From assembly GCF_000620465.1 (NCBI RefSeq), contig NZ_JIBE01000004.1:992001-1056000 (forward strand): a stretch of DNA of 64,000 nt, written 5' to 3'. Numbering within the stretch: position 1 is the first letter of the stretch; each line of letters opens with the position of its first letter. A model generated the notes under the pieces. It was given only the letters and a program-made list of their open reading frames with translations, was not told the origin of the DNA and ran no database searches. This DNA is from Ralstonia sp. UNC404CL21Col. GTDB taxonomy: Bacteria > Pseudomonadota > Gammaproteobacteria > Burkholderiales > Burkholderiaceae. The translations under genes were made by a program, and so were the position numbers. This document shows, piece by piece, positions 1 to 64,000 of the stretch.

Positions 1-15
1 AGTCACCGGGCAGCC

Positions 16-53
16 ACAAAAAAAGCGATGGGGCGTAGGTTTAGCTACGCCCC
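16..53 (-). terminator. Rho-independent terminator of the binding-protein gene
   Basis: A perfect 9-bp stem (30-38 paired with 45-53, arms GGGGCGTAG/CTACGCCCC) is followed on the minus strand by a run of T (A-run at 18-24 on the plus strand). It lies about 40 bp past the stop of the gene ending at 92, so that gene is probably the last of its transcript. Confidence 0.85.
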
Positions 54-91
54 GCCTGTCTCGTTCAAAGGGTTTCAACGAGAACCGAAGA

Positions 92-1252
92 TTACTTCTC
101 GATCGTGTACTTGCCGTTCTTGGTCACGCTCACGATCGGCGTCTGCACGGCGTCGTAGCCGGCCGGCTTGCCACGCGCGGTGACCTGGCGGAAGGCAAAC
201 GCGCCCGTCGCGCCGGTGTGCTTGACTGCCGGCAGTGCATCGCGGATTGCCTTGCGGTCGGCTTCGAGGTTGCCGCTGAACTTAACCGTCTTCAGCGCCT
301 TGCTCGCGATGTACATGGCGTCATACGCCTGCGCCGCAAACTGGTCCGGCGCTGCCTTGTACTTGGTGGTGTAGGCGGTGATGAACTTGCTGTTCTCGGG
401 CGTGTGGTTCTCGATCGACCACGGGCTGCCCACCCACAGGTTGTCGGACTTGTCCTTGGCCAGGTCGAACACCTTGACCGAGTTCATGCCGTTGCCGCCG
501 ATGACCGGCACGTTCAGGCCAAGCTGGCGCGCCTGCACCATGATCGGACCGCCTTCGGCAATCAGCGCCGACAGCACGATCGCATCCGGGTTCGTCGCCT
601 TGATCTTGGTGAGCTGGGCCTTGAAGTCCACGTCGCCCTTGGCGAAGGTCTCGGTGGTCGTGACCGGAATCTTCAGGTCTTCGAGGGCCTTCTTGAAGTT
701 GTCGTAGCCGCTCTTGGTGAAGACGTCGTCGTTGCCGTACAGCACGGCAACCTTCTTCACGCCGGCCTTTTTCACAACGGTCTGGATGGTGGCCGGCAGC
801 ACATCGGCTTCGGTCACGGAATTGCGGAAGACGAAATCGCCGATGCTGGTGATGCCGTCTGCGGTGTTGGAGGTGCCGAAGGCCACCGTCTTGGCAGCCT
901 GCGCGATCGGGTCAGCCGCCTGGGCCGAGTTGGACAGCGTGGGGCCGAACACCATCGCCACCTTGTCCTGGAAGATCAGCTTCTTGAAGACGTTGATGGC
1001 CTCTTCCTTCTTGCCCTGCTCGTCTTCGATCACCAGCGCGATCTTGCTGCCGTTGATGCCGCCTGCAGCGTTGATCTCATCAGCCGCCAGCTGGAAGCCG
1101 TTGCGGATGGCCACGCCGTATTGGGCTGCACCGCCCGACAGCGCTTCTGCCACACCGATCTTGATGTCCTGGGCCGCGAATGTCGTGCCCGTTGCGATTG
1201 CCGCCCCCGCAGCCACTGCCGTCAACAGCAGCCGTTTGATCATTTTTTGCAT
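92..1252 (-). CDS. Branched-chain amino acid ABC transporter, periplasmic substrate-binding protein
   Basis: A 386-residue periplasmic binding protein of the Leu/Ile/Val type (Peripla_BP_6 family). The start at 1252 is chosen because MQKMIKRLLLTAVAAGAA gives a clear Sec signal peptide (cleavage near TTFA-AQD) and an AGGAG lies about 9 bp upstream. An extended frame to 1456 would put 68 unlikely residues before the signal peptide. The mature protein opens with IKIGVAEALSGGAAQYG, typical of the first lobe of LivJ/LivK-like proteins. No permease or ATPase genes follow, since a terminator comes straight after, so the protein must work with membrane components encoded elsewhere or be an orphan. 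The ligand (Leu/Ile/Val, amide or aromatic) cannot be told from sequence alone. Confidence 0.9.
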   Translation of the reverse strand: MQKMIKRLLLTAVAAGAAIATGTTFAAQDIKIGVAEALSGGAAQYGVAIRNGFQLAADEINAAGGINGSKIALVIEDEQGKKEEAINVFKKLIFQDKVAMVFGPTLSNSAQAADPIAQAAKTVAFGTSNTADGITSIGDFVFRNSVTEADVLPATIQTVVKKAGVKKVAVLYGNDDVFTKSGYDNFKKALEDLKIPVTTTETFAKGDVDFKAQLTKIKATNPDAIVLSALIAEGGPIMVQARQLGLNVPVIGGNGMNSVKVFDLAKDKSDNLWVGSPWSIENHTPENSKFITAYTTKYKAAPDQFAAQAYDAMYIASKALKTVKFSGNLEADRKAIRDALPAVKHTGATGAFAFRQVTARGKPAGYDAVQTPIVSVTKNGKYTIEK

Positions 1253-1661
1253 GCGAACCTGCTCCTTGTTTGTCCGTCGCGATTGCTTGAATGCGATGCG
1301 TCTCGAAGATGCGCTGGCCCAACACCGTCGCTCCCCCGCATGCGCCCTGCATCGCGTCCGGACGCTCGCCTGCCGGTTTCGCGCCACGCATGACAACGTT
1401 GGCGAAACGGCGGAAGACCAGCCGGGCGAGCGATGCCGGATCGGGCATGCGCGCACCGAAAGTGCGTCGGAGTGTGAAGCGAAGGCGCCATGGGTGCAGC
1501 GCTCTTGTGCGACGCGCCGGGGTGGCCGGCGCGTGCAGTCAGTCGCGGGACTTTACCGGAAAGCGCACGACCGTGCGATAGGGGATTGTCCGCCGCCCGG
1601 CCTGGGGGGCCGATGTTGCGTTGCAATATTGCCTGCGCAATACCGCCGGATCGGCGCCGAG

Positions 1662-1677
1662 CGTACCCGTTTCTGCG
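1662..1677 (+). repeat. Outlying RepA-type iteron
   Basis: This is an exact copy of the 16-bp iteron CGTACCCGTTTCTGCG, about 15 kb from the main iteron cluster. It lies in the 445-bp gap between the binding-protein gene and the 3' end of the GGDEF gene. The rest of the gap (1253-1697) should hold the binding-protein promoter; I see no gene in it. Confidence 0.85.
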
Positions 1678-1697
1678 TGCCGTGCGGCGCTGCGAAA

Positions 1698-4397
1698 TCA
1701 GCCCGTCGACAGCTCGTCGGCGCTGACAAACAATCCCTTGCCGCGCGATTTGGCTTCATACAGCGCCTCATCGGCGGCTTCGAAGACAGCGCTTTGCGCC
1801 AACGTACGCGCGTCGAAAGTCGCGATCCCGATGCTCGCACCGACCTGCACCATCGCCTCGCGCAAGCGAAACGGCTTGTTGCATGCGGAGAGGATATTGG
1901 CCGCAACCGTCTTCGCGTCGTCCGGGTGCGACAGGTGCTCCAGGATGACGGCGAACTCGTCGCCGCCAAAGCGCGCCACGCCGTCGTACGGGCGCACCGC
2001 CCGCGCCAGGCGCTGCGCGAAGGTGCGCAGCAGCGCATCGCCAACGGCATGTCCGTGCGTGTCGTTGACGACCTTGAAGCCGTCGAGGTCGACCAGCAGC
2101 AGCGCGCCGGTGGATCCGGTCACACGCGCCTGGTCGAGCGCCGCCAGCAAACGCTCTTCAAAGCCGGCGCGGTTGGCCAGGCCGGTGAGGTGGTCGGTGG
2201 TGGTCAGCGCGCGCAGGCGCAGCTCCTGTTTCTTGCGCTCCGTGATGTCGAGCGTGACCGAATGCACGCCGGCCACGCGGCCTTGCGCGTCGAACTGCGG
2301 AAGGTAGCTGACCTCTTCGCAGCGGTACAGATCGCGGCCGCGGAGTTCGCGCTCGAAGACCATCGTCTCGCCGCCCAGCGCGCGCCGCAACGCATCACGA
2401 AGGAGGCTGTAAGCGTCGTCACCCACGACTTCACGCAGCGTCTGTCCGAGCATGCTCGAGGCTGAGCGTCCGTACGCTTTCTCGTAGGCGGCATTCAGGA
2501 AACGGAAGCGCTCGTCGGTGTCGATGAAGGCCACCAGCGCTGGCAGCGCATCCGTCACGGTCTGCAGCGTTTCGCGGCTGCGCTGCAGCGCTTCCTTGGC
2601 GGCCTTGTCCTGCGTGATGTCGCGCATGACGGACGAGAAGTACTCCATATGTCCGGCCGGATCGCGGTGCGCGATGATCATGTGGTTGATCGGGACGACC
2701 TGACCTTCGGCGCCACGCACCGTGGTTTCGCCAATCCAGACGCCATCGCGCGCAGCTGCCGGCACGGCCACCTCGCGCAGCCAGCCCATCGTCTCGGGCG
2801 GGTAGAAGTCTGCAACGGTCAGGCCTTCGAGATTGGCGTCCAGCGGGATGCCGGCGAAGCGGCGGCCGGCCGGATTCATGTACGTGACGTTGCCCTGGAT
2901 GTCGCTCTGCGCGACAAAGTCGGTGGTCGAATCGAGGATCTTGGTCAGCACGCGCGACGCCTGTTGCGCACGCGCCCGGACGGTGATGTCTTCCATGGCC
3001 CCGACGTGGCCGACCACCTCGCCATCCACCCGCACCGGTGCCGTCGTAACAACGAGCAAGCGCTCGCCGAGACCCGGCACGATCACGCGCTGCTCGGCGT
3101 GGTAGCCGGCCCCGCGCGCGACCGCATCGCGCCAGCCGGCCATGATGGCATCGCGGTCGTCCGGATGCAGGCGCGCCAGCCATACGTCGGCCAGCGCCTC
3201 TTCATGCGTGGCGCCGAGCAGGCGGCGATACGCCTCGTTGGTATAGACGGTCCGGCCGTCCGCATCCGAGCGAAACAGCCCGAGCGGGGAGGCGTCGTTC
3301 ACGGCTTCCAGTTCTGCGCGCTGCCGGACGACCTCGCCCATCAGCCTGTGGAACGCCGTCGACACCGCGTCGATTTCGGCTGAGGCACCGAGCCGCTCAA
3401 GCGGCGGCGCATTGCGCAAGTCCGTGGCGGAGAGCTGCGTCATGGCGGCATGCAGCCGGCCGAGCGGGCGCAGCAGCCACAGCATCGCCGCCCACACCGA
3501 CACGCCGATCAGCGCCGCCAGCACTAGGAGCGACCACCGAAAACGCTGGCGCATGAGGAAGAGCTGCCGGTTGGCCTCGGCGCCGGGCAACACGGCAGCG
3601 AGCGTCCAACCAGCGGCGATGATGTCTTGCGTGGTGACCACGTCGCCGCCGCGCTCGGGCAGCGCATCGGGGTCCGCGCGGAAGGCTGCGGCGGCCTCCG
3701 GATCGGCATCGAGCGGTGCAAGCGTCTTGTCGGCCTCGGGGTGCACGATATAGACCGGGTTCTCACCTCGCGTGGCCAGATAGACATGGCCCGTCTGGCC
3801 CACCCGCATGTCGCGCAGATCGCCCAGAAAGTTCGGCTTGAGCAGGTACAGCGACGCGCCGATCAGCCCGACGAGATTGCCATCCCGATCATGCACGGGC
3901 GCGGCCATGATGACGATAGGCTCGCCGCCCACGCGGTTGCGCAGCGGTGCGGAGATGGTCGGCTGATCGACCACCATGACCTGCCTGAAGTAGTCCCGAT
4001 CCGAAATGTCGATGCCGACCACGCTCGCGCGGCGCGTCGAGGTGGTCGTCACCTTGCCGTCGGCCGAGGCCAGGAACACGCCGTCGAACAGGCCGCTTAC
4101 CGGCTGGATGGACTGGTAGAACGCGGCTTCCTCGACAGGGCTGTTGAATCGCACAGTGCGCATCTGCTGCGCGGTGCGCTCGAGCACGCCGAGATACGTG
4201 TCCAGCCGCTGCTTGAGGTCTTCCGCCGACTCCTTGACGAGGGCCGTCTGCTGCACCTTGATCTGCGCCATCACCTCGCGGCGGATCGGCTCGCGTTGCG
4301 ACCAGCCGAACAGGCTCACCACCGTCACGCTGATGACGGTCGCCATGATGGCCGCCTGCGACTTCAGGGTCAGTTTCATCGGACGGTCGGCTGGCAC
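1698..4397 (-). CDS. Membrane-bound Cache/HAMP/PAS diguanylate cyclase (GGDEF)
   Basis: An 899-residue sensor (893 if it starts at the ATG at 4379 instead of the GTG at 4397; neither has a strong ribosome site). Order: a transmembrane helix near residues 12-32, a periplasmic dCache-like region to about 285, a second helix at about 290-313, HAMP, three PAS domains (about 365-740, the first two with PAC-like tails) and a C-terminal GGDEF domain. The active-site motif RFGGDEF is intact. An RxxD inhibitory site (RPYD) lies exactly five residues before GGDEF, so it should make c-di-GMP and be product-inhibited. No EAL domain follows. The ligand of the Cache domain is unknown. It could feed the same c-di-GMP pool as the Wsp system at the other end of the window (inference). 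Confidence 0.92.
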   Translation of the reverse strand: MPADRPMKLTLKSQAAIMATVISVTVVSLFGWSQREPIRREVMAQIKVQQTALVKESAEDLKQRLDTYLGVLERTAQQMRTVRFNSPVEEAAFYQSIQPVSGLFDGVFLASADGKVTTTSTRRASVVGIDISDRDYFRQVMVVDQPTISAPLRNRVGGEPIVIMAAPVHDRDGNLVGLIGASLYLLKPNFLGDLRDMRVGQTGHVYLATRGENPVYIVHPEADKTLAPLDADPEAAAAFRADPDALPERGGDVVTTQDIIAAGWTLAAVLPGAEANRQLFLMRQRFRWSLLVLAALIGVSVWAAMLWLLRPLGRLHAAMTQLSATDLRNAPPLERLGASAEIDAVSTAFHRLMGEVVRQRAELEAVNDASPLGLFRSDADGRTVYTNEAYRRLLGATHEEALADVWLARLHPDDRDAIMAGWRDAVARGAGYHAEQRVIVPGLGERLLVVTTAPVRVDGEVVGHVGAMEDITVRARAQQASRVLTKILDSTTDFVAQSDIQGNVTYMNPAGRRFAGIPLDANLEGLTVADFYPPETMGWLREVAVPAAARDGVWIGETTVRGAEGQVVPINHMIIAHRDPAGHMEYFSSVMRDITQDKAAKEALQRSRETLQTVTDALPALVAFIDTDERFRFLNAAYEKAYGRSASSMLGQTLREVVGDDAYSLLRDALRRALGGETMVFERELRGRDLYRCEEVSYLPQFDAQGRVAGVHSVTLDITERKKQELRLRALTTTDHLTGLANRAGFEERLLAALDQARVTGSTGALLLVDLDGFKVVNDTHGHAVGDALLRTFAQRLARAVRPYDGVARFGGDEFAVILEHLSHPDDAKTVAANILSACNKPFRLREAMVQVGASIGIATFDARTLAQSAVFEAADEALYEAKSRGKGLFVSADELSTG

Positions 4398-4487
4398 CGG
4401 CGCCCCTCGCGGCCGGCGTCTTGTTGTAGTGGGAGGGCAGACACCATAGTGCGCTGCCCGCCGGTCATTGTCGAGCCGCCGTGGCGT

Positions 4488-4901
4488 CTAGCGGCGGCCG
4501 CAGACGTAAGCGGCCGAGCGCGACGCCAGCGTCCCGGAGCGGATGCGCATCCAGTGTGCGCCGGCTGCGGTGTCGCTATCGAGCGTGGCGCCATCTGGAC
4601 CGCGGACGACGTAGTCGACCAGGCGAATGCGCTGGCGGTGGCAGTCGATCTCCTGGCGCGAGAGGATGACCGTGCCCGGCCGATAGCGGGCGCCGTGGGC
4701 GCGACGTTCGCTGCGCTTGAGCACGGTGCGCGCCAAAAATGTCTTGTGACCTGTGCGGCTGGAGCGCAGCGACGTGCGGTCGATGGAAGCCACAACGGAG
4801 GTGGTCGTCAGGTACTCGTGCCAGCGTGCGGCCTGGGCAGACGCCGCCATGCCGAAAGCGCCGACGCCGACACCACATATCCAGATCCACCGCCACATCA
4901 T
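4488..4901 (-). CDS. Small secreted protein, surface-adhesin-E-like
   Basis: About 137 residues from the MM start at 4901; GTG (4910) and ATG (4928) starts nine or fewer codons upstream are also possible. A hydrophobic leader (WIWICGVGVGAFGMAASAQA) precedes a mature domain opening RWHEYLTTTSVVASIDRTSL and ending AAYVCGRR. The pattern of an early Trp, a Val/Asp/Ser-x-R core and a C-terminal Cys resembles short exported proteins annotated as surface-adhesin protein E, but similarity is weak by eye and function is unknown. It is transcribed away from the next gene, so 4902-5051 is a shared promoter region. Confidence 0.6.
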   Translation of the reverse strand: MMWRWIWICGVGVGAFGMAASAQAARWHEYLTTTSVVASIDRTSLRSSRTGHKTFLARTVLKRSERRAHGARYRPGTVILSRQEIDCHRQRIRLVDYVVRGPDGATLDSDTAAGAHWMRIRSGTLASRSAAYVCGRR

Positions 4902-5051
4902 GCGTTTCACGACCGTCCGTCCTGCCATATCAAAAGCCAAGAAGCGGCACTGCTGCCGCAGGCACGTATTGTAACAATCGATCCGCAAGACTCGCGCCTG
5001 GCCCCTCAGGTAGCATGCGGCCCAATTCGATCGCTCCAACCGCCATCCGCC

Positions 5052-5848
5052 ATGCCCACCGTTGCTTTGTCTGCCCTCGTCTCCCACGCTGCCGCGGCCT
5101 TGCTGATCGCCAGCGTGCCGGTCGTCGCGTGGTTCTGGCTGCGGCGGCGCTTTGACCTGGCGTGGCGCGACATCGGTGTGGGCGCAGCCGTGTTCGTCGT
5201 GTTTGCGCTGGTGCTGGAGCGCACGCTGCACCTGTATCTGCTGCAACTCAATCCGACGACGGCGCATTGGCTGCGCATGCCTGCGCTGTTCGTCATCTAC
5301 GGCGCGCTGATGGCCGGTGTGTTCGAGGAAAGCGGCCGCTGGCTCGGCCTGCGTTTTCTCGTGCGCAAGCCCGGAGGCGCCGCGACACCCGTGGCTTACG
5401 CGCTCGGGCACGCGGGCATCGAGGCCTGGCTGGTCGGTGCGGCATCGCAGGCGCAGATGGTGATGTTCGGCATTGCCTCCAACCGGGGCGAGCTGGAATC
5501 GCGCCTCGCGGCCAGCGGCGCCGAAGCCATGACCGGGACGATTCACGCCATGCTCGCGCAGCTTTCGCCGTGGCTCGCGCTCGGTGCGATCAGCGAGCGC
5601 GTTGCGGCGATGCTGATCCAGTTCACGCTCACGCTGGTGGTGTGGCACGCGGTGCGCCAGCGGCGTTTTGTGATCGTCGTGCTGGCGGTCCTGCTGCATG
5701 CGCTGGCGGACTTGCCGGCTGCGCTGTACCAGGTGCATGTGCTGCCCCTGGCGGTGACCGAGGCGATCTACGCGGTGGCCGCCGTGCTGCTGGCAGCAAC
5801 GTGCTGGCCCCCGCAGGGCGGCCGCAGGATCGGCGAATCTTCGCTGCG

Positions 5849-5852
<4 letters not shown>
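5052..5852 (+). CDS. yhfC: YhfC-family polytopic membrane protein (putative intramembrane metalloprotease)
   Basis: 266 residues with about seven hydrophobic segments. The start is the ATG at 5052 (MPTVALSALVSHAAAALL). Conserved polar patches within membrane segments, EESGRWLGLR, GHAGIEAW and HALADLP, match the Glu-Glu and His positions that define the YhfC/CPBP-like metalloprotease superfamily. The substrate is unknown. It converges on the DctD gene and the two stop codons overlap (TAA at 5850-5852, opposite-strand stop at 5849-5851), leaving no room for a terminator. Confidence 0.8.
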
Positions 5853-7203
<1,351 letters not shown>

Positions 7204-7207
<4 letters not shown>

Positions 7208-9120
7208 GTGGGTTTCACAACGCGTTCAAGCTCGATGATGAATTCTGCGCCCGGCGTGCCGTCGCTGGCATTGCGACCTTCGAGCCGGCCGCCAAAGTCT
7301 TCGATGATCGCCAGCGAAATCGCCAGCCCGAGCCCCAGGCCCTGACCATCGTCCTTGGTGGTGAAGAACGGCTCAAACAGACGCGGCAATACATCGGCGG
7401 GAATGCCCGGGCCGCAGTCGCGCACGGTGATGCGTACCCATTTCTCGATGGCCTCGACACTCACGCGCACGATCGCCGATCCGGCAGCGGGCGCCTCGGC
7501 GGTGGCGTCGATGGCGTTGCGGATGAGGTTGACGAGCACCTGCTCGAGCCGCACGGCATTGGCCCACACAGCAAGGTCTGCCGGCACCGGCTCGATCACC
7601 ACGGTGACGCCGGCCTGGCGGCGACGCGTCTCGATCAGCATCAGCGCCTGGCGGATGGCTTCGTCCACCGACACCGCTGCGCGTGCCGCATCGCCCTTGC
7701 GCGAGAACGCCTTGATGTGTGAAACGATGCGGCCCATGCGTTCGGCAAGTTGGCTGATGTGCGTGAGGTTGCCGCGCACCTCGTCGATGCGGCCGCGCTC
7801 GGCAAGCTGGTTGGCGTTGTCGGACAGCGTGGTGAGCGCGGTGAGCGGCTGGTTGAGTTCGTGCGTGATGCCGGCGGCCATCTGGCCAAGCACGGCGAGC
7901 TTGCCGGCCTGCACGGCGGCATCGCGCGTTTCGCGCAGGATGCGTTGCGCAGCGTCGAGCGCCTCGACCTTGCCGGCGAGCGCGGTATTGGCAGACGTCA
8001 ACTCGGCGGTGCGCTGGGCGATGCGCGCTTCCAGGTCGCGCTGGACTTCGCGCAGTGCGGCGCGCGCGCGGTGCTGCTCTTCGCGCCGACGCTGACGCAA
8101 ACGCAAAGCGACGAGCACCGCAAAGATGAGCGCCATCGCAAACGCCGCGCTGGCCCCGGCCACCAGCGCAGTGCGCTGCTCGTCGCGCGGGTCGATCAGC
8201 ACGGCGACCTGCCAGCCGAGCAGGCCCACTGGGCGGTACTGCACACGCAGTGTCGATACCGATTTTCCGGGCAACGCCACGCGCACAGTCTGCGGCGGCT
8301 GGTCCGCAGAAAAGGGTACGCTCGCGCCTTGCCCGTCGTTCATGCCGAGCGGCGCGAGGATGTGCGGCGCGTATTGGCGCGTCGCGTCGAGTGCGGCGCG
8401 CTGGTCCGCGCTCAAGGTGCCGAGCGTGCGGTATTTCCACTCCGGTACGGACGATAGGAAGATCACCCCGTGGCGATCCACCAGCAGCACCGTATCGCCG
8501 CTGCGCGACAACGTGGCCTCGAACGCATCGAGGTTGACCTTCACCACCACCACGCCGATCGGCGTGTTGTCTTCGCGCACGGGCGCGGCGACGAAATAGC
8601 CCGTCTCGCCCGTGGTGTTGCCGACGCCGTAGAAGCGACCCAGCCCTTCGCGCATGGCTTCGACAAAGTACGGGCGGAATGCGTAGTTCTGGCCGACGAA
8701 CGAGGTCGGCAAGTCCCAGTTGCTGGCGGCAATCGTGAGGCCGGTCGTATTGATCAGATGAGCGGCAGCCAAGTCGGTGGCCGCCTGGACTTCTTTCAGA
8801 TAGGCGTTGGCCGCACGGCGCGGAACGGCGTCGCCGGCCTCGGGGTTCTCCAGAAGCGCGACGTGCAGCACGTGCTCCAACGCAGCCAGCCTCGGCAGCG
8901 ATTCATACCGCGCCAGCGTGCTGCGCAGATTCTGCGCGTAGAAAGTCGTGCGCTGGCCGGCCTCTTCGGCACGCGCGGCAACGTAGCGTTGCAGGGCGAT
9001 GGCGTAAGCGCCCCAACCCGCCGCCGCGCAGCACGCCGCCATGGCCAGCGCGACGGCCACGCGCCACCCTCGCCCGCGTGCGGGTGGGGCAAGGTCGGCG
9101 TGGCCGTCGGTTGGCGACAT
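7204..9120 (-). CDS. dctB: DctB/MifS-like membrane sensor histidine kinase
   Basis: 638 residues. Helices lie near 22-44 and 317-338, and between them is a double-Cache periplasmic sensor of the DctB type. A coiled-coil stretch (about 345-400) leads to the HisKA domain with phospho-His in GITHELNQPL and an HATPase domain (N box NLIRNAID, G boxes DCGPGI and GLGLGLAIS). It starts 3 bp after the permease stop and overlaps the regulator gene by 4 bp, so all three are one transcript. It probably senses the substrate of the permease (C4-dicarboxylate or 2-oxoglutarate) in the periplasm; the exact ligand is inference. Confidence 0.93.
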
Positions 9121-9123
9121 GGG

Positions 9124-10464
9124 TCAATGTTCGATGCGGGAATGCTTGCGAGTATCGCGCATGAACACGTACACCAACAGCGACAGGAAGATGGTGCCCG
9201 TCACGTACCAATAGAACAGCGACTCGTGGCCCGCCTGCTTGAGCCACAGCGCGATGTACTCCGCCGTGCCGCCAAAGATCGACACCGTAAGCGCATACGG
9301 CAGACCCACGCCCAGCGCACGGACTTCTGCGGGGAACAGCTCCGCCTTCACCACCGCGTTGATCGACGTGTAGCCCGAGACGATCACCAGCGCCGCCATG
9401 ATCAGGAAGAACGCCATCCACACGTTGGTGGTCTGGCTGATGCCGGTCATGATGGGCACGGTGAAGAGCGTACCCAGCACGCCAAAGGCAATGAGGATCG
9501 GACGACGGCCGATGCGATCGGACAACCCGCCCACGATCGGCTGCAGCATGGCGAAGAGCAGCAGCGTGGCGCCGGACACCAGCGTCGCCTGGTCCTTCGA
9601 CAGACCGACCGTGTTGGCCAGGAACTTCTGCATGTAGATCGAGTACGTGTAGAACGCCACCGTACCGCCCATTGTCAGGCCCACGACCGTCGCGACGGCG
9701 CGCGGATGCTTGGCCAGCTCCGACAGCGTGCCGCGTTTCTTGTTGGCCTTCGCGGCGGTAAAGGACTGCGTTTCCTCCATGTGCGAGCGCATCCGCATCG
9801 CCACCAGCGCACACAGCGCGCCGATGAAGAACGGAATGCGCCAGCCCCACGCCTCAAGCTGCGCCGGCGACAGCACGAACTGCTGCAGCACGATCAGCAG
9901 CGCCAGCGCCGTCAGTTGGCCAGCGATGAGCGTGACGTACTGGAAGCTCGAATAGAAACCGCGGTTTTCCTTGTTGGCGACTTCGCTCAGATACGTGGCC
10001 GAGGTGCCGTATTCCCCGCCAACCGACAGCCCCTGCAGCAGCCGCGCCAGCACGAGCAGCACCGGCGCCGCCACGCCGATCGTCGCGTAGCTCGGTGTGA
10101 GCGCGATGATGAGCGAGCCGGCGCACATGAGCACTACCGAGAAGAACAGCGCGCGCTTGCGGCCGTACCGATCGGCGTAGATGCCCATCAGCCAGCCGCC
10201 CACCGGACGCGCCAGAAAGCCCACCGCAAACACCGCCGCGGTATTGAGCAGCTGCGCGGTCTGGTCGCCCTTGGGGAAGAACGACTTGGCAAAGTACAGC
10301 GCAAACGCCGAGTAGACATACCAGTCGTACCACTCGACCAGATTGCCAACCGAACCGGAAAAGATGGAACGCAGACGGCGGCGAACATCTGCGGGAGTGT
10401 CTTTGGTGGGGGCGTGCGTGGGCGACAACTCGCCCGTGACCGCGCCAGCCTGAGGCTGCGTCAT
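9124..10464 (-). CDS. kgtP: MFS dicarboxylate/2-oxoglutarate:proton symporter (KgtP-type)
   Basis: 446 residues, 12 predicted membrane spans, metabolite:H+ symporter family. Signature segments are NLVEWYDWYVYSAFALYFA, RPVGGWLMGIYADRYGRKRA and LLQGLSVGGEYGTSATYLSE, the last very close to KgtP/ShiA-type carriers. The start at 10464 is supported by AAGGAGA about 6 bp upstream. It is the first gene of the permease-kinase-regulator operon. I found no convincing -24/-12 element upstream, so the DctD-type regulator may act elsewhere or the site may be degenerate. Proline/betaine or citrate-type transport cannot be excluded. Confidence 0.87.
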   Translation of the reverse strand: MTQPQAGAVTGELSPTHAPTKDTPADVRRRLRSIFSGSVGNLVEWYDWYVYSAFALYFAKSFFPKGDQTAQLLNTAAVFAVGFLARPVGGWLMGIYADRYGRKRALFFSVVLMCAGSLIIALTPSYATIGVAAPVLLVLARLLQGLSVGGEYGTSATYLSEVANKENRGFYSSFQYVTLIAGQLTALALLIVLQQFVLSPAQLEAWGWRIPFFIGALCALVAMRMRSHMEETQSFTAAKANKKRGTLSELAKHPRAVATVVGLTMGGTVAFYTYSIYMQKFLANTVGLSKDQATLVSGATLLLFAMLQPIVGGLSDRIGRRPILIAFGVLGTLFTVPIMTGISQTTNVWMAFFLIMAALVIVSGYTSINAVVKAELFPAEVRALGVGLPYALTVSIFGGTAEYIALWLKQAGHESLFYWYVTGTIFLSLLVYVFMRDTRKHSRIEH

Positions 10465-10683
10465 GGTGTCTCCTTGGAGCGTTGGCGGCGACCTTTGCTT
10501 GTGACATGTCGGCACACTTGGCTGCGTGCGCGACGTCCGAGCGGTCCGCCGGTTTATGGGTGATCGCTCTTACTCAAGAAGCATTCCATGCGAAAAGCAG
10601 ACGCGCCGATGCGCCGCAAATGCCCATGGCACAGGGCTTTGCGGGAAATCGACGGAACAGGGAACGACGGGAGGAGTGTGCAG

Positions 10684-10741
10684 TTTCTCAGAATCGACCG
10701 GGGCAACCTGTGCGGAAACCCGCACGACCGATTCTGAGAAA
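10684..10741. repeat. Nested palindrome between galU and the permease operon
   Basis: The outer arms are a perfect 13-bp inverted repeat (10684-10696 TTTCTCAGAATCG with 10729-10741). Inside is a second 6-bp hairpin, GTGCGG/CCGCAC (10710-10715 with 10720-10725). There is no long T-run on either side. It sits just downstream of galU and about 220 bp before the permease start, so it could be a terminator or attenuator, or an operator. Confidence 0.7.
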
Positions 10742-10755
10742 GAGAGAGGCTAGGC

Positions 10756-11706
10756 TCAGGCGGCCACGCTCAGCGGAATGGTGTCGCGGACCAACGAATC
10801 CATCTCGGCAGAAACATCCTGATGTGTTTGGGCCATGCCCAGGCGGTCATGCAAGTACGCCTCGAAGTCAGCACGCACTTCCGGATGGCGCAGGGCAAAC
10901 TCGACGGTGGCCTGCAGGTAACCGAACTTGCTGCCGCAATCGAAACGCTGACCACGATAGCGATAAGCCAGGATCTGCTCTTCAGCCAGCAGGCTCTGGA
11001 TGGCGTCGGTCAATTGCAGTTCGCCGCCGGCGCCCGGCTTCAAATTGCGCAGATGGTCGAAGATGCGCGGCGTCAGGATGTAGCGGCCGACCACGCCCAG
11101 GTTCGACGGTGCGTCCTTCGGTGCCGGCTTCTCGACGATGCCGTCGAGCTTGACGAGGCGGTCATCCCATTCACGGCCCGCCACCACGCCATACGAACGC
11201 GAGGCTTCCGGCGCAATCGTTTCGACGCCCACGATGGAGCACCGGTAGTGATCGTAAAGCTCCGTCATCTGCTGCATGACAGGCGGCTGGTTGTCCAGCA
11301 GGTCATCCGCCAGGATCACGGCGAAGGGTTCGTCGCGTACCAGTTTCTGCGCGCACAGCACCGCGTGGCCGAGGCCCAGCGTCTCGGGCTGGCGCACATA
11401 GAAACACTCGACGCCGGCCGGCTTGATGGACTGCACCATCTCCAGCAGCGCCTGCTTGTTCTTGGCCGCCAGTTCGGTTTCGAGTTCGTACGCCTTGTCG
11501 AAATGATCTTCGATCGCCCGCTTGGCGCGGCCCGTGATGAAGATCATTTCCGTGATACCCGCAGCGGCCGCCTCTTCCACCGCATATTGGATCAGCGGTT
11601 TATCGACGATGGGCAGCATCTCTTTCGGGCTGGCCTTGGTGGCGGGGAGAAAGCGCGTACCGAGCCCCGCCACGGGAAACACGGCCTTGGTGATCTTCTC
11701 GTTCAT
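10756..11706 (-). CDS. galU: UTP-glucose-1-phosphate uridylyltransferase
   Basis: 316 residues. It makes UDP-glucose from UTP and glucose-1-phosphate for surface polysaccharide and lipid glycosylation. The nucleotidyltransferase signature KAVFPVAGLGTRFLPATK is at the N-terminus, followed by KEMLPIVDKPLIQYAVEEA and the EKP motif (GIVEKPAPKD). The start at 11706 is preceded by GGAG at 5-bp spacing. It stands alone between the nested palindrome and an intergenic region that carries a ParB-site-like palindrome and one iteron. The glycosyltransferases at 26-30 kb are possible users of its product (inference). Confidence 0.96.
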   Translation of the reverse strand: MNEKITKAVFPVAGLGTRFLPATKASPKEMLPIVDKPLIQYAVEEAAAAGITEMIFITGRAKRAIEDHFDKAYELETELAAKNKQALLEMVQSIKPAGVECFYVRQPETLGLGHAVLCAQKLVRDEPFAVILADDLLDNQPPVMQQMTELYDHYRCSIVGVETIAPEASRSYGVVAGREWDDRLVKLDGIVEKPAPKDAPSNLGVVGRYILTPRIFDHLRNLKPGAGGELQLTDAIQSLLAEEQILAYRYRGQRFDCGSKFGYLQATVEFALRHPEVRADFEAYLHDRLGMAQTHQDVSAEMDSLVRDTIPLSVAA

Positions 11707-11867
11707 GACAACTCCATTGGTGGGACGTAGCGTCATGAGCAAGTCATATGCCAGTGCCCGCCAACGCGTTGAAGCTTTGGCTTGCGCGTGTTTTGGGGCG
11801 GAGCGAGGAGGCTTACTGCCTCTGGCTCGACGCCTTTCCTACAACGGGTTGCAACTCCGTCACACGA

Positions 11868-11885
11868 ACTTTCAGCGCCGAAAGT
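11868..11885. promoter_or_regulatory. Putative parS-like site (one mismatch)
   Basis: ACTTTCAGCGCCGAAAGT differs at one base from the perfect palindrome upstream of parA at 14796. It lies in the 267-bp gap upstream of galU (11707-11973), 8 bp before an iteron. ParB binding is inferred from symmetry and clustering only. Confidence 0.6.
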
Positions 11886-11892
11886 TGAAAAG

Positions 11893-11908
11893 CGTACCCA
11901 ATTCTGCG
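11893..11908 (+). repeat. Outlying iteron (AATT variant)
   Basis: CGTACCCAATTCTGCG is the iteron with AA in place of GT at the centre. The same variant recurs at 16613 (inverted) and 19466. It lies between galU and the coiled-coil gene. Confidence 0.75.
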
Positions 11909-11973
11909 TGCCTGTCTTTGGGATATTGACCCTGTGCAGACCAGTAAGCGCCCGCTAACCGCGCATCAGAACA

Positions 11974-12792
11974 TCAGGAAGATGGTTTGACCCAGCCGCG
12001 CGAGACCGGCGCTGCGCGCTCTGCCGTCCGTCGGTAAGCATCGATCTGGGCGTTCAGCTGCGCGACCTCCGCCTCGAGCGTGCGGATGCGCTGGCGCAGT
12101 TGATCGGCTTCGTTTTGCGTCTGCTGGCGCACCGCATCGTTCTGCAGGCGCAGAAAGCGCTCCGTACCCGCCAGTGCGCTGGCCGCGCCCTCGAGGCGGG
12201 TGACGGTTTCCATGGTCTGTTCAAGGCGCTCGAGCGTTGCATCCGTCAACTTGGGCGGCACGGCCGGCGCCGTCGCGAGCGCCTCGCCAAGACGCCGCTC
12301 CAAGTCGGCCATGGCCGCCTGCAGCTGCCGATTGCGGGCGGCTTCGTGTTCGAGCGCGCGCTCCGCGACCTCGGCGCGAATGCGCGCTTCCATCCATTCG
12401 GCGCCTGCACCGGGGGCGCCAATGGCGCGTGAGGCGATGCGATTACGCTCGTCGCGCGCAGAAAGCGTACCCGTTTCTGCGTGCAATGGAATCGGCCACG
12501 GCTCCACCGCATCTGCCGCCGCGACGTTATTTGCGGCCGGGTTGCGGCCGTGCGCCCGATCCACGGCTTTCTGCAGCGTCGTATTGCTCGGACGTCGGCG
12601 TACGCCCGCCTCCGCCAACCACTGCACATATCGTCGAACGCCATAAACGCGGCGCGTCACCGCTTGAACGGCTTCGATGACCTCGTCCAGGAACACCGCG
12701 TTGTCATGCGGGAACGCAATATCCAGCCGCTGGATCGCTTCAACGATCCGCTGCTGCTGCTCTGCAGAGAAATGGAGTCCGGGTCGCGCCAT
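11974..12792 (-). CDS. Coiled-coil protein of the replication locus, KfrA-like by organisation
   Basis: 272 residues, beginning MARPGLHFSAEQQQRIVEAI. Residues 1-80 are basic and predicted helical with a possible DNA-binding fold (VRRYVQWLAEAGVRRRPSNT). Residues about 130-255 form a long heptad-rich, Glu/Arg/Ala-rich coiled coil. This layout (N-terminal DNA-binding part plus long coiled coil, next to parAB) is that of KfrA-type plasmid proteins, but I cannot see clear KfrA motifs. One perfect iteron (12466-12481) lies inside the reading frame and encodes part of HAETGTLSARDE. A role in segregation or nucleoid organisation of this replicon is inferred from context. Confidence 0.7.
   Translation of the reverse strand: MARPGLHFSAEQQQRIVEAIQRLDIAFPHDNAVFLDEVIEAVQAVTRRVYGVRRYVQWLAEAGVRRRPSNTTLQKAVDRAHGRNPAANNVAAADAVEPWPIPLHAETGTLSARDERNRIASRAIGAPGAGAEWMEARIRAEVAERALEHEAARNRQLQAAMADLERRLGEALATAPAVPPKLTDATLERLEQTMETVTRLEGAASALAGTERFLRLQNDAVRQQTQNEADQLRQRIRTLEAEVAQLNAQIDAYRRTAERAAPVSRGWVKPSS
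12466..12481 (+). repeat. Iteron embedded in a coding sequence
   Basis: An exact 16-bp iteron copy (CGTACCCGTTTCTGCG) lies within the coiled-coil gene, read on the opposite strand to that gene. Confidence 0.85.
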
Positions 12793-12814
12793 GGGGTTAA
12801 TCAGGTGTATTTAT

Positions 12815-12842
12815 AGTGTACATGAAGGGTTAAAAACATCAA
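12815..12842 (-). promoter_or_regulatory. Promoter of the coiled-coil gene
   Basis: On the minus strand TTGATG (-35, 12837-12842) and TACACT (-10, 12815-12820) are separated by 16 bp, about 20 bp before the start at 12792. The surroundings are strikingly AT-rich for this genome. The rest of 12793-13110 holds an iteron at 13008 and the parB terminator, with no gene. Confidence 0.5.
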
Positions 12843-13007
12843 GGCACTTGATAAACACGTCATTATTTGAATATAGCTACATTCTATTTGTAGTACCGTT
12901 CTGCAATGGAAACGGCCCCTGCAGCCCACCAAACAGACCTTTTTTGCAACGATTTGGCGAGGCGGGAGGCAGCTGGTGGCGTTATGAGCGAGGCGCCGCA
13001 CAGAGAA

Positions 13008-13023
13008 CGCAGAAACGGGTACG
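13008..13023 (-). repeat. Iteron, inverted, between the coiled-coil gene and parB
   Basis: CGCAGAAACGGGTACG is the exact reverse complement of the consensus iteron. It is isolated, 3.6 kb from the main origin cluster. Confidence 0.85.
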
Positions 13024-13061
13024 CCCCGGGCGCTGTGGCCCTCCAGCGCAAGGAAAAGGCG

Positions 13062-13088
13062 CAAAAAAAAAGCGCCCTTGCGGGCGCT
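13062..13088 (-). terminator. Terminator of the parAB operon
   Basis: The stem AGCGCCC (13071-13077) pairs with GGGCGCT (13082-13088), with loop TTGC. On the minus strand it is followed by a run of at least eight T (A-run at 13063-13070). It starts about 22 bp past the parB stop. Confidence 0.85.
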
Positions 13089-13110
13089 CTTCAGCATGTC
13101 TGCGGGAGAA

Positions 13111-14121
13111 CTACAGTAGAGCGACGTCCAGGCCAAAGCGGCTTTTCAGCGCTTCAACCAGCGATTCGCGTGCACCACGATCGCCCAGCTTGACATCGAG
13201 CATGACGCGGCCGGAGTCCCATTCCTTGATTGTGCCGAGTAGATCACCTTCAGCGCTACGGATCTTGTACTGGCGGCTGACTTCCTTCACCTTGCGAGTG
13301 CGTCCTTCCTGAGCCACCTTGCGGATCTGCTCCACATCGCGGCTCGACAGCCCTTCTTCCAAGACACGGTGTACCAACTCCCGCGTGCGGTCTTCGCCGG
13401 CGCTCTTGAAGTACAGGGTCAACTCATAACCGGTGGCGATGCCGATTCCGGCCGGCCGCTCCTTCATCACTTCGAGCACGGACTCCGGCAGCTTCAGCAA
13501 GGCGAGGGTCTTGTTGACCGTGCCCGCAGATACACCGGTAATTTCACAAATATCTTCTTCTTTTTTAACTTTTCCTTCGTCCAGTAGCTGGCGCCAGGCG
13601 ATCGCGTTGTCCAGTACGGACTGGCCGGAGCGCTGCTCGTTGAGGACGAAGGAGAGACGGTAGAAATCGATGTCGGACAGGCCATCTTCGATGAAGCAGT
13701 CCATCTCGGCCTTGCCGGCGGCAGCCAAGGCGCGCTTACGGTAGTGTCCGTCGATCAGGACATACCAGCCCGGGCGCGCTGGGTCTGGAGCCGCCAACCC
13801 CGGCGTCTGCTGACCGTGCGTGGCGATGGAGGCAGCGCGCTCCTGAACGATCTGCGGATCGTAGATGCGGCGAGCGTTGAGCGGATTCTCTTGCAATCGC
13901 TCAAGCGGAATCTTGATGACGCGGCGTTCGGAAGCGTTCGAAGCGGCCGGACTTTCAGCGCTGAAAGCAGGAGCGGGCGCCGGTTGCCCCAACAGGCCGC
14001 GCGGGTGGGATGTAATGGCTTTTTCTGCCAACGCAAACCGATCCACCGGTGCCGCCTTGGTCTTTTCGGCGGCAATGCCAGCCAGCATGCCGTCCTTGAG
14101 CGATTTCAACTTCGCGCTCAT
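13111..14121 (-). CDS. parB: Chromosome/plasmid partitioning protein ParB
   Basis: 336 residues. The ParB/Spo0J N-terminal domain (about 68-170) contains IPLERLQENPLNARRIYD and the CTPase box-like segment IDGHYRKRALAAAG in place of the common GHRRxRA. A central helix-turn-helix (EDICEITGVSAGTVNKTLALLKL, about 195-218) should bind parS. The C-terminus is probably the dimerisation domain. Its ATG overlaps the parA stop by 4 bp. A ParB-site-like palindrome lies inside the gene at 13951. It segregates this replicon together with ParA. Confidence 0.95.
   Translation of the reverse strand: MSAKLKSLKDGMLAGIAAEKTKAAPVDRFALAEKAITSHPRGLLGQPAPAPAFSAESPAASNASERRVIKIPLERLQENPLNARRIYDPQIVQERAASIATHGQQTPGLAAPDPARPGWYVLIDGHYRKRALAAAGKAEMDCFIEDGLSDIDFYRLSFVLNEQRSGQSVLDNAIAWRQLLDEGKVKKEEDICEITGVSAGTVNKTLALLKLPESVLEVMKERPAGIGIATGYELTLYFKSAGEDRTRELVHRVLEEGLSSRDVEQIRKVAQEGRTRKVKEVSRQYKIRSAEGDLLGTIKEWDSGRVMLDVKLGDRGARESLVEALKSRFGLDVALL
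13951..13968. promoter_or_regulatory. Putative parS-like site inside parB
   Basis: ACTTTCAGCGCTGAAAGC matches 17 of 18 bases of the perfect palindrome upstream of parA. It lies within the parB coding sequence. Confidence 0.65.
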
Positions 14122-14786
14122 ACACGTTCCTCCTGCAACAACTGCAACACCTCGTCGATCAAGATATCGACTTCATTAATCGCCTCCCGAGCGCCGGACA
14201 CACCGTGCACCGTGGCACCGATCGCTTGGCACTCGCGAAATGCCGAGCGGGAACCGATCATGGAATCCATCAAAGGAATATCACCATCATCACCAAGAAT
14301 TTCAATTGCTTGCTTGGCGAGCGAGACACGCCGCTGGACCATGTTCGCCAGGACACGAATACGCAGCGTCTCATTGGTGACCTGAGCCTGCTGAGCCAGG
14401 GCTTTGGCGGCCACGGCCGCCCAGAGGTCAGGCGGGGAAGGCACAACAGGGATGAGCGCAATGTCTGAGATCAACAACGCGCTGGACGACGACGGCGAGT
14501 GAACCGCCGGGGGGCAATCCACAACGATGTAATCGTAGTCCGCCACAAATTTGCGGACCTCGCGATGCATGGCGCCTCCAGAAGGCGCCAGACCGATGAC
14601 CGAAGCCGGGAAGGGCTTCTCTTCCGGAGCCTGGGCGGCCCACCGTGTGGCGGTTCCTTGCTCGTCCATGTCGACGAGCAGCGTTTTATTACCGCGCAAA
14701 CCGAGGGTGCCTGCGATATGCATGCTGACCGTGGTCTTGCCGCAGCCGCCCTTCTGATTGAATACCGTTACGATCTTGGCGCTCAC
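14118..14786 (-). CDS. parA: Partitioning ATPase ParA
   Basis: 222 residues, the size of a short (type Ib-like) ParA without an N-terminal regulatory helix-turn-helix. The deviant Walker A motif is FNQKGGCGKTT (residues about 8-18). Walker A' (LLVDMDEQGTATRW) and Walker B (YIVVDCPP) follow. It is the first gene of parAB. A perfect 18-bp ParB-site-like palindrome lies 9 bp upstream of its start, suggesting ParB-mediated autoregulation as well as partition. It provides the ATP-driven force for replicon segregation. Confidence 0.95.
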   Translation of the reverse strand: MSAKIVTVFNQKGGCGKTTVSMHIAGTLGLRGNKTLLVDMDEQGTATRWAAQAPEEKPFPASVIGLAPSGGAMHREVRKFVADYDYIVVDCPPAVHSPSSSSALLISDIALIPVVPSPPDLWAAVAAKALAQQAQVTNETLRIRVLANMVQRRVSLAKQAIEILGDDGDIPLMDSMIGSRSAFRECQAIGATVHGVSGAREAINEVDILIDEVLQLLQEERV

Positions 14787-14795
14787 TGGCCCTCC

Positions 14796-14813
14796 ACTTT
14801 CAGCGCTGAAAGT
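14796..14813. promoter_or_regulatory. Perfect palindrome upstream of parA, putative parS/operator
   Basis: ACTTTCAGCGCTGAAAGT is a perfect 18-bp palindrome immediately upstream of the parA start. One- and two-mismatch relatives occur at 11868 and 13951, and a weaker one at 17298. The remainder of 14814-15057 is AT-rich with no gene visible. Confidence 0.75.
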
Positions 14814-15057
14814 CAGCAGCGCTCATCTTAGGGAAGACGGCATGAAAACACAAGATCGATAAAATTCAATTCATACAAATTTCATCGAAAAGGACGCGCA
14901 CAAGAAGCGCCGGGCAGGCGGTTTTCAATCCACTTAAATTGAGATGTAAATGCGGCCTTTGGCGCATAACTACATGCATTCAACACTGCATTTACAGGCT
15001 TCCTAGGTGTTTACCAGTGAGATGCATAAAAGCGACATTTCGGAAAAATGCCGCCCA

Positions 15058-15201
15058 TCGACACTCTGCCCCAAACTCGTTATGATGCTTAGACAGTCGT
15101 CTGAAGACTTTGTCTACGCAAGATTCGGAATCAGCCGGTTCTTCGTGCGATGTCCGGATCGGCTGGACGACGTGTTTTTTGTTTTTTAAAGGAATTTTTG
15201 C
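15058..15201 (+). promoter_or_regulatory. Cold-shock gene promoter and long 5' leader
   Basis: TCGACA (15058-15063) and TATGAT (15081-15086) are exactly 17 bp apart, a near-consensus sigma-70 promoter. Transcription from about 15093 would give a leader of about 110 nt before the csp start, as is typical of cold-inducible csp mRNAs whose leader folds as a thermosensor. The leader ends in a U-rich stretch followed by AAAGGA, the ribosome site. Confidence 0.65.
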
Positions 15202-15405
15202 ATGGCCACGGGTACTGTCAAATGGTTTAACGAAACCAAAGGCTTCGGCTTCATCACTCCGGACGGCGGCGGCGCAGATCTGTTCGCGCACTTCTCCGAA
15301 ATTCAGGGTTCGGGCTTCAAGACCCTGAAGGACGGCCAGAAGGTCACCTTCGAGGTGAAGCAAGGCCCGAAGGGTCTGCAAGCCTCGGCGATCAAGCCGG
15401 AATAA
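15202..15405 (+). CDS. cspA: Cold-shock domain protein (CspA family)
   Basis: 67 residues, a single cold-shock domain. RNP1 is KGFGFI and RNP2 reads LFAHF (LFAH in place of the usual VFVH). It binds single-stranded nucleic acid and acts as an RNA chaperone. The start follows AAAGGA at about 8 bp. It is flanked by a long leader and a strong terminator, so it is monocistronic. Its position between parA and repA puts it inside the segregation region. Confidence 0.96.
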
Positions 15406-15432
15406 GTTTCAGGCTGATCGCCTGAGATGAAA

Positions 15433-15463
15433 AAAGGGGAGCTTCTGCTCCCCTTTCTTTTTG
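15433..15463. terminator. Bidirectional terminator between csp and repA
   Basis: GGGGAGC (15436-15442) pairs with GCTCCCC (15447-15453), with loop TTCT. There is a T-rich tail on the plus strand (15454-15462) and an A-run before the stem (15430-15435), which is a T-run for the convergent repA transcript. Confidence 0.88.
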
Positions 15464-15483
15464 CCTGTCACACCCGCTGGGCT

Positions 15484-16560
15484 TCAGGCCAATTTCCGCA
15501 CGCTGGTACGCGAAGGCTGCAGAATCAGCGCCTTGGAAGAGTCGGCATCCACCTTGGCGTCCGGATAGACAACCAGCACATCCTTCAGCGCCTTGCGGAA
15601 CAGTGCACGGAATTTCCGCTCGCTTTCGGTCTCGGTACCAAACTGCATCTGCAGTGCTTCCCAAGGGATCTCTGTACGCTTCTGGATCGTAAAGAAGCGG
15701 TAGGTGAGCCACGAATACACATCCAGCGCAAACGGCGACTGCTTGAGCGCCTTCAATGCCCGCATATCCACCGGCACGGGCCGATTCACCAACTCGTTGA
15801 AGAACGGCTCGGACAGCACCACAAAGCTCTCGAACATCGAACCTTGACCCGGCTGCATCGGATCCCACCAGGTCGACAGTTGATCAGCCAGCAGGTAACC
15901 GATGCGATCGATCGATAGCGGTTCCTGGTTCTGATTCTGGCTGCTCGGTGCCGACTTGTTCTGCACGATGGCAATCGTGGCCGAGAACAGACGAATCATC
16001 TGCTGGCGCACCAACGTCATGGTGCCCCGCTTGCCGCCGGTGGCCATCGGGATGCCCAAGTTGTACATGAACTCGGACAACGAGTTACCCAGCGAAATGC
16101 GTCGATCTTCCACCGTACCCTGGAACTCGCCGCGCTTTTTCTTGGCCATGATCTCCTTGCCGATCCATGCCAGCATCAGGCGCGGATACGAGCCATAGGG
16201 ATAGCCGAAGGAAACGGTTTCAGAAACGATGCGCTGCCGCCCATTGCTGGCCCGCTCCGAACGCTGCTGCGTGAAGTAGCCTGGCTGGATCATCAGCGAG
16301 ATGTTGCCGCTGGAACGCGTCCAGACGGGCGGCGCACCTTTGGGCGCGCGGTAGGGGAGGGTGACCTGCACGCTCGCGCGGCTAAGAAACCCGACCTCGC
16401 CGCTTTGCCAGGCGTCTTCGCGTTCCATTGCCTGCGCCTCGTCGAACAGACGCTGAAATTTCTCCGGCGCGGCAATGACTTGCCCTCCCGAGGGGACGAT
16501 GATGCGGCCGGGCGAATCGTCGTCCGGTTTCCCATTGGGTGTGAGGCGTTTGGTGACCAT
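15484..16560 (-). CDS. repA: Replication initiator RepA
   Basis: 358 residues from the ATG at 16560 (a TTG at 16569 would add three; neither has a clear Shine-Dalgarno). It belongs by eye to the 'plasmid-encoded RepA' (RPA) family found on second chromosomes of Burkholderiaceae. Recognisable stretches are SISLGNSLSEFMYNLGIP-type (here RRISLGNSLSEFMYNLG), ALKQSPFALDVYSWLTYRFF and IPWEALQMQFG. The iteron array lies directly upstream, and RepA is the obvious iteron-binding initiator. It converges with csp on a shared terminator. It defines this window as the origin region of a replicon other than the main chromosome. Confidence 0.9.
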   Translation of the reverse strand: MVTKRLTPNGKPDDDSPGRIIVPSGGQVIAAPEKFQRLFDEAQAMEREDAWQSGEVGFLSRASVQVTLPYRAPKGAPPVWTRSSGNISLMIQPGYFTQQRSERASNGRQRIVSETVSFGYPYGSYPRLMLAWIGKEIMAKKKRGEFQGTVEDRRISLGNSLSEFMYNLGIPMATGGKRGTMTLVRQQMIRLFSATIAIVQNKSAPSSQNQNQEPLSIDRIGYLLADQLSTWWDPMQPGQGSMFESFVVLSEPFFNELVNRPVPVDMRALKALKQSPFALDVYSWLTYRFFTIQKRTEIPWEALQMQFGTETESERKFRALFRKALKDVLVVYPDAKVDADSSKALILQPSRTSVRKLA

Positions 16561-16612
16561 GGTGGGCAAGATTTGTTCAGAGCCTTTGTACTAAAACGCC
16601 TTCGGCTTGTCA

Positions 16613-16628
16613 CGCAGAATTGGGTACG
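16613..16628 (-). repeat. Iteron next to repA (AATT variant)
   Basis: CGCAGAATTGGGTACG is an inverted AATT-type iteron 52 bp upstream of the repA start. It is well placed for autorepression of repA. Confidence 0.75.
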
Positions 16629-16683
16629 TTTTCCGAATTTTGCTCGTTGTCGCGGGAAGGGCATCGGTGGGCAACCGTCAAGG

Positions 16684-16692
16684 TTGTCCACG
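16684..16692 (+). promoter_or_regulatory. Degenerate DnaA box
   Basis: TTGTCCACG differs from TTATCCACA at two positions. It lies between repA and the iteron array. Confidence 0.45.
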
Positions 16693-16731
16693 GAAGACCT
16701 TTCCTCACTACAAGCCATATATACCTTCTAC

Positions 16732-16748
16732 GTTTACTACAGGTAAAC
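16732..16748. promoter_or_regulatory. GTTTAC inverted repeat upstream of repA
   Basis: GTTTAC (16732-16737) and GTAAAC (16743-16748) flank a 5-bp spacer. A half-site GGTAAACCG recurs at about 16792. It may be an operator of the repA promoter. Confidence 0.4.
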
Positions 16749-16799
16749 CGTATACGCGGCCCGCAAACCCTTGTCAGTGCTGGGTTCAGAGGGGTAAAC

Positions 16800-16904
16800 C
16801 GAACCAGATTCTGCGAAGGTGCGAACCAGATTCTGCGCGATGGCGTACCCGCTTCTGCGCGAAACCGTACCCGCTTCTGCGCATTGGGCGTACCGGAATC
16901 TGCG
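16800..16904 (+). repeat. Tandem iteron array phased at 22 bp
   Basis: Five direct iterons start at 16800, 16822, 16844, 16866 and 16889, spaced 22, 22, 22 and 23 bp, i.e. two helical turns. Variants: CGAACCAGATTCTGCG (first two), CGTACCCGCTTCTGCG (next two) and CGTACCGGAATCTGCG (last). All face the same side of the helix. DnaA boxes follow at 16919 and 16931. Confidence 0.92.
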
Positions 16905-16918
16905 GGGACAACATCATG

Positions 16919-16939
16919 TTGTCCACAGTGTTATCCACA
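16919..16939 (+). promoter_or_regulatory. Pair of DnaA boxes
   Basis: TTGTCCACA (16919-16927) and consensus TTATCCACA (16931-16939) lie 3 bp apart in direct orientation, immediately after the phased iterons. Confidence 0.75.
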
Positions 16940-16984
16940 GAAAACCGACGCACGCCGGCGCAATTCGATGCGTTTTTGCGGTTG

Positions 16985-17383
16985 CGTACCCGTTTCTGCG
17001 CTCGATTCGTCGATTTTTGAAGCCCAGGGAGCTTGATCGCCACTAAAGCGAACCCGTTTCTGCGTACGCGAGCGCAGTTGCAGCGTGCGCGTGCGTACCC
17101 GAATCTGCGTGCGAAAGAGCATCTGCCATTTCCATGCTCCTTTTGATTCCAGTACTTTGCTTGAAAGCAAGCACACGCTTCGAAAGTGTCACCCCAGTCT
17201 TCATGCGTACCCGTTTCTGCGCCGATCCTTTGGGCGGTTTGCGCATGGGTGCGTTGCTCCAGGTGCTCCGGGCTTTAAGTCCGCGGGAAGAATCAGAACT
17301 TTCATCGCTGAAACCTGGGCGACAGGACGTGGTTCGCCGAGCCCCCGGACGCGTGGCCGCAGGCCACCGTACCTGTTTCTGCG
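16985..17383 (+). repeat. Direct iterons, sparser group
   Basis: Iterons start at 16985, 17049 (CGAACCCG), 17094 (CGTACCCGAATCTGCG), 17206 and 17368 (CGTACCTG), all in plus orientation. The spacing of 17049 to 17094 is 45 bp, close to two periods of the 22-bp array. Confidence 0.85.
17298..17315. promoter_or_regulatory. Degenerate parS-like site in the origin
   Basis: ACTTTCATCGCTGAAACC matches 15 of 18 positions of the perfect site at 14796. It is weak alone, and of interest for its position inside the origin. Confidence 0.35.
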
Positions 17384-17434
17384 GGTAAAAAGCCTTATCA
17401 GCCAAGGGCTTGGCGTGGCAGCCTGCAAAAGTAG

Positions 17435-17474
17435 CGTACCTGTTTCTGCGTAGGTGTTCGCAGAAACAGGTACA
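17435..17474. repeat. Inverted iteron pair, 8-bp spacer
   Basis: A plus iteron (17435-17450, CGTACCTG type) and a minus iteron (17459-17474) form an inverted repeat with 15-bp matching arms and an 8-bp spacer. Inverted iterons are classic initiator-dimer operators. Confidence 0.85.
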
Positions 17475-17492
17475 CCCAAATCCGGGCCTTTG

Positions 17493-17588
17493 CGCAGAAA
17501 CGGGTTCGCGTTGGGCCACGGGCGGAACGCAATCGAGCGCAGAAACGGGTACGGACCAACTCTCCACGGATCCGCAGAAACGGGTACG
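17493..17588 (-). repeat. Minus-oriented iterons
   Basis: Iterons begin at 17493 (ending GGGTTCG), 17538 and 17573, all in the orientation opposite to the main array. Confidence 0.85.
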
Positions 17589-17629
17589 CCGTCGCTTTGT
17601 CATCCTGTACTCGCGGATATTGGGAAATG

Positions 17630-17669
17630 TGTACCCGTTTCTGCGAGGGCAGGCGCAGAAATGGGTACG
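17630..17669. repeat. Second inverted iteron pair, 8-bp spacer
   Basis: A plus iteron (17630-17645) faces a minus iteron (17654-17669) with the same 8-bp spacer as the pair at 17435. Confidence 0.85.
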
Positions 17670-17704
17670 CCAATCGCTGCGCAGGCCGCGTCGTTTCGGG
17701 CTTT

Positions 17705-17720
17705 CGCAGAAACGGGTACG
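17705..17720 (-). repeat. Last iteron of the origin cluster
   Basis: CGCAGAAACGGGTACG is an exact consensus copy in minus orientation, about 290 bp before the permease gene. Confidence 0.85.
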
Positions 17721-18006
17721 GTTGCTCGCTGGGCGTTGACCTCCCGTGGCCTAGGCGGCGCGCTACCCGGGGCGTGCACGCCCATGGGGTTTCGGGCATG
17801 ATGCGCATCCCGCGCGCCGGCCTGGCACTTGGCTGGCGCGTTTTCCATCATTCGATTCGCATGAACCGTATTTCGACCGTGCCGCCTGCGGGCGCCGGAA
17901 TCTTGCTAAGAGTAGCCTCGCCCCATGGCGGGCGTGCGTCGGGGGAGCGGAGCGCAGGACAGCGCCAGCCAGCGATGACACTTCACAACAAGAGGAGACA
18001 ACCTGA

Positions 18007-19311
18007 ATGACCTGGATTGCGCGCACCTTCAAGCTCGAGGAACACCAGACCAACGTCCGCACGGAAGTGCTCGCGGGGCTGACAACGTTCCTCACGATGG
18101 CGTACATCATCTTCGTCAACCCGAACATCCTGGCCGACGCCGGCATGCCGCACGACGCAGTGTTTGTCGCCACCTGCATTGCCGCGGCGATCGGCACCAT
18201 CATCATGGGGATGTACGCGAACTACCCCATCGCGATGGCGCCGGGCATGGGCTTGAACGCCTACTTTGCGTACGCGGTGGTCAAGGGCATGGGCTTTACG
18301 TGGCAGGCGGCACTGGGCGCGGTGTTCATTTCCGGCTGCCTGTTCCTGCTGGTGAGCGTGTTTCGCATTCGCGAGATGATCGTCAACGGCATCCCGCATT
18401 CGATTCGCGTGGCGATCACGGCCGGCATCGGGCTGTTCCTGGGCATCGTGTCGCTGCGGGGGGCGGGGCTGATCGTCGGGAATCCGGCGACGCTCGTGAC
18501 GCTGGGCGATGTGCATCAGCCCTCGGTCATCCTGGCGGTGATCGGCTTCTTTGTGATCGTGGCGCTGGACCACCTGCGCGTGAAGGGCGCCATCCTGATC
18601 GGCATTCTGGCCGTGACGGCCGCGAGCTTCTTCTTTGCGGGCAATACGTTCCACGGTGTGGTGTCGATGCCGCCGTCGCTTGCCCCCACGCTGATGCAGC
18701 TCGACATCATGGGTGCGCTGTCGGTGGGCATCCTGAACGTCGTGCTCGTGTTCTTCCTGGTGGAGCTGTTTGACGCGACCGGCACGCTGATGGGCGTGGC
18801 CAACCGCGCGGGCCTGCTCAAGCAAGGCAAGATGGATCGCTTGAACAAGGCGCTGCTGGCGGACAGCACGGCCATCATGGCGGGCTCGCTGCTGGGCACG
18901 TCGTCGACCACCGCCTATATCGAGAGCGCTTCGGGTGTGCAGGCGGGCGGCCGAACGGGGCTGACTGCGCTGACGGTGGCCGCGCTCTTCCTGCTGTGTC
19001 TGTTCTTCTCGCCGCTGGCGGGCGTGGTACCGGCCTATGCGACGGCGCCCGCGCTGCTGTATGTGTCGTGCCTGATGTTGCGCGAGCTGGTCGACCTGAA
19101 CTGGGAAGACACCACCGAAGCCGTGCCGGCCGTGCTGACGGCGCTGATGATGCCGTTCACGTATTCGATCGCCAATGGCGTCGCGTTCGGCTTCATCACC
19201 TACGCGGGCCTGAAGCTGTTCACGGGCCGCATGCGCGAGGTGCCGGTCATCGTGTGGATCATCTCGGCGGTGTTCCTGTTCCGCTTCTTCTATCTGTCCG
19301 GCGGGCACTGA
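18007..19311 (+). CDS. Purine (adenine/hypoxanthine/guanine) permease, AzgA-type NCS2
   Basis: 434 residues with about 12-14 membrane segments, of the AzgA/GhxP branch of the nucleobase:cation symporter-2 family. Landmarks: EVLAGLTTFLTMAYIIFVNP near the N-terminus, PGMGLNAYFAY in the early substrate region, and GTSSTTAYIESASGV. AGAGGAGA lies upstream of the ATG. It probably imports purine bases by proton symport; adenine versus hypoxanthine/guanine cannot be settled by eye. It is a single gene with its own terminator and is transcribed away from the origin. Confidence 0.9.
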   Translation: MTWIARTFKLEEHQTNVRTEVLAGLTTFLTMAYIIFVNPNILADAGMPHDAVFVATCIAAAIGTIIMGMYANYPIAMAPGMGLNAYFAYAVVKGMGFTWQAALGAVFISGCLFLLVSVFRIREMIVNGIPHSIRVAITAGIGLFLGIVSLRGAGLIVGNPATLVTLGDVHQPSVILAVIGFFVIVALDHLRVKGAILIGILAVTAASFFFAGNTFHGVVSMPPSLAPTLMQLDIMGALSVGILNVVLVFFLVELFDATGTLMGVANRAGLLKQGKMDRLNKALLADSTAIMAGSLLGTSSTTAYIESASGVQAGGRTGLTALTVAALFLLCLFFSPLAGVVPAYATAPALLYVSCLMLRELVDLNWEDTTEAVPAVLTALMMPFTYSIANGVAFGFITYAGLKLFTGRMREVPVIVWIISAVFLFRFFYLSGGH

Positions 19312-19340
19312 GCGCCGGCCCTTCAAGCGAGCCACAACGA

Positions 19341-19370
19341 ACGCGGACTTTCAGGTCCGCGTTTTTCTTT
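19341..19370 (+). terminator. Terminator of the purine permease gene
   Basis: ACGCGGAC (19341-19348) pairs with GTCCGCGT (19355-19362) and is followed by TTTTTCTTT. Confidence 0.88.
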
Positions 19371-19387
19371 GGGCGTTTGCGCCGAAG

Positions 19388-19581
19388 CGTACCCATTTCT
19401 GCGTGCGATTGCGCAGGCGAGCGTACCCGTTTCTGCGTGCTGCCGTCGACGATTCAACGGCAAAGCGTACCCAATTCTGCGGGCGAGGTAAGCGACAACT
19501 GTCGCGCAAATCGCGCCGACAATTGGTGTCGACAATGCGTCGATACGGCACCCACGCAAGCTGGGCGTACCCGTTTCTGCG
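19388..19581 (+). repeat. Iteron group beyond the permease gene
   Basis: Four plus-oriented iterons start at 19388 (CCATTTCTG variant), 19422, 19466 (AATT variant) and 19566. 19422 and 19466 are 44 bp apart, two periods of the main array. They fill the gap between the permease terminator and the recombinase gene. Confidence 0.85.
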
Positions 19582-19598
19582 CGATGTGTGGAGGAATG

Positions 19599-20861
19599 TC
19601 AGGTGGACGGCACGGCCAGTTTGCGGGCGGCGTCGGCAATGCTGGCGGCCAGATCGGCTTCGCGCGCACGCACGGCGACGCTCGGCAGCGCCGCAAGGCC
19701 GAGCGCGTGCGCAATGTTGGCTGCCGGCTCACCGGTGGCAAGCCGCTCGCGCAAATGCGCACCGCGCACGCTGCGCAACGAGGCATTCTCGAGGCGCCCA
19801 GCCGCGTCGGCGTGGCCGATGGCGCGGGCGTATTCAGCGGCTTCGCCCAGCATGGCCTTGACGATGAGCAGCAGTTGCGAACGTGAGGCGATGCCCTTGC
19901 GTTCGCCGAAGTCGCGGCGCAGGGCGGGCGAGTCGATGATGGTGCCGTCGGCGCGTCGCGGCGAACGCTTGCGCACCGACAGCAGCAGCGGCGTGGCCTC
20001 GTCCGGCAGCGGCAGTGGCGACAGGCCGAAGGCCGTGCGGTACTCACGCAGCGCAGACATCAGCGCATCGCATGGCAGCCAGCGCTGCGCGCGGCCCGTA
20101 CCGACCGCCAGAAGCCAGACCGATGCCGGCAGCTGTGCGCCGGCTGTTGCGTGCGAGGCCGGCACGGCGTGCAGCGCCACGTCGCCCATTCGCGCGCTCA
20201 CCAGTTCCGACACACGCATCCCCGCCTGGGCGAGCAGCACGGCGAGAAAGTGATCGCGCGCCTGGCGCAAGCGCGCTTCCCGGCCAAGGGCCACCCGCGC
20301 CCGCACGGCGTCGATCACCAATGCCATATCCGACGCGCCCAGTGCGGTGTCCACGTCGGACGTTGCGAGCGGTCTGTGCGCGGGCGCATGTGGCGCTGGC
20401 GCGGTAATGACGATCGCGTCGTCATCGAGAAACGGGTTCGCGCGCAGATAGCCCGTGCGCAGCAGCCAGCCGCAGAGGTTCGCCGCGATGATGCTGCTTT
20501 GCCGCGCGGAACGTGCCGAGAGCGGACCACGCAGCGGCGTCCAGTTGGCATCGTCACGTTCGGTGCCGCGCGCGCTGACCGCCCATGCAGGCGGTTCTTG
20601 CAAAAAGCGCAGATAGGTCGATGCGTCGTCGCGCTGCCAGCTTGCGATCGGCTTACCGACTGTGCGCGCATACCAGCACACGCGCTCGGCTTCCACGCGG
20701 TACTGCGACAGCGTGGAGGCACTCACCGCGCGCGCGCCCGAAGCCCGCGCCGCAAGCCACGCCTGCACGCGCTCGCGCTCTTGGGCGAATGCCTGCAGAG
20801 CGGCCTGGGAAGCGGCGTTATCGGGACGAGGCGCGGCGTCGGCGGGGCGCGGTTCGAGCAT
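19599..20861 (-). CDS. Tyrosine-recombinase-family protein, apparently lacking the catalytic tyrosine
   Basis: About 420 residues from MLEPRPADAAP; the frame stays open to 20972 but upstream codons cross an AT-rich promoter-like stretch. An N-terminal SAM-like core-binding region (SASTLSQYRVEAERVCWYA...) and a C-terminal catalytic-domain fold are visible. Box I AGMRVSELV keeps the first Arg and the HxxR motif is present (AHLRERLATG). The later box reads ALGLAALPSVAVRARE, where LGH...Y is expected, and no Tyr follows at the nucleophile position. The Lys hairpin reads VGTGRAQRW. It is therefore either a divergent or an inactive recombinase. The position beside the origin suggests a role in replicon maintenance such as dimer resolution or DNA binding. 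Confidence 0.75.
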   Translation of the reverse strand: MLEPRPADAAPRPDNAASQAALQAFAQERERVQAWLAARASGARAVSASTLSQYRVEAERVCWYARTVGKPIASWQRDDASTYLRFLQEPPAWAVSARGTERDDANWTPLRGPLSARSARQSSIIAANLCGWLLRTGYLRANPFLDDDAIVITAPAPHAPAHRPLATSDVDTALGASDMALVIDAVRARVALGREARLRQARDHFLAVLLAQAGMRVSELVSARMGDVALHAVPASHATAGAQLPASVWLLAVGTGRAQRWLPCDALMSALREYRTAFGLSPLPLPDEATPLLLSVRKRSPRRADGTIIDSPALRRDFGERKGIASRSQLLLIVKAMLGEAAEYARAIGHADAAGRLENASLRSVRGAHLRERLATGEPAANIAHALGLAALPSVAVRAREADLAASIADAARKLAVPST

Positions 20862-21158
20862 GCGAAGCGGGTGTGGCGCACAAAGAAAAAATAGATCGCG
20901 CAAGTATAGCGATCCGTACTCGCAGGCGGCCGTGCGTGCCGATTCGAGGAAGTCTTCAGGCGCATTGGGCACGCGCCATGCTCAATGCGGGAACGTCGCT
21001 TCGTGTGTCGGACGCCTCCGACAAAACGATCGGAACCGGTTCGATAGGCGCGCGGAATGTGCGCGTTTATCTTCAGCTCCGCAAGTCGACAACAACGACC
21101 ATGGGCGTGCGATGGTTGCGGCCCGATTCATGAAAAGACTCTCCCTCCGAGGTGCAAG

Positions 21159-21941
21159 ATGAAGATACAGATCAGGAAGATCGTCGCCGTGTTGGCGCTG
21201 GGTTCGTTGGGTGTATTGGCAGGGTGCGGTGGCGGTGACGACGACATCGGCCAGATCATCGGCACCAGTGCGCCGCAGTACCGCACGGTGCATGCGAACC
21301 CGTTCATCGGCAACGTCGATTTCGGGGTGAACGGCACCACGAAGATCTCCAATGTCGCGTTCAAGAACGTCAGCAACTACTTCGGCATCGACGCGACAGC
21401 CAGCACGGGCACGGTGTCGAACACGGGCAGCAGTACGCCGCTGGCTTCAACGGGATTCACGCCGGCCAACGGCCACCGCTATACGGCGCTGGCCATCGTG
21501 GGCGCCAACGGTTCGGCCACGAGCCTCGCGCTGATCGATGATCCGTACAACAAGTCGATCCTGTCGGACAAGGCGCGCGTGCGTGCCTTCAACGCTTCGT
21601 ACAACGCGCCCAACGTCGACGTCTACGTGACCGCGCCGAACGTCGATCTTTCCGCCGTCGCACCGACCATGAGCGGGGCCGCCTATGGGGCCGCATCGCC
21701 GGCCAGCACGCAGGATTCGATCTACGTCGATGGCGGCACGTACCAGGTGCGGGTCGCGACGGCGGGTACGAAGAACATCATCTTCACCTCGCAGCCGTTC
21801 AGCCTGGGCAACAACGCCGACTGGCTGATCACGACGCTGCCGGCGGGGGGCGTGGGTGCCGTCACGCCAAACGCGATTCGCGTGCTCGTGGCGCAGGCCA
21901 ATGGTGCCTCGCAGACGGCGTCCGAATTGCCCACGCAGTAA
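21159..21941 (+). CDS. DUF4397-type lipoprotein
   Basis: 260 residues. A lipoprotein signal peptide ends at the lipobox LAGC (residues about 20-23), followed by a Gly/Asp spacer. The mature part carries beta-rich repeats (YRTVHANPFIGNVDFGVNG; ARVRAFNASYNAPNVDVYV) typical of DUF4397 domains found in surface or periplasmic proteins. The start at 21159 has GAGGTG upstream. Function is unknown. It is monocistronic, ending in a strong terminator. The preceding gap (20862-21158) holds the divergent promoters; nothing else is seen. Confidence 0.82.
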   Translation: MKIQIRKIVAVLALGSLGVLAGCGGGDDDIGQIIGTSAPQYRTVHANPFIGNVDFGVNGTTKISNVAFKNVSNYFGIDATASTGTVSNTGSSTPLASTGFTPANGHRYTALAIVGANGSATSLALIDDPYNKSILSDKARVRAFNASYNAPNVDVYVTAPNVDLSAVAPTMSGAAYGAASPASTQDSIYVDGGTYQVRVATAGTKNIIFTSQPFSLGNNADWLITTLPAGGVGAVTPNAIRVLVAQANGASQTASELPTQ

Positions 21942-21960
21942 CGTCGCTGAACGCCCTATG

Positions 21961-21989
21961 ATGCGGTGCTACGGCACCGCATTTTTTTT
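21961..21989 (+). terminator. Terminator of the DUF4397 gene
   Basis: ATGCGGTGC (21961-21969) pairs with GCACCGCAT (21974-21982), loop TACG, followed by eight T. Confidence 0.92.
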
Positions 21990-22031
21990 CGACGGCGCCC
22001 TCAGGAATGAAAACTGCTAACGAAGGGCGCA

Positions 22032-24449
22032 ATGAGTGAATCCGTAACGGGCTGGTCGGCACCCGTGCGCGCAGCGCGCGAGACGCGTACTGCACTGGCC
22101 GCCACGAAGCAGGTTGATGTGTTCTGGGTAGACGATCCGTTGACGGGAACACGTTTGCACGTGAGCGCCGGTGCGCAGACGTGGGGCGTGCGGGCCGACG
22201 CCTTGTGCGGTGTGCGCGACCGCTGGCTTGCCCATGTGCATCCGGACGACCATGTCGCGCTGCGTGCCGCCTGGGACGCCCTGGCGCAGGGGCAGGCCTT
22301 TGCGATCGAATACCGCTTGCTTGGCTCCGATCACGGCGAGGTGCGCGAATACCGCGTCCGCGAACGCGGCTACCTCATGCCCCCTCTCGACGGTGTCCCT
22401 GCCCACGCCGTCGGCCTGGTTGAAGACGTCACGCAGGGCCAGCAGACCCTGGCCGCGCTCGCCGAGTCGGAATTCCAATTGCAATGGCTGACCGAAAGCG
22501 TGCCGTTTCCGCTCGTGCAGATCGACCCCGAGCACCGCGTGCGCTTTGCCAACCGGGCTTACGCACAGCGCTTTGGCTTCGGGTCTGAAGACGTGCTGGG
22601 GCGCCATCTGCGCGAGCTGATGGGCGAGGCGGCTTATGCCCGCGTCCTGTCGCACCTGAACGATGCCTTCTCAGGGCAGCGCGTCGAATTCGAAATGGAG
22701 TTGCCGTATCCGGCCAGTGTGGGCCGTCGTTTCGTGCATGCCGCGTATTCGCCGCAGCGTGGTCCGGACGGCCGCGTGCAGGCGCTCGTCTGCGTGGTGG
22801 AAGACATTACCGAGCGCAAGGACGCCGAGCACGAGCGCTTTCGCCATCAGCGCGAATTTGTGACGCTCGTCGAGAACGCACCCGACGTGATCGCGCGGCT
22901 CGATCGCGAACTGCGCTGCGTATATGTCAATCGCGCCGTCACCGAAGCGTTTGGCGTGACGCCTGCCGTGATGATCGGCAAGACGCTGGCGGCCTCGCCG
23001 CTCTCGGCTGACGTCGCGCATCCGCTGGAGGATGCGGCGCGCCGCGCCTTCGCGGCGGGCGAGGAGCAGACGCTCGCGCTGCATTTGGAAGTGCAGGCCG
23101 GGCGTCCGCGCATTGCGCACTACAACGCGCGTGTCATTCCGGAAGCCGATCGGAGCGGCGTGACGGAATCGGCGCTGCTGATCGTCTATGACGTGACCGA
23201 GCGTACCGAGGCCGAGCGCGAGCGCGACGCGCTGTTGCTACGCGAACAGGCCGCGCGTGCCCAGGCTGAAGCCGCAGCGCTAGCCCGCGATCAGTTTCTG
23301 GCGGTGGTGTCGCATGAACTGCGATCGCCGCTCAACGGGATTCAGAATTGGGCGTACGTCTTGGAAAGCCAGGTGGCCGGCGGCGCGCCGCTCATGCAGC
23401 GCGCGCTGGCGGGCATCAAGACCGGCGTCGAGCAGCAGGTGCGTCTGATCGAAGACCTGCTGGACGCCACGCGCGTGATGAGCGGCAAGCTGCGCCTGAC
23501 GCGCGAACCCTTCGTGCTGCGCACCGCCCTGGAGGGCGCGCTCAACAGCGTGCACGCGCTGGCCGCCGATCGCCGCATCACGCTGCACACCACCATTGAT
23601 GTGAACGAACACGAGATCGACGGCGATGCCGATCGTGTTGAGCAGATCGTATGGAACCTCCTGACCAACGCCATCAAGTTCACGCAGGAAGGCGGCGACG
23701 TCTGGCTGTCGGCCGATCTACTGGGCGAGGTCGCGCGCATTGTTGTGCGCGATAACGGCCGCGGGATTGCACCGGCCTTCTTGCCGTATCTGTTTGATCC
23801 GTTCCGGCAGGCCGATGGTGCGCACACGCGGCGCACAGGCGGGCTTGGGCTGGGGCTGGCGTTGGTGAAGCGGCTGACCGAACTGCACGGCGGCCGCGTG
23901 TATGCGCGCAGCGAAGGCGACCAGCATGGCGCGACATTTACCGTGTACCTGCCGCTGCATGCCGGCGCGGATCTCATTACGCCGCTGGCCGAAGACCCCG
24001 AGCGCACGGGGCCGTTGCCGTCACTGGCGGGCCTGCGTGTGCTGCTGGTCGACGATCAGCAAGACGCCCGCGACGCGCTCGCCACGCTGCTCACGCAGGT
24101 TGGCGCGGAAGTCGGCAGCGTGGGTTCCGGCCACGAGACGATGGCGCTGCTCGATGTCTGGGCTGCACGCGGCGAGGCAGGGCGTCCGCAGGCGGTGGTG
24201 TGCGACATCGCGCTGCCCGATGAAGACGGCTACGCGATCCTGCAGAGAATCCGCGCGTGGGAACACGAGCATCTGCCCGCGGGGGCAGCGCCGATGGTGG
24301 CCATCGCGCTGACCGCCTTTGCACAGCCGCATGATCGCGCCCGGGCGCTGGCCACCGGGTTTCAGGAACACCTCATCAAGCCCGTATCGCCGTACGACCT
24401 CGTGCGTACGCTGCGTACCCTTGCGATGTCGGTTTCGACGGCATCGTAG
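22032..24449 (+). CDS. Soluble PAS hybrid sensor histidine kinase
   Basis: 805 residues with no membrane segment, so a cytoplasmic sensor. Three PAS domains (about 20-135, 150-265 and 280-395; PAC-like tails VVEDITERKDAE and VYDVTERTEAE) precede HisKA with phospho-His in VVSHELRSPLNG. HATPase follows (WNLLTNAIKF, DNGRGIAP, GLGLGLALVKRL) and then a C-terminal receiver domain (VCDIALPDEDGYAIL, about 665-790). There is no Hpt domain or separate regulator next to it, so its output partner is unknown. AAGGG lies upstream of the ATG. The next gene begins 53 bp later behind its own putative sigma-54 promoter. Confidence 0.93.
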   Translation: MSESVTGWSAPVRAARETRTALAATKQVDVFWVDDPLTGTRLHVSAGAQTWGVRADALCGVRDRWLAHVHPDDHVALRAAWDALAQGQAFAIEYRLLGSDHGEVREYRVRERGYLMPPLDGVPAHAVGLVEDVTQGQQTLAALAESEFQLQWLTESVPFPLVQIDPEHRVRFANRAYAQRFGFGSEDVLGRHLRELMGEAAYARVLSHLNDAFSGQRVEFEMELPYPASVGRRFVHAAYSPQRGPDGRVQALVCVVEDITERKDAEHERFRHQREFVTLVENAPDVIARLDRELRCVYVNRAVTEAFGVTPAVMIGKTLAASPLSADVAHPLEDAARRAFAAGEEQTLALHLEVQAGRPRIAHYNARVIPEADRSGVTESALLIVYDVTERTEAERERDALLLREQAARAQAEAAALARDQFLAVVSHELRSPLNGIQNWAYVLESQVAGGAPLMQRALAGIKTGVEQQVRLIEDLLDATRVMSGKLRLTREPFVLRTALEGALNSVHALAADRRITLHTTIDVNEHEIDGDADRVEQIVWNLLTNAIKFTQEGGDVWLSADLLGEVARIVVRDNGRGIAPAFLPYLFDPFRQADGAHTRRTGGLGLGLALVKRLTELHGGRVYARSEGDQHGATFTVYLPLHAGADLITPLAEDPERTGPLPSLAGLRVLLVDDQQDARDALATLLTQVGAEVGSVGSGHETMALLDVWAARGEAGRPQAVVCDIALPDEDGYAILQRIRAWEHEHLPAGAAPMVAIALTAFAQPHDRARALATGFQEHLIKPVSPYDLVRTLRTLAMSVSTAS

Positions 24450-24458
24450 TCGGCCCGG

Positions 24459-24474
24459 GGGCACAACTTTTGCG
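24459..24474 (+). promoter_or_regulatory. Putative sigma-54 (-24/-12) promoter of the AI-2E exporter gene
   Basis: GGGCACAACTTTTGCG: GGCAC at -24 and TTGC at -12 with canonical GG-N10-GC spacing. Predicted start about 24485, 18 bp before the ATG. Confidence 0.55.
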
Positions 24475-24502
24475 CAGAGAACGGTGAACCACTTTCTCTG
24501 CC

Positions 24503-25759
24503 ATGCCACCCGACCCGACGCCCCCCTCCGCCACGTCCGAACCGCTGCATGCCGGCCTGCTTGATGGGCTGCGGCAGCCTGCATGGCGCGTGGCGATGGT
24601 GCTCGTCGCCATCGGCGGCACGCTGGTGTTTCTGCAATGGGCGCGCGCGTTTCTGGTGCCGTTCACTTTGGGCGTGGTGCTCGCGTTTGCGTTGAATCCG
24701 GTGGTGGTGTGGTTGCGGCGCTGCCATGTGCCGCGCCCCATCGCTGCAGGCCTCGTGGTACTGGGCCTGTGGATCGGTGGTGCGGTGCTCGTCTTTGGGA
24801 TGCAAGACGGGGTATCCGCCATGGCAGCCCGGCTTCCCGTTGCGGTTGAGCGCATGGCGCAGGCCGTCGACGGTATGCGCGGCCACATGGGCGGTGCGTT
24901 CGACAAGGTGCGCGAGGCCACGGTCGCACTCGAGCATGCTGCCGAGGGCGTGCAGGGCAAACCGGCACCCGCGCCCGCCCGGCGTTCACCGGCAGCGGCG
25001 CCGGCCGAGCCGCCCACGACGCAGCCCGTGCTGTCGCTGCGCGAGTTTCTATGGACCGGCTCCGCCAATCTCTTCGCACTGGCGGGGCAACTGGTCGTTG
25101 TCTCGTTTCTCGTCTACTTCCTGCTCGCTTCCGGCCAGGCGCTCAAGCGCAAATGGGTGCGCGCGGTGGGCACCACATTGAGCGAGAAGAAGCGTGCGGT
25201 GCGCATGATGGCGGTCATCGGCACGCAGATCCAGTATTCGCTGCTGGTGCTGTTTGCGACCAACATCGTGCTGGGCATCCTCACCACGGTGGCCTTTGTG
25301 CTGCTCGGCATGGAGGACGCGGCGGTCTGGGGCTTGGCGACTGCGGTGCTGCACTTCGTGCCATATCTAGGTTCAGTGGTGATTGCCGTGGCCAGCGGCA
25401 TTGGCGCGTACCTGCAAATGGGTGCGTGGTCGGATGCGCTTGTGGTGGCGGGCGTCACGCTGCTGCTGGCCACGCTGGTCGGCACGCTGCTCGTGACGTG
25501 GCTGCAGAGCCGTGCGTCCAAGCTCGATCCGTGCGTCGTCTACATCGGCCTGCTGCTGTGGGGGTGGCTATGGGGCCTGTGGGGCTTGCTGCTCGGAACG
25601 TCCATCACGGCGATGATCAAGGTCGTATGCGATCACGTCGACCGGCTGCGGCCGCTGGGTACGCTGCTGGGCACGACTGACGCGCCGGCCGGCGTATCAC
25701 AGCGGTTGCTCGATCGAATGCGAGAGCGCCATACGCGACGCTCGCGACGCGTGCGCTGA
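24503..25759 (+). CDS. AI-2E/PerM-family membrane protein
   Basis: 418 residues. The layout is that of the AI-2 exporter/PerM superfamily. Two helices lie at about 30-90, a large soluble segment at about 95-190 contains a Pro/Ala-rich insert (PAPAPARRSPAAAPAEPPTT), and about five further helices include the conserved VLHFVPYLGSVV and LLLWGWLWGLWGLLLG motifs. Family members export small molecules or ions; the substrate here is unknown. The C-terminal tail is basic. A -24/-12 element directly upstream links it to the sigma-54 block that follows. Confidence 0.85.
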   Translation: MPPDPTPPSATSEPLHAGLLDGLRQPAWRVAMVLVAIGGTLVFLQWARAFLVPFTLGVVLAFALNPVVVWLRRCHVPRPIAAGLVVLGLWIGGAVLVFGMQDGVSAMAARLPVAVERMAQAVDGMRGHMGGAFDKVREATVALEHAAEGVQGKPAPAPARRSPAAAPAEPPTTQPVLSLREFLWTGSANLFALAGQLVVVSFLVYFLLASGQALKRKWVRAVGTTLSEKKRAVRMMAVIGTQIQYSLLVLFATNIVLGILTTVAFVLLGMEDAAVWGLATAVLHFVPYLGSVVIAVASGIGAYLQMGAWSDALVVAGVTLLLATLVGTLLVTWLQSRASKLDPCVVYIGLLLWGWLWGLWGLLLGTSITAMIKVVCDHVDRLRPLGTLLGTTDAPAGVSQRLLDRMRERHTRRSRRVR

Positions 25760-25928
25760 TTCCCCTGAATCACCTTGCGCAGCAAGCGTTACAAGCGCGC
25801 ATGTAACCCTTACGCAACCATCACACCGTGACGTGCGCCAACACGTCGGTACGTTGCCGCGCCTTCGTCGCGCCATTGTGCAGCGGTGGTGCCGGTCTTG
25901 TCGGTGCAGTGATGCACACATGGATTGC

Positions 25929-25944
25929 GGGCACGTCGGTTGCG
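25929..25944 (+). promoter_or_regulatory. Strong putative sigma-54 promoter of the hypothetical-GT-PAP2 operon
   Basis: GGGCACGTCGGTTGCG matches TGGCACG-N4-TTGC at all positions but the first. Predicted start about 25955, with AGGAGG and the ATG at 25984 just downstream. The rest of 25760-25983 shows no gene. Confidence 0.7.
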
Positions 25945-25983
25945 GTGCGCAAGGCATTCAGATCACGTCCGCAGGAGGGCGCC

Positions 25984-26415
25984 ATGAATCGACTCCGCCC
26001 CGCCTTATGCGGCCCCCATCAGCGCGGCGAACGTCAGGCGGGCACGAACCCGCCGCGTGCGCCCGGCGCGGGCCAAAACATCGAGAGCATCGACAAGATG
26101 CATGGCGACGCCGAGCGCGGCGAACCGGCGTCGAGCGCGGCCGAGCGGCTGCCGCACGAGCGCGACCAGCATGTTGAAGAGCAGGGTTCCGAACCGCGCA
26201 GCAGCGCCAAACAGGCTGCCCGCGACATCGAAAACGGGCAGCTCGATACCGACCTGCACAACACCCCCGGCGTCGAGCGCGTCGTGCGCGACCGTCATTC
26301 AGCCAACCGTGACGATGGCGATCGCCAGGTCGCCAACCGCAGCGCAGACGACCTCGCGCACAAGCGAGGACAGACGGCCGCCCCCTCGCACCGCCGCGAC
26401 GAAGACAAAGGTTGA
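25984..26415 (+). CDS. Hydrophilic, probably disordered small protein
   Basis: 143 residues, very rich in Arg, Asp, Glu, Gln and His and nearly devoid of hydrophobic stretches (e.g. RDIENGQLDTDLHNTPGVE, RHSANRDDGDRQVANRSADD). There is no signal peptide or recognisable domain. The start is fixed by AGGAGG 6 bp upstream. It is the first gene of a putative sigma-54-driven operon with a glycosyltransferase and a PAP2 phosphatase. Composition resembles stress-related hydrophilic proteins, but that is only a resemblance. Confidence 0.7.
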   Translation: MNRLRPALCGPHQRGERQAGTNPPRAPGAGQNIESIDKMHGDAERGEPASSAAERLPHERDQHVEEQGSEPRSSAKQAARDIENGQLDTDLHNTPGVERVVRDRHSANRDDGDRQVANRSADDLAHKRGQTAAPSHRRDEDKG

Positions 26416-26422
26416 TCGATCC

Positions 26423-27595
26423 ATGCGCATTGCTTATGTGACCGAAACCTGGCCGCCGGAACTGAACGGCGTGTCGCTCACTGCAGCACGCACCGTGGCG
26501 TTCCTGCAGACGCGCGGGCACGACGTGATGCTCGTGCGTCCGCGCCAAAGCGCCATCGACGCCGGCAAGCCTGCACTTGCGGACGACACGTTGCGCGTGC
26601 CCGGCGTGCCGATTCCGTTGTATCCGGATTTGCGTATGGGCTTGCCCGCACGCCGGCGGTTGCTCCGCGCCTGGAGCACCTACCGGCCCGAGCTGGTGCA
26701 TGTGGCCACCGAAGGGCCGCTCGGCTGGTCTGCCATTCGGGCCGCGCGGCAACTCGGCGTGCCGGTCACGTCAGATTTCAGAACGCGCTTTGACGAGTAC
26801 GGCCGCCACTACGCGTGGGAGGGCGCCGTGACGTTGGTGCGCGCGTATCTCCGCGCCTTTCACAACCGCACTGACCGCACCTTCGTTCCCACGCGCGAAC
26901 TGCAGCGGCAGTTGAGCGACCTCGATTTCGAGCGCCTGACCGTCAGCACGCGCGGCGTCGATGCACACCGCTTTACACCGCAGGCCCGCAGCGATGCCTT
27001 GCGCACGCAGTGGGGCGTCGCGGCCGATACGCCGGTCGTGCTGACGGTCGGGCGTTTGGCGTTGGAAAAGAACCTGGGTGTCGCACTCGATGCGTTTGAT
27101 GCTGTGCGCGAACGCGTGCCGCACGCCCGCCTCGTCATGGTGGGCGATGGTCCGCAGCGCAACGCACTGCGCAGGCGCTGCCCCGATGCCATCTTTGCCG
27201 GCACCCAGCATGGCGAAGCACTGGCAGCGCACTACGCATCTGCGGACCTGTTTCTCTTTCCCAGCCTGACAGAGACCTTCGGCAACGTGGTCGTCGAAGC
27301 CATGGCGAGTGGCTTGCCCGTGGTGGCCTTCGACACCGCTGCGGCGGGCATGCACGTGCGCAGCGCCGAGAACGGCTTGCTCGCGCGCGTTGGTGATGCG
27401 GCGTCCTTTGCGCGGCATGCCGTCACCCTGGCCACGGACGCCGGCTTGCGGCAACGCTTGGGTCAGGCAGCCCGCGCGACGGCGCAGACGCTCGATTGGC
27501 CCCGCGTGCTCGAGCGCTTTGAAGACGCGCTCATCGCCGTGCACGATGCAGCCACCAACGGGGAGGCCTACCATGGCGACCCACGCCTGGCCTGA
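26423..27595 (+). CDS. GT4-family glycosyltransferase
   Basis: 390 residues with a GT-B fold. The N-terminal domain opens MRIAYVTETWPPELNGVSLT. The C-terminal nucleotide-sugar domain has VVLTVGRLALEKNL, MVGDGPQRNAL and the E-x7-E motif region PSLTETFGNVVVEAMASG. It resembles MgtA/PimB-like mannosyl or glucosyl transferases that glycosylate lipids. It starts 7 bp after the previous stop and overlaps the PAP2 gene by 23 bp, so the three genes form one operon. A role in making a glycolipid is inferred from that pairing. Confidence 0.9.
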   Translation: MRIAYVTETWPPELNGVSLTAARTVAFLQTRGHDVMLVRPRQSAIDAGKPALADDTLRVPGVPIPLYPDLRMGLPARRRLLRAWSTYRPELVHVATEGPLGWSAIRAARQLGVPVTSDFRTRFDEYGRHYAWEGAVTLVRAYLRAFHNRTDRTFVPTRELQRQLSDLDFERLTVSTRGVDAHRFTPQARSDALRTQWGVAADTPVVLTVGRLALEKNLGVALDAFDAVRERVPHARLVMVGDGPQRNALRRRCPDAIFAGTQHGEALAAHYASADLFLFPSLTETFGNVVVEAMASGLPVVAFDTAAAGMHVRSAENGLLARVGDAASFARHAVTLATDAGLRQRLGQAARATAQTLDWPRVLERFEDALIAVHDAATNGEAYHGDPRLA

Positions 27596-28109
27596 CTGGA
27601 AGCGCTGGCGCGAGCGTGATCGGCAGCTCGCCGTGGCGCTCAACCATGTAGCGGGCAATGCGTCGGCGATGCGCTTCTATCGCGGTGTCAGCCGCCTTGG
27701 CGACGGCATGCTCTGGTATGCGTTGATGGCGGCGTTGCCCGTGGTGGGCGGTGAAGCGGGCTGGGAATGCGCCAAGCAGATGGGCCTCACGGGGCTGCTC
27801 TCGCTCATCATCTACATCGTGCTCAAGCGCGGCGTGTGCCGTCCGCGACCGTATCTTTCCTGCGAAGAAATCCACCTGTGCGGGCGCGTGCTCGATCAGT
27901 TCAGTTTTCCATCGGGCCACACGCTGCACGCGGTGTCGTTCAGCATCGTGATGGCGGCGTATTACCCCCGCATGGCGCTGGCGCTCGTGCCATTCACGCT
28001 GATGGTCGCCCTTTCTCGCGTCGTGCTCGGCCTGCATTACCCGAGCGACGTGCTCGCGGGCGCCGGCCTTGGGATGCTGATCGGCGGATTGTCGGTGTGG
28101 CTGTTCTAA
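27573..28109 (+). CDS. PAP2-family membrane phosphatase
   Basis: 178 residues, about five membrane helices. The acid-phosphatase signature is complete: KRGVCRPRP (motif 1), PSGHT (motif 2) and SRVVLGLHYPSD (motif 3). It probably dephosphorylates a lipid phosphate such as phosphatidic acid or an undecaprenyl/glycolipid phosphate. A strong GGGAGG precedes the ATG inside the end of the glycosyltransferase gene. It converges with the DUF2334 gene. Confidence 0.92.
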   Translation: MATHAWPDWKRWRERDRQLAVALNHVAGNASAMRFYRGVSRLGDGMLWYALMAALPVVGGEAGWECAKQMGLTGLLSLIIYIVLKRGVCRPRPYLSCEEIHLCGRVLDQFSFPSGHTLHAVSFSIVMAAYYPRMALALVPFTLMVALSRVVLGLHYPSDVLAGAGLGMLIGGLSVWLF

Positions 28110-28118
28110 GGCCCGCGC

Positions 28119-28913
28119 TCAGTACGACGTTTGCGCCTGCCCGGTGACGGTGGTTTCCGGGCCGCCCATCCAGGCCTGCGCCAACACCTGCGCAAAGCCA
28201 TTCTTGGTGACGGGCGTGCGCGTCTCCAGGCATGCCGCAAGCAGCTCCTGCCAATGGCGAATGACATCGGGATGGGCCGCGTCGGCCGGGTGCAATCCCA
28301 GGCGCAGCAGCGGTGCGTCGGCATGCCGCTGTGCCAGCCAGCGCAGGTAATACCGCGACACCAGCCGGCGCGCCGGCGAGCGAACGCTATACGTCAGGCA
28401 CGGCGCCTTGAGCGGGCGGCGCGGGTGCAGCAAGTAGAAGCGCCGCAGCGTGGTCGTGTAGCGCAGTGGCAGCCCGTCGAGCGCTTCCCACGTGGCCGGG
28501 TTCATCAGCCATGCCGGCGCGACAAAGCCATGCAGCGGCCAGCCGTTGGCGGCAAACCACGCGGCACCGGCTTCGATGCGCGCACGCGCCGCTGCCAGCG
28601 GAATCGCAGAGAACTCGCCTTCACCGGCCGTGTAGCGCGTGCGGATCAGTTGGTCGATCAGGCCCCCGGGAGGTTGGTCGTCGAGGTGCGCATAGCCGTG
28701 CAGCACAAGTTCATCGCCCTCGGCCAGGCATTCGCTCATCACGCGGCAAAAGCGCTCGCTGTTGCGGGCGGTCGGGCCGCGATAGAAGTTTGGGATGACC
28801 AGCAGCGATTTGGGTACGCGCGCCACCTCGTCCAATGCGGAGAGCAACACCTTGCACGCAGGCCACGTGGCCGGCGTGACATCGTGCATGGCGAGGATGA
28901 GATAGCGCGACAT
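28119..28913 (-). CDS. DUF2334 polysaccharide-deacetylase-like protein
   Basis: 264 residues with the NodB-like fold of DUF2334. The metal-site candidates are LAMHDVTP (first Asp), LVLHGYAH (His-x3-His) and GFVAPAW; a late His occurs in RLGLHPADA. No signal peptide is seen, so the protein is probably cytoplasmic. It lies 20 bp downstream of a glycosyltransferase gene on the same strand, and the two may act in sequence on a glycolipid or polysaccharide precursor (inference). Confidence 0.85.
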   Translation of the reverse strand: MSRYLILAMHDVTPATWPACKVLLSALDEVARVPKSLLVIPNFYRGPTARNSERFCRVMSECLAEGDELVLHGYAHLDDQPPGGLIDQLIRTRYTAGEGEFSAIPLAAARARIEAGAAWFAANGWPLHGFVAPAWLMNPATWEALDGLPLRYTTTLRRFYLLHPRRPLKAPCLTYSVRSPARRLVSRYYLRWLAQRHADAPLLRLGLHPADAAHPDVIRHWQELLAACLETRTPVTKNGFAQVLAQAWMGGPETTVTGQAQTSY

Positions 28914-28933
28914 GATGGACAGATCGGTGTGGA

Positions 28934-30148
28934 TTACCGGCCGCGCGATGCACGCACGCGTTCGCGTGCCGGCGGGAGAGTTGTTTCAGCGGCGGTGCCA
29001 GTCTGGCGGCCGAGTAGAGCGAGATAGCGTTGCAGCAGTTGCGGCAGCACCGACCGCCAGTCGTATTGCATGGCATGGCGGCGCGCGGCGTGCGCGAGCG
29101 TCACGGGGTCTCGTTGGCGCAGCGCATGGAGCGCCTGTGCAAAATCGTCAGCGACGCAGCGTGGGACGGCATACCCGACGTGCTCGTCCACCAGCTCGCT
29201 CAAGCCTCCGGCCGCACAGGTGACGACCGGCACGCCGCTGGCCATCGCTTCCAGTGCGACGAGGCCGAAAGTCTCCTGATCGCCCGCATGCACGAAGACA
29301 TCGGCACTGGCCATGGCGGCGGCCAGGTGCGCCGCATCACCTTCATAAGCGAGCGCGCGCACGTTCTTGCCGCGCGGAGGTGTCGGGCCCGAGCCGATGG
29401 TGACGAGCACGCTGCCGTCGTCGAGCTTGTCCACCGCGTCGCAGAGTACCTGCAGGTTTTTCTCCGGCGCATAGCGCCCGACGTAGAGCAGCACGCGTGC
29501 ATCGCGCGGCAGGTCGAGCTGTTCGCGCCAGCGCAGCGAGCGCCGTGCGGGGTGGAACAGGCGCGTGTCCACGCCCAGCGGCTGCAGTTCAATGCGCTGC
29601 ACGCCCAGGTCGGCCACCTTCTGCGCGATGTAGCGGCTCGGCACGAAGACCGTATCGAAGTGGGGATACAGCTTGCGGGCATACGCCGCTGCGGCCAGTT
29701 CGGCGGGCGGGCCACCGAGCCGGCGGAAGAAGGCGGGCAGATCGGAGTGATAGAACGCCGCCACGGGCACCTGCAGACGCGCGCCGGCATGGACCGCCGC
29801 CCACGACAACCGGTATGGGTCGCCGGCTTCGATCAGGTCCGGCGATAACGCACACAGTGCACGTACGGCAGGCCCGGTGCGCAGCGGAATGCGATAGCCG
29901 TGCGAGAGCGGCAGCGGCACGCCCGGCACCACGGCGATCTCGTTGCTGGCGTCGTCCGCCGTGCCCGGCACAACGAGCGTGTGCCGCCAGTGCGTGGAGC
30001 GCAGAAAGTCGTGCTTGGACCGCAGGTAGCGTTTGACGCCACCGCTTTCCGCTGCCCAGAACATCGTCACGTCCGCCAGATGCAACGAGGCGGCCGTGGC
30101 ATCGCCGTCGTGGCGATGCGGATAGTGATCGGTGGGCAGCTTGCGCAC
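28934..30148 (-). CDS. GT4-family glycosyltransferase in the rpoN operon
   Basis: About 404 residues if it starts at the GTG at 30148, 6 bp after the rpoN stop; a later ATG (MFWAAESGGVKRYL) is also possible. The donor-binding domain has LLYVGRYAPEKNL, VTIGSGP and DQETFGLVALEAMASG. The N-terminal segment ESGGVKRYLRSK is typical of family-4 transferases. It is co-transcribed with rpoN upstream and with the DUF2334 gene downstream, an unusual partner for a sigma factor. Confidence 0.85.
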   Translation of the reverse strand: MRKLPTDHYPHRHDGDATAASLHLADVTMFWAAESGGVKRYLRSKHDFLRSTHWRHTLVVPGTADDASNEIAVVPGVPLPLSHGYRIPLRTGPAVRALCALSPDLIEAGDPYRLSWAAVHAGARLQVPVAAFYHSDLPAFFRRLGGPPAELAAAAYARKLYPHFDTVFVPSRYIAQKVADLGVQRIELQPLGVDTRLFHPARRSLRWREQLDLPRDARVLLYVGRYAPEKNLQVLCDAVDKLDDGSVLVTIGSGPTPPRGKNVRALAYEGDAAHLAAAMASADVFVHAGDQETFGLVALEAMASGVPVVTCAAGGLSELVDEHVGYAVPRCVADDFAQALHALRQRDPVTLAHAARRHAMQYDWRSVLPQLLQRYLALLGRQTGTAAETTLPPARERVRASRGR

Positions 30149-30153
30149 GGTGG

Positions 30154-31656
30154 TCAGACCTGGCGCCGCATTTCCGCCGGCGCAATGCGCATGAGCCCGC
30201 GATACTTGGCGACGGTGCGTCGCGCAACGATCACGCCCTGCTCGGCCAGCATCTTTGCGAGCGACACATCCGAGAGCGGCGCGTCCGCGTCTTCGGCTTC
30301 GATCATCTCCTTGAGCAGCGCCCGCACCGAAGCCGCCGAGCATGCGCCCCCCGTGTCAGTCGCCAGCTGGCGCGAGAAGAAGTACTTGAATTCGAAGATG
30401 CCGCGCGGCGTGGCCATGTACTTGTTGCCCGTGGCGCGCGAGATGGTCGATTCGTGCAGGCCGAGTTCTTCGGCCACATCACGCAGCACCAGCGGCTTCA
30501 TGGCGACCTCGCCGTATTCGAGGAAGTGCTTCTGGTGCGCGACGATCGCCTCGGCCACGCGCTGGATGGTGGCAAAGCGCTGCTGCGCGTTGCGGATTAG
30601 CCAGCGCGCCTCCTGCAGCTGATGCGCCAGCGGCGTGCGATGGTGGCCGCGCGTCTGCGCAAACAGCTCGGCGTACACCTTGTTGATGCGCGCGCATGGC
30701 GCCACAGCGGGATTCGTGAGTGCAATCCACTTGCCCTTGATCTTGGTGACGATCACGTCCGGCACGATGTAGCCGGCATGTGCCTGCGAGAAGCGCAGCC
30801 CCGGGCGCGGGTCCAGCATGCGGATCAGTGCGCAGGCATCGCGCAGCTCGTCTTCCGTACAGCCCAGCGCACGACGCATCTGCGTGAATTCGCGCTTGGC
30901 CAGACGCGGCAGGTGGCTGCGCACGATGTCCTGTGCGATTTCCTGAATGCGCTCTTCGGCTTCGGTGTCAGCGGGGCGCGCTTCGATCTGCAGGCGCAGA
31001 CATTCGGCAAGGTCGCGCGCGGCCACGCCCGGCGGATCCAGGCTCTGTACGAGCGCCAGCGCAATCTGCATTTCCTTCTCGGTCGGCGGCGGCTCCACCG
31101 GCGCCAGCGGGATCAGTTCGGAAAGCAGCTGGCGCAGGTAACCGTCGTCGTCCAGCGCTTCGATCAGCGTCTGTGCGACCAGGCAGTCGCGCTCAGACAG
31201 GCGATAGCTGCGCAGCTCCTGATGCAGATGCTCGCGCAGGCTCGGCGTGGAGTGCACCCACTCGCCGATGTCGCTGTCTTCACCGTCGCCGTGGTGGGCG
31301 CCGCCGTGGCTGTAGTAGGTGCTGAAGTCGGTAGGAAACTCTTCCGATGCGGCCAGCGTCGCGTCGGTCTCGATGGCGCTGGTGGTGGTTTCCAGCGGGG
31401 CATCGTCGACAGGCGTGTGGTCGGCCGCGGCGCCGTCCAGATCGGCAGAAGTGGCAATGTCGCCGGTGCGTGCGACATCAGGCTGCGCACCTGCTTCTTG
31501 CTCGACTTCTTCCAGGAACGGATTGCTTGCGAGCGCTTCTTGCATTTCCTGCGCAAATTCGGTTGCAGACAACTGCAGCAGCTTGACGGACTGCTGCAGC
31601 CGCGGCGTTAGCGCGAGATGCTGCTTCGCACGCATTTCCAGAGCGGCCTTGACCAT
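30154..31656 (-). CDS. rpoN: RNA polymerase sigma-54 factor (RpoN, likely second copy)
   Basis: 500 residues. Region I is Gln/Leu-rich (QHLALTPRLQQSVKLLQLS). Region II is long and acidic (about 55-120). The core-binding domain and HTH follow, and the C-terminal RpoN box begins ARRTVAKYR. The start at 31656 is set by AAAGGAGG 9 bp upstream. The usual chromosomal neighbours (lptB before, hpf and ptsN after) are absent. Here a glycosyltransferase and a DUF2334 gene follow, so this is probably a replicon-borne paralogue like rpoN2 of Ralstonia. A -24/-12 element lies upstream on its own strand, suggesting autoregulation. Confidence 0.95.
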   Translation of the reverse strand: MVKAALEMRAKQHLALTPRLQQSVKLLQLSATEFAQEMQEALASNPFLEEVEQEAGAQPDVARTGDIATSADLDGAAADHTPVDDAPLETTTSAIETDATLAASEEFPTDFSTYYSHGGAHHGDGEDSDIGEWVHSTPSLREHLHQELRSYRLSERDCLVAQTLIEALDDDGYLRQLLSELIPLAPVEPPPTEKEMQIALALVQSLDPPGVAARDLAECLRLQIEARPADTEAEERIQEIAQDIVRSHLPRLAKREFTQMRRALGCTEDELRDACALIRMLDPRPGLRFSQAHAGYIVPDVIVTKIKGKWIALTNPAVAPCARINKVYAELFAQTRGHHRTPLAHQLQEARWLIRNAQQRFATIQRVAEAIVAHQKHFLEYGEVAMKPLVLRDVAEELGLHESTISRATGNKYMATPRGIFEFKYFFSRQLATDTGGACSAASVRALLKEMIEAEDADAPLSDVSLAKMLAEQGVIVARRTVAKYRGLMRIAPAEMRRQV

Positions 31657-31716
31657 TCGCCTTGCCTCCTTTGGTGAGTGGGCGTCGACATTGCCGTCGA
31701 CAGGTCACCGCATCGA

Positions 31717-31732
31717 TGCAAAGGGTATGCCA
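31717..31732 (-). promoter_or_regulatory. Putative sigma-54 promoter upstream of rpoN
   Basis: The minus strand reads TGGCATACCCTTTGCA (TGGCA and TTGCA intact, GG-N10-GC). Predicted start about 31706, giving a leader of about 50 nt to the rpoN ATG. Confidence 0.62.
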
Positions 31733-31885
31733 TGTCAACAAACCCAGTCGCCACAAGGCTTTACGGGCGGCTGGCACGCCGGTTTCTACATGGTCATGTC
31801 GTTTTTATATGCGCAGTGTTGCCGGCACATGACAGGGCGGGCGTGGGCACGCGCTGCGCCGGCCGGGCCAGATGGGTGGCACCGC

Positions 31886-31901
31886 GGGTACATGCGTTGC
31901 T
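31886..31901 (+). promoter_or_regulatory. Putative sigma-54 promoter of the secreted-protein gene
   Basis: GGGTACATGCGTTGCT: GG, AC and TTGCT match. Predicted start about 31912, 67 nt before the ATG at 31979. A poorer TGGCACG match at 31772 lacks the -12 GC. Confidence 0.5.
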
Positions 31902-31978
31902 GCGGTAGGAGACGGGAGACGCGCCGCAGTGCGCTTCCGTTGCCTTCTTATCGAGCATCACATCCCAGGAGAAACCAC

Positions 31979-32377
31979 ATGCGAACACGTTTCCTGAGCG
32001 CTGCGCTTGTCAGCGCCATCTTCAGCCTTGGTATGGGTACCGCTATCGCCCAGACGACGGCCGCCCCGGTCGACAACCAGGAATCCAGCAACCCGACCAA
32101 GGCCCCGGGCAAGCGCACCGACCCGCCGTCGTCGACGGCCGATCGCACAGCCAATACACCGATGGCCGGCAGCGAAGCGGCACCTGCGGCGGGCGGCAGC
32201 GATACCAGCAAGCCGATGCACAAGAAGCATCGCAGCCACAAGAAGTCCGGGTCTACCGTGCCGGGCGGTACGAACAGCGCGGGCGACATGTCGCACTCGG
32301 GCGTGCAGGCCGGCGGCAATGACGCCGCCACGACGACCGGTAATTCCTACCCCGGCAGTTCCAAGCAAGGTCAGTAA
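31979..32377 (+). CDS. Small exported Ser/Thr/Gly/Lys-rich protein
   Basis: 132 residues. A signal peptide (MRTRFLSAALVSAIFSLGMG, cleavage near AIAQ) is followed by a low-complexity, probably unstructured mature part with a His/Lys cluster (MHKKHRSHKKSG). There is no Cys. AGGAGA lies upstream of the ATG. It is divergent from rpoN, with 322 bp between the starts holding two putative -24/-12 promoters. Function is unknown; periplasmic location is inferred. Confidence 0.72.
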   Translation: MRTRFLSAALVSAIFSLGMGTAIAQTTAAPVDNQESSNPTKAPGKRTDPPSSTADRTANTPMAGSEAAPAAGGSDTSKPMHKKHRSHKKSGSTVPGGTNSAGDMSHSGVQAGGNDAATTTGNSYPGSSKQGQ

Positions 32378-32399
32378 CGTTCAAAGGAAAGGGCTCGCC

Positions 32400-32546
32400 A
32401 TGCCGATGACACTCACCACCGCCGTCCGCACGGGCCCGCGCGCCCGCGCGGAAACCGAACCGACACCGCGCCGGCCCGCACCCGAACCGCAGGAGCGCCG
32501 ACGCCACGAGCATCCCGGCGAGCGCGCGCACGCGCATCCGCGCTAA
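32400..32546 (+). CDS. Possible 48-residue Arg/Pro/His-rich peptide
   Basis: A short frame starting 22 bp after the previous stop with AAAGGAAAGG about 8 bp before its ATG. The product (ending HEHPGERAHAHPR) is highly basic and low-complexity. It has no known family; it may be a real small protein co-transcribed with the exported protein, or chance. Confidence 0.4.
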   Translation: MPMTLTTAVRTGPRARAETEPTPRRPAPEPQERRRHEHPGERAHAHPR

Positions 32547-32606
32547 ACCTCAGCGCGGATGCAGGGGTACGGCGTTACCAGGTTGAGGCTTGGAGAAGCG
32601 CCGCAG

Positions 32607-33710
32607 TCAGGCCGCCATGGCGGCGGCCGCGGTGCTTTGATAGAGGTCGAGACGGTTGTACAGCGTTTTCAGGCTCACGCCGAGCGTCTTGGCGGCTTGG
32701 CGCTTATCGCCATGAAAATGCTCGAGCGTCGCGAGGATCATCGCCCGCTGCGCATCCGCGAGTGTCACGCCCACCGACAGGCTCAGCACACCTTCCTTGA
32801 CCGTCGGGCGCGCCGGGCCGCGTGCTGGTGCGAGCGGCGTGGCCAGCTCGACGGTTTTCTCGCCGAGGATGTAGCCGCGCTGCACGGCGTTGCGCAGTTC
32901 ACGCACATTGCCGGGCCAGGTCTGGCTGCGCAGGGCGGTCAGGGCCTGACGCGAGAACACCTTGTCGGTCTGGTGCGCGGCATTGAACTGGGCGAGAAAA
33001 TGCAGGGCCAGCTCTTCGATGTCGTCGCCGCGATCGCGCAGCGGCGGCACATGCAGCGGCACCACCGCCAAGCGGTACATCAGATCTTCGCGGAAGGCCC
33101 CTTCGCTAACCGCCTCAAGCAGGTTGCGGTTGGTGGCTGCGATGATGCGCGCGCGCGTCTGGATCGGCTCGGTGCCGCCCACCCGCATGAACACGCCGGT
33201 TTCTAGCACGCGTAGCAGCTTGACCTGCATCTCGACCGGCATCTCGGTGATTTCGTCGAGGAAGATCGTGCCGCCGCAGGCGTGTTCGAAGTAACCGATA
33301 TGGCGCTGGGCAGCCCCGGTAAAGCTGCCCTTTTCATGGCCGAACAGTTCCGATTCGATCAGGTTGGGCGAGATGGCGCCGCAGTTCACGGCGATGAAGG
33401 CTTGGTCAGCGCGCGGGCTCATGTCGTGCACCGTGCGCGCGATCAGCTCCTTGCCGGTACCCGATTCGCCCATGATGAGCACGGTGGCAAGCGTGCCGGA
33501 CACCTTGCCGATCTGGTCGTACAGCGCACGCATGACCGGCGAGCGGCCGTAGAGGTGACCGAAATCCGGCTCGGCAACAGGTTGGGCAGGAGGCGTTTCA
33601 ACGTCGGGCGCTACACCCTCTGCGTCGTCAAAGTCGGCCAGGGCAGGGGGATAGCTCAGGCGCCCGGCGGTCACGGCACGTTCGTCGGCGAAGGCTTCGC
33701 TCAAGGACAT
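32607..33710 (-). CDS. Sigma-54 activator without a receiver domain
   Basis: 367 residues. A short variable N-terminus (about 1-50) has no receiver, PAS or GAF domain. The AAA+ domain (about 53-285) has Walker A GESGTGKE, the GSFTGA loop and LDEITEMP, and the Fis-type HTH reads AAKTLGVSLKTLYNRL. It closely resembles the regulator at 34249, so the two look like paralogues. Lacking a sensory domain, it may be constitutively active or controlled by a partner protein. It drives sigma-54 transcription, most likely of genes in this block. Confidence 0.93.
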   Translation of the reverse strand: MSLSEAFADERAVTAGRLSYPPALADFDDAEGVAPDVETPPAQPVAEPDFGHLYGRSPVMRALYDQIGKVSGTLATVLIMGESGTGKELIARTVHDMSPRADQAFIAVNCGAISPNLIESELFGHEKGSFTGAAQRHIGYFEHACGGTIFLDEITEMPVEMQVKLLRVLETGVFMRVGGTEPIQTRARIIAATNRNLLEAVSEGAFREDLMYRLAVVPLHVPPLRDRGDDIEELALHFLAQFNAAHQTDKVFSRQALTALRSQTWPGNVRELRNAVQRGYILGEKTVELATPLAPARGPARPTVKEGVLSLSVGVTLADAQRAMILATLEHFHGDKRQAAKTLGVSLKTLYNRLDLYQSTAAAAMAA

Positions 33711-34150
33711 GGCTCCCTCGTGGTTGATCGCGACGGGGACGTCCTGGCGAGCGGCTGCATCTTCAGCGATGCAGTCTCCGGAAGGCTGGGTACGTCGTCA
33801 TCCCGTCACATTGTGTTGAAAAGTTGAGCCATTATCAGGGCCGCCGAAGCGCGTTGTATGTCGGGCATGCGCTGACGTTTCTTCCATCCTGTCGGCCAAA
33901 CGCTGACAAGAAACGGGCCTGAGAGGCAGATGCCGCGCGGCTTTCACATTTTCATGCGGCGAGAAGTGTCCATTTCGGCCCGAGGGTGGCGCCGCGCCGA
34001 CCATCTCAACTATGCTGACTGCTACGTAGTTCCGGGACGGCCGCTGGAGTGATGTATTCGATCCATTTCTTGCACGTGCGCTTGTAAAAATTACCGACGC
34101 CCCTCTTGCCGACGCGGGTTTTGAAGCGCGATGGCAGAGGTTGTATTGGA

Positions 34151-34166
34151 TGGAATACTTTTTGCA
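34151..34166 (+). promoter_or_regulatory. Putative sigma-54 promoter of the NtrC-type regulator gene
   Basis: TGGAATACTTTTTGCA: TGG and TTGCA intact with correct spacing. Predicted start about 34177, 72 nt before the ATG. The remainder of the 538-bp gap (33711-34248) holds a small hairpin near 33761-33780 and no gene. Confidence 0.52.
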
Positions 34167-34248
34167 CCTGCCGCCGGTTCTGCAGCCAGGCGCACCGTCG
34201 CGCCATGCATGACCGCCGGCAGATGCCGGCTCATCCAACCACATTGAG

Positions 34249-35655
34249 ATGCCACATATCCTGATTGTCGAAGACGATGCCAACGCGCGGGCCGCTCTGG
34301 GTGAGCTGGTGGGTGCCGAGGGCTTCACCACCGCGCTGGCCGGGTCGCTGCGCGATGCGCGCATTCAGATGTCGCGTCACAGCCCCGATGCCGTGCTGAT
34401 CGATCTTGTCCTGCCTGACGGCAACGGCATGGATCTGATGGAAGACATCGCGCCGCACTCCGGCACCGAGATCATCGTCATGACGGGCCACGCCAGCGTG
34501 GAGACCGCCGTCGAGGCGCTGCGCATGGGCGCGGCCGACTACCTCGTCAAGCCGGTCAACTTCCAACGTTTGAAATCGGTCCTGGCACGGATTCCACGCC
34601 CGGGCGATCTCAAAGCCGAGATCGGCAATCTGCGGGGCGAGCTGCGGCGCCTGGGCCTCTTCGGCCAGATGCTCGGCAACTCGACGGCGATGCAGACGCT
34701 GTACGACCAGGTCAGCCGCGTGGCGCCCACCGAGGCGACTGTGCTGCTCATCGGCGAGTCGGGCACCGGCAAGGAGCTGGCCGCGCAGACCATTCACGAC
34801 CTCAGCCTGCGTCGCAAGCAGCCGTTCCTGCCGGTCAACTGCGGCGCCATTTCGCCCAACCTGATCGAGTCGGAAATGTTCGGCCACGAGCGCGGCAGCT
34901 TCACGGGCGCGGATCGCCAGCACAAGGGCTACTTCGAACGCGCCAACGGCGGCACGCTGTTCCTCGATGAAATTACCGAGATGCCGATCGAGCTGCAGGT
35001 GAAGCTGCTGCGCGTGCTGGAAACCGGCGTGTTCATGCGCGTGGGCACCAACCGCGAGATCGACTCCGACGTGCGCGTGATTGCCGCCACCAACCGCGAC
35101 CCCGAAGAGGCCGTGGCAGACGGCAAGCTGCGTGCCGACCTGTATCACCGCCTGAACGTGTTTCCGCTGCAATTGCCGCCGCTGCGCGAGCGCGGCAAGG
35201 ATGTCGAGCTGCTGGCCCAGCATTTCCTCGACCAGCTCAACGCGCAGAGCAATACCAAGAAGGCATTCCTGCCGCCCGCCATGGAGACACTGCGCAGCTA
35301 CCACTGGCCGGGCAATGTGCGCGAACTGCGCAACTACGTGCAGCGCGCGTACATCCTGTCGGACGACGCCGGCATCGATACCGCCAACGTGCCGCTGCAG
35401 GTGTCGAGCACGCAGACCACGTCGGGTTCCACGCTGACGATTTCGGTCGGCACATCGCTGGCGAGCGCCGACAAGAAGCTCATTCTTGCCACGCTCGAGC
35501 AATGCGGGGGTGTGAAAAAGCGTGCGGCCGAGCTGCTCGGTATCAGCCTGAAGACGCTTTACAACCGGCTTGAGGAATACGGCAACAGCGGCGGTGAGGA
35601 CGGCGGCGAGGGCAACAGCGCTGGTTCCGGCCGCGCGCATGCCACCGAGGCATAA
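34249..35655 (+). CDS. NtrC-family sigma-54 response regulator
   Basis: 468 residues. Receiver domain (about 1-120; EDD cluster, phospho-Asp in VLIDLVLPDGNG, Lys in VKPVN), AAA+ domain (about 140-375; GESGTGKE, GSFTGA, LDEITEMP) and C-terminal Fis HTH (AAELLGISLKTLYNRLEEY), then an acidic/Gly-rich tail. No histidine kinase gene is adjacent, so it is an orphan; the soluble hybrid kinase at 22 kb is a possible but unproven partner. The start MPHILIVEDD is fixed by the receiver fold. A likely activator of the local -24/-12 promoters, including its own. Confidence 0.94.
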   Translation: MPHILIVEDDANARAALGELVGAEGFTTALAGSLRDARIQMSRHSPDAVLIDLVLPDGNGMDLMEDIAPHSGTEIIVMTGHASVETAVEALRMGAADYLVKPVNFQRLKSVLARIPRPGDLKAEIGNLRGELRRLGLFGQMLGNSTAMQTLYDQVSRVAPTEATVLLIGESGTGKELAAQTIHDLSLRRKQPFLPVNCGAISPNLIESEMFGHERGSFTGADRQHKGYFERANGGTLFLDEITEMPIELQVKLLRVLETGVFMRVGTNREIDSDVRVIAATNRDPEEAVADGKLRADLYHRLNVFPLQLPPLRERGKDVELLAQHFLDQLNAQSNTKKAFLPPAMETLRSYHWPGNVRELRNYVQRAYILSDDAGIDTANVPLQVSSTQTTSGSTLTISVGTSLASADKKLILATLEQCGGVKKRAAELLGISLKTLYNRLEEYGNSGGEDGGEGNSAGSGRAHATEA

Positions 35656-35670
35656 CCCGACCTCCTGGCG

Positions 35671-35686
35671 CGGTACGCGGCTTGCT
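35671..35686 (+). promoter_or_regulatory. Putative sigma-54 promoter of the DUF1328 gene
   Basis: CGGTACGCGGCTTGCT: GG, ACG and TTGCT match. Predicted start about 35697, 49 nt before the ATG at 35746. Confidence 0.58.
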
Positions 35687-35745
35687 GATCCCGTGGGGTA
35701 TCCGCCCCATGGCGGCAAGCTCACTCAACTGCACAGGAGGTCACC

Positions 35746-35913
35746 ATGCTGCGTTATGCAGTCGTCTTTTTCATCATCGCCCTGATTGCGGCCGTGCTCG
35801 GGTTTGGCGGCATCGCTGCCGGCGCAGCGAGCATCGCCAAGATTCTGTTCATGATTTTCGTGGTGCTGTTTGTGGTCAGCCTCATCTGGGGCCTGGTCGC
35901 GGGCAGAGGATGA
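35746..35913 (+). CDS. DUF1328/YtjA-like small membrane protein
   Basis: 55 residues, almost entirely hydrophobic with two helices ([39 protein letters not shown]). The Phe-Gly-Gly-Ile-Ala turn and [11 protein letters not shown] are hallmarks of the DUF1328 (YtjA) family, seen in stress-induced operons. AGGAGG lies 6 bp upstream. It is followed by a DUF883-like and a YihY gene on the same strand. Function unknown. Confidence 0.9.
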
Positions 35914-35982
35914 CGCCGGGATGATGCGCACAGCTTTCAACCCGGCTCTCACGATGCCATGCAACTCCAGGAGCGCTGACTG

Positions 35983-36288
35983 ATGGAACCGTCTCAAACC
36001 AACCCCTTTCCCAAATCCGATGCCAACGGCAACCTCATCCGCGGCGACGTGGCGCAAGCCGCCGAGCGTGTGAAGGCGACCACCGCACAGGCCATCGACC
36101 GCACTGCCGACGCTGCGGCCACCGCGCTCGACGAGGCCGCTGCCAAGCGCGAGCAACTGCGCGCTTCCCAGCAGCGCCTGATGAGCGATGCGGCCGAATG
36201 CATGCGGTCGCATCCGCTTGCGACGATTGGCCTCGCGTTCGGCGCGGGCTTTCTCATCAGCCGGTTGCTGGGCGGCGGTAACGACTGA
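35983..36288 (+). CDS. DUF883/ElaB-YqjD-like membrane-anchored protein
   Basis: 101 residues. An Ala/Glu/Arg-rich amphipathic helical region (about 20-75) is followed by one C-terminal membrane helix (HPLATIGLAFGAGFLISRLLG), the layout of ElaB/YqjD proteins that tether ribosomes to the inner membrane in stationary phase. It starts 69 bp after the DUF1328 stop, probably in the same transcript. A second protein of this type is encoded at 37430. Confidence 0.8.
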   Translation: MEPSQTNPFPKSDANGNLIRGDVAQAAERVKATTAQAIDRTADAAATALDEAAAKREQLRASQQRLMSDAAECMRSHPLATIGLAFGAGFLISRLLGGGND

Positions 36289-36409
36289 GGGGCGAAAGCC
36301 TTCCTTCGACGGCGGCCACGGTCGCGCGCTTGCGCGCGCGCCGTGCGCTGACTAGGCTCAAGGTCCAGGCCGGCATTGCGCTGGCCGCATCGCTTTGCAA
36401 GGAACCTCC

Positions 36410-37420
36410 ATGCGCCTGGCTGCCTGCTTCGACCGTGCCCTGCTCAAGCGATCTGCCCAGGTGCTGATCGGGGCAGTGCAGCAGTGGTCTGCGCATCGCG
36501 CCGCGAGCAAGGGCGCGGCGTTGTCGTTCTACACGTTGTTCTCGATGGCACCGGTGCTGGTGCTCGTGATCTCCATTGCGGGCTTGTTCTTTGGCGAACA
36601 GGCTGCGCGCGGCGAAATCTTTGGGCAGATCGAAGGGCTGGTCGGCGCGCAGGGTGCCTCCGCGGTGGAAGCCGTGCTTGCAGCAACCCGGCGCTCGGGC
36701 AACGGCCTGTTCGCGGCCGTCACTGCCGTCGCGCTGTTGTTGGTGGGCGCCACCACGGCGTTCTCCGAACTCAAGGACAGCCTCGATGAACTTTGGGACG
36801 TTCCGCCACGCCAGCAGCCCGGGCTGTGGGGGCTCCTGCGTTCACGTCTGTTGTCCTTTAGCCTGATCCTCGTGCTGGCGTTTCTGCTGCTGGTGTCGCT
36901 CACCATCAACGCGGCGTTGGCGGTGGTGGAGCGCTTCTGGGGCGCCTTGTGGTCGGGCTCCGCTTCGGGCATTGCGCTGCTGGCGGCCCAAGTGGTGTCG
37001 TCGGCGTTTTCGTTTGCCGTCGTGGCGCTGCTGTTCGGCACCATTTTCAAAATGCTGCCGGAGACGCGCGTGGCGTGGCGCGACGTCGCCCTCGGTGCTG
37101 TCGTGACGGCGCTGCTCTTCACGCTGGGCAAGCACCTCATCGGCCTGTATCTCGGCAACAGCGCGGTGGCATCGTCTTACGGGGCGGCAGGCTCGGTGGT
37201 GGCACTGATGCTGTGGATTTACTACTCGGCGCAGATCTTCTTTTTTGGCGCGCTGGTCACGCGGCAATATGCGTTGCAGTTCGGCAGCCGTCAGTACGAA
37301 GCGGCGGGCCGGGCCCATGCCGCCGCGCAGGCGGCATTGCTCAACCCGGCGCTGGCCGCCAACCTGTCCAATGGAGCGACGACGGGCAGCACCGCCAGCG
37401 CCCCACGCGACGGGCGCTAG
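36410..37420 (+). CDS. yihY: YihY/BrkB-family membrane protein
   Basis: 336 residues with six membrane helices. Signature features are KGAALSFYTLFSMAPVLVLV near the N-terminus, ELKDSLDELWDVPP after helix two and YGAAGSVVALMLWIYYSAQI near the last helix. Historically mis-annotated as ribonuclease BN; family function is unresolved. The start at 36410 follows AAGGAA. It lies 121 bp after the DUF883-like gene, so it may be co-transcribed or have its own promoter. Confidence 0.9.
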   Translation: MRLAACFDRALLKRSAQVLIGAVQQWSAHRAASKGAALSFYTLFSMAPVLVLVISIAGLFFGEQAARGEIFGQIEGLVGAQGASAVEAVLAATRRSGNGLFAAVTAVALLLVGATTAFSELKDSLDELWDVPPRQQPGLWGLLRSRLLSFSLILVLAFLLLVSLTINAALAVVERFWGALWSGSASGIALLAAQVVSSAFSFAVVALLFGTIFKMLPETRVAWRDVALGAVVTALLFTLGKHLIGLYLGNSAVASSYGAAGSVVALMLWIYYSAQIFFFGALVTRQYALQFGSRQYEAAGRAHAAAQAALLNPALAANLSNGATTGSTASAPRDGR

Positions 37421-37429
37421 GGCGCCCGC

Positions 37430-37744
37430 TCAATCCCGCGTCAACTGCTCCAGCAGCATCCCCGCCACAAACGCCAGGCCGACCGTAATGACCGGATGCT
37501 GACGCACGGAGCCGCTCGCCTGCTCCGAGACATTCGCGTGCAAGTTCTTCAACTGCTCAGTGCGTTTGTCGAACTGCGTGAGCGCAGTGGAAAGGACGCT
37601 CGCGAGCCGGTCGATCCCCTCGGCGGTCGCGTCTTTCACGCGCTGTGCGGTGTGGTCGATCTGCGGATGCAGCGTGGTGACGGTGGCACCGTTGGTGCCG
37701 TTCGCGCCATTGCTGCCGGGCGACTTCGGGTTCAGTTCGGTCAT
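37430..37744 (-). CDS. DUF883-like protein with C-terminal anchor
   Basis: 104 residues. An N-terminal Asn/Gly-rich spacer (GSNGANGTNGATVTT), an amphipathic helix (about 30-75) and a C-terminal hydrophobic segment (HPVITVGLAFVAGMLLEQL) parallel the protein at 35983, including the His-Pro before the membrane helix. AGGAGG lies 5 bp before the ATG, and a -24/-12 element lies 39 bp upstream. It converges with yihY. Confidence 0.78.
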   Translation of the reverse strand: MTELNPKSPGSNGANGTNGATVTTLHPQIDHTAQRVKDATAEGIDRLASVLSTALTQFDKRTEQLKNLHANVSEQASGSVRQHPVITVGLAFVAGMLLEQLTRD

Positions 37745-37782
37745 GTGGGCCTCCTGAGCTGGGTAACGTCACCCTGGTGGCA

Positions 37783-37798
37783 AGCAACCGCCATGCCC
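37783..37798 (-). promoter_or_regulatory. Putative sigma-54 promoter of the second DUF883-like gene
   Basis: The minus strand reads GGGCATGGCGGTTGCT (GGCA, G and TTGCT match). Predicted start about 37772, a 28-nt leader including the Shine-Dalgarno. Confidence 0.62.
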
Positions 37799-37817
37799 CC
37801 AACGTTGCGCGATGCCA

Positions 37818-37843
37818 AAAGAAAAGGGCCACGACTGTGGCCC
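37818..37843 (-). terminator. Terminator of the 75-residue protein gene
   Basis: GGGCCAC (37826-37832) pairs with GTGGCCC (37837-37843), followed on the minus strand by CTTTTCTTTT. It ends the transcript of the gene whose stop is at 37868. Confidence 0.8.
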
Positions 37844-37867
37844 TCGACACGGTGAGGAACTGCGCGG

Positions 37868-38095
37868 CTAGCCGACCGTCACCACGGTCTTGCGCACGGC
37901 CCAGATTTCAGCTTGCAGGGCGAGTGCGGCGAGTGCCTGCAGGCTGTCCTGCGGCAGGGCCTTGATCCGTTTGCGGCGATTGGCGGCACGCTGCTGACGC
38001 GCCGCGCGCACGCTTTGCTCGTCGAGTTGCCACGCCTTGCGGGTGGTCTCGAGGATGCGTTGCACTGCCGGATCGACAGGGATTCGACTACGCAC
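37868..38095 (-). CDS. Hypothetical small basic protein
   Basis: 75 residues from a GTG at 38095 with AAGGAG 9 bp upstream; the frame is open to 38170 but without a better start. The sequence begins (V)RSRIPVDPAVQRILETTRK and is rich in Arg, Gln and Ala, probably all helical. No family recognised. It is separated from the divergent prfC by 371 bp, which contain a TACAAT -10-like element at 38332 and otherwise nothing I can assign. Confidence 0.6.
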   Translation of the reverse strand: MRSRIPVDPAVQRILETTRKAWQLDEQSVRAARQQRAANRRKRIKALPQDSLQALAALALQAEIWAVRKTVVTVG

Positions 38096-38466
38096 GATGT
38101 TGGACTCCTTGCTTCTTTGCTTCTTCAATGTCGCGGCGTACCCAACGGCGGGTTTCGCGACGGACTCCACAATACGGGAGCTTCATGACAACTTCGATAA
38201 CACCGGTTCCGAAAGGGTTGTCAGTGCATTCCCACAACGGGTTGGTCTCCTCCGTCCGGGGGACGGTTCCTAGGGAGTTTCCCGCGCTTGCGGCCCGGAT
38301 CAGTTGATCCTAAGCAAGGGCGCCGATCGCGTACAATCTCGGCTGCTCCGGATTGACAACGCCGTCCGGGCAGTCCATCGGCCGCCGGGATGACCCGCCA
38401 GCCAGCGCACGTGCCACGTGCGCAACCATCCGCATTTTTCACTTCTTCCCTTTCGGTTTTTTGCCC

Positions 38467-40062
38467 GTGAGTACGCTGCAGCAGGAGATCCGGCGCCGCC
38501 GGACGTTCGCCATCATTGCCCACCCGGATGCGGGTAAAACCACGCTGACCGAGAAACTGCTGTGGTTCGGCGGCGCCATCCAGATGGCCGGCGCCGTGCG
38601 TGCACGTAAAGCCAACCGCCACGCCACCTCCGACTGGATGGAGATGGAAAAGCAGCGCGGCATCTCCGTCACGTCCTCGGTGATGCAATTCCCCTACCGG
38701 AACGACGGCGGCGACTACATCGTCAACCTGCTCGACACCCCGGGCCACGAAGACTTCTCGGAAGACACGTACCGCACGCTCACGGCCGTCGACTCTGCCG
38801 TGATGGTGATCGACTCCGTCAACGGCGTGGAAGCGCAGACCATCAAGCTGCTCAACGTCTGCCGCCTGCGCAGCACGCCCATCCTCACGTTCATCAACAA
38901 GCTCGACCGTGAGGGCCGTGCGCCCATCGAGCTGCTCGATGAAATCGAAAGCGTGCTGCAGATCCAGTGCGCGCCGATGACCTGGCCGATCGGCATGGGC
39001 AAATCGTTCAAGGGCGTGTATCACCTCGTGAACGATACGGTCCAGCTGTTCGACCCGAATGCCGACAGCGAGAAGGGTGCCACCGCCGGCCTGATTCAAG
39101 GTCTGGACAACCCCGAGCTGGACCGCGTGCTGGGCTCGCAGGCGGAAGAACTGCGCATCGACATCGAACTCGTGCGCGGCGCATCGCACACGTTCGACAA
39201 AGAGGCGTTCCTGGCGGGCAAGCAGTGCCCGGTGTACTTCGGTTCGGCGGTGAACAACTTCGGCGTGCAGTCGCTGCTCGATGCGCTGGTCGATCAGTCG
39301 CCCGAGCCGCTGGCGCGCCCCACCGAAACCCGCGAAGTCAAGCCGATGGAAGAGAAGTTCACCGGCTTCGTCTTCAAGATCCAGGCCAACATGGACCCGA
39401 AGCACCGTGACCGCATCGCGTTTGTGCGCGTGTGCTCGGGCCGCTTCGAGCGCGGCATGAAGCTGCTGCAGGTGTCCACCGGCAAGACGGTTGCCATCAA
39501 CAACGCCATCACGTTCATGGCGCAGGACCGCAACACCACGGAAGAGGCCTTTGCCGGCGACATCATCGGCGTGCCCAACCACGGCACGATCCGGCTGGGC
39601 GATGCCTTCACGGAAGGCGAGGCGCTTAAGTTCACGGGTATCCCGTCGTTTGCGCCGGAATTTTTCCGCCGCGCGCGCCTGAACAACCCGCTGCGCCTGA
39701 AGCAGCTGCAGAAGGGTCTGCAGCAGCTGGCCGAAGAAGGCGCCACGCAGATGTTCCGCCCGCTGGCATCGAACGACCTGGTGCTGGGCGCCGTCGGTAT
39801 CCTGCAGTTCGACGTGGTGGCGCACCGCCTTGAGCACGAATACGGCGTCGATGCCATCTTCGAACCGCACGAATGCTCCACCGCCCGCTGGCTGCGCGGC
39901 AAGCAGGAAGATATCGACAAGCTGATCGACAAGGCCGGCCACAACGTGGCCCTGGATGGTGCGGGTGACTACGTGTACCTGGCGCCGAGCCAGGTGAACC
40001 TGCGCCTGACGCAGGAGCGCTTTCCGGACATCCAGTTCATGGAAACGCGGGAAATCGTCTAA
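38467..40062 (+). CDS. prfC: Peptide chain release factor 3 (RF3)
   Basis: 531 residues, full length for RF3. This translational GTPase recycles RF1/RF2 from the ribosome after termination. G1 is [10 protein letters not shown]3 DTPGHEDF and G4 NKLDRE, and the family start [20 protein letters not shown] fixes the GTG at 38467. No good Shine-Dalgarno is visible. A core translation gene on this replicon supports calling it a chromid. It is monocistronic with a terminator. Confidence 0.96.
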
Positions 40063-40082
40063 CGGGCGATGGGCGAAAGAAA

Positions 40083-40105
40083 CGGGGCCATGTGCCCCGT
40101 TTTTA
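40083..40105 (+). terminator. Terminator of prfC
   Basis: ACGGGGC and GCCCCGT flank the loop CATGT and are followed by TTTTATT. Confidence 0.9.
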
Positions 40106-40612
40106 TTGACCTGTTCGGCGTGACACCGGGCAAACCGCTTCAAGCTGGCGGGCACCGCTGTCGGCGTTTCGCGGTGAGAGCTGCAGAAGCTGCAGAGGCT
40201 GCGGGTCTGCCCCGGCCACTTTGACCGTGACCGGCTTGCCTGTATGGAACAACGCGTAGAAGCGCGCCCGCGACTTTACATCACCCCCGGCATAGGCTTC
40301 CATGTCGGACACTTCAAGGCGCGCCGGAATCGTTAAGCGCAGAGGGCCGGAAGCGAATTGGATGCGGAGGGCCGTACCGTTTTGCTCCGGTTGCGCACTT
40401 GTGAATACCGCAACGTGGAGCCGCCCGTCCTCGCAGTTGGCGTAAAAGCTCAAGCCATCGGTTTCATAGCCGCCATACGTCAATGACTGTGCGACGTAGT
40501 ACCAGCTTGCGAGGTCTTCTTCGGCGGTTTCCGTGGTGGCCGCCAACGCGGAAGTGGTCAACAAGGTGGCGATGGCAGCAATGGACCGGACGCGCAATTC
40601 GGGGCCTCTCAC
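40103..40612 (-). CDS. Hypothetical exported protein
   Basis: About 169 residues from a GTG at 40612 (a TTG seven codons... or so later is an alternative; no strong ribosome site). A signal peptide (SIAAIATLLTTSALAA) is followed by TETAEEDLASWYYVAQSL, YANCEDGRLHVAVFTS and a C-terminal VCPVSRR. The two Cys may form a disulfide. No family recognised. It lies 64 bp past the end of mdcH on the same strand but looks unrelated to malonate metabolism. Confidence 0.6.
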   Translation of the reverse strand: MRGPELRVRSIAAIATLLTTSALAATTETAEEDLASWYYVAQSLTYGGYETDGLSFYANCEDGRLHVAVFTSAQPEQNGTALRIQFASGPLRLTIPARLEVSDMEAYAGGDVKSRARFYALFHTGKPVTVKVAGADPQPLQLLQLSPRNADSGARQLEAVCPVSRRTGQ

Positions 40613-40676
40613 GAGCGATGAAATCCGGCGCGCAACGATGCCGGAATGCCACTGAAAAGTCCATGACCCAGATAAT

Positions 40677-41612
40677 TCAAAGGCCGTCCCCGCGGCGTTG
40701 GCGCTGTATCCGCACCCGCACCGCATCCAGCCCGGCGCCCGCATCCAACACAGCCTCTGCGGCAAACACACCTTGCGCCAGGCGCGCCAGAGTGCCGCCG
40801 CCCGGCACCTCCACCGCCATGTTTGCGCCGCGTTCCAGCGCATGCCGCAGCGTGTCGTGCCACAACACCGGCCGAGCCATGTTCCAGGCGAGATCTTCGA
40901 CGATGAGATTGGCGCGAAACAGCGCCCGCGCGCGACTGCTGCTGACGTAGGTGAGTTGCGGTGCGTGGGCCGTGACCTTTGCGGCAGCGGTCGCTAACTC
41001 GGCAGCCTGTGCGTCAAGCAACGGGCAGTGCGACGGCACCGCCATGCACAACCGCGTCGCCTTCGATGCGCCGTGGGCCAGCGCGCGTTCGGCGACCCGC
41101 GCGAGCGCTGCGTCGTTGCCGGCCACGACGATCTGCCGTTCCGCATTCACATTGGCGACATAGGCCGGCGTGGCGGTGGCGTCGACTTGCGCAACGATGC
41201 CGCTGACCTCCGGTTCGGCGAGGCCGATGATGGCGACCATGCCGTAACCGCTTGGGTAAGCGTCTTCCATGAGCTGAGCCCGCAGGCGCACCAGGCGCAG
41301 CGCATCGCTGAACTCCAGCACGCCGGCGAGAACCGCCGCAGGCCACGCGCCAATGGACAGGCCCGCCACCATGTCCGGTCCTGCGTCCTGCCGAGCCAGC
41401 GTGCGAGCGACGGCCGCGCCGGCAATCAGGAGACAAAGCTGTACGGCCACCGTCGACCGCAACGCCTCTGCGGTATCGATCGTGAGCGGATCGACGCCGA
41501 GCACGTCGCCGGCTTCGGTCAACGTCTGCGCAACAACCGGGTCATCAGGCAGCGCACGCAGCATGCCCGCGCGCTGGCTGCCCTGGCCGGGAAACATGAA
41601 CAGGATGCTCAT
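40677..41612 (-). CDS. mdcH: Malonate decarboxylase malonyl-CoA acyltransferase, epsilon subunit
   Basis: 311 residues. It transfers malonyl groups to the MdcC carrier to prime the decarboxylase. The acyltransferase fold has FPGQGSQRAGM at the N-terminus, the nucleophile elbow GLSIGAWPA (Ser in GLSIG) and the catalytic His in AVPSHCPLLD. ATG at 41612 overlaps the mdcG stop by 4 bp. Last gene of the mdc operon. Confidence 0.93.
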   Translation of the reverse strand: MSILFMFPGQGSQRAGMLRALPDDPVVAQTLTEAGDVLGVDPLTIDTAEALRSTVAVQLCLLIAGAAVARTLARQDAGPDMVAGLSIGAWPAAVLAGVLEFSDALRLVRLRAQLMEDAYPSGYGMVAIIGLAEPEVSGIVAQVDATATPAYVANVNAERQIVVAGNDAALARVAERALAHGASKATRLCMAVPSHCPLLDAQAAELATAAAKVTAHAPQLTYVSSSRARALFRANLIVEDLAWNMARPVLWHDTLRHALERGANMAVEVPGGGTLARLAQGVFAAEAVLDAGAGLDAVRVRIQRQRRGDGL

Positions 41613-42244
41613 GCCGCGTCGCTCCATGGGTCTGCGACGAGCCGGGGGCCGTGGTCGGTCTTGAGCATCGTTTGATGCGGCGATGCCAGCCAGTCGCGTA
41701 ACGCGAAGCCGCCGTAGCCGGTGTCGATCTGCAAATCGACGCGGCACTCGGTATCGCTCAACAGGCGGACGAGCTGATCGCGTTGCGCAGTCGACGGGGC
41801 ACGCGGCATGCGCACAACGAGATCGATATCGCTCTCCGCATGCAGCACAGGCAACCCGCTGGCGAGCGCAAAGCCGGCGCCGCCCGTCGGCCCCCACGCC
41901 CAGCCGAGTGCGTTGAGTCCGGGCGCAAGCGCACGCAAGGTGCGCAGTGCCGCAAACGGCGCATCGGGCGCAATGGAGGCCGTTGTGGCGGCCAGCGCCT
42001 CGGGCGAGACGACACGCGTGATGCTGTTGGCAGCTGCCGTCGCCGCGCAGCGTTCATGCCGGGCGACGCCGCGCAGGCCGACCGGCACGGAACCATCGGT
42101 GCCGCGCGGTGCGCGTCGCACCACGACAGGCGCCCCTTGCCGGCATGCCGTGATGGCCCAGTCCGGCAGGGGCGCGCCATCCGTCGCCACGGGTGTCTCA
42201 GACACCCACAGCAGATCGTGCGCGCGCAGCGGCGAGGGTGTCAT
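41609..42244 (-). CDS. mdcG: Phosphoribosyl-dephospho-CoA transferase (holo-ACP synthase)
   Basis: 211 residues. It attaches the 2'-(5''-triphosphoribosyl)-3'-dephospho-CoA group to MdcC. The nucleotidyltransferase motif is visible (WGPTGGAGFALASGLP, then ESDIDLVVRMP with the paired Asp). It is coupled by 4-bp overlaps to madM upstream and mdcH downstream. Confidence 0.92.
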   Translation of the reverse strand: MTPSPLRAHDLLWVSETPVATDGAPLPDWAITACRQGAPVVVRRAPRGTDGSVPVGLRGVARHERCAATAAANSITRVVSPEALAATTASIAPDAPFAALRTLRALAPGLNALGWAWGPTGGAGFALASGLPVLHAESDIDLVVRMPRAPSTAQRDQLVRLLSDTECRVDLQIDTGYGGFALRDWLASPHQTMLKTDHGPRLVADPWSDAA

Positions 42245-43005
42245 CGCAGCAGCGCTTGTGTGGCCAGGAACAGGATCGACGGTCCGAGCAGGCAGCCGAG
42301 GCCCGTATGGAACGTCGCCACGAGCGAGCCGTACGGCACCAGCCGCCGATCCGTGGCGGCCAGGCCCGCCGACACCCCGCTGACCGTACCCGCCAATCCG
42401 CCGAACACCATGGCCGCGCGCGGGTTGTTCAGGCCGAGCGCCTTGGCCGCGAACGGCGTGCCGACCATCACCAGGATCGCCTTGACGAGGCCCGTCGCAA
42501 TCGACAGTGCCATCACATCGGAGGTGGCACCCAGCGCCGCGCCGGTCACCGGCCCGACGATGTACGTGACGGCACCCGCGCCGATGGTGGTGACGCTCAC
42601 CGGATCGGTGTAACCGAAGGCGTAGGCAACGCAGGCGCCGACGATGAACGGCAGCACCGTTCCCAGCAGCAGCGAGATGGCGCCGATCATGCCGGCCTTG
42701 CGTGCCTCGGTCACCTGCACTTCAAAGGCCGTGGCCACGATGGCGAAATCGCGCAGCATGGCGCCGCCCATCAGGCCGATCCCGCCGAACAGCTTCAGGT
42801 CTGCCAGGCCACGCTCGCCGCCGGTCTGCATGCCGCCCCAATAGGCGAGTACCAGCCCGATCATGATGGCGATGGCCGAGCCGTGCACGCGCCCGAACGT
42901 CAGCTTCTTGGACACCCACATCGACAGACCCATGACGATGCCGACCAGCGCGAACGCCGCGACCAGCCCGTTGTGCTGCAGAACTTTCTCTAGCATTGAC
43001 AGCAT
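42241..43005 (-). CDS. madM: Malonate transporter subunit MadM
   Basis: 254 residues with about eight membrane helices. Together with MadL it forms a two-component malonate:sodium symporter. GGIGLMGGAMLRDFAIVATA and GPVTGAALGATSDVMALSIA are characteristic of MadM. The ATG at 43005 is 11 bp after the madL stop. Confidence 0.93.
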   Translation of the reverse strand: MLSMLEKVLQHNGLVAAFALVGIVMGLSMWVSKKLTFGRVHGSAIAIMIGLVLAYWGGMQTGGERGLADLKLFGGIGLMGGAMLRDFAIVATAFEVQVTEARKAGMIGAISLLLGTVLPFIVGACVAYAFGYTDPVSVTTIGAGAVTYIVGPVTGAALGATSDVMALSIATGLVKAILVMVGTPFAAKALGLNNPRAAMVFGGLAGTVSGVSAGLAATDRRLVPYGSLVATFHTGLGCLLGPSILFLATQALLR

Positions 43006-43016
43006 GGTGCGGCTCC

Positions 43017-43424
43017 TTAGGCGCGGGCTTGTTCGGATTCAGGCAGTGGCGGCAGCGGTTGTCGGTTTTCTGCCTTGCCTGTGCGGTTGATGACCGCGAT
43101 GCACGCACCGCACACGATCACCGCGCCGATGGCACCGAGCAACGCAACGGGTCCGCCGCGCAGTGCCGTGACGACGTTCTGCGTGGCTGCCATGGCCACC
43201 ACTACGGGGATGTACATCGCGCCCCAGAATGAGACGCCCGCCTCGGTGGCGGCGGGCATCAGGCCGCGCTTGTGCAGGTAGAGCCGCGCGAAGATCAGCA
43301 GCAGCATGGCGATGCCCACGCCGCCGACATTGGCCTTCACGCCGATGGCCTGGCCGAGCAGGTCGCCCAGGAAGAGGCCGGCGATATGACAGAGCGCCAG
43401 CAGGGTTGTACCGTAGATGATCAC
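43017..43424 (-). CDS. madL: Malonate transporter subunit MadL
   Basis: 135 residues, about four membrane helices, GTG start at 43424 with AGGAGAC 8 bp upstream. Starts VIIYGTTLLALCHIAGLFLG and contains GVSFWGAMYIPVVVAMAATQ, both typical of MadL. It needs MadM for function. It is separated from mdcE by 387 bp that contain repeats, so it may rely on read-through or on an internal promoter. Confidence 0.92.
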   Translation of the reverse strand: MIIYGTTLLALCHIAGLFLGDLLGQAIGVKANVGGVGIAMLLLIFARLYLHKRGLMPAATEAGVSFWGAMYIPVVVAMAATQNVVTALRGGPVALLGAIGAVIVCGACIAVINRTGKAENRQPLPPLPESEQARA

Positions 43425-43502
43425 GTCTTTGTCTCCTGAAGGAACGGCGATGGGTCGCCTGTTGTGGTGTTTGGGTGATCGAGGGTTGAGGACTGGTTGT
43501 TT

Positions 43503-43547
43503 TTGCGTTGATTGCGTTGATTGCGTTGATTGCGTTGATTGCGTTGG
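43503..43547 (+). repeat. Five tandem copies of a 9-bp repeat
   Basis: TTGCGTTGA is repeated four times, followed by TTGCGTTGG, with no interruption. It lies in the gap between mdcE and madL. Confidence 0.92.
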
Positions 43548-43583
43548 TGGTGCATCCCTTGTTTCATCCCCTGCCGGGGCTGA

Positions 43584-43749
43584 CTTACTTTCTTTGTCTT
43601 GCCAAAGAAAGTAAGCAAAGAAAGGCGCGCCCGAGATGGCGAAAGATTCCTTGAATTTCTGTCGCAGAGAGGGAGAGGAGGCAAACTCGCTTCGCTCAAA
43701 CAGCCTCCTCTCTTTTTCCTCCCTGCAACACAAATTCAAGGCGCCATCT
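43584..43749. repeat. Complex palindromic element inside the mdc operon
   Basis: It starts with a perfect 13-bp inverted repeat (43584-43596 with 43603-43615, CTTACTTTCTTTG arms). Then comes a nested long inverted repeat: AGATGGCG (43634-43641) with CGCCATCT (43742-43749), CTTGAATTT with AAATTCAAG inside it, and GAGGAGGC with GCCTCCTC at the core. It resembles multicopy intergenic palindromes of betaproteobacteria; copy number cannot be judged from one window. Confidence 0.8.
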
Positions 43750-43811
43750 AGGGCAGGTACGGCCAAACCATCGGGGCGCATGTGTTCGCGCCCTGATGTG
43801 TCTGCTATTCG

Positions 43812-44642
43812 CTATGCGCTTTCTGGCTGGGCGTTCCATTGCTCGCGCAGGCGTTTGCGGACTTCCGACGATGCGTTGCGCAGCGGTGCGCCCAGGCGGC
43901 TTTCCAGGCCGCGCGATGGGTCGGCTGCGATGTCGGCCAGTGCTGCGGCGAGTGCGGTCTGCACGGTGTCGACGTCGCTGGCGTCCGGTGCGTCGGCGGA
44001 TTGCACCTTCAGCAGTTTCCACAGCAACCCGAGCGACGCGAAGCTGGCGATGTCGTACGCCATGGGCGGAATCTCTTGTGCGAGGCGTTCCAGGTCGGCG
44101 ACGGAGCGCAGGGTTACGCGCGCGGCTGCGGCCTTGCCCATTGCGTGCACCATCACGTCGGCGTCGTCCAGTGCGAGCAGGCGATTGGCCTGGTAGCCGT
44201 GCGCGAGCAATGCGCCCGACATGGCGCGGCCGACGATGAGGCCGATGACGGGGTGGCCGGCCAGGCGTGCGGCAGCGTAGGCGTCCGCCGCTGCAGCCAG
44301 CGCGAGGTGGATGCCGTAGGCCTCCTCGCGGCGGCCGTAGGCTTGGCTTGCCACATCGATGACGGCGACGATGGCGCGCTTCTTTTCCTGCGCGGCATCT
44401 GCAGTCATGACATCGCGCACGGCACGCGCGAGCTGCCAGCCTTCGACGAGGCCGACTTCACCGTTGCGTGCGCGAGGGAAGCGGTTCTCGGCATCGGGCA
44501 CGACGGCGATGTAGCGCGCGGGCTGGCCCGCGAGCGCGGCATCGACGACTTGCAGCGTGCTGCCGTAACCCGGCACCGGTGTGCCGACGGCGAGCGCGCG
44601 CATCCAGGTCGCGCCGCGCGTGGAAAGTTCGTTCTGGCTCAT
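43812..44642 (-). CDS. mdcE: Malonate decarboxylase gamma subunit
   Basis: 276 residues. Together with MdcD it forms the carboxyl-transferase-like malonyl-S-ACP decarboxylase (crotonase fold). The oxyanion-type segment GLIVGRAMSGALLAHGYQAN and VDTPG-equivalent regions are recognisable. ATG at 44642 overlaps the mdcD stop by 4 bp. Confidence 0.93.
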   Translation of the reverse strand: MSQNELSTRGATWMRALAVGTPVPGYGSTLQVVDAALAGQPARYIAVVPDAENRFPRARNGEVGLVEGWQLARAVRDVMTADAAQEKKRAIVAVIDVASQAYGRREEAYGIHLALAAAADAYAAARLAGHPVIGLIVGRAMSGALLAHGYQANRLLALDDADVMVHAMGKAAAARVTLRSVADLERLAQEIPPMAYDIASFASLGLLWKLLKVQSADAPDASDVDTVQTALAAALADIAADPSRGLESRLGAPLRNASSEVRKRLREQWNAQPESA

Positions 44643-45484
44643 GCGACGTCCTTTGCGTAGTGCGCGCGTACATCTTCTGCCGTGGCTTGGCGCGACGTGT
44701 CGACAGCGGCGAGTTGTGCGAGGTAGTGGTCGATCTGCTCGCTGCGCTGGCGCGCGGGTGCGCCGGCACGCAGCCACTCGATCACCTGCGCGCGGATCGT
44801 GACGGAATCGTCTTCGATGCAGACATCGGCCAGGCCGGTGGCGGCGCGTTGTTCGCCGCCGGTGAGGCTCCAGATGAAGGGACGATCGCGCGAGTCGTAT
44901 TCCTCGATGCCGGCTTCCTGTTCGATCACCTGCGGGCCGTTCAGGCCGAGGCGCGCCTCGCGCGTCATCAGCAGATAGCTGCACAGGCCCGCGGCGATGC
45001 TCATGCCGCCAAAGCAGCCGACCACACCAGCGGTGATGCCGATCACTGGCCCGTACTCGCGCAGCGCACGGATGCCTGCGTGGATTTCAGCAATGGCGGC
45101 AAGGCCCAGGTTGGCTTCCTGCAGCCGCACGCCGCCGGTTTCGAAGACGATCACGGCGCGTGTGGGAATGCCGTTGCGGTTGTCTTCCACCGCCAGCTCC
45201 AGCGCGCCGGCAATCTTGGCGCCGGACACTTCGCCCATGCTGCCGCCCTGGAAGGCGCCCTCAATGGCAAGCACCACCGCGGGCTGTCCGCCAAGCGTGC
45301 CGCGCGCCACGACGACGCCATCATCGGCCTGCGTAACGATGCCCTGACGTGGCAGCCACGGCGAGGTCAATTGTTCGAACGGGTCCAGCAGCTCTCGGAA
45401 GGTGCCGGGGTCGAGCAGCGCAATGGCGCGTCGGCGCGCATCGCGTTCGATAAAGCTGTCGCGTTCAATCGGGTTGCGTGACAT
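44639..45484 (-). CDS. mdcD: Malonate decarboxylase beta subunit
   Basis: 281 residues. Carboxyl-transferase beta-like fold with EGAFQGGSMGEVSGAKIAGA and IGITAGVVGCFGGMSIAAGL. It releases CO2 from malonyl-S-ACP with MdcE. Starts 9 bp after the mdcC stop. Confidence 0.94.
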   Translation of the reverse strand: MSRNPIERDSFIERDARRRAIALLDPGTFRELLDPFEQLTSPWLPRQGIVTQADDGVVVARGTLGGQPAVVLAIEGAFQGGSMGEVSGAKIAGALELAVEDNRNGIPTRAVIVFETGGVRLQEANLGLAAIAEIHAGIRALREYGPVIGITAGVVGCFGGMSIAAGLCSYLLMTREARLGLNGPQVIEQEAGIEEYDSRDRPFIWSLTGGEQRAATGLADVCIEDDSVTIRAQVIEWLRAGAPARQRSEQIDHYLAQLAAVDTSRQATAEDVRAHYAKDVA

Positions 45485-45493
45485 GGCTTCTCC

Positions 45494-45799
45494 TTATGAC
45501 CCGAGCGCGTTAAGCGATTCAAGCGCCTGCTCAAGCCGCAACCGCACCACGGCCGGTGTCGCACCGAAGTCGTTGATGGTGATCTTGGCCGCCGGCCACG
45601 CGTGCGAGCCGAACACACGCGCAAGCTGCGCCTGCCACGTCGCGCTCATGCCATTGACGGACGTGGTGATGGCCACGTCGATCTGGCCGGCGTTGCCCGG
45701 CGTCAACAACACTTCGAGGTCGCCCGAGCCGACCACGCCGGCGTATGCACGGCGCCCAGCGGGTGCGCCGCCGGTGAACTGAAAATCAAGATGCTCCAT
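45494..45799 (-). CDS. mdcC: Malonate decarboxylase acyl carrier protein, delta subunit
   Basis: 101 residues. The prosthetic-group serine is Ser25 in VVGSGDLEVL, the position known for MdcC. It carries acetyl/malonyl thioester on phosphoribosyl-dephospho-CoA rather than phosphopantetheine. The ATG lies inside the end of mdcB (14-bp overlap). Confidence 0.95.
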   Translation of the reverse strand: MEHLDFQFTGGAPAGRRAYAGVVGSGDLEVLLTPGNAGQIDVAITTSVNGMSATWQAQLARVFGSHAWPAAKITINDFGATPAVVRLRLEQALESLNALGS

Positions 45800-46715
45800 G
45801 TTCGGTTTCCTGATGAGCGGATTCGGTGTCAGACATTGCGGGCGCGCTTGCGGGCAGGCGGTCGAGAAAGAGGGCGGCGGCCAGCAAGTCGGCGGCACCG
45901 CCGGGTGACACGTGCAGGGCCAGCATGTCGTGTTCGAGCGAGCGGAATGCGCGTCGGCCCTGCGGTGTTGCAAGGCCGCCTTCTGCACGCACGGCGGCCG
46001 CGCCCGCTTGCACAACGCGCAGTGCTTGGGCACCGCCGCGTGCGAGCACGCAGGTGTCGTCCAGCGCGGCCATGACGGCGAGCAATGCATCCACGCGGGC
46101 GTGGTCTTCACGGATGCCGGCCGCACGCGCTTCGCGCAGCGCAGGCAGCGCCACCTTGATCACGTGCGGGAAGCCGGCGCAGGCCTGGCCCTTGGCACCG
46201 CCGACGCCGTAGTCGTTGCAGGCGCGCTCGCCTTTGTGGCCAGTCGAGACGGGGGCAAAGCGATCGGGAATGTTCGCCAGGCGCGCGGCGTGGCCCGCAA
46301 CAGCGGCCGCGCTTAACGCATGCGGCGCCTGGCTCGCAGCCGTGACCAGCAGGCCGAGCGCCCAGATGGCGCCCCGGTGCGTGTTGATGCCGCCCGTGGC
46401 ATCGAGCATGGCCGCTTCACCTTCGCGCCCCAGGCGGCCGATGCGCTCGCGCAGGGCAAGTTGCGCACCGGGCTGCATTTCGATTTGCGCGCCGGCCAGC
46501 GCCATGGCTTCAAACGCAGGGCGCAGCGTCTGCGCGGAATGCACCATCAGCGTCCAGTCCAGATCGTGATGTGCGCCGTTGCCACGCACATCCACAAGAC
46601 CGGGCTTGGGCGACAGCGTCACCTCGTCGATGAGGGCGGACTCAACCAGCGCGGCTAACCGCTTTGCACGCGCTTTAGGGCTGGCCGGCAGAGGCCGTTG
46701 CAATGTCTTCTCCAT
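45786..46715 (-). CDS. mdcB: Triphosphoribosyl-dephospho-CoA synthase
   Basis: 309 residues, CitG/MdcB family. It makes the prosthetic-group precursor from ATP and dephospho-CoA. Conserved patches: LSPKPGLVDVRGNGAHHDLD, ATGGINTHRGAIWALGLL and SPGGAADLLAAALFL. ATG overlaps the mdcA stop. Confidence 0.93.
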   Translation of the reverse strand: MEKTLQRPLPASPKARAKRLAALVESALIDEVTLSPKPGLVDVRGNGAHHDLDWTLMVHSAQTLRPAFEAMALAGAQIEMQPGAQLALRERIGRLGREGEAAMLDATGGINTHRGAIWALGLLVTAASQAPHALSAAAVAGHAARLANIPDRFAPVSTGHKGERACNDYGVGGAKGQACAGFPHVIKVALPALREARAAGIREDHARVDALLAVMAALDDTCVLARGGAQALRVVQAGAAAVRAEGGLATPQGRRAFRSLEHDMLALHVSPGGAADLLAAALFLDRLPASAPAMSDTESAHQETEHGAS

Positions 46716-48403
46716 TACCAGCTCCGGAAGCGTGCGGGCGGTTCGTACAGGCCGCCGGACCATTCGACCAGGTCGGCGATGCTCTTGGCGGCGAGCAGCT
46801 CGCGGCTGGCATCGCTGCGGCGCACGTCGAGGTCTTCGGGCAGGGCGATCAGGCCGTCGCGGCGCATCTGCTCGGTCTTGGACGTGTCGTGGCGCAGACC
46901 GATCGACGTGACACCCGCCACCGCGGCAATCATGGCGCGCCGCTCTTCCAGCGAACGTGCCTTGTAGAGATACGCAATGCCGTCTTCGGTCAGCAGGTGC
47001 GTGACGTCGTCGCCGTAGATCATGATGGGCGCGAGCGGCATGCCGCTTTGCTTGGCCACGGCCACTGCATCCAGCGTGTCGACGAAGGTCGGCTTGCCGC
47101 CTTCCTGGAATGTCTCGACCATCTGTACGACGAGCTTCTTGCCGCGCTCGAGCATCGTCACCGGTTCGGTCATGTCGAGCCACGCGGGCGTGGCGTGACG
47201 GCGGCCGCGCGGGTCGTGACCCATGTTGGGCGCGCCGCCAAAACCGGCCAAGCGGCCGCGCGTGACGGTGGACGAATGCCCGTCACCGTCCACCTGCAGC
47301 GTCGCGCCAATGAACAGGTCCACCGCATATTGGCCGGCGAGCTGGCACAGCATGCGGTTCGAGCGCAGCGAGCCGTCACGCCCGGTGAAGAACACATCGG
47401 GGCGCGCGGCCACGTAGCGCTCCATGCCCAGTTCGGTGCCGAAGCAATGCACGCTTTCCACCCAGCCGGATTCGATGGCGGGAATCAGCGTCGGATGCGG
47501 ATTCAGCGTCCAGTTGCGGCAGATCTTGCCCTTGAGGCCCAGGCGCTCGCCGTAGGTCGGCAGGATCAGCTCGATGGCGGCCGTGTTGAAGCCGATGCCG
47601 TGGTTGAGCGACTGCACGTTGTGCCGCTGGTAGATGCCGCGAATGGCCATCATTGCCATCAGCACGTGCACGGGCTTGATGAGGCGCGGGTCGCGCGTGA
47701 AGAGCGGCTCGATGTAGAACGGCTTGTCGGCCTGCACGATGAAGTCGACCCACGAGCCGGGAATGTCGACGCGCGGCAGGTCGGCCGGGTCATCGACGAT
47801 CTCGTTGACCTGCACGATCACGATGCCGTCGGAAAACGCCGTGGGCTCGACCAGCGCCGGCGTGTCTTCCGTGCTGGGGCCGGTGTAGATGTTGCCGTCG
47901 CGGTCGGCCTTGAAACCGGCCACCAGCGAGACATTCGGAATCAGGTCCACCACCAGCCGTGCATACAGCTCGATGTAGGTGTGGATGGCGCCGACTTCCA
48001 GCAGCCCGTCGGCCAGCAACTGGCTGATGCGCAGGCTCTGCGGCCCCGCAAACGAGAAGTCGAGCTTGTGCGCGATGCCAGCTTCGAAAATGTCGAGGTG
48101 TTCGGCGCGGCTCACGCTCGGCATGATCATGTGCAGATCGTGCAGCCGCTCGGGGTTCACCTTGGCGAGTGAGCGCGAGAGGAAATCCGCCTGTTTCTGG
48201 TTGTTGCCTTCCAGCACGACGCGGTCGCCCGGGGCGAGCAGCGCTTCGAGTGCGGCGATGATATCGCCGGTGGGAATGACCTTGCCGTTGGCAATGCGGC
48301 GCGCTGCAGTCAGGCGGCGTTCTTTTTCGTCGCGCCGCCGGCGCCATTGCGGCGGGATGGGTGCGTTGACCCCGTTTGCCGATTGGTTGGGCATCGGTTG
48401 CAT
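46715..48403 (-). CDS. mdcA: Malonate decarboxylase alpha subunit (acetyl-ACP:malonate ACP transferase)
   Basis: 562 residues from the ATG at 48403 (GGAGAC upstream); longer frames to 48475 would cross the operator. CoA-transferase-like protein that exchanges acetyl for malonyl on MdcC. Features include LEGNNQKQADFLSRSLAKVN, NVSLVAGFKADRDGNIYTG and GAPNMGHDPRGRRHATPAW. First gene of the operon mdcABCDE-madLM-mdcGH, divergent from mdcR. Confidence 0.95.
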   Translation of the reverse strand: MQPMPNQSANGVNAPIPPQWRRRRDEKERRLTAARRIANGKVIPTGDIIAALEALLAPGDRVVLEGNNQKQADFLSRSLAKVNPERLHDLHMIMPSVSRAEHLDIFEAGIAHKLDFSFAGPQSLRISQLLADGLLEVGAIHTYIELYARLVVDLIPNVSLVAGFKADRDGNIYTGPSTEDTPALVEPTAFSDGIVIVQVNEIVDDPADLPRVDIPGSWVDFIVQADKPFYIEPLFTRDPRLIKPVHVLMAMMAIRGIYQRHNVQSLNHGIGFNTAAIELILPTYGERLGLKGKICRNWTLNPHPTLIPAIESGWVESVHCFGTELGMERYVAARPDVFFTGRDGSLRSNRMLCQLAGQYAVDLFIGATLQVDGDGHSSTVTRGRLAGFGGAPNMGHDPRGRRHATPAWLDMTEPVTMLERGKKLVVQMVETFQEGGKPTFVDTLDAVAVAKQSGMPLAPIMIYGDDVTHLLTEDGIAYLYKARSLEERRAMIAAVAGVTSIGLRHDTSKTEQMRRDGLIALPEDLDVRRSDASRELLAAKSIADLVEWSGGLYEPPARFRSW

Positions 48404-48485
48404 TGGGTGGCGTCTCCAGCCTTGATTGATTTGATGCCCTGTACCGTAGGCTGTAAAAAGGTGCACTTCAATCAACCTAGGCGCG

Positions 48486-48512
48486 GTTTCATTAACTTGA
48501 AGTTAATGAAAC
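48486..48512. promoter_or_regulatory. Perfect 27-bp inverted repeat, likely MdcR operator
   Basis: GTTTCATTAACTT (48486-48498), one central G, then AAGTTAATGAAAC (48500-48512), in the 165-bp gap between mdcA and mdcR. It is 57 bp before the mdcR start and 83 bp before mdcA, the usual place for a LysR-type operator. Confidence 0.85.
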
Positions 48513-48568
48513 AATGGCCAATTCTGATAGCAGCGCGCCCGTAGAACGCGCCCGGAGGAGCCCCTGCC

Positions 48569-49474
48569 ATGGCAATCGATGAAGACATCACCCTAAAGAA
48601 GCTCGAGGTCTTCCAGTCGTTCATGACGCTGGGCAACATGGCCCGCGTGTCGGAGGCGTTGGGGCAAAGCACGGTGAGCGTGCACCGCGCGCTGCATTCG
48701 CTGGAAGAGGGTTTGCGTTGCCCCCTGTTCAAACGCGATGGGCGCAAGCTGATTCCGCTGTCCACTGCCTATGTGTTTGCCGAGCACGTGGAGCGCATCC
48801 TTGCCGAGTGCGAAGCCGGGGTGCGCCGCACGCGCGAAGCTGCGGGCTTTTCGTCAACGACGCTGAAGATCGGTGGACTTTATTCGATGACGGTCGGCAC
48901 GTTGCCGCGCATCTTTGCGGGCCTGAAAACGCGCCGCTCCGCGCTCGACATCGAACTCACGCTGGGCTCGAACCGCAGCCTGCTCGCCAAGCTGGAAGAC
49001 GGGCAACTCGACGCCATCGTCATCGCGCTGGGCGAGCCGCTGCGCAATCCCGATCTGCTGACCGTGCCGATGTTCGACGACGAGATTCTGTTTGCTGCAC
49101 CGCTCGCCTCGCCGTACGCAGCATCGGCCGAGATCGACTTGCAAACCGTGCGCCGTGAAAAGTTCGTCGCACTCGGCGATGACTTTGCGACGTACCACGA
49201 CTTCATGGCCGCCTTCGACAAGGCCGGCTTTGCCCCACAGATCGCGCTGCGCGTGGGCGACATCTTCTCGCTCATGAACCTTGTGAGCGGCGGTATCGGG
49301 TATGCGCTGCTGCCGCGCCGTGTGGCCGATTTCAGCCCCAAGGTGCAACTGATTCCGCTGGCCGCGCGCTATGCGATCAGCCAGCACATCGTGCTGGTGA
49401 TGCAGCGCAATCGGGAGCGCGATCCGAATCTGTTGGCGTTGTCGGCGGAGTGTCGGTTGCTGGGGGCGAGATAG
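48569..49474 (+). CDS. mdcR: LysR-family regulator of malonate decarboxylase genes
   Basis: 301 residues. Winged HTH near residues 8-65 (MTLGNMARVSEALGQSTVSVHRA shape), then a LysR substrate-binding domain with GGLYSMTVGTLP and RVGDIFSLMNLVSGGIGYAL. GGAGGAG lies upstream of the start. It is divergent from mdcA, which together with the inverted repeat points to malonate-responsive control of the operon. Confidence 0.92.
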   Translation: MAIDEDITLKKLEVFQSFMTLGNMARVSEALGQSTVSVHRALHSLEEGLRCPLFKRDGRKLIPLSTAYVFAEHVERILAECEAGVRRTREAAGFSSTTLKIGGLYSMTVGTLPRIFAGLKTRRSALDIELTLGSNRSLLAKLEDGQLDAIVIALGEPLRNPDLLTVPMFDDEILFAAPLASPYAASAEIDLQTVRREKFVALGDDFATYHDFMAAFDKAGFAPQIALRVGDIFSLMNLVSGGIGYALLPRRVADFSPKVQLIPLAARYAISQHIVLVMQRNRERDPNLLALSAECRLLGAR

Positions 49475-49826
49475 CGCCGGTGTAAGGGCGGGCGAGCCCA
49501 GACAAGCCCAGGCGCCGACGCTGCAACATCGGCAGCCGCAGGCCTGATGCGCCTGGGTCGCCCATCAAGTCAGCGTTGTGGCTTGGAGTGTTCCAGCGTA
49601 TCTGTCGCGCTTGTAGCGCACGCGTTGCCGGCAGCGTTGCGGTTGAACACTGCGCGTGAATAGGTGGCGCGGGAGATCGAGCGGGTCACGGCATTCCTCT
49701 TCATGTGATGAACGGAACCGCGCCCTACCCTTGGGAGGGGTGGGCGAGCACAGGCAGGTTTGGAACACAGAGACATAACGACTTGCAAAGTTGGACTCAA
49801 AGGCGGGCGGTCACCGGCGCTGTCAG
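49475..49826. other. Intergenic region, no supported gene
   Basis: A 44-codon minus-strand frame (49570-49704, starting MKRNAVTRSISRATYSRAVF) has no visible ribosome site. An imperfect GC-rich hairpin lies near 49722-49747. Nothing else is assignable. Confidence 0.5.
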
Positions 49827-50705
49827 TCAGATATGCACCCTCATAGACCGCTCCACTTTCGCAGTCCCTCCTGCCATTAATCCAGCGACCCTCCCTTCCT
49901 GAATATCGAGAAGGACTTTGATCGCACTCGGAGATGGCGGCTGCATCAGTTGTCCCTGTTCTATGGTCATCACCTCGTCCTTGATGCCCATCTTCTCGTA
50001 TAGAAAGCACGCCAAAGGACCTGCTGCTGTTCCCGTTGCAGACTCTTCGTCAATCCCGAATCTTGGCGCGAACATTCGTGTTGCCGCTTGACGACCAGCA
50101 GTCCGTGTCGATGTCGAAAAGAGGTAATAGCCGATCACGTCGAGTTCGTCGCTAATTGCTTCGATAGCTCGTTGATCTGGGCGGACGGCGGCGACCGAGT
50201 CTTCATCGGGTAACGCAACGATAAGGAAGCCATTGCCCGTATTGACGACTGTTGGCTCTGCCGTGCCATAGATATGGGCCGGTTGCATCCCAATCGATTT
50301 TGAGATTTTTGCAGCGAGATCGGAATCCCGCCGGATCGGGTAATACACCGGAGCCTGCTGCCCCATCAAAATGACGTCGCCGTCGACAAGAATGGTCCGA
50401 CAACCATCGATCGTTTCTTTTGACAGTTTCCCATCGGCGACCCTACCGAGCTTCCTCAACAGCGAGAAGGTAGCAATCGTTGCGTGTCCGCAGTGAGCAA
50501 TCTGGCGTGTTGGGGTGAAAAACTCCAGCTTGATCGTCGCTATGCTGGACTGCGACACGAAGGCTGTTTCTGATAGTCCGACTTGCCGAGCAACCTCCAG
50601 CTTCTGGTCGACTTCAAGCGCATCCGCGTCAATCACAACACCCGCCGGATTTCCTCCGCTTTCTCCGTCAGTCAACGAGCTAACGATCTCCACATCGATT
50701 TGCAT
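49827..50705 (-). CDS. PhzF-family isomerase-like protein
   Basis: 292 residues with the diaminopimelate-epimerase-like fold of PhzF. GGNPAGVV near the start, the catalytic-type Glu in LSETAFV, FTPTRQIAHCGHATIA and DEESATGTAAGPLACFLYE are all present. The start at 50705 follows GTGGAG. The substrate is unknown; no other phenazine genes are nearby. It is visibly less GC-rich than its neighbours, with many A/T third positions, suggesting more recent acquisition. Confidence 0.88.
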   Translation of the reverse strand: MQIDVEIVSSLTDGESGGNPAGVVIDADALEVDQKLEVARQVGLSETAFVSQSSIATIKLEFFTPTRQIAHCGHATIATFSLLRKLGRVADGKLSKETIDGCRTILVDGDVILMGQQAPVYYPIRRDSDLAAKISKSIGMQPAHIYGTAEPTVVNTGNGFLIVALPDEDSVAAVRPDQRAIEAISDELDVIGYYLFSTSTRTAGRQAATRMFAPRFGIDEESATGTAAGPLACFLYEKMGIKDEVMTIEQGQLMQPPSPSAIKVLLDIQEGRVAGLMAGGTAKVERSMRVHI

Positions 50706-50854
50706 TGATTCTCCACATGCCAACGGCACGTAACAACAGCCTGAATAGTGGCGCGGATTTTCAACGATCTGGCCGCGGGCGTCGAGCCTCCATGGCGATT
50801 GATCGGCACCATCGCGGCATCGCTTTCTCTACCTGCCCTCTGGAACGTCGACAA

Positions 50855-51451
50855 CTATTGCCGCAGACCAAACAACCCCTGCCAGAACGACTCGAACGCA
50901 CGCCGCGGCGATGCAGACTCGTCGATTTTGGAAGCGGGTGCGTCTTCAGGTGTCGGCGCTGGCTGTGCGTCGGACACCACCGTTGCAGGTTCGGGCGAGC
51001 GCCGTGCTTCCTGCAAGGCACACACGCTGTCGGCAATGCGCGCGGCGAGTTCTGCATCGCAATCCCTGCCGAGGAGCACGCCGAACAGGACGTCGCGATT
51101 GTGGCCGGCGTCGGCAAAGCGCATCGCGATCGCCACCATCTTTTCGTAGTGTTCCTGCGCGAGGCGTTCGCGCTCGCGTTGCGCTTCGCGCTCCTGTGCT
51201 TCCTGCGCATCACGCTCCGCTTGCCAGCGCTGCATTTCCTGCGCGAAGACCTTGTCGTAGACGCGCCGCTGCTCAGCGTCGGAGAGGATGGCGTAGGCCT
51301 CGCGGATCTCCTGGAACGCCGCATAGGCCTCGGCTTCGCGGCCGGGGTTGCGATCGGGGTGCCACTTCATTGCGGCGCGGCGATAGGCGCGCTTGATTTC
51401 GTCCAGGGTCGCGTCCGGCTGCACGCCGAGGGTCGCGTAGATGGTCGTCAT
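50855..51451 (-). CDS. J-domain (DnaJ-like) co-chaperone
   Basis: 198 residues from the ATG at 51451. An N-terminal J domain (about 1-65) carries the HPD motif in [11 protein letters not shown] charged Arg/Glu/Gln coiled-coil region (about 75-110) and an acidic, Pro-rich C-terminal half follow. There is no Gly/Phe or zinc-finger region, so it is a class III J protein that would stimulate a DnaK for a specific client. Single gene, ribosome site weak. Confidence 0.88.
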
Positions 51452-51587
51452 GTGCGGTGTGGCGGCTGCCGGGGGGAAGGTCATCCTAGCATGGGTATGT
51501 GGACACTTTTGCGGGCCAACGTCGCGCATCGGCACGCGTCGTTGAGCGCGCTTGCATCGACGGATTCTCAAGCGTATAGTTAGCCAA

Positions 51588-51932
51588 ATGGATAACAATG
51601 GAATTGCGCTAGACGCGGTATTTCACGCGCTTTCGGACCCAACGCGCAGGGCGGTTATTCAACGGCTCGGCGAAGGGCCCGCGACGGTCAGTGAACTGGC
51701 AGGGCCATTCGACATGGCGCTGCCGTCGTTCATGAAGCACATGCGGGTGCTGGAAGGCGTCGGGCTGGTCCGCTCGGAAAAGAGCGGACGAATCCGGACG
51801 TGCATGCTCGAGCGCAAGAAGCTGGCTGCCGCCGAGCGCTGGTTTGAGCAACAGCACGCGATCTGGGCGAGCAGGTACGGCAATCTGGACAACCTCTTAG
51901 AGAAACTCCAAGGAGAAAGCAATGAAGGCTGA
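51588..51932 (+). CDS. ArsR-family regulator
   Basis: 114 residues with a winged [23 protein letters not shown] then [28 protein letters not shown]. No metal-binding Cys cluster is seen. It is of the kind paired with SRPBCC/AHSA1 proteins. The stop overlaps the next gene by 11 bp. A TATAGT-like -10 lies close to the start, so a very short leader is possible. Confidence 0.9.
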
Positions 51933-52440
51933 TCTTCGGTTTGATTTCGTCGTCGACATGCAAAAGAGCAGCCTCACCGTGAGGCGAGAGTTCGCGGCGA
52001 AGCGCCAGCTTGTGTGGGATTGCCATACGAAGCGCGAACTGCTCGATCAGTGGTTTGCGCCCAAGCCGCTGACCACCAAGACCAAGCATATGGAATTCAA
52101 AGAGGGCGGCTACTGGCACTACGCCATGATCACCCCCGATGGACAGTCGTTCTGGAGCCGTCAGGACTATCAGAAGATCAACCCGATCGACGGCTATTCG
52201 GTCCTTGATGCGTTTTCTGATGAAGCCGGCGCCGTGAATCCGGATCTGCCCCGCGCCCGCTGGGATGTGACCTTTGCCGATGCAAACGAACGCACCCTCG
52301 TGACGACCGTGGTGTTGTACAACTCGCCGGAGGATGTGCAGAAGGTCATCGACATGGGTATGAAGGACGGCATGACCTCCACCCTGGAGCGACTCGACGA
52401 ACTGCTGCTGACCTTGGCCGAGCGCGACGCGCTGGCCTAA
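51922..52440 (+). CDS. SRPBCC/AHSA1-domain protein
   Basis: 172 residues, START-like fold. VRREFAAKRQLVWDCHTKRE and LLDQWFAPKPLTTKTKHMEF followed by GGYWHYAM match activator-of-Hsp90-homologue-1-like proteins, which bind small hydrophobic ligands. AAGGAGAAAG sits upstream of its ATG within the end of the ArsR gene, so the two are coupled. Ligand unknown. Confidence 0.9.
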   Translation: MKADLRFDFVVDMQKSSLTVRREFAAKRQLVWDCHTKRELLDQWFAPKPLTTKTKHMEFKEGGYWHYAMITPDGQSFWSRQDYQKINPIDGYSVLDAFSDEAGAVNPDLPRARWDVTFADANERTLVTTVVLYNSPEDVQKVIDMGMKDGMTSTLERLDELLLTLAERDALA

Positions 52441-52460
52441 GACCGCGCTCGCAGATGAAG

Positions 52461-52487
52461 ACGCCCCGACCTGTTCGGGGCGTTTTG
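52461..52487 (+). terminator. Terminator of the ArsR-SRPBCC operon
   Basis: CGCCCCGA and TCGGGGCG (52462-52482) form the stem, followed by TTTT. Confidence 0.8.
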
Positions 52488-52510
52488 CGTTGGGTATGCG
52501 GCGCTGCGCT

Positions 52511-52888
52511 TCAGGTGACGGTCAGCGTTCCATTCATCGTCTCGTGGCCCGAGCCGCAGAAGATGTCGCACAGGAAATCGAACGTGCCTGTCTTGTCGGG
52601 TGTGAGCGCCAGCCGCACGGTCTGCCCCGGCACCACGTCGGCCCGTACGTTGAAATCCGGAATCGAAAAACCCATCAGGATGTCCTGCCCGGTCAGTTCG
52701 AACACCACGGGCACACCCCGCTTGAGCGTGATCTTGTCTGGCGCGAACGTGAACTTGCGCGCGTGCACGCGGATGACCGCCGGGCCCTCGCCGTGCGCAA
52801 TGCAGGCGAGCGCCGCGCCGGCCGCCAGCACGGTGAACTGACGCAGCGCCAAGCGGCGCTTGGGGTTGTGTGCGATGAGGGCGCGCAT
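52511..52888 (-). CDS. Exported cupredoxin with CuA-like Cys-Cys-His-Met site
   Basis: 125 residues. A basic N-terminus and hydrophobic stretch (RQFTVLAAGAALACIAHG) form a signal peptide, then a cupredoxin domain as in cytochrome oxidase subunit II. The C-terminal ligand loop CDIFCGSGHETM is intact (CxxxCxxxHxxM). Where CuA proteins normally have a His (HGFSIP-type), this one reads DILMGFSIPDF, so one copper ligand appears replaced by Met. It follows the metallophosphoesterase gene with 1 bp between stop and start. Role may be copper handling or electron transfer in the periplasm. Confidence 0.82.
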   Translation of the reverse strand: MRALIAHNPKRRLALRQFTVLAAGAALACIAHGEGPAVIRVHARKFTFAPDKITLKRGVPVVFELTGQDILMGFSIPDFNVRADVVPGQTVRLALTPDKTGTFDFLCDIFCGSGHETMNGTLTVT

Positions 52889-52889
52889 G

Positions 52890-53849
52890 TCAGGTGGTCT
52901 CCGGGGTTTTGGTGGCGGTGGCTTCGCTGGTGGGTTGGATCGGCTGCTCGGCCAGCGCCCAGGTGGCGGCGTCCTGCTTGCCGTGCTCCGCGATGCTGCG
53001 CCAGCCGAGGCCGCGATACGGTGCGGCGGCATCCCAAGGGATCGGGTTGCGTTTGGCCTGCGAGCCCGGCGCGGGCGGTGCGGGCAGCGGGAACATCAGC
53101 GAGCGCGCCGAGTGGTGCGCGATGTGCCCGGTCATGTGGTGATGTTCCTGGTGGATGTGGCCGTAGAACACCGTCACGTTGGGGTGCGGCATCAGCAAGT
53201 CGATGACCTGCTGGCCATCGCGCGTGGCCCAGTCCCATTGCGGGTACAGATCGAACAGCGGCCGGTGCGTGAACACGACGATGGGCGTGTGCGCCGGCAC
53301 GGAGCGCACATCTGCCGCCAGCCACGCGAGCTGTGCATCGCCCACGCGCGCCGACGGGTCCGACACGTTGTCGATGGCGATGAAGTGCACGCCCTTGTGA
53401 TCGAACGAATAATGCGTGCGGCCGAAGAGTTCGATATAGGCCTCGCCGTTGTCGAGCGAGGCGTCGTGCTCGCCCGGCATGTAATGCACCACCGGCACCT
53501 TGATCCGCGCGGCAATGTCGCGAAACTCGGCCAGGCGCTTGCGGCGCTCGGCAGGGTCGTCGCTGATGTGGCTGAGGTCGCCCGTAAAGATGACGAAATC
53601 CGGCGCCGGCGACAGCGCATTGACCGCCGCAATCGCCTTGGGCAGCGTGCCTTGCGAATCGGGGTTGGGCGCGCCCTTGAAGCCCCAGTGCGTGTCGGAT
53701 AACTGCACGAAATAGAAATCGTCTGGCTTGGCGCCGGCGGCGCGCGTGGTGGCCGCCATCGCCTGCCAGCCGGGCAGGCCGGATGCGTACACCAGACCGC
53801 CGACCGCGGCCAGTTGCAGGAACTGGCGTCGTCCGGGTTGCTTGCTCAT
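52890..53849 (-). CDS. Tat-exported calcineurin-like metallophosphoesterase
   Basis: 319 residues. A twin-arginine signal (GRRQFLQLAAVGG) precedes a metallophosphoesterase domain: LSDTHWG, FTGDLSH, GEHD, FTHRP and YGHIHQEHHH supply the dinuclear metal ligands. Tat export fits a metal-loaded folded enzyme. AGGGGA precedes the start. It is divergent from the ECF sigma gene and runs into the cupredoxin gene, so it is likely part of the same regulon. Substrate unknown. Confidence 0.9.
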   Translation of the reverse strand: MSKQPGRRQFLQLAAVGGLVYASGLPGWQAMAATTRAAGAKPDDFYFVQLSDTHWGFKGAPNPDSQGTLPKAIAAVNALSPAPDFVIFTGDLSHISDDPAERRKRLAEFRDIAARIKVPVVHYMPGEHDASLDNGEAYIELFGRTHYSFDHKGVHFIAIDNVSDPSARVGDAQLAWLAADVRSVPAHTPIVVFTHRPLFDLYPQWDWATRDGQQVIDLLMPHPNVTVFYGHIHQEHHHMTGHIAHHSARSLMFPLPAPPAPGSQAKRNPIPWDAAAPYRGLGWRSIAEHGKQDAATWALAEQPIQPTSEATATKTPETT

Positions 53850-53997
53850 GGATGTCCCCTGCAATAGATGGCTGAGTTTGGGAAGGCCCAGCGCGATGGA
53901 ATTGGATAGGGAGGAAGCGCCGGTCCTGCCTGTCATACCGGCCGGCGTGCCGGCGTATTCCACGAGATTCGCGTTTTCACAAAATTTCTTTGGGGCG

Positions 53998-54026
53998 GGA
54001 ATAAACTGGATTGCACCCAGGTATAC
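53998..54026 (+). promoter_or_regulatory. Candidate ECF-sigma autoregulated promoter
   Basis: GGAATA (53998-54003) and GTATAC (54021-54026) are 17 bp apart, 26 bp before the sigma-gene ATG. The GGAA...GTA pattern is typical of ECF-type promoters. The rest of the 202-bp gap (53850-54051) shows no gene. Confidence 0.5.
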
Positions 54027-54051
54027 GGAGGTCAACCGCCTCCAGGCCGCC

Positions 54052-54696
54052 ATGCCCGACCTGCCCGACTTGCCGGACCCCACGCCCGATCTGCCCACCG
54101 ATGCGCAGCGCTTTGCGCAGGCGGTGTTGCCGCATGTCGATGCCGCCTACAACCTGGCGCGCTGGCTTTCGGGCGACGCGCAAGACGCCGACGACATCGT
54201 CCAGGAAGCCTGCCTGCGCGCATTCCGGCTATTCGGCGGGTTTCGCGGCGGCGATGGCCGCCCGTGGCTGCTGGCCATCGTGCGTAACACGTGGTTCTCG
54301 GAGTGCGCGCGCCGCAAGCAGGCCCCAGCCCAGCCGTGGGACGACGATGCAGCAGCAGGACAGGCGCACGACGACAGCGCCAGCTACGGCATCGACCCCG
54401 CCGCGCTGCTCGCCCGCATCGACGATGTGCGCCGCGTCCATGTCGCGCTGGCGCAATTGCCGGTGCCGTATCGCGAGGTGCTTGTGCTGCGTGAACTGGA
54501 GGACCTGCCGTACCGCGACATTGCCGCCGTGGTCGATGCGCCCATCGGCACGGTCATGTCGCGGCTGGCACGTGCGCGGCAGCAGCTCGCACGCCTATTG
54601 ACGGAAGACACCGCGCCACCGCGCACCAATGTGACGCCCATCCGCGCATCGGGCGGCATGGGAAACAGCACCAAGGAGGCCCGCCATGAACTGTGA
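54052..54696 (+). CDS. ECF-family sigma factor
   Basis: 214 residues. Region 2 contains DADDIVQEACLRAFRLFGGF and RPWLLAIVRN. Region 4 has LPVPYREVLVLRELEDLPYRDIA with VVDAPIGTVMSRLARARQQL. The start MPDLPDLPDPT is repeat-like and another start nearby is possible. It overlaps the anti-sigma gene by 11 bp. It probably controls itself, the anti-sigma and the divergent metallophosphoesterase-cupredoxin pair. Confidence 0.92.
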   Translation: MPDLPDLPDPTPDLPTDAQRFAQAVLPHVDAAYNLARWLSGDAQDADDIVQEACLRAFRLFGGFRGGDGRPWLLAIVRNTWFSECARRKQAPAQPWDDDAAAGQAHDDSASYGIDPAALLARIDDVRRVHVALAQLPVPYREVLVLRELEDLPYRDIAAVVDAPIGTVMSRLARARQQLARLLTEDTAPPRTNVTPIRASGGMGNSTKEARHEL

Positions 54697-55501
54697 CGAC
54701 ATCCGCGCGCTGCTGGCCGCCCGCGCCGATGGCGAACTCGGTGCGGCCGACAGCCTGCGCATGGAAACGCATCTGGGCACGTGTGCCGCTTGCACCGACA
54801 TCGCAGCGCGCCACGATGGCGTGGTGCGAGCGCTGCGCCAGGGGCTGCGTGCGCCGGCGCTGTACATGAAGGCGCCGGCGGGTTTGAACGAGCGGGTGTT
54901 GCGCGCCGTGCAGGCCGAAGCCGGTGCGCGGCCCGAACCCGCTGCCACGCGCGCGCCGCGCCGGGCGGAATCGCCATGGCAGCGGCTGGCGCACTGGCTG
55001 GTCACGCCATCCCGTGGGCTTGGTCTGGGGGCGGGCGCACTGGCCGCGGTGGCGCTCGGGGTGGGCGTTCTCGTCGGGCGGCCCGATACGGCGGCGCTCA
55101 CCGCGCACGACATCACGGCCAGCCATGTGCGGGCGCTGCTGGGTGCGCGCGAGACTGATGTCGTGTCATCGGATCGTCATACCGTCAAGCCGTGGTTCAA
55201 CGGCCGTATCGACTACGCGCCGCCTGTCACCGACCTTGCCGCACGCGGTTTCCCGCTGATCGGCGGACGGCTCGATTACATCGACGGGCGTCCGGTTGCG
55301 GTGCTGGTCTACCGCGCGTCGCAGCATCCCGTCGACTTGTACGTACGCCCTGAGGCCGGCAGCGACACCGAGCCGGCGGTACGTACCGAACGCGGCTATC
55401 AGCTTGTCGTCTGGCGCAGCGCAGGCATGGGCTACTGGGCCATCACCGATGCGTCTGCCGATGTGGCGCAAGCGTTTGCGCGGGCCGTGCGCGGCGATTG
55501 A
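54686..55501 (+). CDS. Zinc-binding anti-sigma factor with one membrane helix
   Basis: 271 residues. The N-terminal anti-sigma motif HLGTCAAC (HxxxCxxC) with an upstream Cys3 matches ZAS domains. One membrane helix lies at about 113-135 (LGLGAGALAAVALGVGVLVG) and a periplasmic C-terminal domain (about 140-270) would sense the signal. AAGGAGG precedes the ATG inside the sigma gene. It should hold the ECF sigma at the membrane until the stimulus is present. Confidence 0.9.
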   Translation: MNCDDIRALLAARADGELGAADSLRMETHLGTCAACTDIAARHDGVVRALRQGLRAPALYMKAPAGLNERVLRAVQAEAGARPEPAATRAPRRAESPWQRLAHWLVTPSRGLGLGAGALAAVALGVGVLVGRPDTAALTAHDITASHVRALLGARETDVVSSDRHTVKPWFNGRIDYAPPVTDLAARGFPLIGGRLDYIDGRPVAVLVYRASQHPVDLYVRPEAGSDTEPAVRTERGYQLVVWRSAGMGYWAITDASADVAQAFARAVRGD

Positions 55502-55601
55502 GTCCGGACAGCGGGCGGCTTGCGTGTGCGCGCACGTGCTCAACGGGCCGCGCTTTGATATTGACCGGGCACGGGCTTACCCTCGTATTGGCGCCAAATC
55601 A

Positions 55602-55629
55602 CAAAGGTTTCGGTTCCGGTGACCGATAC
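55602..55629 (+). promoter_or_regulatory. Weak sigma-28-like promoter before the wsp operon
   Basis: CAAA (55602-55605) and ACCGATAC (55622-55629) resemble a FliA promoter, with spacing one base longer than ideal. They lie about 100 bp before wspA, in the 228-bp gap 55502-55729 that holds nothing else visible. Confidence 0.3.
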
Positions 55630-55729
55630 GTTCCTTTACCATTCCAAACAGTTCTGTGTGGCGGCTTTGCGCCCCTTCCAGGACTTTCTCGCCGCTGTCT
55701 TCTCTTTTGGCTTCTTGTAGGTTTCAAAC

Positions 55730-57406
55730 ATGGTCTCTGCGACGCCCCGCATCAGCAACGCAACCCTGTCAGGCATGCTTCGCGGCGGCCGTTTTTCCCT
55801 TGGCAACCGCATCGTCTTCAGCTTCGGCATGCTGTTCGTGCTGATGGTGATCATGGCCGTGGTTTCCTACAACCGCCTGCGCGCGATCGATCAGGAAGCC
55901 CTGAGCCTCGAGCGCGATTCCGTGCCGGGGCTGTATCTGTCGACATCGCTGCGGGCCACCACGCGCAACAGCCACGCGATGCTGGAGCGCGCGCTGTTCG
56001 TGGATGCCGACCCCGAGCTTGCCAATCGCGATTTGGAGCGCGCCGCACAACTCGTGCGTGACCTCGACAAGCATTCGGCCGACTACGAAAGCACCATCTA
56101 CCGCGACGACGACCGCCAGCGCTTCCGCGTCTATCGGGCAGTCGTCGACAAGTACCTGCCGATGTTCAACGAGGCCATGCAGCTCGCCCGTACGTCCAAG
56201 CCGGCAGCGCAGGCCGTCGCCCGGCGCGCCGTGCCGGTCTGGGAGGAAGCCACGGCGCTGGCCGACAAGCTCGTTGCCGACAACCGGGCCGTGGCCGACG
56301 AGTCGGCCCGCCAGATCCGTGCGTCCGTGCAAAGCACCGAGATCACACTGGCCGTGGCGCTGGGCGTGGTGCTGCTTGCCGCGCTGGTGTTGGGCTATGC
56401 GCTGTTCAAGGCCATCACGGTGCCGATGGCGCGTGTAGTGGATGCGCACGACGACATGCGTACCGGCAACCTGTCTGGCCGGCTCGACCTGCGCCGCAAC
56501 GATGAATTCGGCACGCTGGAAGAAGGCTTCAACCGCATGGCCGAAGAGCTGGCGAGCCTGGTATCGCAAGCGCAGAAATCTTCGCTGCAGGTGACGACGT
56601 CCGTGGCCGAGATTGCCGCGACCTCCAAGGAGCAGCAAGCCACCGCCGCCGAAACGGCCGCGACCACCACCGAGATCGGCGCAACGTCGCGCGAGATCTT
56701 TGCCACCTCCCGCGACCTGTTGCGCACCATGAACGAGGTATCGAGCGTGGCCGAGCAGTCGGCCACCCTGGCCGGCGCCAGCCAGAGCGGCCTGACCCGC
56801 ATGGAAGACACCATGCGCGGCGTGATGGAAGCGGCGGGTTCGGTCAACGCCAAGCTGGCCATCCTCAACGAGAAAGCGACCAACATCAACCAGGTGGTCT
56901 CCACCATCACCAAGGTGGCCGACCAGACCAACCTGCTGTCGCTCAACGCCGCCATCGAGGCCGAGAAGGCCGGCGAGTACGGCCGCGGCTTTGCGGTGGT
57001 CGCCACGGAAATCCGCCGGCTGGCCGACCAGACAGCGGTGGCCACGTACGACATCGAACAGACGGTCAAGGAAATCCAATCGGCCGTATCCGCCGGCGTG
57101 ATGGGCATGGACAAGTTCTCGGAAGAGGTGCGGCGCGGCATGCGCGACGTGCAGCAGGTCGGCACGCAGCTCTCGCAGATCATTACCGAAGTGCAGACGC
57201 TGGCACCGCGCTTCCAGATGGTGAACGAAGGCATGCAGACGCAGGCCACCGGCGCCGAGCAGATTACGCAGGCGCTGTCGCAGTTGTCGGAAGCCGCGCA
57301 GCAGACGGCGGAATCGCTGCGCCAGTCGTCGCAGGCCATTGATGACCTGACGCTGGTGGCCAACCAGCTTCGTACCGGCGTGTCGCGCTTCAAGATCGAA
57401 GCCTGA
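55730..57406 (+). CDS. wspA: Wsp methyl-accepting chemoreceptor
   Basis: 558 residues. Membrane helix at about 29-50, a periplasmic four-helix-bundle sensor (to about 205), a second helix at about 207-228, HAMP, then the signalling domain. The tip, [18 protein letters not shown], is the form typical of WspA. It senses surface contact or envelope stress and controls the WspE kinase. First of seven genes in Wsp order. Confidence 0.94.
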
Positions 57407-57454
57407 TCCGACGCGCGTGCGCATTGAAGTGTTTTTGCCGTAGCGAGAATCGCC

Positions 57455-57919
57455 ATGCTTTACCTCCTGTTCCAACTCGATGGCGACCGCTATGCGCTGA
57501 ACGTGGCGCAGATTGCTGAAGTGCTGCCGCTGGCCGCCACCAAGTCGATTCCGGGTGCGCCTGCGTGGGTGGCGGGCGTGATCGAGCGGCATGGCTCGCC
57601 TGTGCCGGTGATCGACTTGCCGCAACTTGCGTTGGGCCGGCCGGCACGGCCGCTGCGCTCCACGCGTCTGGCGCTGGTGCGCTATGAAGCCGAGGTCCGG
57701 GGTGACGACGCACCGCTCCTCGGCCTGATGCTCGAGCATGCAACGCACACACGCCGCATCGACGATGCGCGCTTTGCCGACAGCGGTGTCGCGACGCCCA
57801 ACGCACGCTGGCTCGGCCCCGTGGCAAGCCTGGACGATGGTCTCGTGCAACGCGTGGATACCGAGGCGATGCTGGACGCGCACGTGCGTGCGCTGCTGTT
57901 TCCGGCAGCCGTCGGCTGA
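57455..57919 (+). CDS. wspB: Wsp CheW-like coupling protein
   Basis: 154 residues, a single CheW domain (LLFQLDGDRYALNVAQIAEV; VAGVIERHGSPVPVIDL). It couples WspA to WspE. The next gene starts 5 bp later. Confidence 0.92.
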   Translation: MLYLLFQLDGDRYALNVAQIAEVLPLAATKSIPGAPAWVAGVIERHGSPVPVIDLPQLALGRPARPLRSTRLALVRYEAEVRGDDAPLLGLMLEHATHTRRIDDARFADSGVATPNARWLGPVASLDDGLVQRVDTEAMLDAHVRALLFPAAVG

Positions 57920-57924
57920 GCATC

Positions 57925-59379
57925 ATGGTGGCCGTCGACCCCCGCTTTGAAGCCTGGCTCTCACATGAGACCGGCATTGACGCGCCGTCGCTCGGCACGA
58001 ACGCGCTGGAGCGCGCTGTGCTGGACCGCACGCGCGCCATGCTGGCCGCGCGCGGTATGCCCGACACGGTGGACGCGGTGGATGCCGCAGCGCTCGACGC
58101 GTACTGGCTGCGCCTGAACACCGCGCCCGACGAACGGCAGGCCCTGATCGAGGCGCTGGTGGTGCCCGAGACGTGGTTCTTCCGAGACCGCGAGGCCTTT
58201 GTCACGCTGGCCCGCGTGGTGGGCGAAAAACTTGCGCGCGAGCCGATGCGCGTCCTGCGCATCCTGAGCGCGCCGTGCTCGACCGGCGAAGAGCCGTATT
58301 CCGCAGCGATGGCGTTGCTCGATGCCGGCATCGACCCCGCCCGCTTCACCATCGATGCGATCGACATCAGCACGCGCGCCATCGAACAGGCCCGGCGTGC
58401 GGTGTACGGGCGCAATGCCTTCCGCGGGCATCCGCTGACCTTCCGTGACCGGCATTTCACTGAAGCCGCCGGCGGCTGGCAATTGAGCGATACCGTGCGC
58501 GGGCTGGTGCGCTTTGCCCAAGGCAATCTGTCCGACGCGCCGGCCGACGACACGCGCTACGACTTCATCTTCTGCCGCAACGTGCTGATCTACTTCCACC
58601 GCGATGCGCAGGACCAGGCGATTCGCCGGCTCGATTCGCAACTGGCGGAAGACGGCATGATCTTCGTAGGCCCCGCTGAAACGGGCCTGATGATGCGCCA
58701 TGCCATGACTTCAGCGCGGATTCCGCTGGCGTTTGCATTTCAGCGCACGGCTGCGGGAGAGACCGGTGCGCGGGCGTCCCTGCCGTTCCGTTTGCCGTTG
58801 CCGCCGGAGACCGCCGCTTCCGCGGTCGGGCTGCCCGGCGTGGCGTTGCCGTCGGTGCCGGTGCGGCCCGTGGCGGCGCGCGTGCCCGCCCCATCCCGGC
58901 CTAGCCCGGCGCCCAGCCTCGCGACACGCCCGCTGGCGCACCCGTTGGCACGCCCCGTACTGCGCACCATTCCCGAGATTGAAGCCGTGCTGGGTGAGCC
59001 GCCCACGGTGGCGGAAGCGCGGCGGTTGGCCGACGCCGGCAATCTTGACGAAGCCGAGCGCGTGGCGCTGGAGATCGCCAACCTGCGCGCGCCCGAAGCC
59101 GATACGTTCTACCTGCTCGGCCTGATTGCCGATGCGCGCGGCCGCCATGCCGATGCCGGCGATTTCTACCGCAAGGCGCTGTACCTGGAACCTGCCCACT
59201 ACGAAGCGCTGACCCATCTTGCCGCGCTGCTCGACGTGGCCGGCGATACCGTGGCTGCACGCCAGCTGATGCTGCGTGCGGAGCGCGCGCTGGCGCGTCA
59301 GGGCAAGACACCTTCCGCATCATCCGAATCCGGAACACCGGAGCACACACGAGGAACGCATGGCGCACGCCGTCCATGA
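57925..59379 (+). CDS. wspC: Wsp CheR-type methyltransferase with TPR repeats
   Basis: 484 residues. CheR catalytic domain (about 1-270; ILSAPCSTGEEPYSAAM as the SAM-binding motif, FIFCRNVLIYF), a Pro/Ala/Arg linker (about 285-345) and C-terminal TPR repeats (about 370-465). It methylates WspA. It runs 20 bp into wspD. Confidence 0.94.
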   Translation: MVAVDPRFEAWLSHETGIDAPSLGTNALERAVLDRTRAMLAARGMPDTVDAVDAAALDAYWLRLNTAPDERQALIEALVVPETWFFRDREAFVTLARVVGEKLAREPMRVLRILSAPCSTGEEPYSAAMALLDAGIDPARFTIDAIDISTRAIEQARRAVYGRNAFRGHPLTFRDRHFTEAAGGWQLSDTVRGLVRFAQGNLSDAPADDTRYDFIFCRNVLIYFHRDAQDQAIRRLDSQLAEDGMIFVGPAETGLMMRHAMTSARIPLAFAFQRTAAGETGARASLPFRLPLPPETAASAVGLPGVALPSVPVRPVAARVPAPSRPSPAPSLATRPLAHPLARPVLRTIPEIEAVLGEPPTVAEARRLADAGNLDEAERVALEIANLRAPEADTFYLLGLIADARGRHADAGDFYRKALYLEPAHYEALTHLAALLDVAGDTVAARQLMLRAERALARQGKTPSASSESGTPEHTRGTHGARRP

Positions 59380-60061
59380 CCACGCGGGCGTCACCACGCT
59401 CGTTGATGACTGCTGGAACCGCATCGGCACGCGCGGCGATCAATCCTGCCCGCGCCTGGCCGAGTATTCGCGCTGCCTGAATTGCCCCATCTTTGAAGAG
59501 GGGGCCGCGGCGCTGCTCGATCGCGCACTGAGCGACGCCGACCTGGAAGCCGCCGCGCAGGCGCATCGCACGGCCGTGCCGCTGCGTGCGCTGGAGCACG
59601 CGGGCGCGGAGCTGGCCGTGCTTGTTTTCCGCATCGCCGACGAATGGCTCGCGCTGCCGGCTGCGGCGCTGCGGCAGATCGATACGCCGCGCGCCATCCA
59701 CACGTTGCCGCATCGGCGTAACCGGGTGGTGCTGGGGCTGGTGAACATTCGCGGGGCGCTGACGGTGGCGGTGTCGCTGGGCGAGCTGCTGGGGCTGGAT
59801 CGCACGGGCAACAAGTACGCCGGGCGCAACGGCTACGCGCGGCTGCTTGTGGCTGCGCACAACGACGAGCCCGCCGTCTTTCCTGTGGACGAGGTGGAGG
59901 GCGTGCTGCGCTTTCCGGCCACTGCGCTGCTGCCGGTGCCGTCCACACTCACGCACGCCACCACGGCCCACGCACGCGGCGTGCTGGCGTGGCGCGATGT
60001 CACCATTGGCCTGCTCGACACCGATCGCGTGTTCGATTCGATTGCCCGGAGCCTGCGATGA
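59360..60061 (+). CDS. wspD: Wsp CheW-like protein with Cys-rich N-terminus
   Basis: 233 residues. The N-terminus has a Cys-rich signature (DDCWNRIG, SCPRLAEYSRCLNCPIFEEG) characteristic of WspD, followed by a CheW domain (VFRIADEWLALPAAALRQI; GLVNIRGALTVAVSL). Start at 59360 behind GAGGA; 4-bp overlap with wspE. Confidence 0.93.
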   Translation: MAHAVHDHAGVTTLVDDCWNRIGTRGDQSCPRLAEYSRCLNCPIFEEGAAALLDRALSDADLEAAAQAHRTAVPLRALEHAGAELAVLVFRIADEWLALPAAALRQIDTPRAIHTLPHRRNRVVLGLVNIRGALTVAVSLGELLGLDRTGNKYAGRNGYARLLVAAHNDEPAVFPVDEVEGVLRFPATALLPVPSTLTHATTAHARGVLAWRDVTIGLLDTDRVFDSIARSLR

Positions 60062-62388
60062 GCGTGGATGACGATCTGGGACGCCAATCGCTGCTGGCCC
60101 TGTTCCATGAGGAGGCGCAGACGCAGACGCGTGTGCTTTCCACCGGCTTGCTGACACTGGAGCGTGCGCCCACCGATGCCGCGGCGCTGGAAGCCTGCAT
60201 GCGCGCCGCACATTCGCTCAAGGGCGCCGCGCGCATCGTTGGCCTGCAGGACGGTGTGGACGTTGCGCACCGCATGGAGGAGTGGTTCGTGGCAGCACAG
60301 CGCGCCACGCTCGTGCTGACCGCCGCGCATATCGACGTGCTGTTGCGCGGCACGGATCTGTTGCTGCGCGTCGGCCAGCCCGGCACCGCAGGTCAGCTGC
60401 CGCGCGCCGAAGTGGAGGCCGTGCTGGCTGCGTTTTCCGCGCCGGAGCGTGCCGCCGCTGCGCCCGCCGCTACAACGTTTGCCGACCCTGACGCGGCCGC
60501 AGAAGACGCCACGATGAAGGCTGCGATGGCGTTGTTGAACGCCGAGGTGGCCGCCTTGTCGGCTCCGCCCGTGCCGGCGCCCGAGCCCGCCGCGCCTGCA
60601 CCGCATCGTGCACCCATCGGCACCACGCGCGATCCGCACCGCATGCTGCGCGTGCGTGCCGACAACCTCGACCGTCTGCTCAGCCTGTCGGGCGAATCGC
60701 TGGTCGAGTCCCGCTGGCTCAAACCGTTCGGCGAGTCGATGCTGCGCGTCAAACGCAGCCACCGCGCGGCCGCGCTGGCGCTCGATGCGCTCTACGAAAC
60801 GCTGGTCGAACGGCTCGACCGGCATGCCGACGCCGACACGCACGCGGCACTCAACGACGTGCGCCAGATGCTCGGCCACATGCAACAGACGCTGGGCGAG
60901 CATATCGACGATCTTGACCGGTTCGACCGGCGCAGCACGCATCTTGCGCAGCAGTTGTACGACGAGGCCCTGCAATGCCGGATGCGGCCCTTCGGGGACG
61001 CCACACACGCCTATCCGCGTGTGGTGCGCGACCTCGCGCGCTCCCTGGGCAAGCATGTGCGCTTCAACATCGTCGGCGAGGCCACGCAGGTCGACCGCGA
61101 CATCCTCGACATGCTTGACGCCCCGCTGGGCCACCTGCTGCGCAACGCCGTCGACCATGGTGTGGAAGCGCCGCAGGCCCGTGAGGCGCAGGGCAAGCCG
61201 GCGGAAGCCGCCATTACGCTGGAAGCGCGGCACAGCGCCGGCAAGCTGCTGATTACCGTGGCGGATGATGGCGCCGGCATCGACCTGGAAGCGGTGCGTG
61301 CGGCGGTGGTGCGGCGCGGCCTGTCCGATGTCGATACCGCAAGCCGCCTGTCGGATCACGAGTTGCTTGATTTCCTCCTGCTGCCCGGCTTCTCGATGCG
61401 TGAGCAGGTGACGGATGTGTCCGGCCGCGGCGTCGGGCTCGATGCCGTGCACGAGATGGTCAAGGCGGTGCGCGGCACTGTTCGCATCCACAACGAGCCG
61501 GGGCGCGGCACGCGCTTCATGCTGCAGTTGCCGCTCACGCTGTCCGTCATCCGCAGCCTGCTGGTGGATGTGGGCGGCGAGGCCTATGCGTTTCCGCTGG
61601 CTTACGTGCGGCGCACGCTCGAGCTGGCCCGCTCCGAGATCGACATGCTCGAAGGGCAGCAGCATTTCAGCTTCGAAGGCCGCCCGGTGGGTTTGGTGAC
61701 GGCGCATCAGTTGCTCGGCACGCAGCCGCCGGGCGAAGCGCGCGACAGCGTGCCGGTGGTGGTCATTGGCGAAGGCGCCGAAACCTACGGCATTGCCGTC
61801 GATCGCTTCCTCGGGGAACGCATGCTGGTGGTCCAGCCGCTGGATGCGCGGCTGGGCAAGGTGCGCGACATCGCCGCCGGTGCATTGATGGAGAACGGCG
61901 ACGCGGTGCTGATCGTCGATGTGGACGATCTGCTGCGTTCGGTCGACAAGCTCGTCCGCGGAGGCCAGCTCGACAAGGTGCAACGCGCGCAGGGCGTGGC
62001 CGTGCAGCAGCGCAAGCACGTGCTGGTGGTGGACGATTCGCTGACGGTGCGCGAGCTGGAGCGCAAGCTGCTGGAAAAGCGCGGCTATGCGGTCACCGTG
62101 GCGGTGGATGGCATGGACGGTTGGAACGCCTTGCGCGGCGCCGACTTCGACCTCGTCGTGACCGACATCGACATGCCGCGCATGGACGGCATCGAGCTGG
62201 TCACGCTCATCAAGCGCGACGCTGCGCTCAAAACGCTGCCGGTGATGGTGGTGTCGTACAAGGACCGCGAGGAAGACCGCCGCCGTGGCCTGGATGCCGG
62301 CGCGGACTACTACCTCGCCAAAGGCAGTTTCCACGATGAAGCGCTGCTCGACGCAGTGCGCGACCTGATTGGAGAAGCGCGGACATGA
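60058..62388 (+). CDS. wspE: Wsp hybrid CheA-type histidine kinase
   Basis: 776 residues. Hpt domain with the phospho-His in AAHSLKGAARIVG (about 50), a Pro/Ala linker, HATPase (HLLRNAVDHGVE, DDGAGIDLE, GRGVGLDAV), CheW-like domain (about 510-620) and a C-terminal receiver (VVTDIDMPRMDGIEL). It phosphorylates WspR and WspF. ATGA overlaps on both ends. Confidence 0.95.
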   Translation: MSVDDDLGRQSLLALFHEEAQTQTRVLSTGLLTLERAPTDAAALEACMRAAHSLKGAARIVGLQDGVDVAHRMEEWFVAAQRATLVLTAAHIDVLLRGTDLLLRVGQPGTAGQLPRAEVEAVLAAFSAPERAAAAPAATTFADPDAAAEDATMKAAMALLNAEVAALSAPPVPAPEPAAPAPHRAPIGTTRDPHRMLRVRADNLDRLLSLSGESLVESRWLKPFGESMLRVKRSHRAAALALDALYETLVERLDRHADADTHAALNDVRQMLGHMQQTLGEHIDDLDRFDRRSTHLAQQLYDEALQCRMRPFGDATHAYPRVVRDLARSLGKHVRFNIVGEATQVDRDILDMLDAPLGHLLRNAVDHGVEAPQAREAQGKPAEAAITLEARHSAGKLLITVADDGAGIDLEAVRAAVVRRGLSDVDTASRLSDHELLDFLLLPGFSMREQVTDVSGRGVGLDAVHEMVKAVRGTVRIHNEPGRGTRFMLQLPLTLSVIRSLLVDVGGEAYAFPLAYVRRTLELARSEIDMLEGQQHFSFEGRPVGLVTAHQLLGTQPPGEARDSVPVVVIGEGAETYGIAVDRFLGERMLVVQPLDARLGKVRDIAAGALMENGDAVLIVDVDDLLRSVDKLVRGGQLDKVQRAQGVAVQQRKHVLVVDDSLTVRELERKLLEKRGYAVTVAVDGMDGWNALRGADFDLVVTDIDMPRMDGIELVTLIKRDAALKTLPVMVVSYKDREEDRRRGLDAGADYYLAKGSFHDEALLDAVRDLIGEART

Positions 62389-63389
62389 ATATCGGCATCG
62401 TCAACGATATGCCGCTGGCGGTGGAAGCCATGCGTCGGACGGTCGCGCGCAGGCCCGAGCACCGCGTGCTGTGGGTGGCGACCGACGGGGCGCAGGCGGT
62501 GGAGTTCTGCGCCGCGCAACCGCCTGACGTGGTGCTGATGGACCTGATCATGCCGCGCTTTGACGGCGTGGAAGCGACCCGCCGCATCATGGCGTCGCGC
62601 AACCCGTGCGCGATCCTGGTGGTGACCAGCAGCGTGGGCGCCAACGCGTGGCGCGTGTACGAGGCGATGGGCGCCGGGGCGCTCGATGCCGTGGATACGC
62701 CCACGCTGGGCGGCCCGGATGCCGATGCCAACCACCCGTTGCTGACCAAGATCGACCAGATTGGCCGCCTGCTGGAAAAGCCCGTTGCGCCGCGGCCGCG
62801 CATTGGTACGCCGGGGCGCGACGGCGCGGTGCCGCTGGTGGCCATCGGCGCTTCTGCCGGCGGGCCCACGGCGCTGGCGACCGTGCTGGGCAAGCTGCCG
62901 GCCGACTTTGCGGCGGGCATTGCCGTGATCCAGCACGTTGACCAGGCGTTCGCAGCGGGGATGGCCGAATGGCTGAACGGCCAGACTGCGCTGACGGTGC
63001 GCGTGGCCGCGGAAGGTGACCGGCCACGTGCGGGCGAGGTGCTGCTCGCAGCCACCAACGACCACATGCATGTGCTGCCCGGCGGCACCTTCGGCTACAC
63101 GCCGGAGCCGGCCGGCACGCCGTATCGGCCGTCGGTGGATGTGTTCTTCCACAGCGTGGTCGAGCACTGGCGGGGCAACGCCATCGGCGTGCTGCTTACG
63201 GGCATGGGCCGCGACGGCGCCATCGGCCTCAAGGCCATGCGCGCCAAGGGTTATCACACCATCGCGCAGGACGCGGCGACCAGCGCGGTGTACGGCATGC
63301 CCAAGGCGGCGGCCGCGCTCGATGCGGCGCGCGCCATCCTGCCGCTCGACCGCATCGCCGACGAACTCATCACGCTCGTGCGCGCATGA
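62385..63389 (+). CDS. wspF: Wsp CheB-type methylesterase
   Basis: 334 residues. Receiver domain (phospho-Asp in VLMDLIMPRFDG) and methylesterase domain with the catalytic Ser in IGASAGGPTAL, His in VIQHVDQAF and Asp in LLTGMGRDGAIG. It demethylates WspA and so tunes the pathway down; loss of wspF is known to raise c-di-GMP in Pseudomonas. Confidence 0.95.
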   Translation: MNIGIVNDMPLAVEAMRRTVARRPEHRVLWVATDGAQAVEFCAAQPPDVVLMDLIMPRFDGVEATRRIMASRNPCAILVVTSSVGANAWRVYEAMGAGALDAVDTPTLGGPDADANHPLLTKIDQIGRLLEKPVAPRPRIGTPGRDGAVPLVAIGASAGGPTALATVLGKLPADFAAGIAVIQHVDQAFAAGMAEWLNGQTALTVRVAAEGDRPRAGEVLLAATNDHMHVLPGGTFGYTPEPAGTPYRPSVDVFFHSVVEHWRGNAIGVLLTGMGRDGAIGLKAMRAKGYHTIAQDAATSAVYGMPKAAAALDAARAILPLDRIADELITLVRA

Positions 63390-63438
63390 AGCACGCACGG
63401 GCCATCACACATACATAACCAGAAACGGGGAGCATCAC

Positions 63439-64000
63439 ATGACCAACCACCCAACCGAGATGCCGGACGATCCGGACGGTCCGGACGAAACCAAGCCCAT
63501 CCCCGCAGCGGAAGCGGCACTGGAAGCCGCACGGGCGCTGCTGCGTACGCCGGCCGCCGCCGATGTTCCGGTGATGGTGCTGCTGGTGGACGATCAGGCC
63601 ATCGTGGCCGAGGCCATTCGTCAGGCCCTGGCCGGTGAAGACCGCATCGATTTCCACTACTGCGCGCGCTCGGACGAGGCGATGATCGCCGCCATCCAGA
63701 CCCGCCCTACCGTCATCCTGCAAGACCTGGTGATGCCCGGCACCGACGGCCTGACGCTGGTGCGCGACTACCGTGCGAATCCGGTGCTGCGCGACGTGCC
63801 CATCATCGTGCTGTCGACCAAGGAAGAGCCGGTCATCAAGAGCGCCGCGTTTGCCGCCGGTGCCAACGACTACCTCGTCAAGCTGCCGGACCGCATCGAA
63901 CTGCTGGCGCGTATCCGCTATCACTCGCGCTCGTTCGTCAACCTGCTGCAGCGCGACGAGGCCTACCGTGCGCTGCGCCAGTCGCAGCAGCAGTTGCTGG
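63439..64000 (+). CDS. wspR: Wsp response regulator (partial, receiver part of WspR)
   Basis: The first 187 codons lie in the window. After an acidic Pro/Asp-rich leader (about 1-40), a receiver domain is complete (LLVDDQ, phospho-Asp in ILQDLVMPGTDG, Lys in VKLPD), then a coiled-coil linker (RALRQSQQQLL) at the edge. The GGDEF output domain expected of WspR lies outside the window, so its activity is inferred from operon order. GGGGAG precedes the ATG. Confidence 0.88.
   Translation, partial: MTNHPTEMPDDPDGPDETKPIPAAEAALEAARALLRTPAAADVPVMVLLVDDQAIVAEAIRQALAGEDRIDFHYCARSDEAMIAAIQTRPTVILQDLVMPGTDGLTLVRDYRANPVLRDVPIIVLSTKEEPVIKSAAFAAGANDYLVKLPDRIELLARIRYHSRSFVNLLQRDEAYRALRQSQQQLL

Follow-up and report, generated by a model that had tools for sequence, protein, structure and literature searches.

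A second sigma-54 gene, rpoN2, amid stress-type and membrane genes with conserved sigma-54 promoters suggests a candidate stress-response role in Ralstonia

The window, a stretch of 64,000 nucleotides from Ralstonia sp. UNC404CL21Col (contig NZ_JIBE01000004.1, positions 992,001 to 1,056,000), carries a second sigma-54 gene, rpoN2, close to two activator genes and to genes for putative lipid enzymes, membrane proteins and envelope proteins. The genes are given below by window position and strand.

24503..25759, plus strand: AI-2E family membrane protein (Pfam)
25984..26415, plus strand: hydrophilic protein, no Pfam match and no family
26423..27595, plus strand: second GT4 glycosyltransferase (Pfam), weaker match to NF053787 (155.9 bits)
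27573..28109, plus strand: PAP2 phosphatase (Pfam)
28119..28913, minus strand: GpgD-like deacetylase (Pfam DUF2334)
28934..30133, minus strand: GpgS-like GT4 glycosyltransferase (Pfam GT4), directly 3' of rpoN2
30154..31656, minus strand: rpoN2, second sigma-54 factor, 500 amino acids (Pfam AID, CBD and DBD)
31979..32377, plus strand: small hydrophilic protein, probably exported (no Pfam match; signal-like N-terminus by eye)
32607..33710, minus strand: sigma-54 activator without receiver domain (Pfam), GSFTGA loop
34249..35655, plus strand: NtrC-type response regulator (Pfam receiver, AAA+ and Fis HTH), GSFTGA loop
35746..35913, plus strand: DUF1328 small membrane protein (Pfam)
35983..36288, plus strand: DUF883-like protein (weak match, under the Pfam cut-off), possibly co-transcribed with DUF1328
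37430..37744, minus strand: second DUF883-like protein (by eye; no Pfam match)

The original prediction had placed a sigma factor and two activators within the same 13 kb, and all three were found there. The activator-interacting, core-binding and DNA-binding domains of RpoN2 all score over the Pfam cut-off, and both activators have an AAA+ sigma-54 interaction domain with a GAFTGA-type loop, here GSFTGA. Among the 12 strong activators of the genome this variant occurs only in the two linked to rpoN2; nine have GAFTGA and one GAFAGA. All 15 other genomes of the genus match rpoN2, at 88-99%, and the same genome encodes a separate RpoN1.

The start codon of the GT4 gene behind rpoN2 was chosen manually. 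Its product scores 404.5 bits with NCBIfam model NF053787 (cut-off 480) and that of the next gene 257.7 bits with NF053788 (cut-off 280); since both scores are under the cut-offs, the proteins are called GpgS-like and GpgD-like only. They are matched in 14 and 15 of the 15 Ralstonia loci, respectively. The order of rpoN2 followed on the same strand by gpgS- and gpgD-like genes, putatively for a glucosaminyl-phosphatidylglycerol lipid, appears to be new. As in gpgSDF of P. aeruginosa (PMC12713373), a GT4 synthase gene adjoins a deacetylase gene in the order S-D; unlike there, the pair scores under the NCBIfam cut-offs, lacks an adjoining gpgF and lies behind rpoN2.

Seven -24/-12 elements with the spacing GG-N10-GC and a TTGC core had been predicted directly upstream of genes, and all were found at their places. 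Elements without T at -26 and with G or T at -11 are referred to as class II.

24458..24474, plus strand: class II element before the AI-2E family gene, conserved in 7/7 rows
25928..25944, plus strand: class II element before the run of hydrophilic protein, GT4 and PAP2 genes, 12/12 rows
31717..31733, minus strand: element of rpoN2, ATGGCATACCCTTTGCA, T at -26 and A at -11, 16/16 rows
31885..31901, plus strand: class II element before the exported protein gene, 11/11 rows
34150..34166, plus strand: element of the response regulator, ATGGAATACTTTTTGCA, T at -26 and A at -11, 16/16 rows
35670..35686, plus strand: class II element before DUF1328, 15/15 rows
37783..37799, minus strand: class II element before the second DUF883-like gene, 14/14 rows

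The elements were scored against shuffled sequence with a self-made sigma-54 matrix, whose weights follow the published consensus. The rpoN2 element (20.4) and that of the response regulator (19.9) stand out, but the other five (7.9-12.2) are unremarkable, the window having about as many matches in that range as its dinucleotide shuffles. As five of the seven lie within shuffle expectation, the score alone was rejected as proof.

Conservation was evaluated on up to 16 rows per element, the window included; rows were excluded when the orthologue was absent or the protein match started more than 8 residues in, by which AI-2E loses 9 of its 16. GG-N10-GC is kept in every aligned Ralstonia row at all seven elements. 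Across the seven alignments there are 8 occurrences of GG-N8-TTGC shared by every row (the intergenic region between rpoN2 and the exported protein gene being counted in two of them), against 0-1 for each of 13 other spacings. Before genes, the pattern occurs 9 times in the 1818 intergenic bases between 24.4 and 38 kb and twice in the remaining 7264. Both conservation and clustering are specific to the right spacing, and conservation, unlike the score, establishes the elements as a set, of which single ones could be chance. The predicted physical clustering of a sigma-54 regulon around rpoN and two activators is thereby supported. The nine clustered sites include 36320 and 31681, neither among the seven noted originally; 36320, before BrkB, was rejected as an eighth element as it is not conserved.

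Similar conserved elements, apparently not described before, lie elsewhere in the genome, on C3 and C4. A class II element precedes Ku in every one of 14 loci, which come from 13 genomes and exclude fragment L247. The same holds for DUF3175 in 11/11 and a small basic protein in 12/12 usable loci of 13 each, and Cfa in 16/16, where one row has T at -26 and one A at -11. The same three of 16 genomes lack Ku, DUF3175 and the small basic protein, and their rpoN2 locus is without AI-2E, the exported protein, PAP2 and a close GTa match; this joint absence may be a single lineage loss. Genome-wide, the pattern was counted 123 times against 99 for the control, which means that chance must account for many single sites. 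Work on classes and targets used 100 listed matches of the 123, which makes the regulon list incomplete, and genes in scripts were called with a rough codon-usage method whose training set was 19 window genes. Of the 24 listed class II targets beyond the window, 17 were scanned. Some are of stress type, some are not (Rrf2, MFS, acyltransferase, amidohydrolase) and four have no family; the targets were picked by motif and labelled as stress-type by protein family.

By the bases at -26 and -11 the upstream elements fall into two classes, a division that appears to be new. Among the 54 listed upstream intergenic sites, A at -11 accompanies T at -26 in 15 of 21 and occurs in 3 of the 33 that lack this T (P = 3e-6; 2e-5 with the window excluded), while for the 47 other listed sites the numbers are 0 of 6 and 4 of 41. 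C at -11 is rare in the listed non-T sites upstream (1/33) compared to the others (16/41; P = 2e-4). The elements of rpoN2 and the response regulator (TGG..TTGCA) look like RpoN1-type promoters, whereas we infer that class II promoters would be transcribed by RpoN2 rather than RpoN1. Excerpts of two 2015 R. solanacearum papers (PMC4371752, PMC4676750) give pilA a T at -11 and, on unpublished data, dependence on rpoN1, so the classes are tendencies.

Judged by the tree, RpoN2 is an old paralog of sigma-54. The split between the RpoN2 and RpoN1 sides has support 100/99, and the Burkholderiaceae RpoN2 clade (19 rows) is one group with support 87/88, under the starred level. With 7 intermediate rows excluded before the count, 24 RpoN2 rows differ from 70 other sigma-54s in the HTH (A for V at 408, G for T at 410) and at positions 7, 19, 24 and 34 of region I.

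The rpoN2 loci of other genera likewise have many sigma-54 elements and genes of stress type, which appears to be a new observation. Ten such loci have 62 occurrences of GG-N8-TTGC before genes, against 12-24 at ten other spacings, and the 15 Ralstonia rpoN2 loci, which are not independent, have 104 against 10-51. The control of 14 RpoN1 loci gave 18 against 7-18; five of these lie on the RpoN1 side of the tree and the others were assigned to RpoN1 from their genus and identity, many are from Zoogloea and hence not independent, and two Alcaligenaceae loci that the tree puts beside RpoN2 were left out. Pfam families in L048, L049, L328 and L330 comprise GT20 (trehalose phosphate synthase type), DJ-1, BON, DUF883, PRC, DUF3175, topoisomerase IB, Ku, LigD and DUF1328, the last also near rpoN2 in L328. 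An element of rpoN2's own is present in 9 of the 10 loci, with T at -26 in 8 of the 9; position -11 is mixed, five loci having T, two A and two G. The response regulator is found near rpoN2, 70-73% identical, in 4 of 5 other-genus loci. The hybrid kinase at 22032-24449 was rejected as its conserved partner, as the matches in four such loci cover the receiver domain only; kinases do lie near the response regulator in L329 and L330.

Ku and DUF3175 loci from 29 genomes of other genera and families were tried as a promoter test, which was rejected, as most have no element: of the 23 loci fetched, 21 were readable, and 6 of these had any GG-N8-TTGC within 350 bases. Uncertain starts and operons account for part of this. 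The sites of Ku in G030 and G032 and of DUF3175 in G026 are plausible, and two of the other three come from genomes that contribute no RpoN2-clade gene to the tree. Of 8 genomes with such a gene, 5 have DUF3175 itself (among them G028, a 32-position match only), against 1 of 21 others, uncorrected for kinship.

R. solanacearum likewise has two sigma-54 paralogs. According to the available sections of PMC4371752 and PMC4676750, its rpoN2 is located on the second replicon and has a -24/-12 element of its own, the published list containing the site that corresponds to ours; expression of rpoN2 is abolished in an rpoN1 mutant, rpoN1 does most of the known work, and rpoN2, for which no phenotype was found, is termed 'enigmatic'. 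Rsp1667 and Rsp1668, encoded next to rpoN2, are GSFTGA activators like the two here, and Rsp1668 and rpoN2 are listed as possible targets; acoR also has GSFTGA (PMC4676750). In the same paper RpoN2 functions together with NtrC and AtoC from E. coli, and growth on dicarboxylates is restored by it. Its activity is therefore not limited to activators with GSFTGA or to promoters of class II, which argues against strict specificity. In PMC5357869, consulted for expression data, rpoN2 occurs only in the reference list.

We consider it probable that RpoN2 is a specialised sigma-54 paralog for a stress-survival regulon with its core around its own gene. Under poor nutrition RpoN1 and an activator would switch on rpoN2, as shown by others in R. 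solanacearum. Joint transcription with the gpgS- and gpgD-like genes would let the sigma factor arrive together with lipid enzymes, which would add glucosamine to phosphatidylglycerol. RpoN2 would then be opened by the phosphorylated response regulator, the receiver-less activator or both, with GSFTGA replacing GAFTGA, at the class II promoters of AI-2E, GT4-PAP2, the exported protein, DUF1328-DUF883 and the DUF883-like gene, and beyond the cluster at those of Ku, Cfa, DUF3175 and others. No activator-binding palindrome is shared by more than a few of the 73 upstream stretches compared.

A 'self-contained' glycolipid or envelope-stress module, as originally predicted, holds in so far as lipid and envelope-type genes belong to the cluster; that it is self-contained is not supported, given the remote elements, the second rpoN of the genome and the need for rpoN1 in R. 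solanacearum. A stress regulon driven by RpoN2 and the two GSFTGA activators is the best reading. In a narrower version, the locus would make glucosaminyl phosphatidylglycerol and a second glycolipid on acid or cationic stress, and the remote elements would be separate regulons. The lipid genes after rpoN2, the second GT4-PAP2 pair with its own element and the rise of glucosaminyl phosphatidylglycerol when other bacteria meet acid or are in stationary phase (work cited in the part of PMC12713373 used here) fit this, but DUF1328, the DUF883-like proteins and the exported protein fit poorly, the Pfam-scanned cluster genes include no gpgF-type flippase, five other-genus rpoN2 loci have no match to the gpgS- and gpgD-like proteins, and the co-absence of Ku, DUF3175 and the small basic protein with cluster genes, if not one lineage loss, speaks against separate regulons. 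We regard this version as improbable.

Somewhat less improbable, yet still unlikely, is that the promoters are true sigma-54 promoters read by RpoN1 with the GSFTGA activators, RpoN2 being a minor or back-up factor whose position is historical. The absent mutant phenotype, the dominant role of rpoN1 and its control of rpoN2 in R. solanacearum agree with this; however, element-dense loci track the RpoN2 group across genera and not the 14 RpoN1 loci, HTH and region I residues are specific to that group, and base use differs between the two promoter classes. Chance matches in GC-rich DNA, the reading that five shuffle-like scores would allow, are refuted for the set by conservation and the spacing controls and deserve hardly any weight, though a single element could be chance.

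RpoS and EcfG general stress regulons contain similar kinds of genes (Ku, Cfa, trehalose synthase, DUF883, DUF1328). These factors belong to other sigma families, and sigma-54 requires an ATP-using activator; if the reading of RpoN2 as a specialised stress factor is true, a sigma-54-type stress response would be added. More tentatively, and with rather less confidence than for Ralstonia, the second sigma-54 of Burkholderiaceae, perhaps also of Alcaligenaceae, might be a general-stress factor with a promoter dialect at -26/-11, recognition-helix changes, co-adapted GSFTGA activators and a regulon nucleating around its gene, comprising DNA-end repair (Ku-LigD), trehalose/glycogen, membrane lipid and envelope genes. 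This would amount to an ATP-gated general stress response beside or instead of RpoS.

The claim that no such system had been described stood in part. We found no paper on a clustered sigma-54 regulon around rpoN2 in the open-access literature searched, and the available sections of the two 2015 papers describe neither a clustered regulon nor a gpgSD link, promoter classes or stress targets; what was known from them are the parts, namely rpoN2 with its promoter and both GSFTGA activators. In Rhodobacter (Cereibacter) sphaeroides, RpoN1-4 are specialised by -11 and cognate activators (excerpts of PMC3162934, PMC4676750), RpoN3 being paired with AprX (PMC11999139, in part); in these sources they serve nitrogen fixation, flagella and a repressor gene, with no stress regulon. 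B. pseudomallei RpoN2, which may or may not be of the same clade, is a second sigma-54 affecting a stress gene: in the rpoN2 mutant expression of katE, the stress target followed, is lower, and CysM and HisA were lowered as well (PMC4745423), a result in favour of the stress reading.

The elements name candidate targets for a factor left without a role by the two 2015 studies, so that the role of rpoN2 becomes directly testable. In stationary phase of B. thailandensis RpoS goes up only modestly, and in the available part of that study the authors suggest RpoS-independent networks (PMC12322963); a stress role of RpoN2 may bear on this, a link that is ours and not theirs.

Two sigma-54 genes are present in the genome (5.09 Mb), one on contig C3 and one on contig C4, which carries the window. 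The product of the window gene, rpoN2 (30154..31656, minus strand), has all three sigma-54 domains (Pfam), and its closest relatives among named records are from Ralstonia, R. pickettii included. Matches of 88-99% were found in 15 of 15 genomes of the genus. In a sigma-54 tree of 40 rows, with seven near-identical rows excluded, the window sequence and 18 others form an RpoN2 group (87/88), which adjoins Alcaligenaceae sequences (99/95) and is split from the side of the paralog RpoN1 (100/99). One Ralstonia genome has a third rpoN-like gene (G010:C1:1198162-1199571), 51% to RpoN2.

The neighbours of rpoN2 are an activator that lacks a receiver domain, an NtrC-type response regulator, two GT4 glycosyltransferases, a PAP2 protein and a DUF2334 deacetylase, together with AI-2E, DUF1328, DUF883-like and BrkB-type genes. 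Judged by best protein match, this gene order is conserved in 11 of the 15 Ralstonia loci; the remaining four are without some of the genes and all retain rpoN2, the activator and the regulator.

Seven -24/-12 elements had been noticed before genes around rpoN. This observation was right, and the case for it is now stronger than could be made at first reading. Matrix scoring, one of the checks originally proposed, is by itself insufficient to establish promoters. In Ralstonia alignments GG-N10-GC is retained across all aligned rows for each of the seven, and repeated conservation is confined to the correct spacing. Several elements stand as conserved islands within diverged DNA; the least island-like is that of the exported-protein gene, where the entire upstream region is well conserved. 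A 13.6 kb region holds nine of the window's 11 GG-N8-TTGC sites preceding genes, in 1818 of 9082 intergenic bases. The pattern GGYAYRNNNNTTGC has 123 matches in the genome versus 99 for a reversed-pattern control; seven of the 123 fall inside the 13.3 kb (one within the regulator gene, whose own element does not match), a count which is not independent because the pattern was partly derived from these elements.

Other upstream sequences were observed in the window. A GTTACA-N8-TGTAAC inverted repeat (25788-25807) lies upstream of the hydrophilic gene, its left half alone being in a conserved block. The interval between rpoN2 and the exported-protein gene has one conserved block with the palindrome ACATGGTCATGT (31788-31799) and a second with CACATGACAG (31826-31835). 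At about 36310-36360, conserved blocks GCTTGCGC and GCTGACTA precede the BrkB-type gene and are not a sigma-54 element. A -24/-12-like element, CTGGCATATGACTTGCT (11739-11752, minus strand, score 17.3), is found 33 bases before a gene named by eye as galU-like (10756-11706).

Given the starts chosen here, 20 bases separate rpoN2 from the GpgS-like gene, and another 20 separate that gene from the GpgD-like one, all on a single strand; the three are therefore probably expressed from the rpoN2 element. Matches to the GpgS-like gene were found in 14 and to the GpgD-like gene in all 15 of the Ralstonia loci, and neither had a match in five other-genus rpoN2 loci. In P. aeruginosa, according to the part of PMC12713373 available, GpgS and GpgD make glucosaminyl phosphatidylglycerol. 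Both window proteins score below curated cut-offs, and the same product is inferred for them.

Ten loci of other genera were read, nine family loci (L048-L052, L064, L328-L330) and that of B. stagnalis (L304). Each of the ten has from 2 to 12 GG-N8-TTGC sites in front of genes; pooled, there are 62 at the right spacing versus 12-24 at ten other spacings. The corresponding numbers are 18 versus 7-18 for 14 RpoN1 loci, and 15 versus 0-7 for two Alcaligenaceae loci of the RpoN2 side. Such sites are also dense in L067 and L069 (7 and 8), Alcaligenaceae loci that adjoin the RpoN2 side in the tree. A Pfam scan of hand-picked proteins, ten from L048 and L049 and ten from L328-L330, matched GT20 (trehalose phosphate synthase type), BON, DUF2383, DJ-1/PfpI, DUF3175, PRC-barrel, topoisomerase IB and DUF883. 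In L328, genes for DUF1328, Ku and LigD lie downstream of rpoN2 on its strand, two small ORFs intervening, and L330 has starch-synthase-type, alpha-amylase-type, BrkB, kinase and regulator genes. Similar genes were seen, by eye only, in the remaining loci. The regulator is present in four of the first five other-genus loci.

The original prediction of a self-contained module does not hold; the rpoN2 cluster appears to be the centre of a broader RpoN2 stress regulon. Among the GGYAYRNNNNTTGC matches listed, with downstream genes taken from a crude gene finder, the genes divide according to site class. Where T at -26 is combined with A at -11, the three targets scanned are an NMT1-like binding protein, a dicarboxylate symporter and an MFS transporter, and other targets of this class are transport-like by eye. 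Transport-type targets are the known field of RpoN1. Sites that lack T at -26 and have G or T at -11 (class II) number 24 outside the window among the matches listed. The 17 class II targets scanned include Ku, a Cfa-type synthase, DJ-1/PfpI, DUF3175, DUF3005, DUF421, a sedolisin-type protease and two glycine-zipper proteins; Rrf2, MFS, acyltransferase and amidohydrolase proteins, not of stress type, are also among them, as are four without a family. The association between the -26 and -11 bases is strong at upstream sites and none at other sites, and C is avoided at -11.

Within the genus, the class II element is kept in 14 of 14 loci for Ku, in 11 of 11 usable loci (of 13) for DUF3175, in 12 of 12 (of 13) for a small basic protein, and in 16 of 16 for Cfa, with T at -26 in one row and A at -11 in one. 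The same three of 16 genomes lack Ku, DUF3175 and the small basic protein, possibly through a single lineage loss. Genome G011 has two Ku copies (contigs C34 and C113), one matched in two pieces. A partly conserved inverted repeat, CGCAATACGTTATTGCG, precedes the Cfa element by about 20 bases (L261 and relatives).

In the available text of Ray et al. 2015 (PMC4371752), R. solanacearum rpoN2 is a megaplasmid gene that is induced by minimal medium and depends on rpoN1, is listed with an element and has no phenotype; R. eutropha and two Cupriavidus species are said there to lack rpoN2. Possible targets in the part available of Lundgren et al. 2015 (PMC4676750) include rpoN2, and both neighbouring activators are listed. 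A B. pseudomallei rpoN2 mutant has lower katE (Diep et al. 2015, PMC4745423, in part). A clustered regulon was not found described in the available parts of these three papers.

The genome has 12 strong sigma-54 activators, leaving aside 5 weak AAA matches. Their loop is GSFTGA in the two that are linked to rpoN2, GAFTGA in nine and GAFAGA in one; GSFTGA is conserved in every orthologue among the matches listed. The 24 RpoN2 rows, after seven including G026 and Alcaligenaceae were set aside beforehand, have fixed differences from 70 other sigma-54s in region I and the recognition helix (408, 410). Such specialisation resembles that of R. sphaeroides, in which two sigma-54s differ in activators and in -11 promoter choice (cited in PMC3162934 and PMC4676750, both in part). 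Against strict specialisation count the mixed class of rpoN2's own element in other genera and, in the part available of PMC4676750, the activity of R. solanacearum RpoN2 with E. coli activators, the restoration of dicarboxylate growth by this RpoN2, and GSFTGA in R. solanacearum acoR. A further sigma-54 activator domain in the window (6251-6748, minus strand; L220) has GAFTGA.
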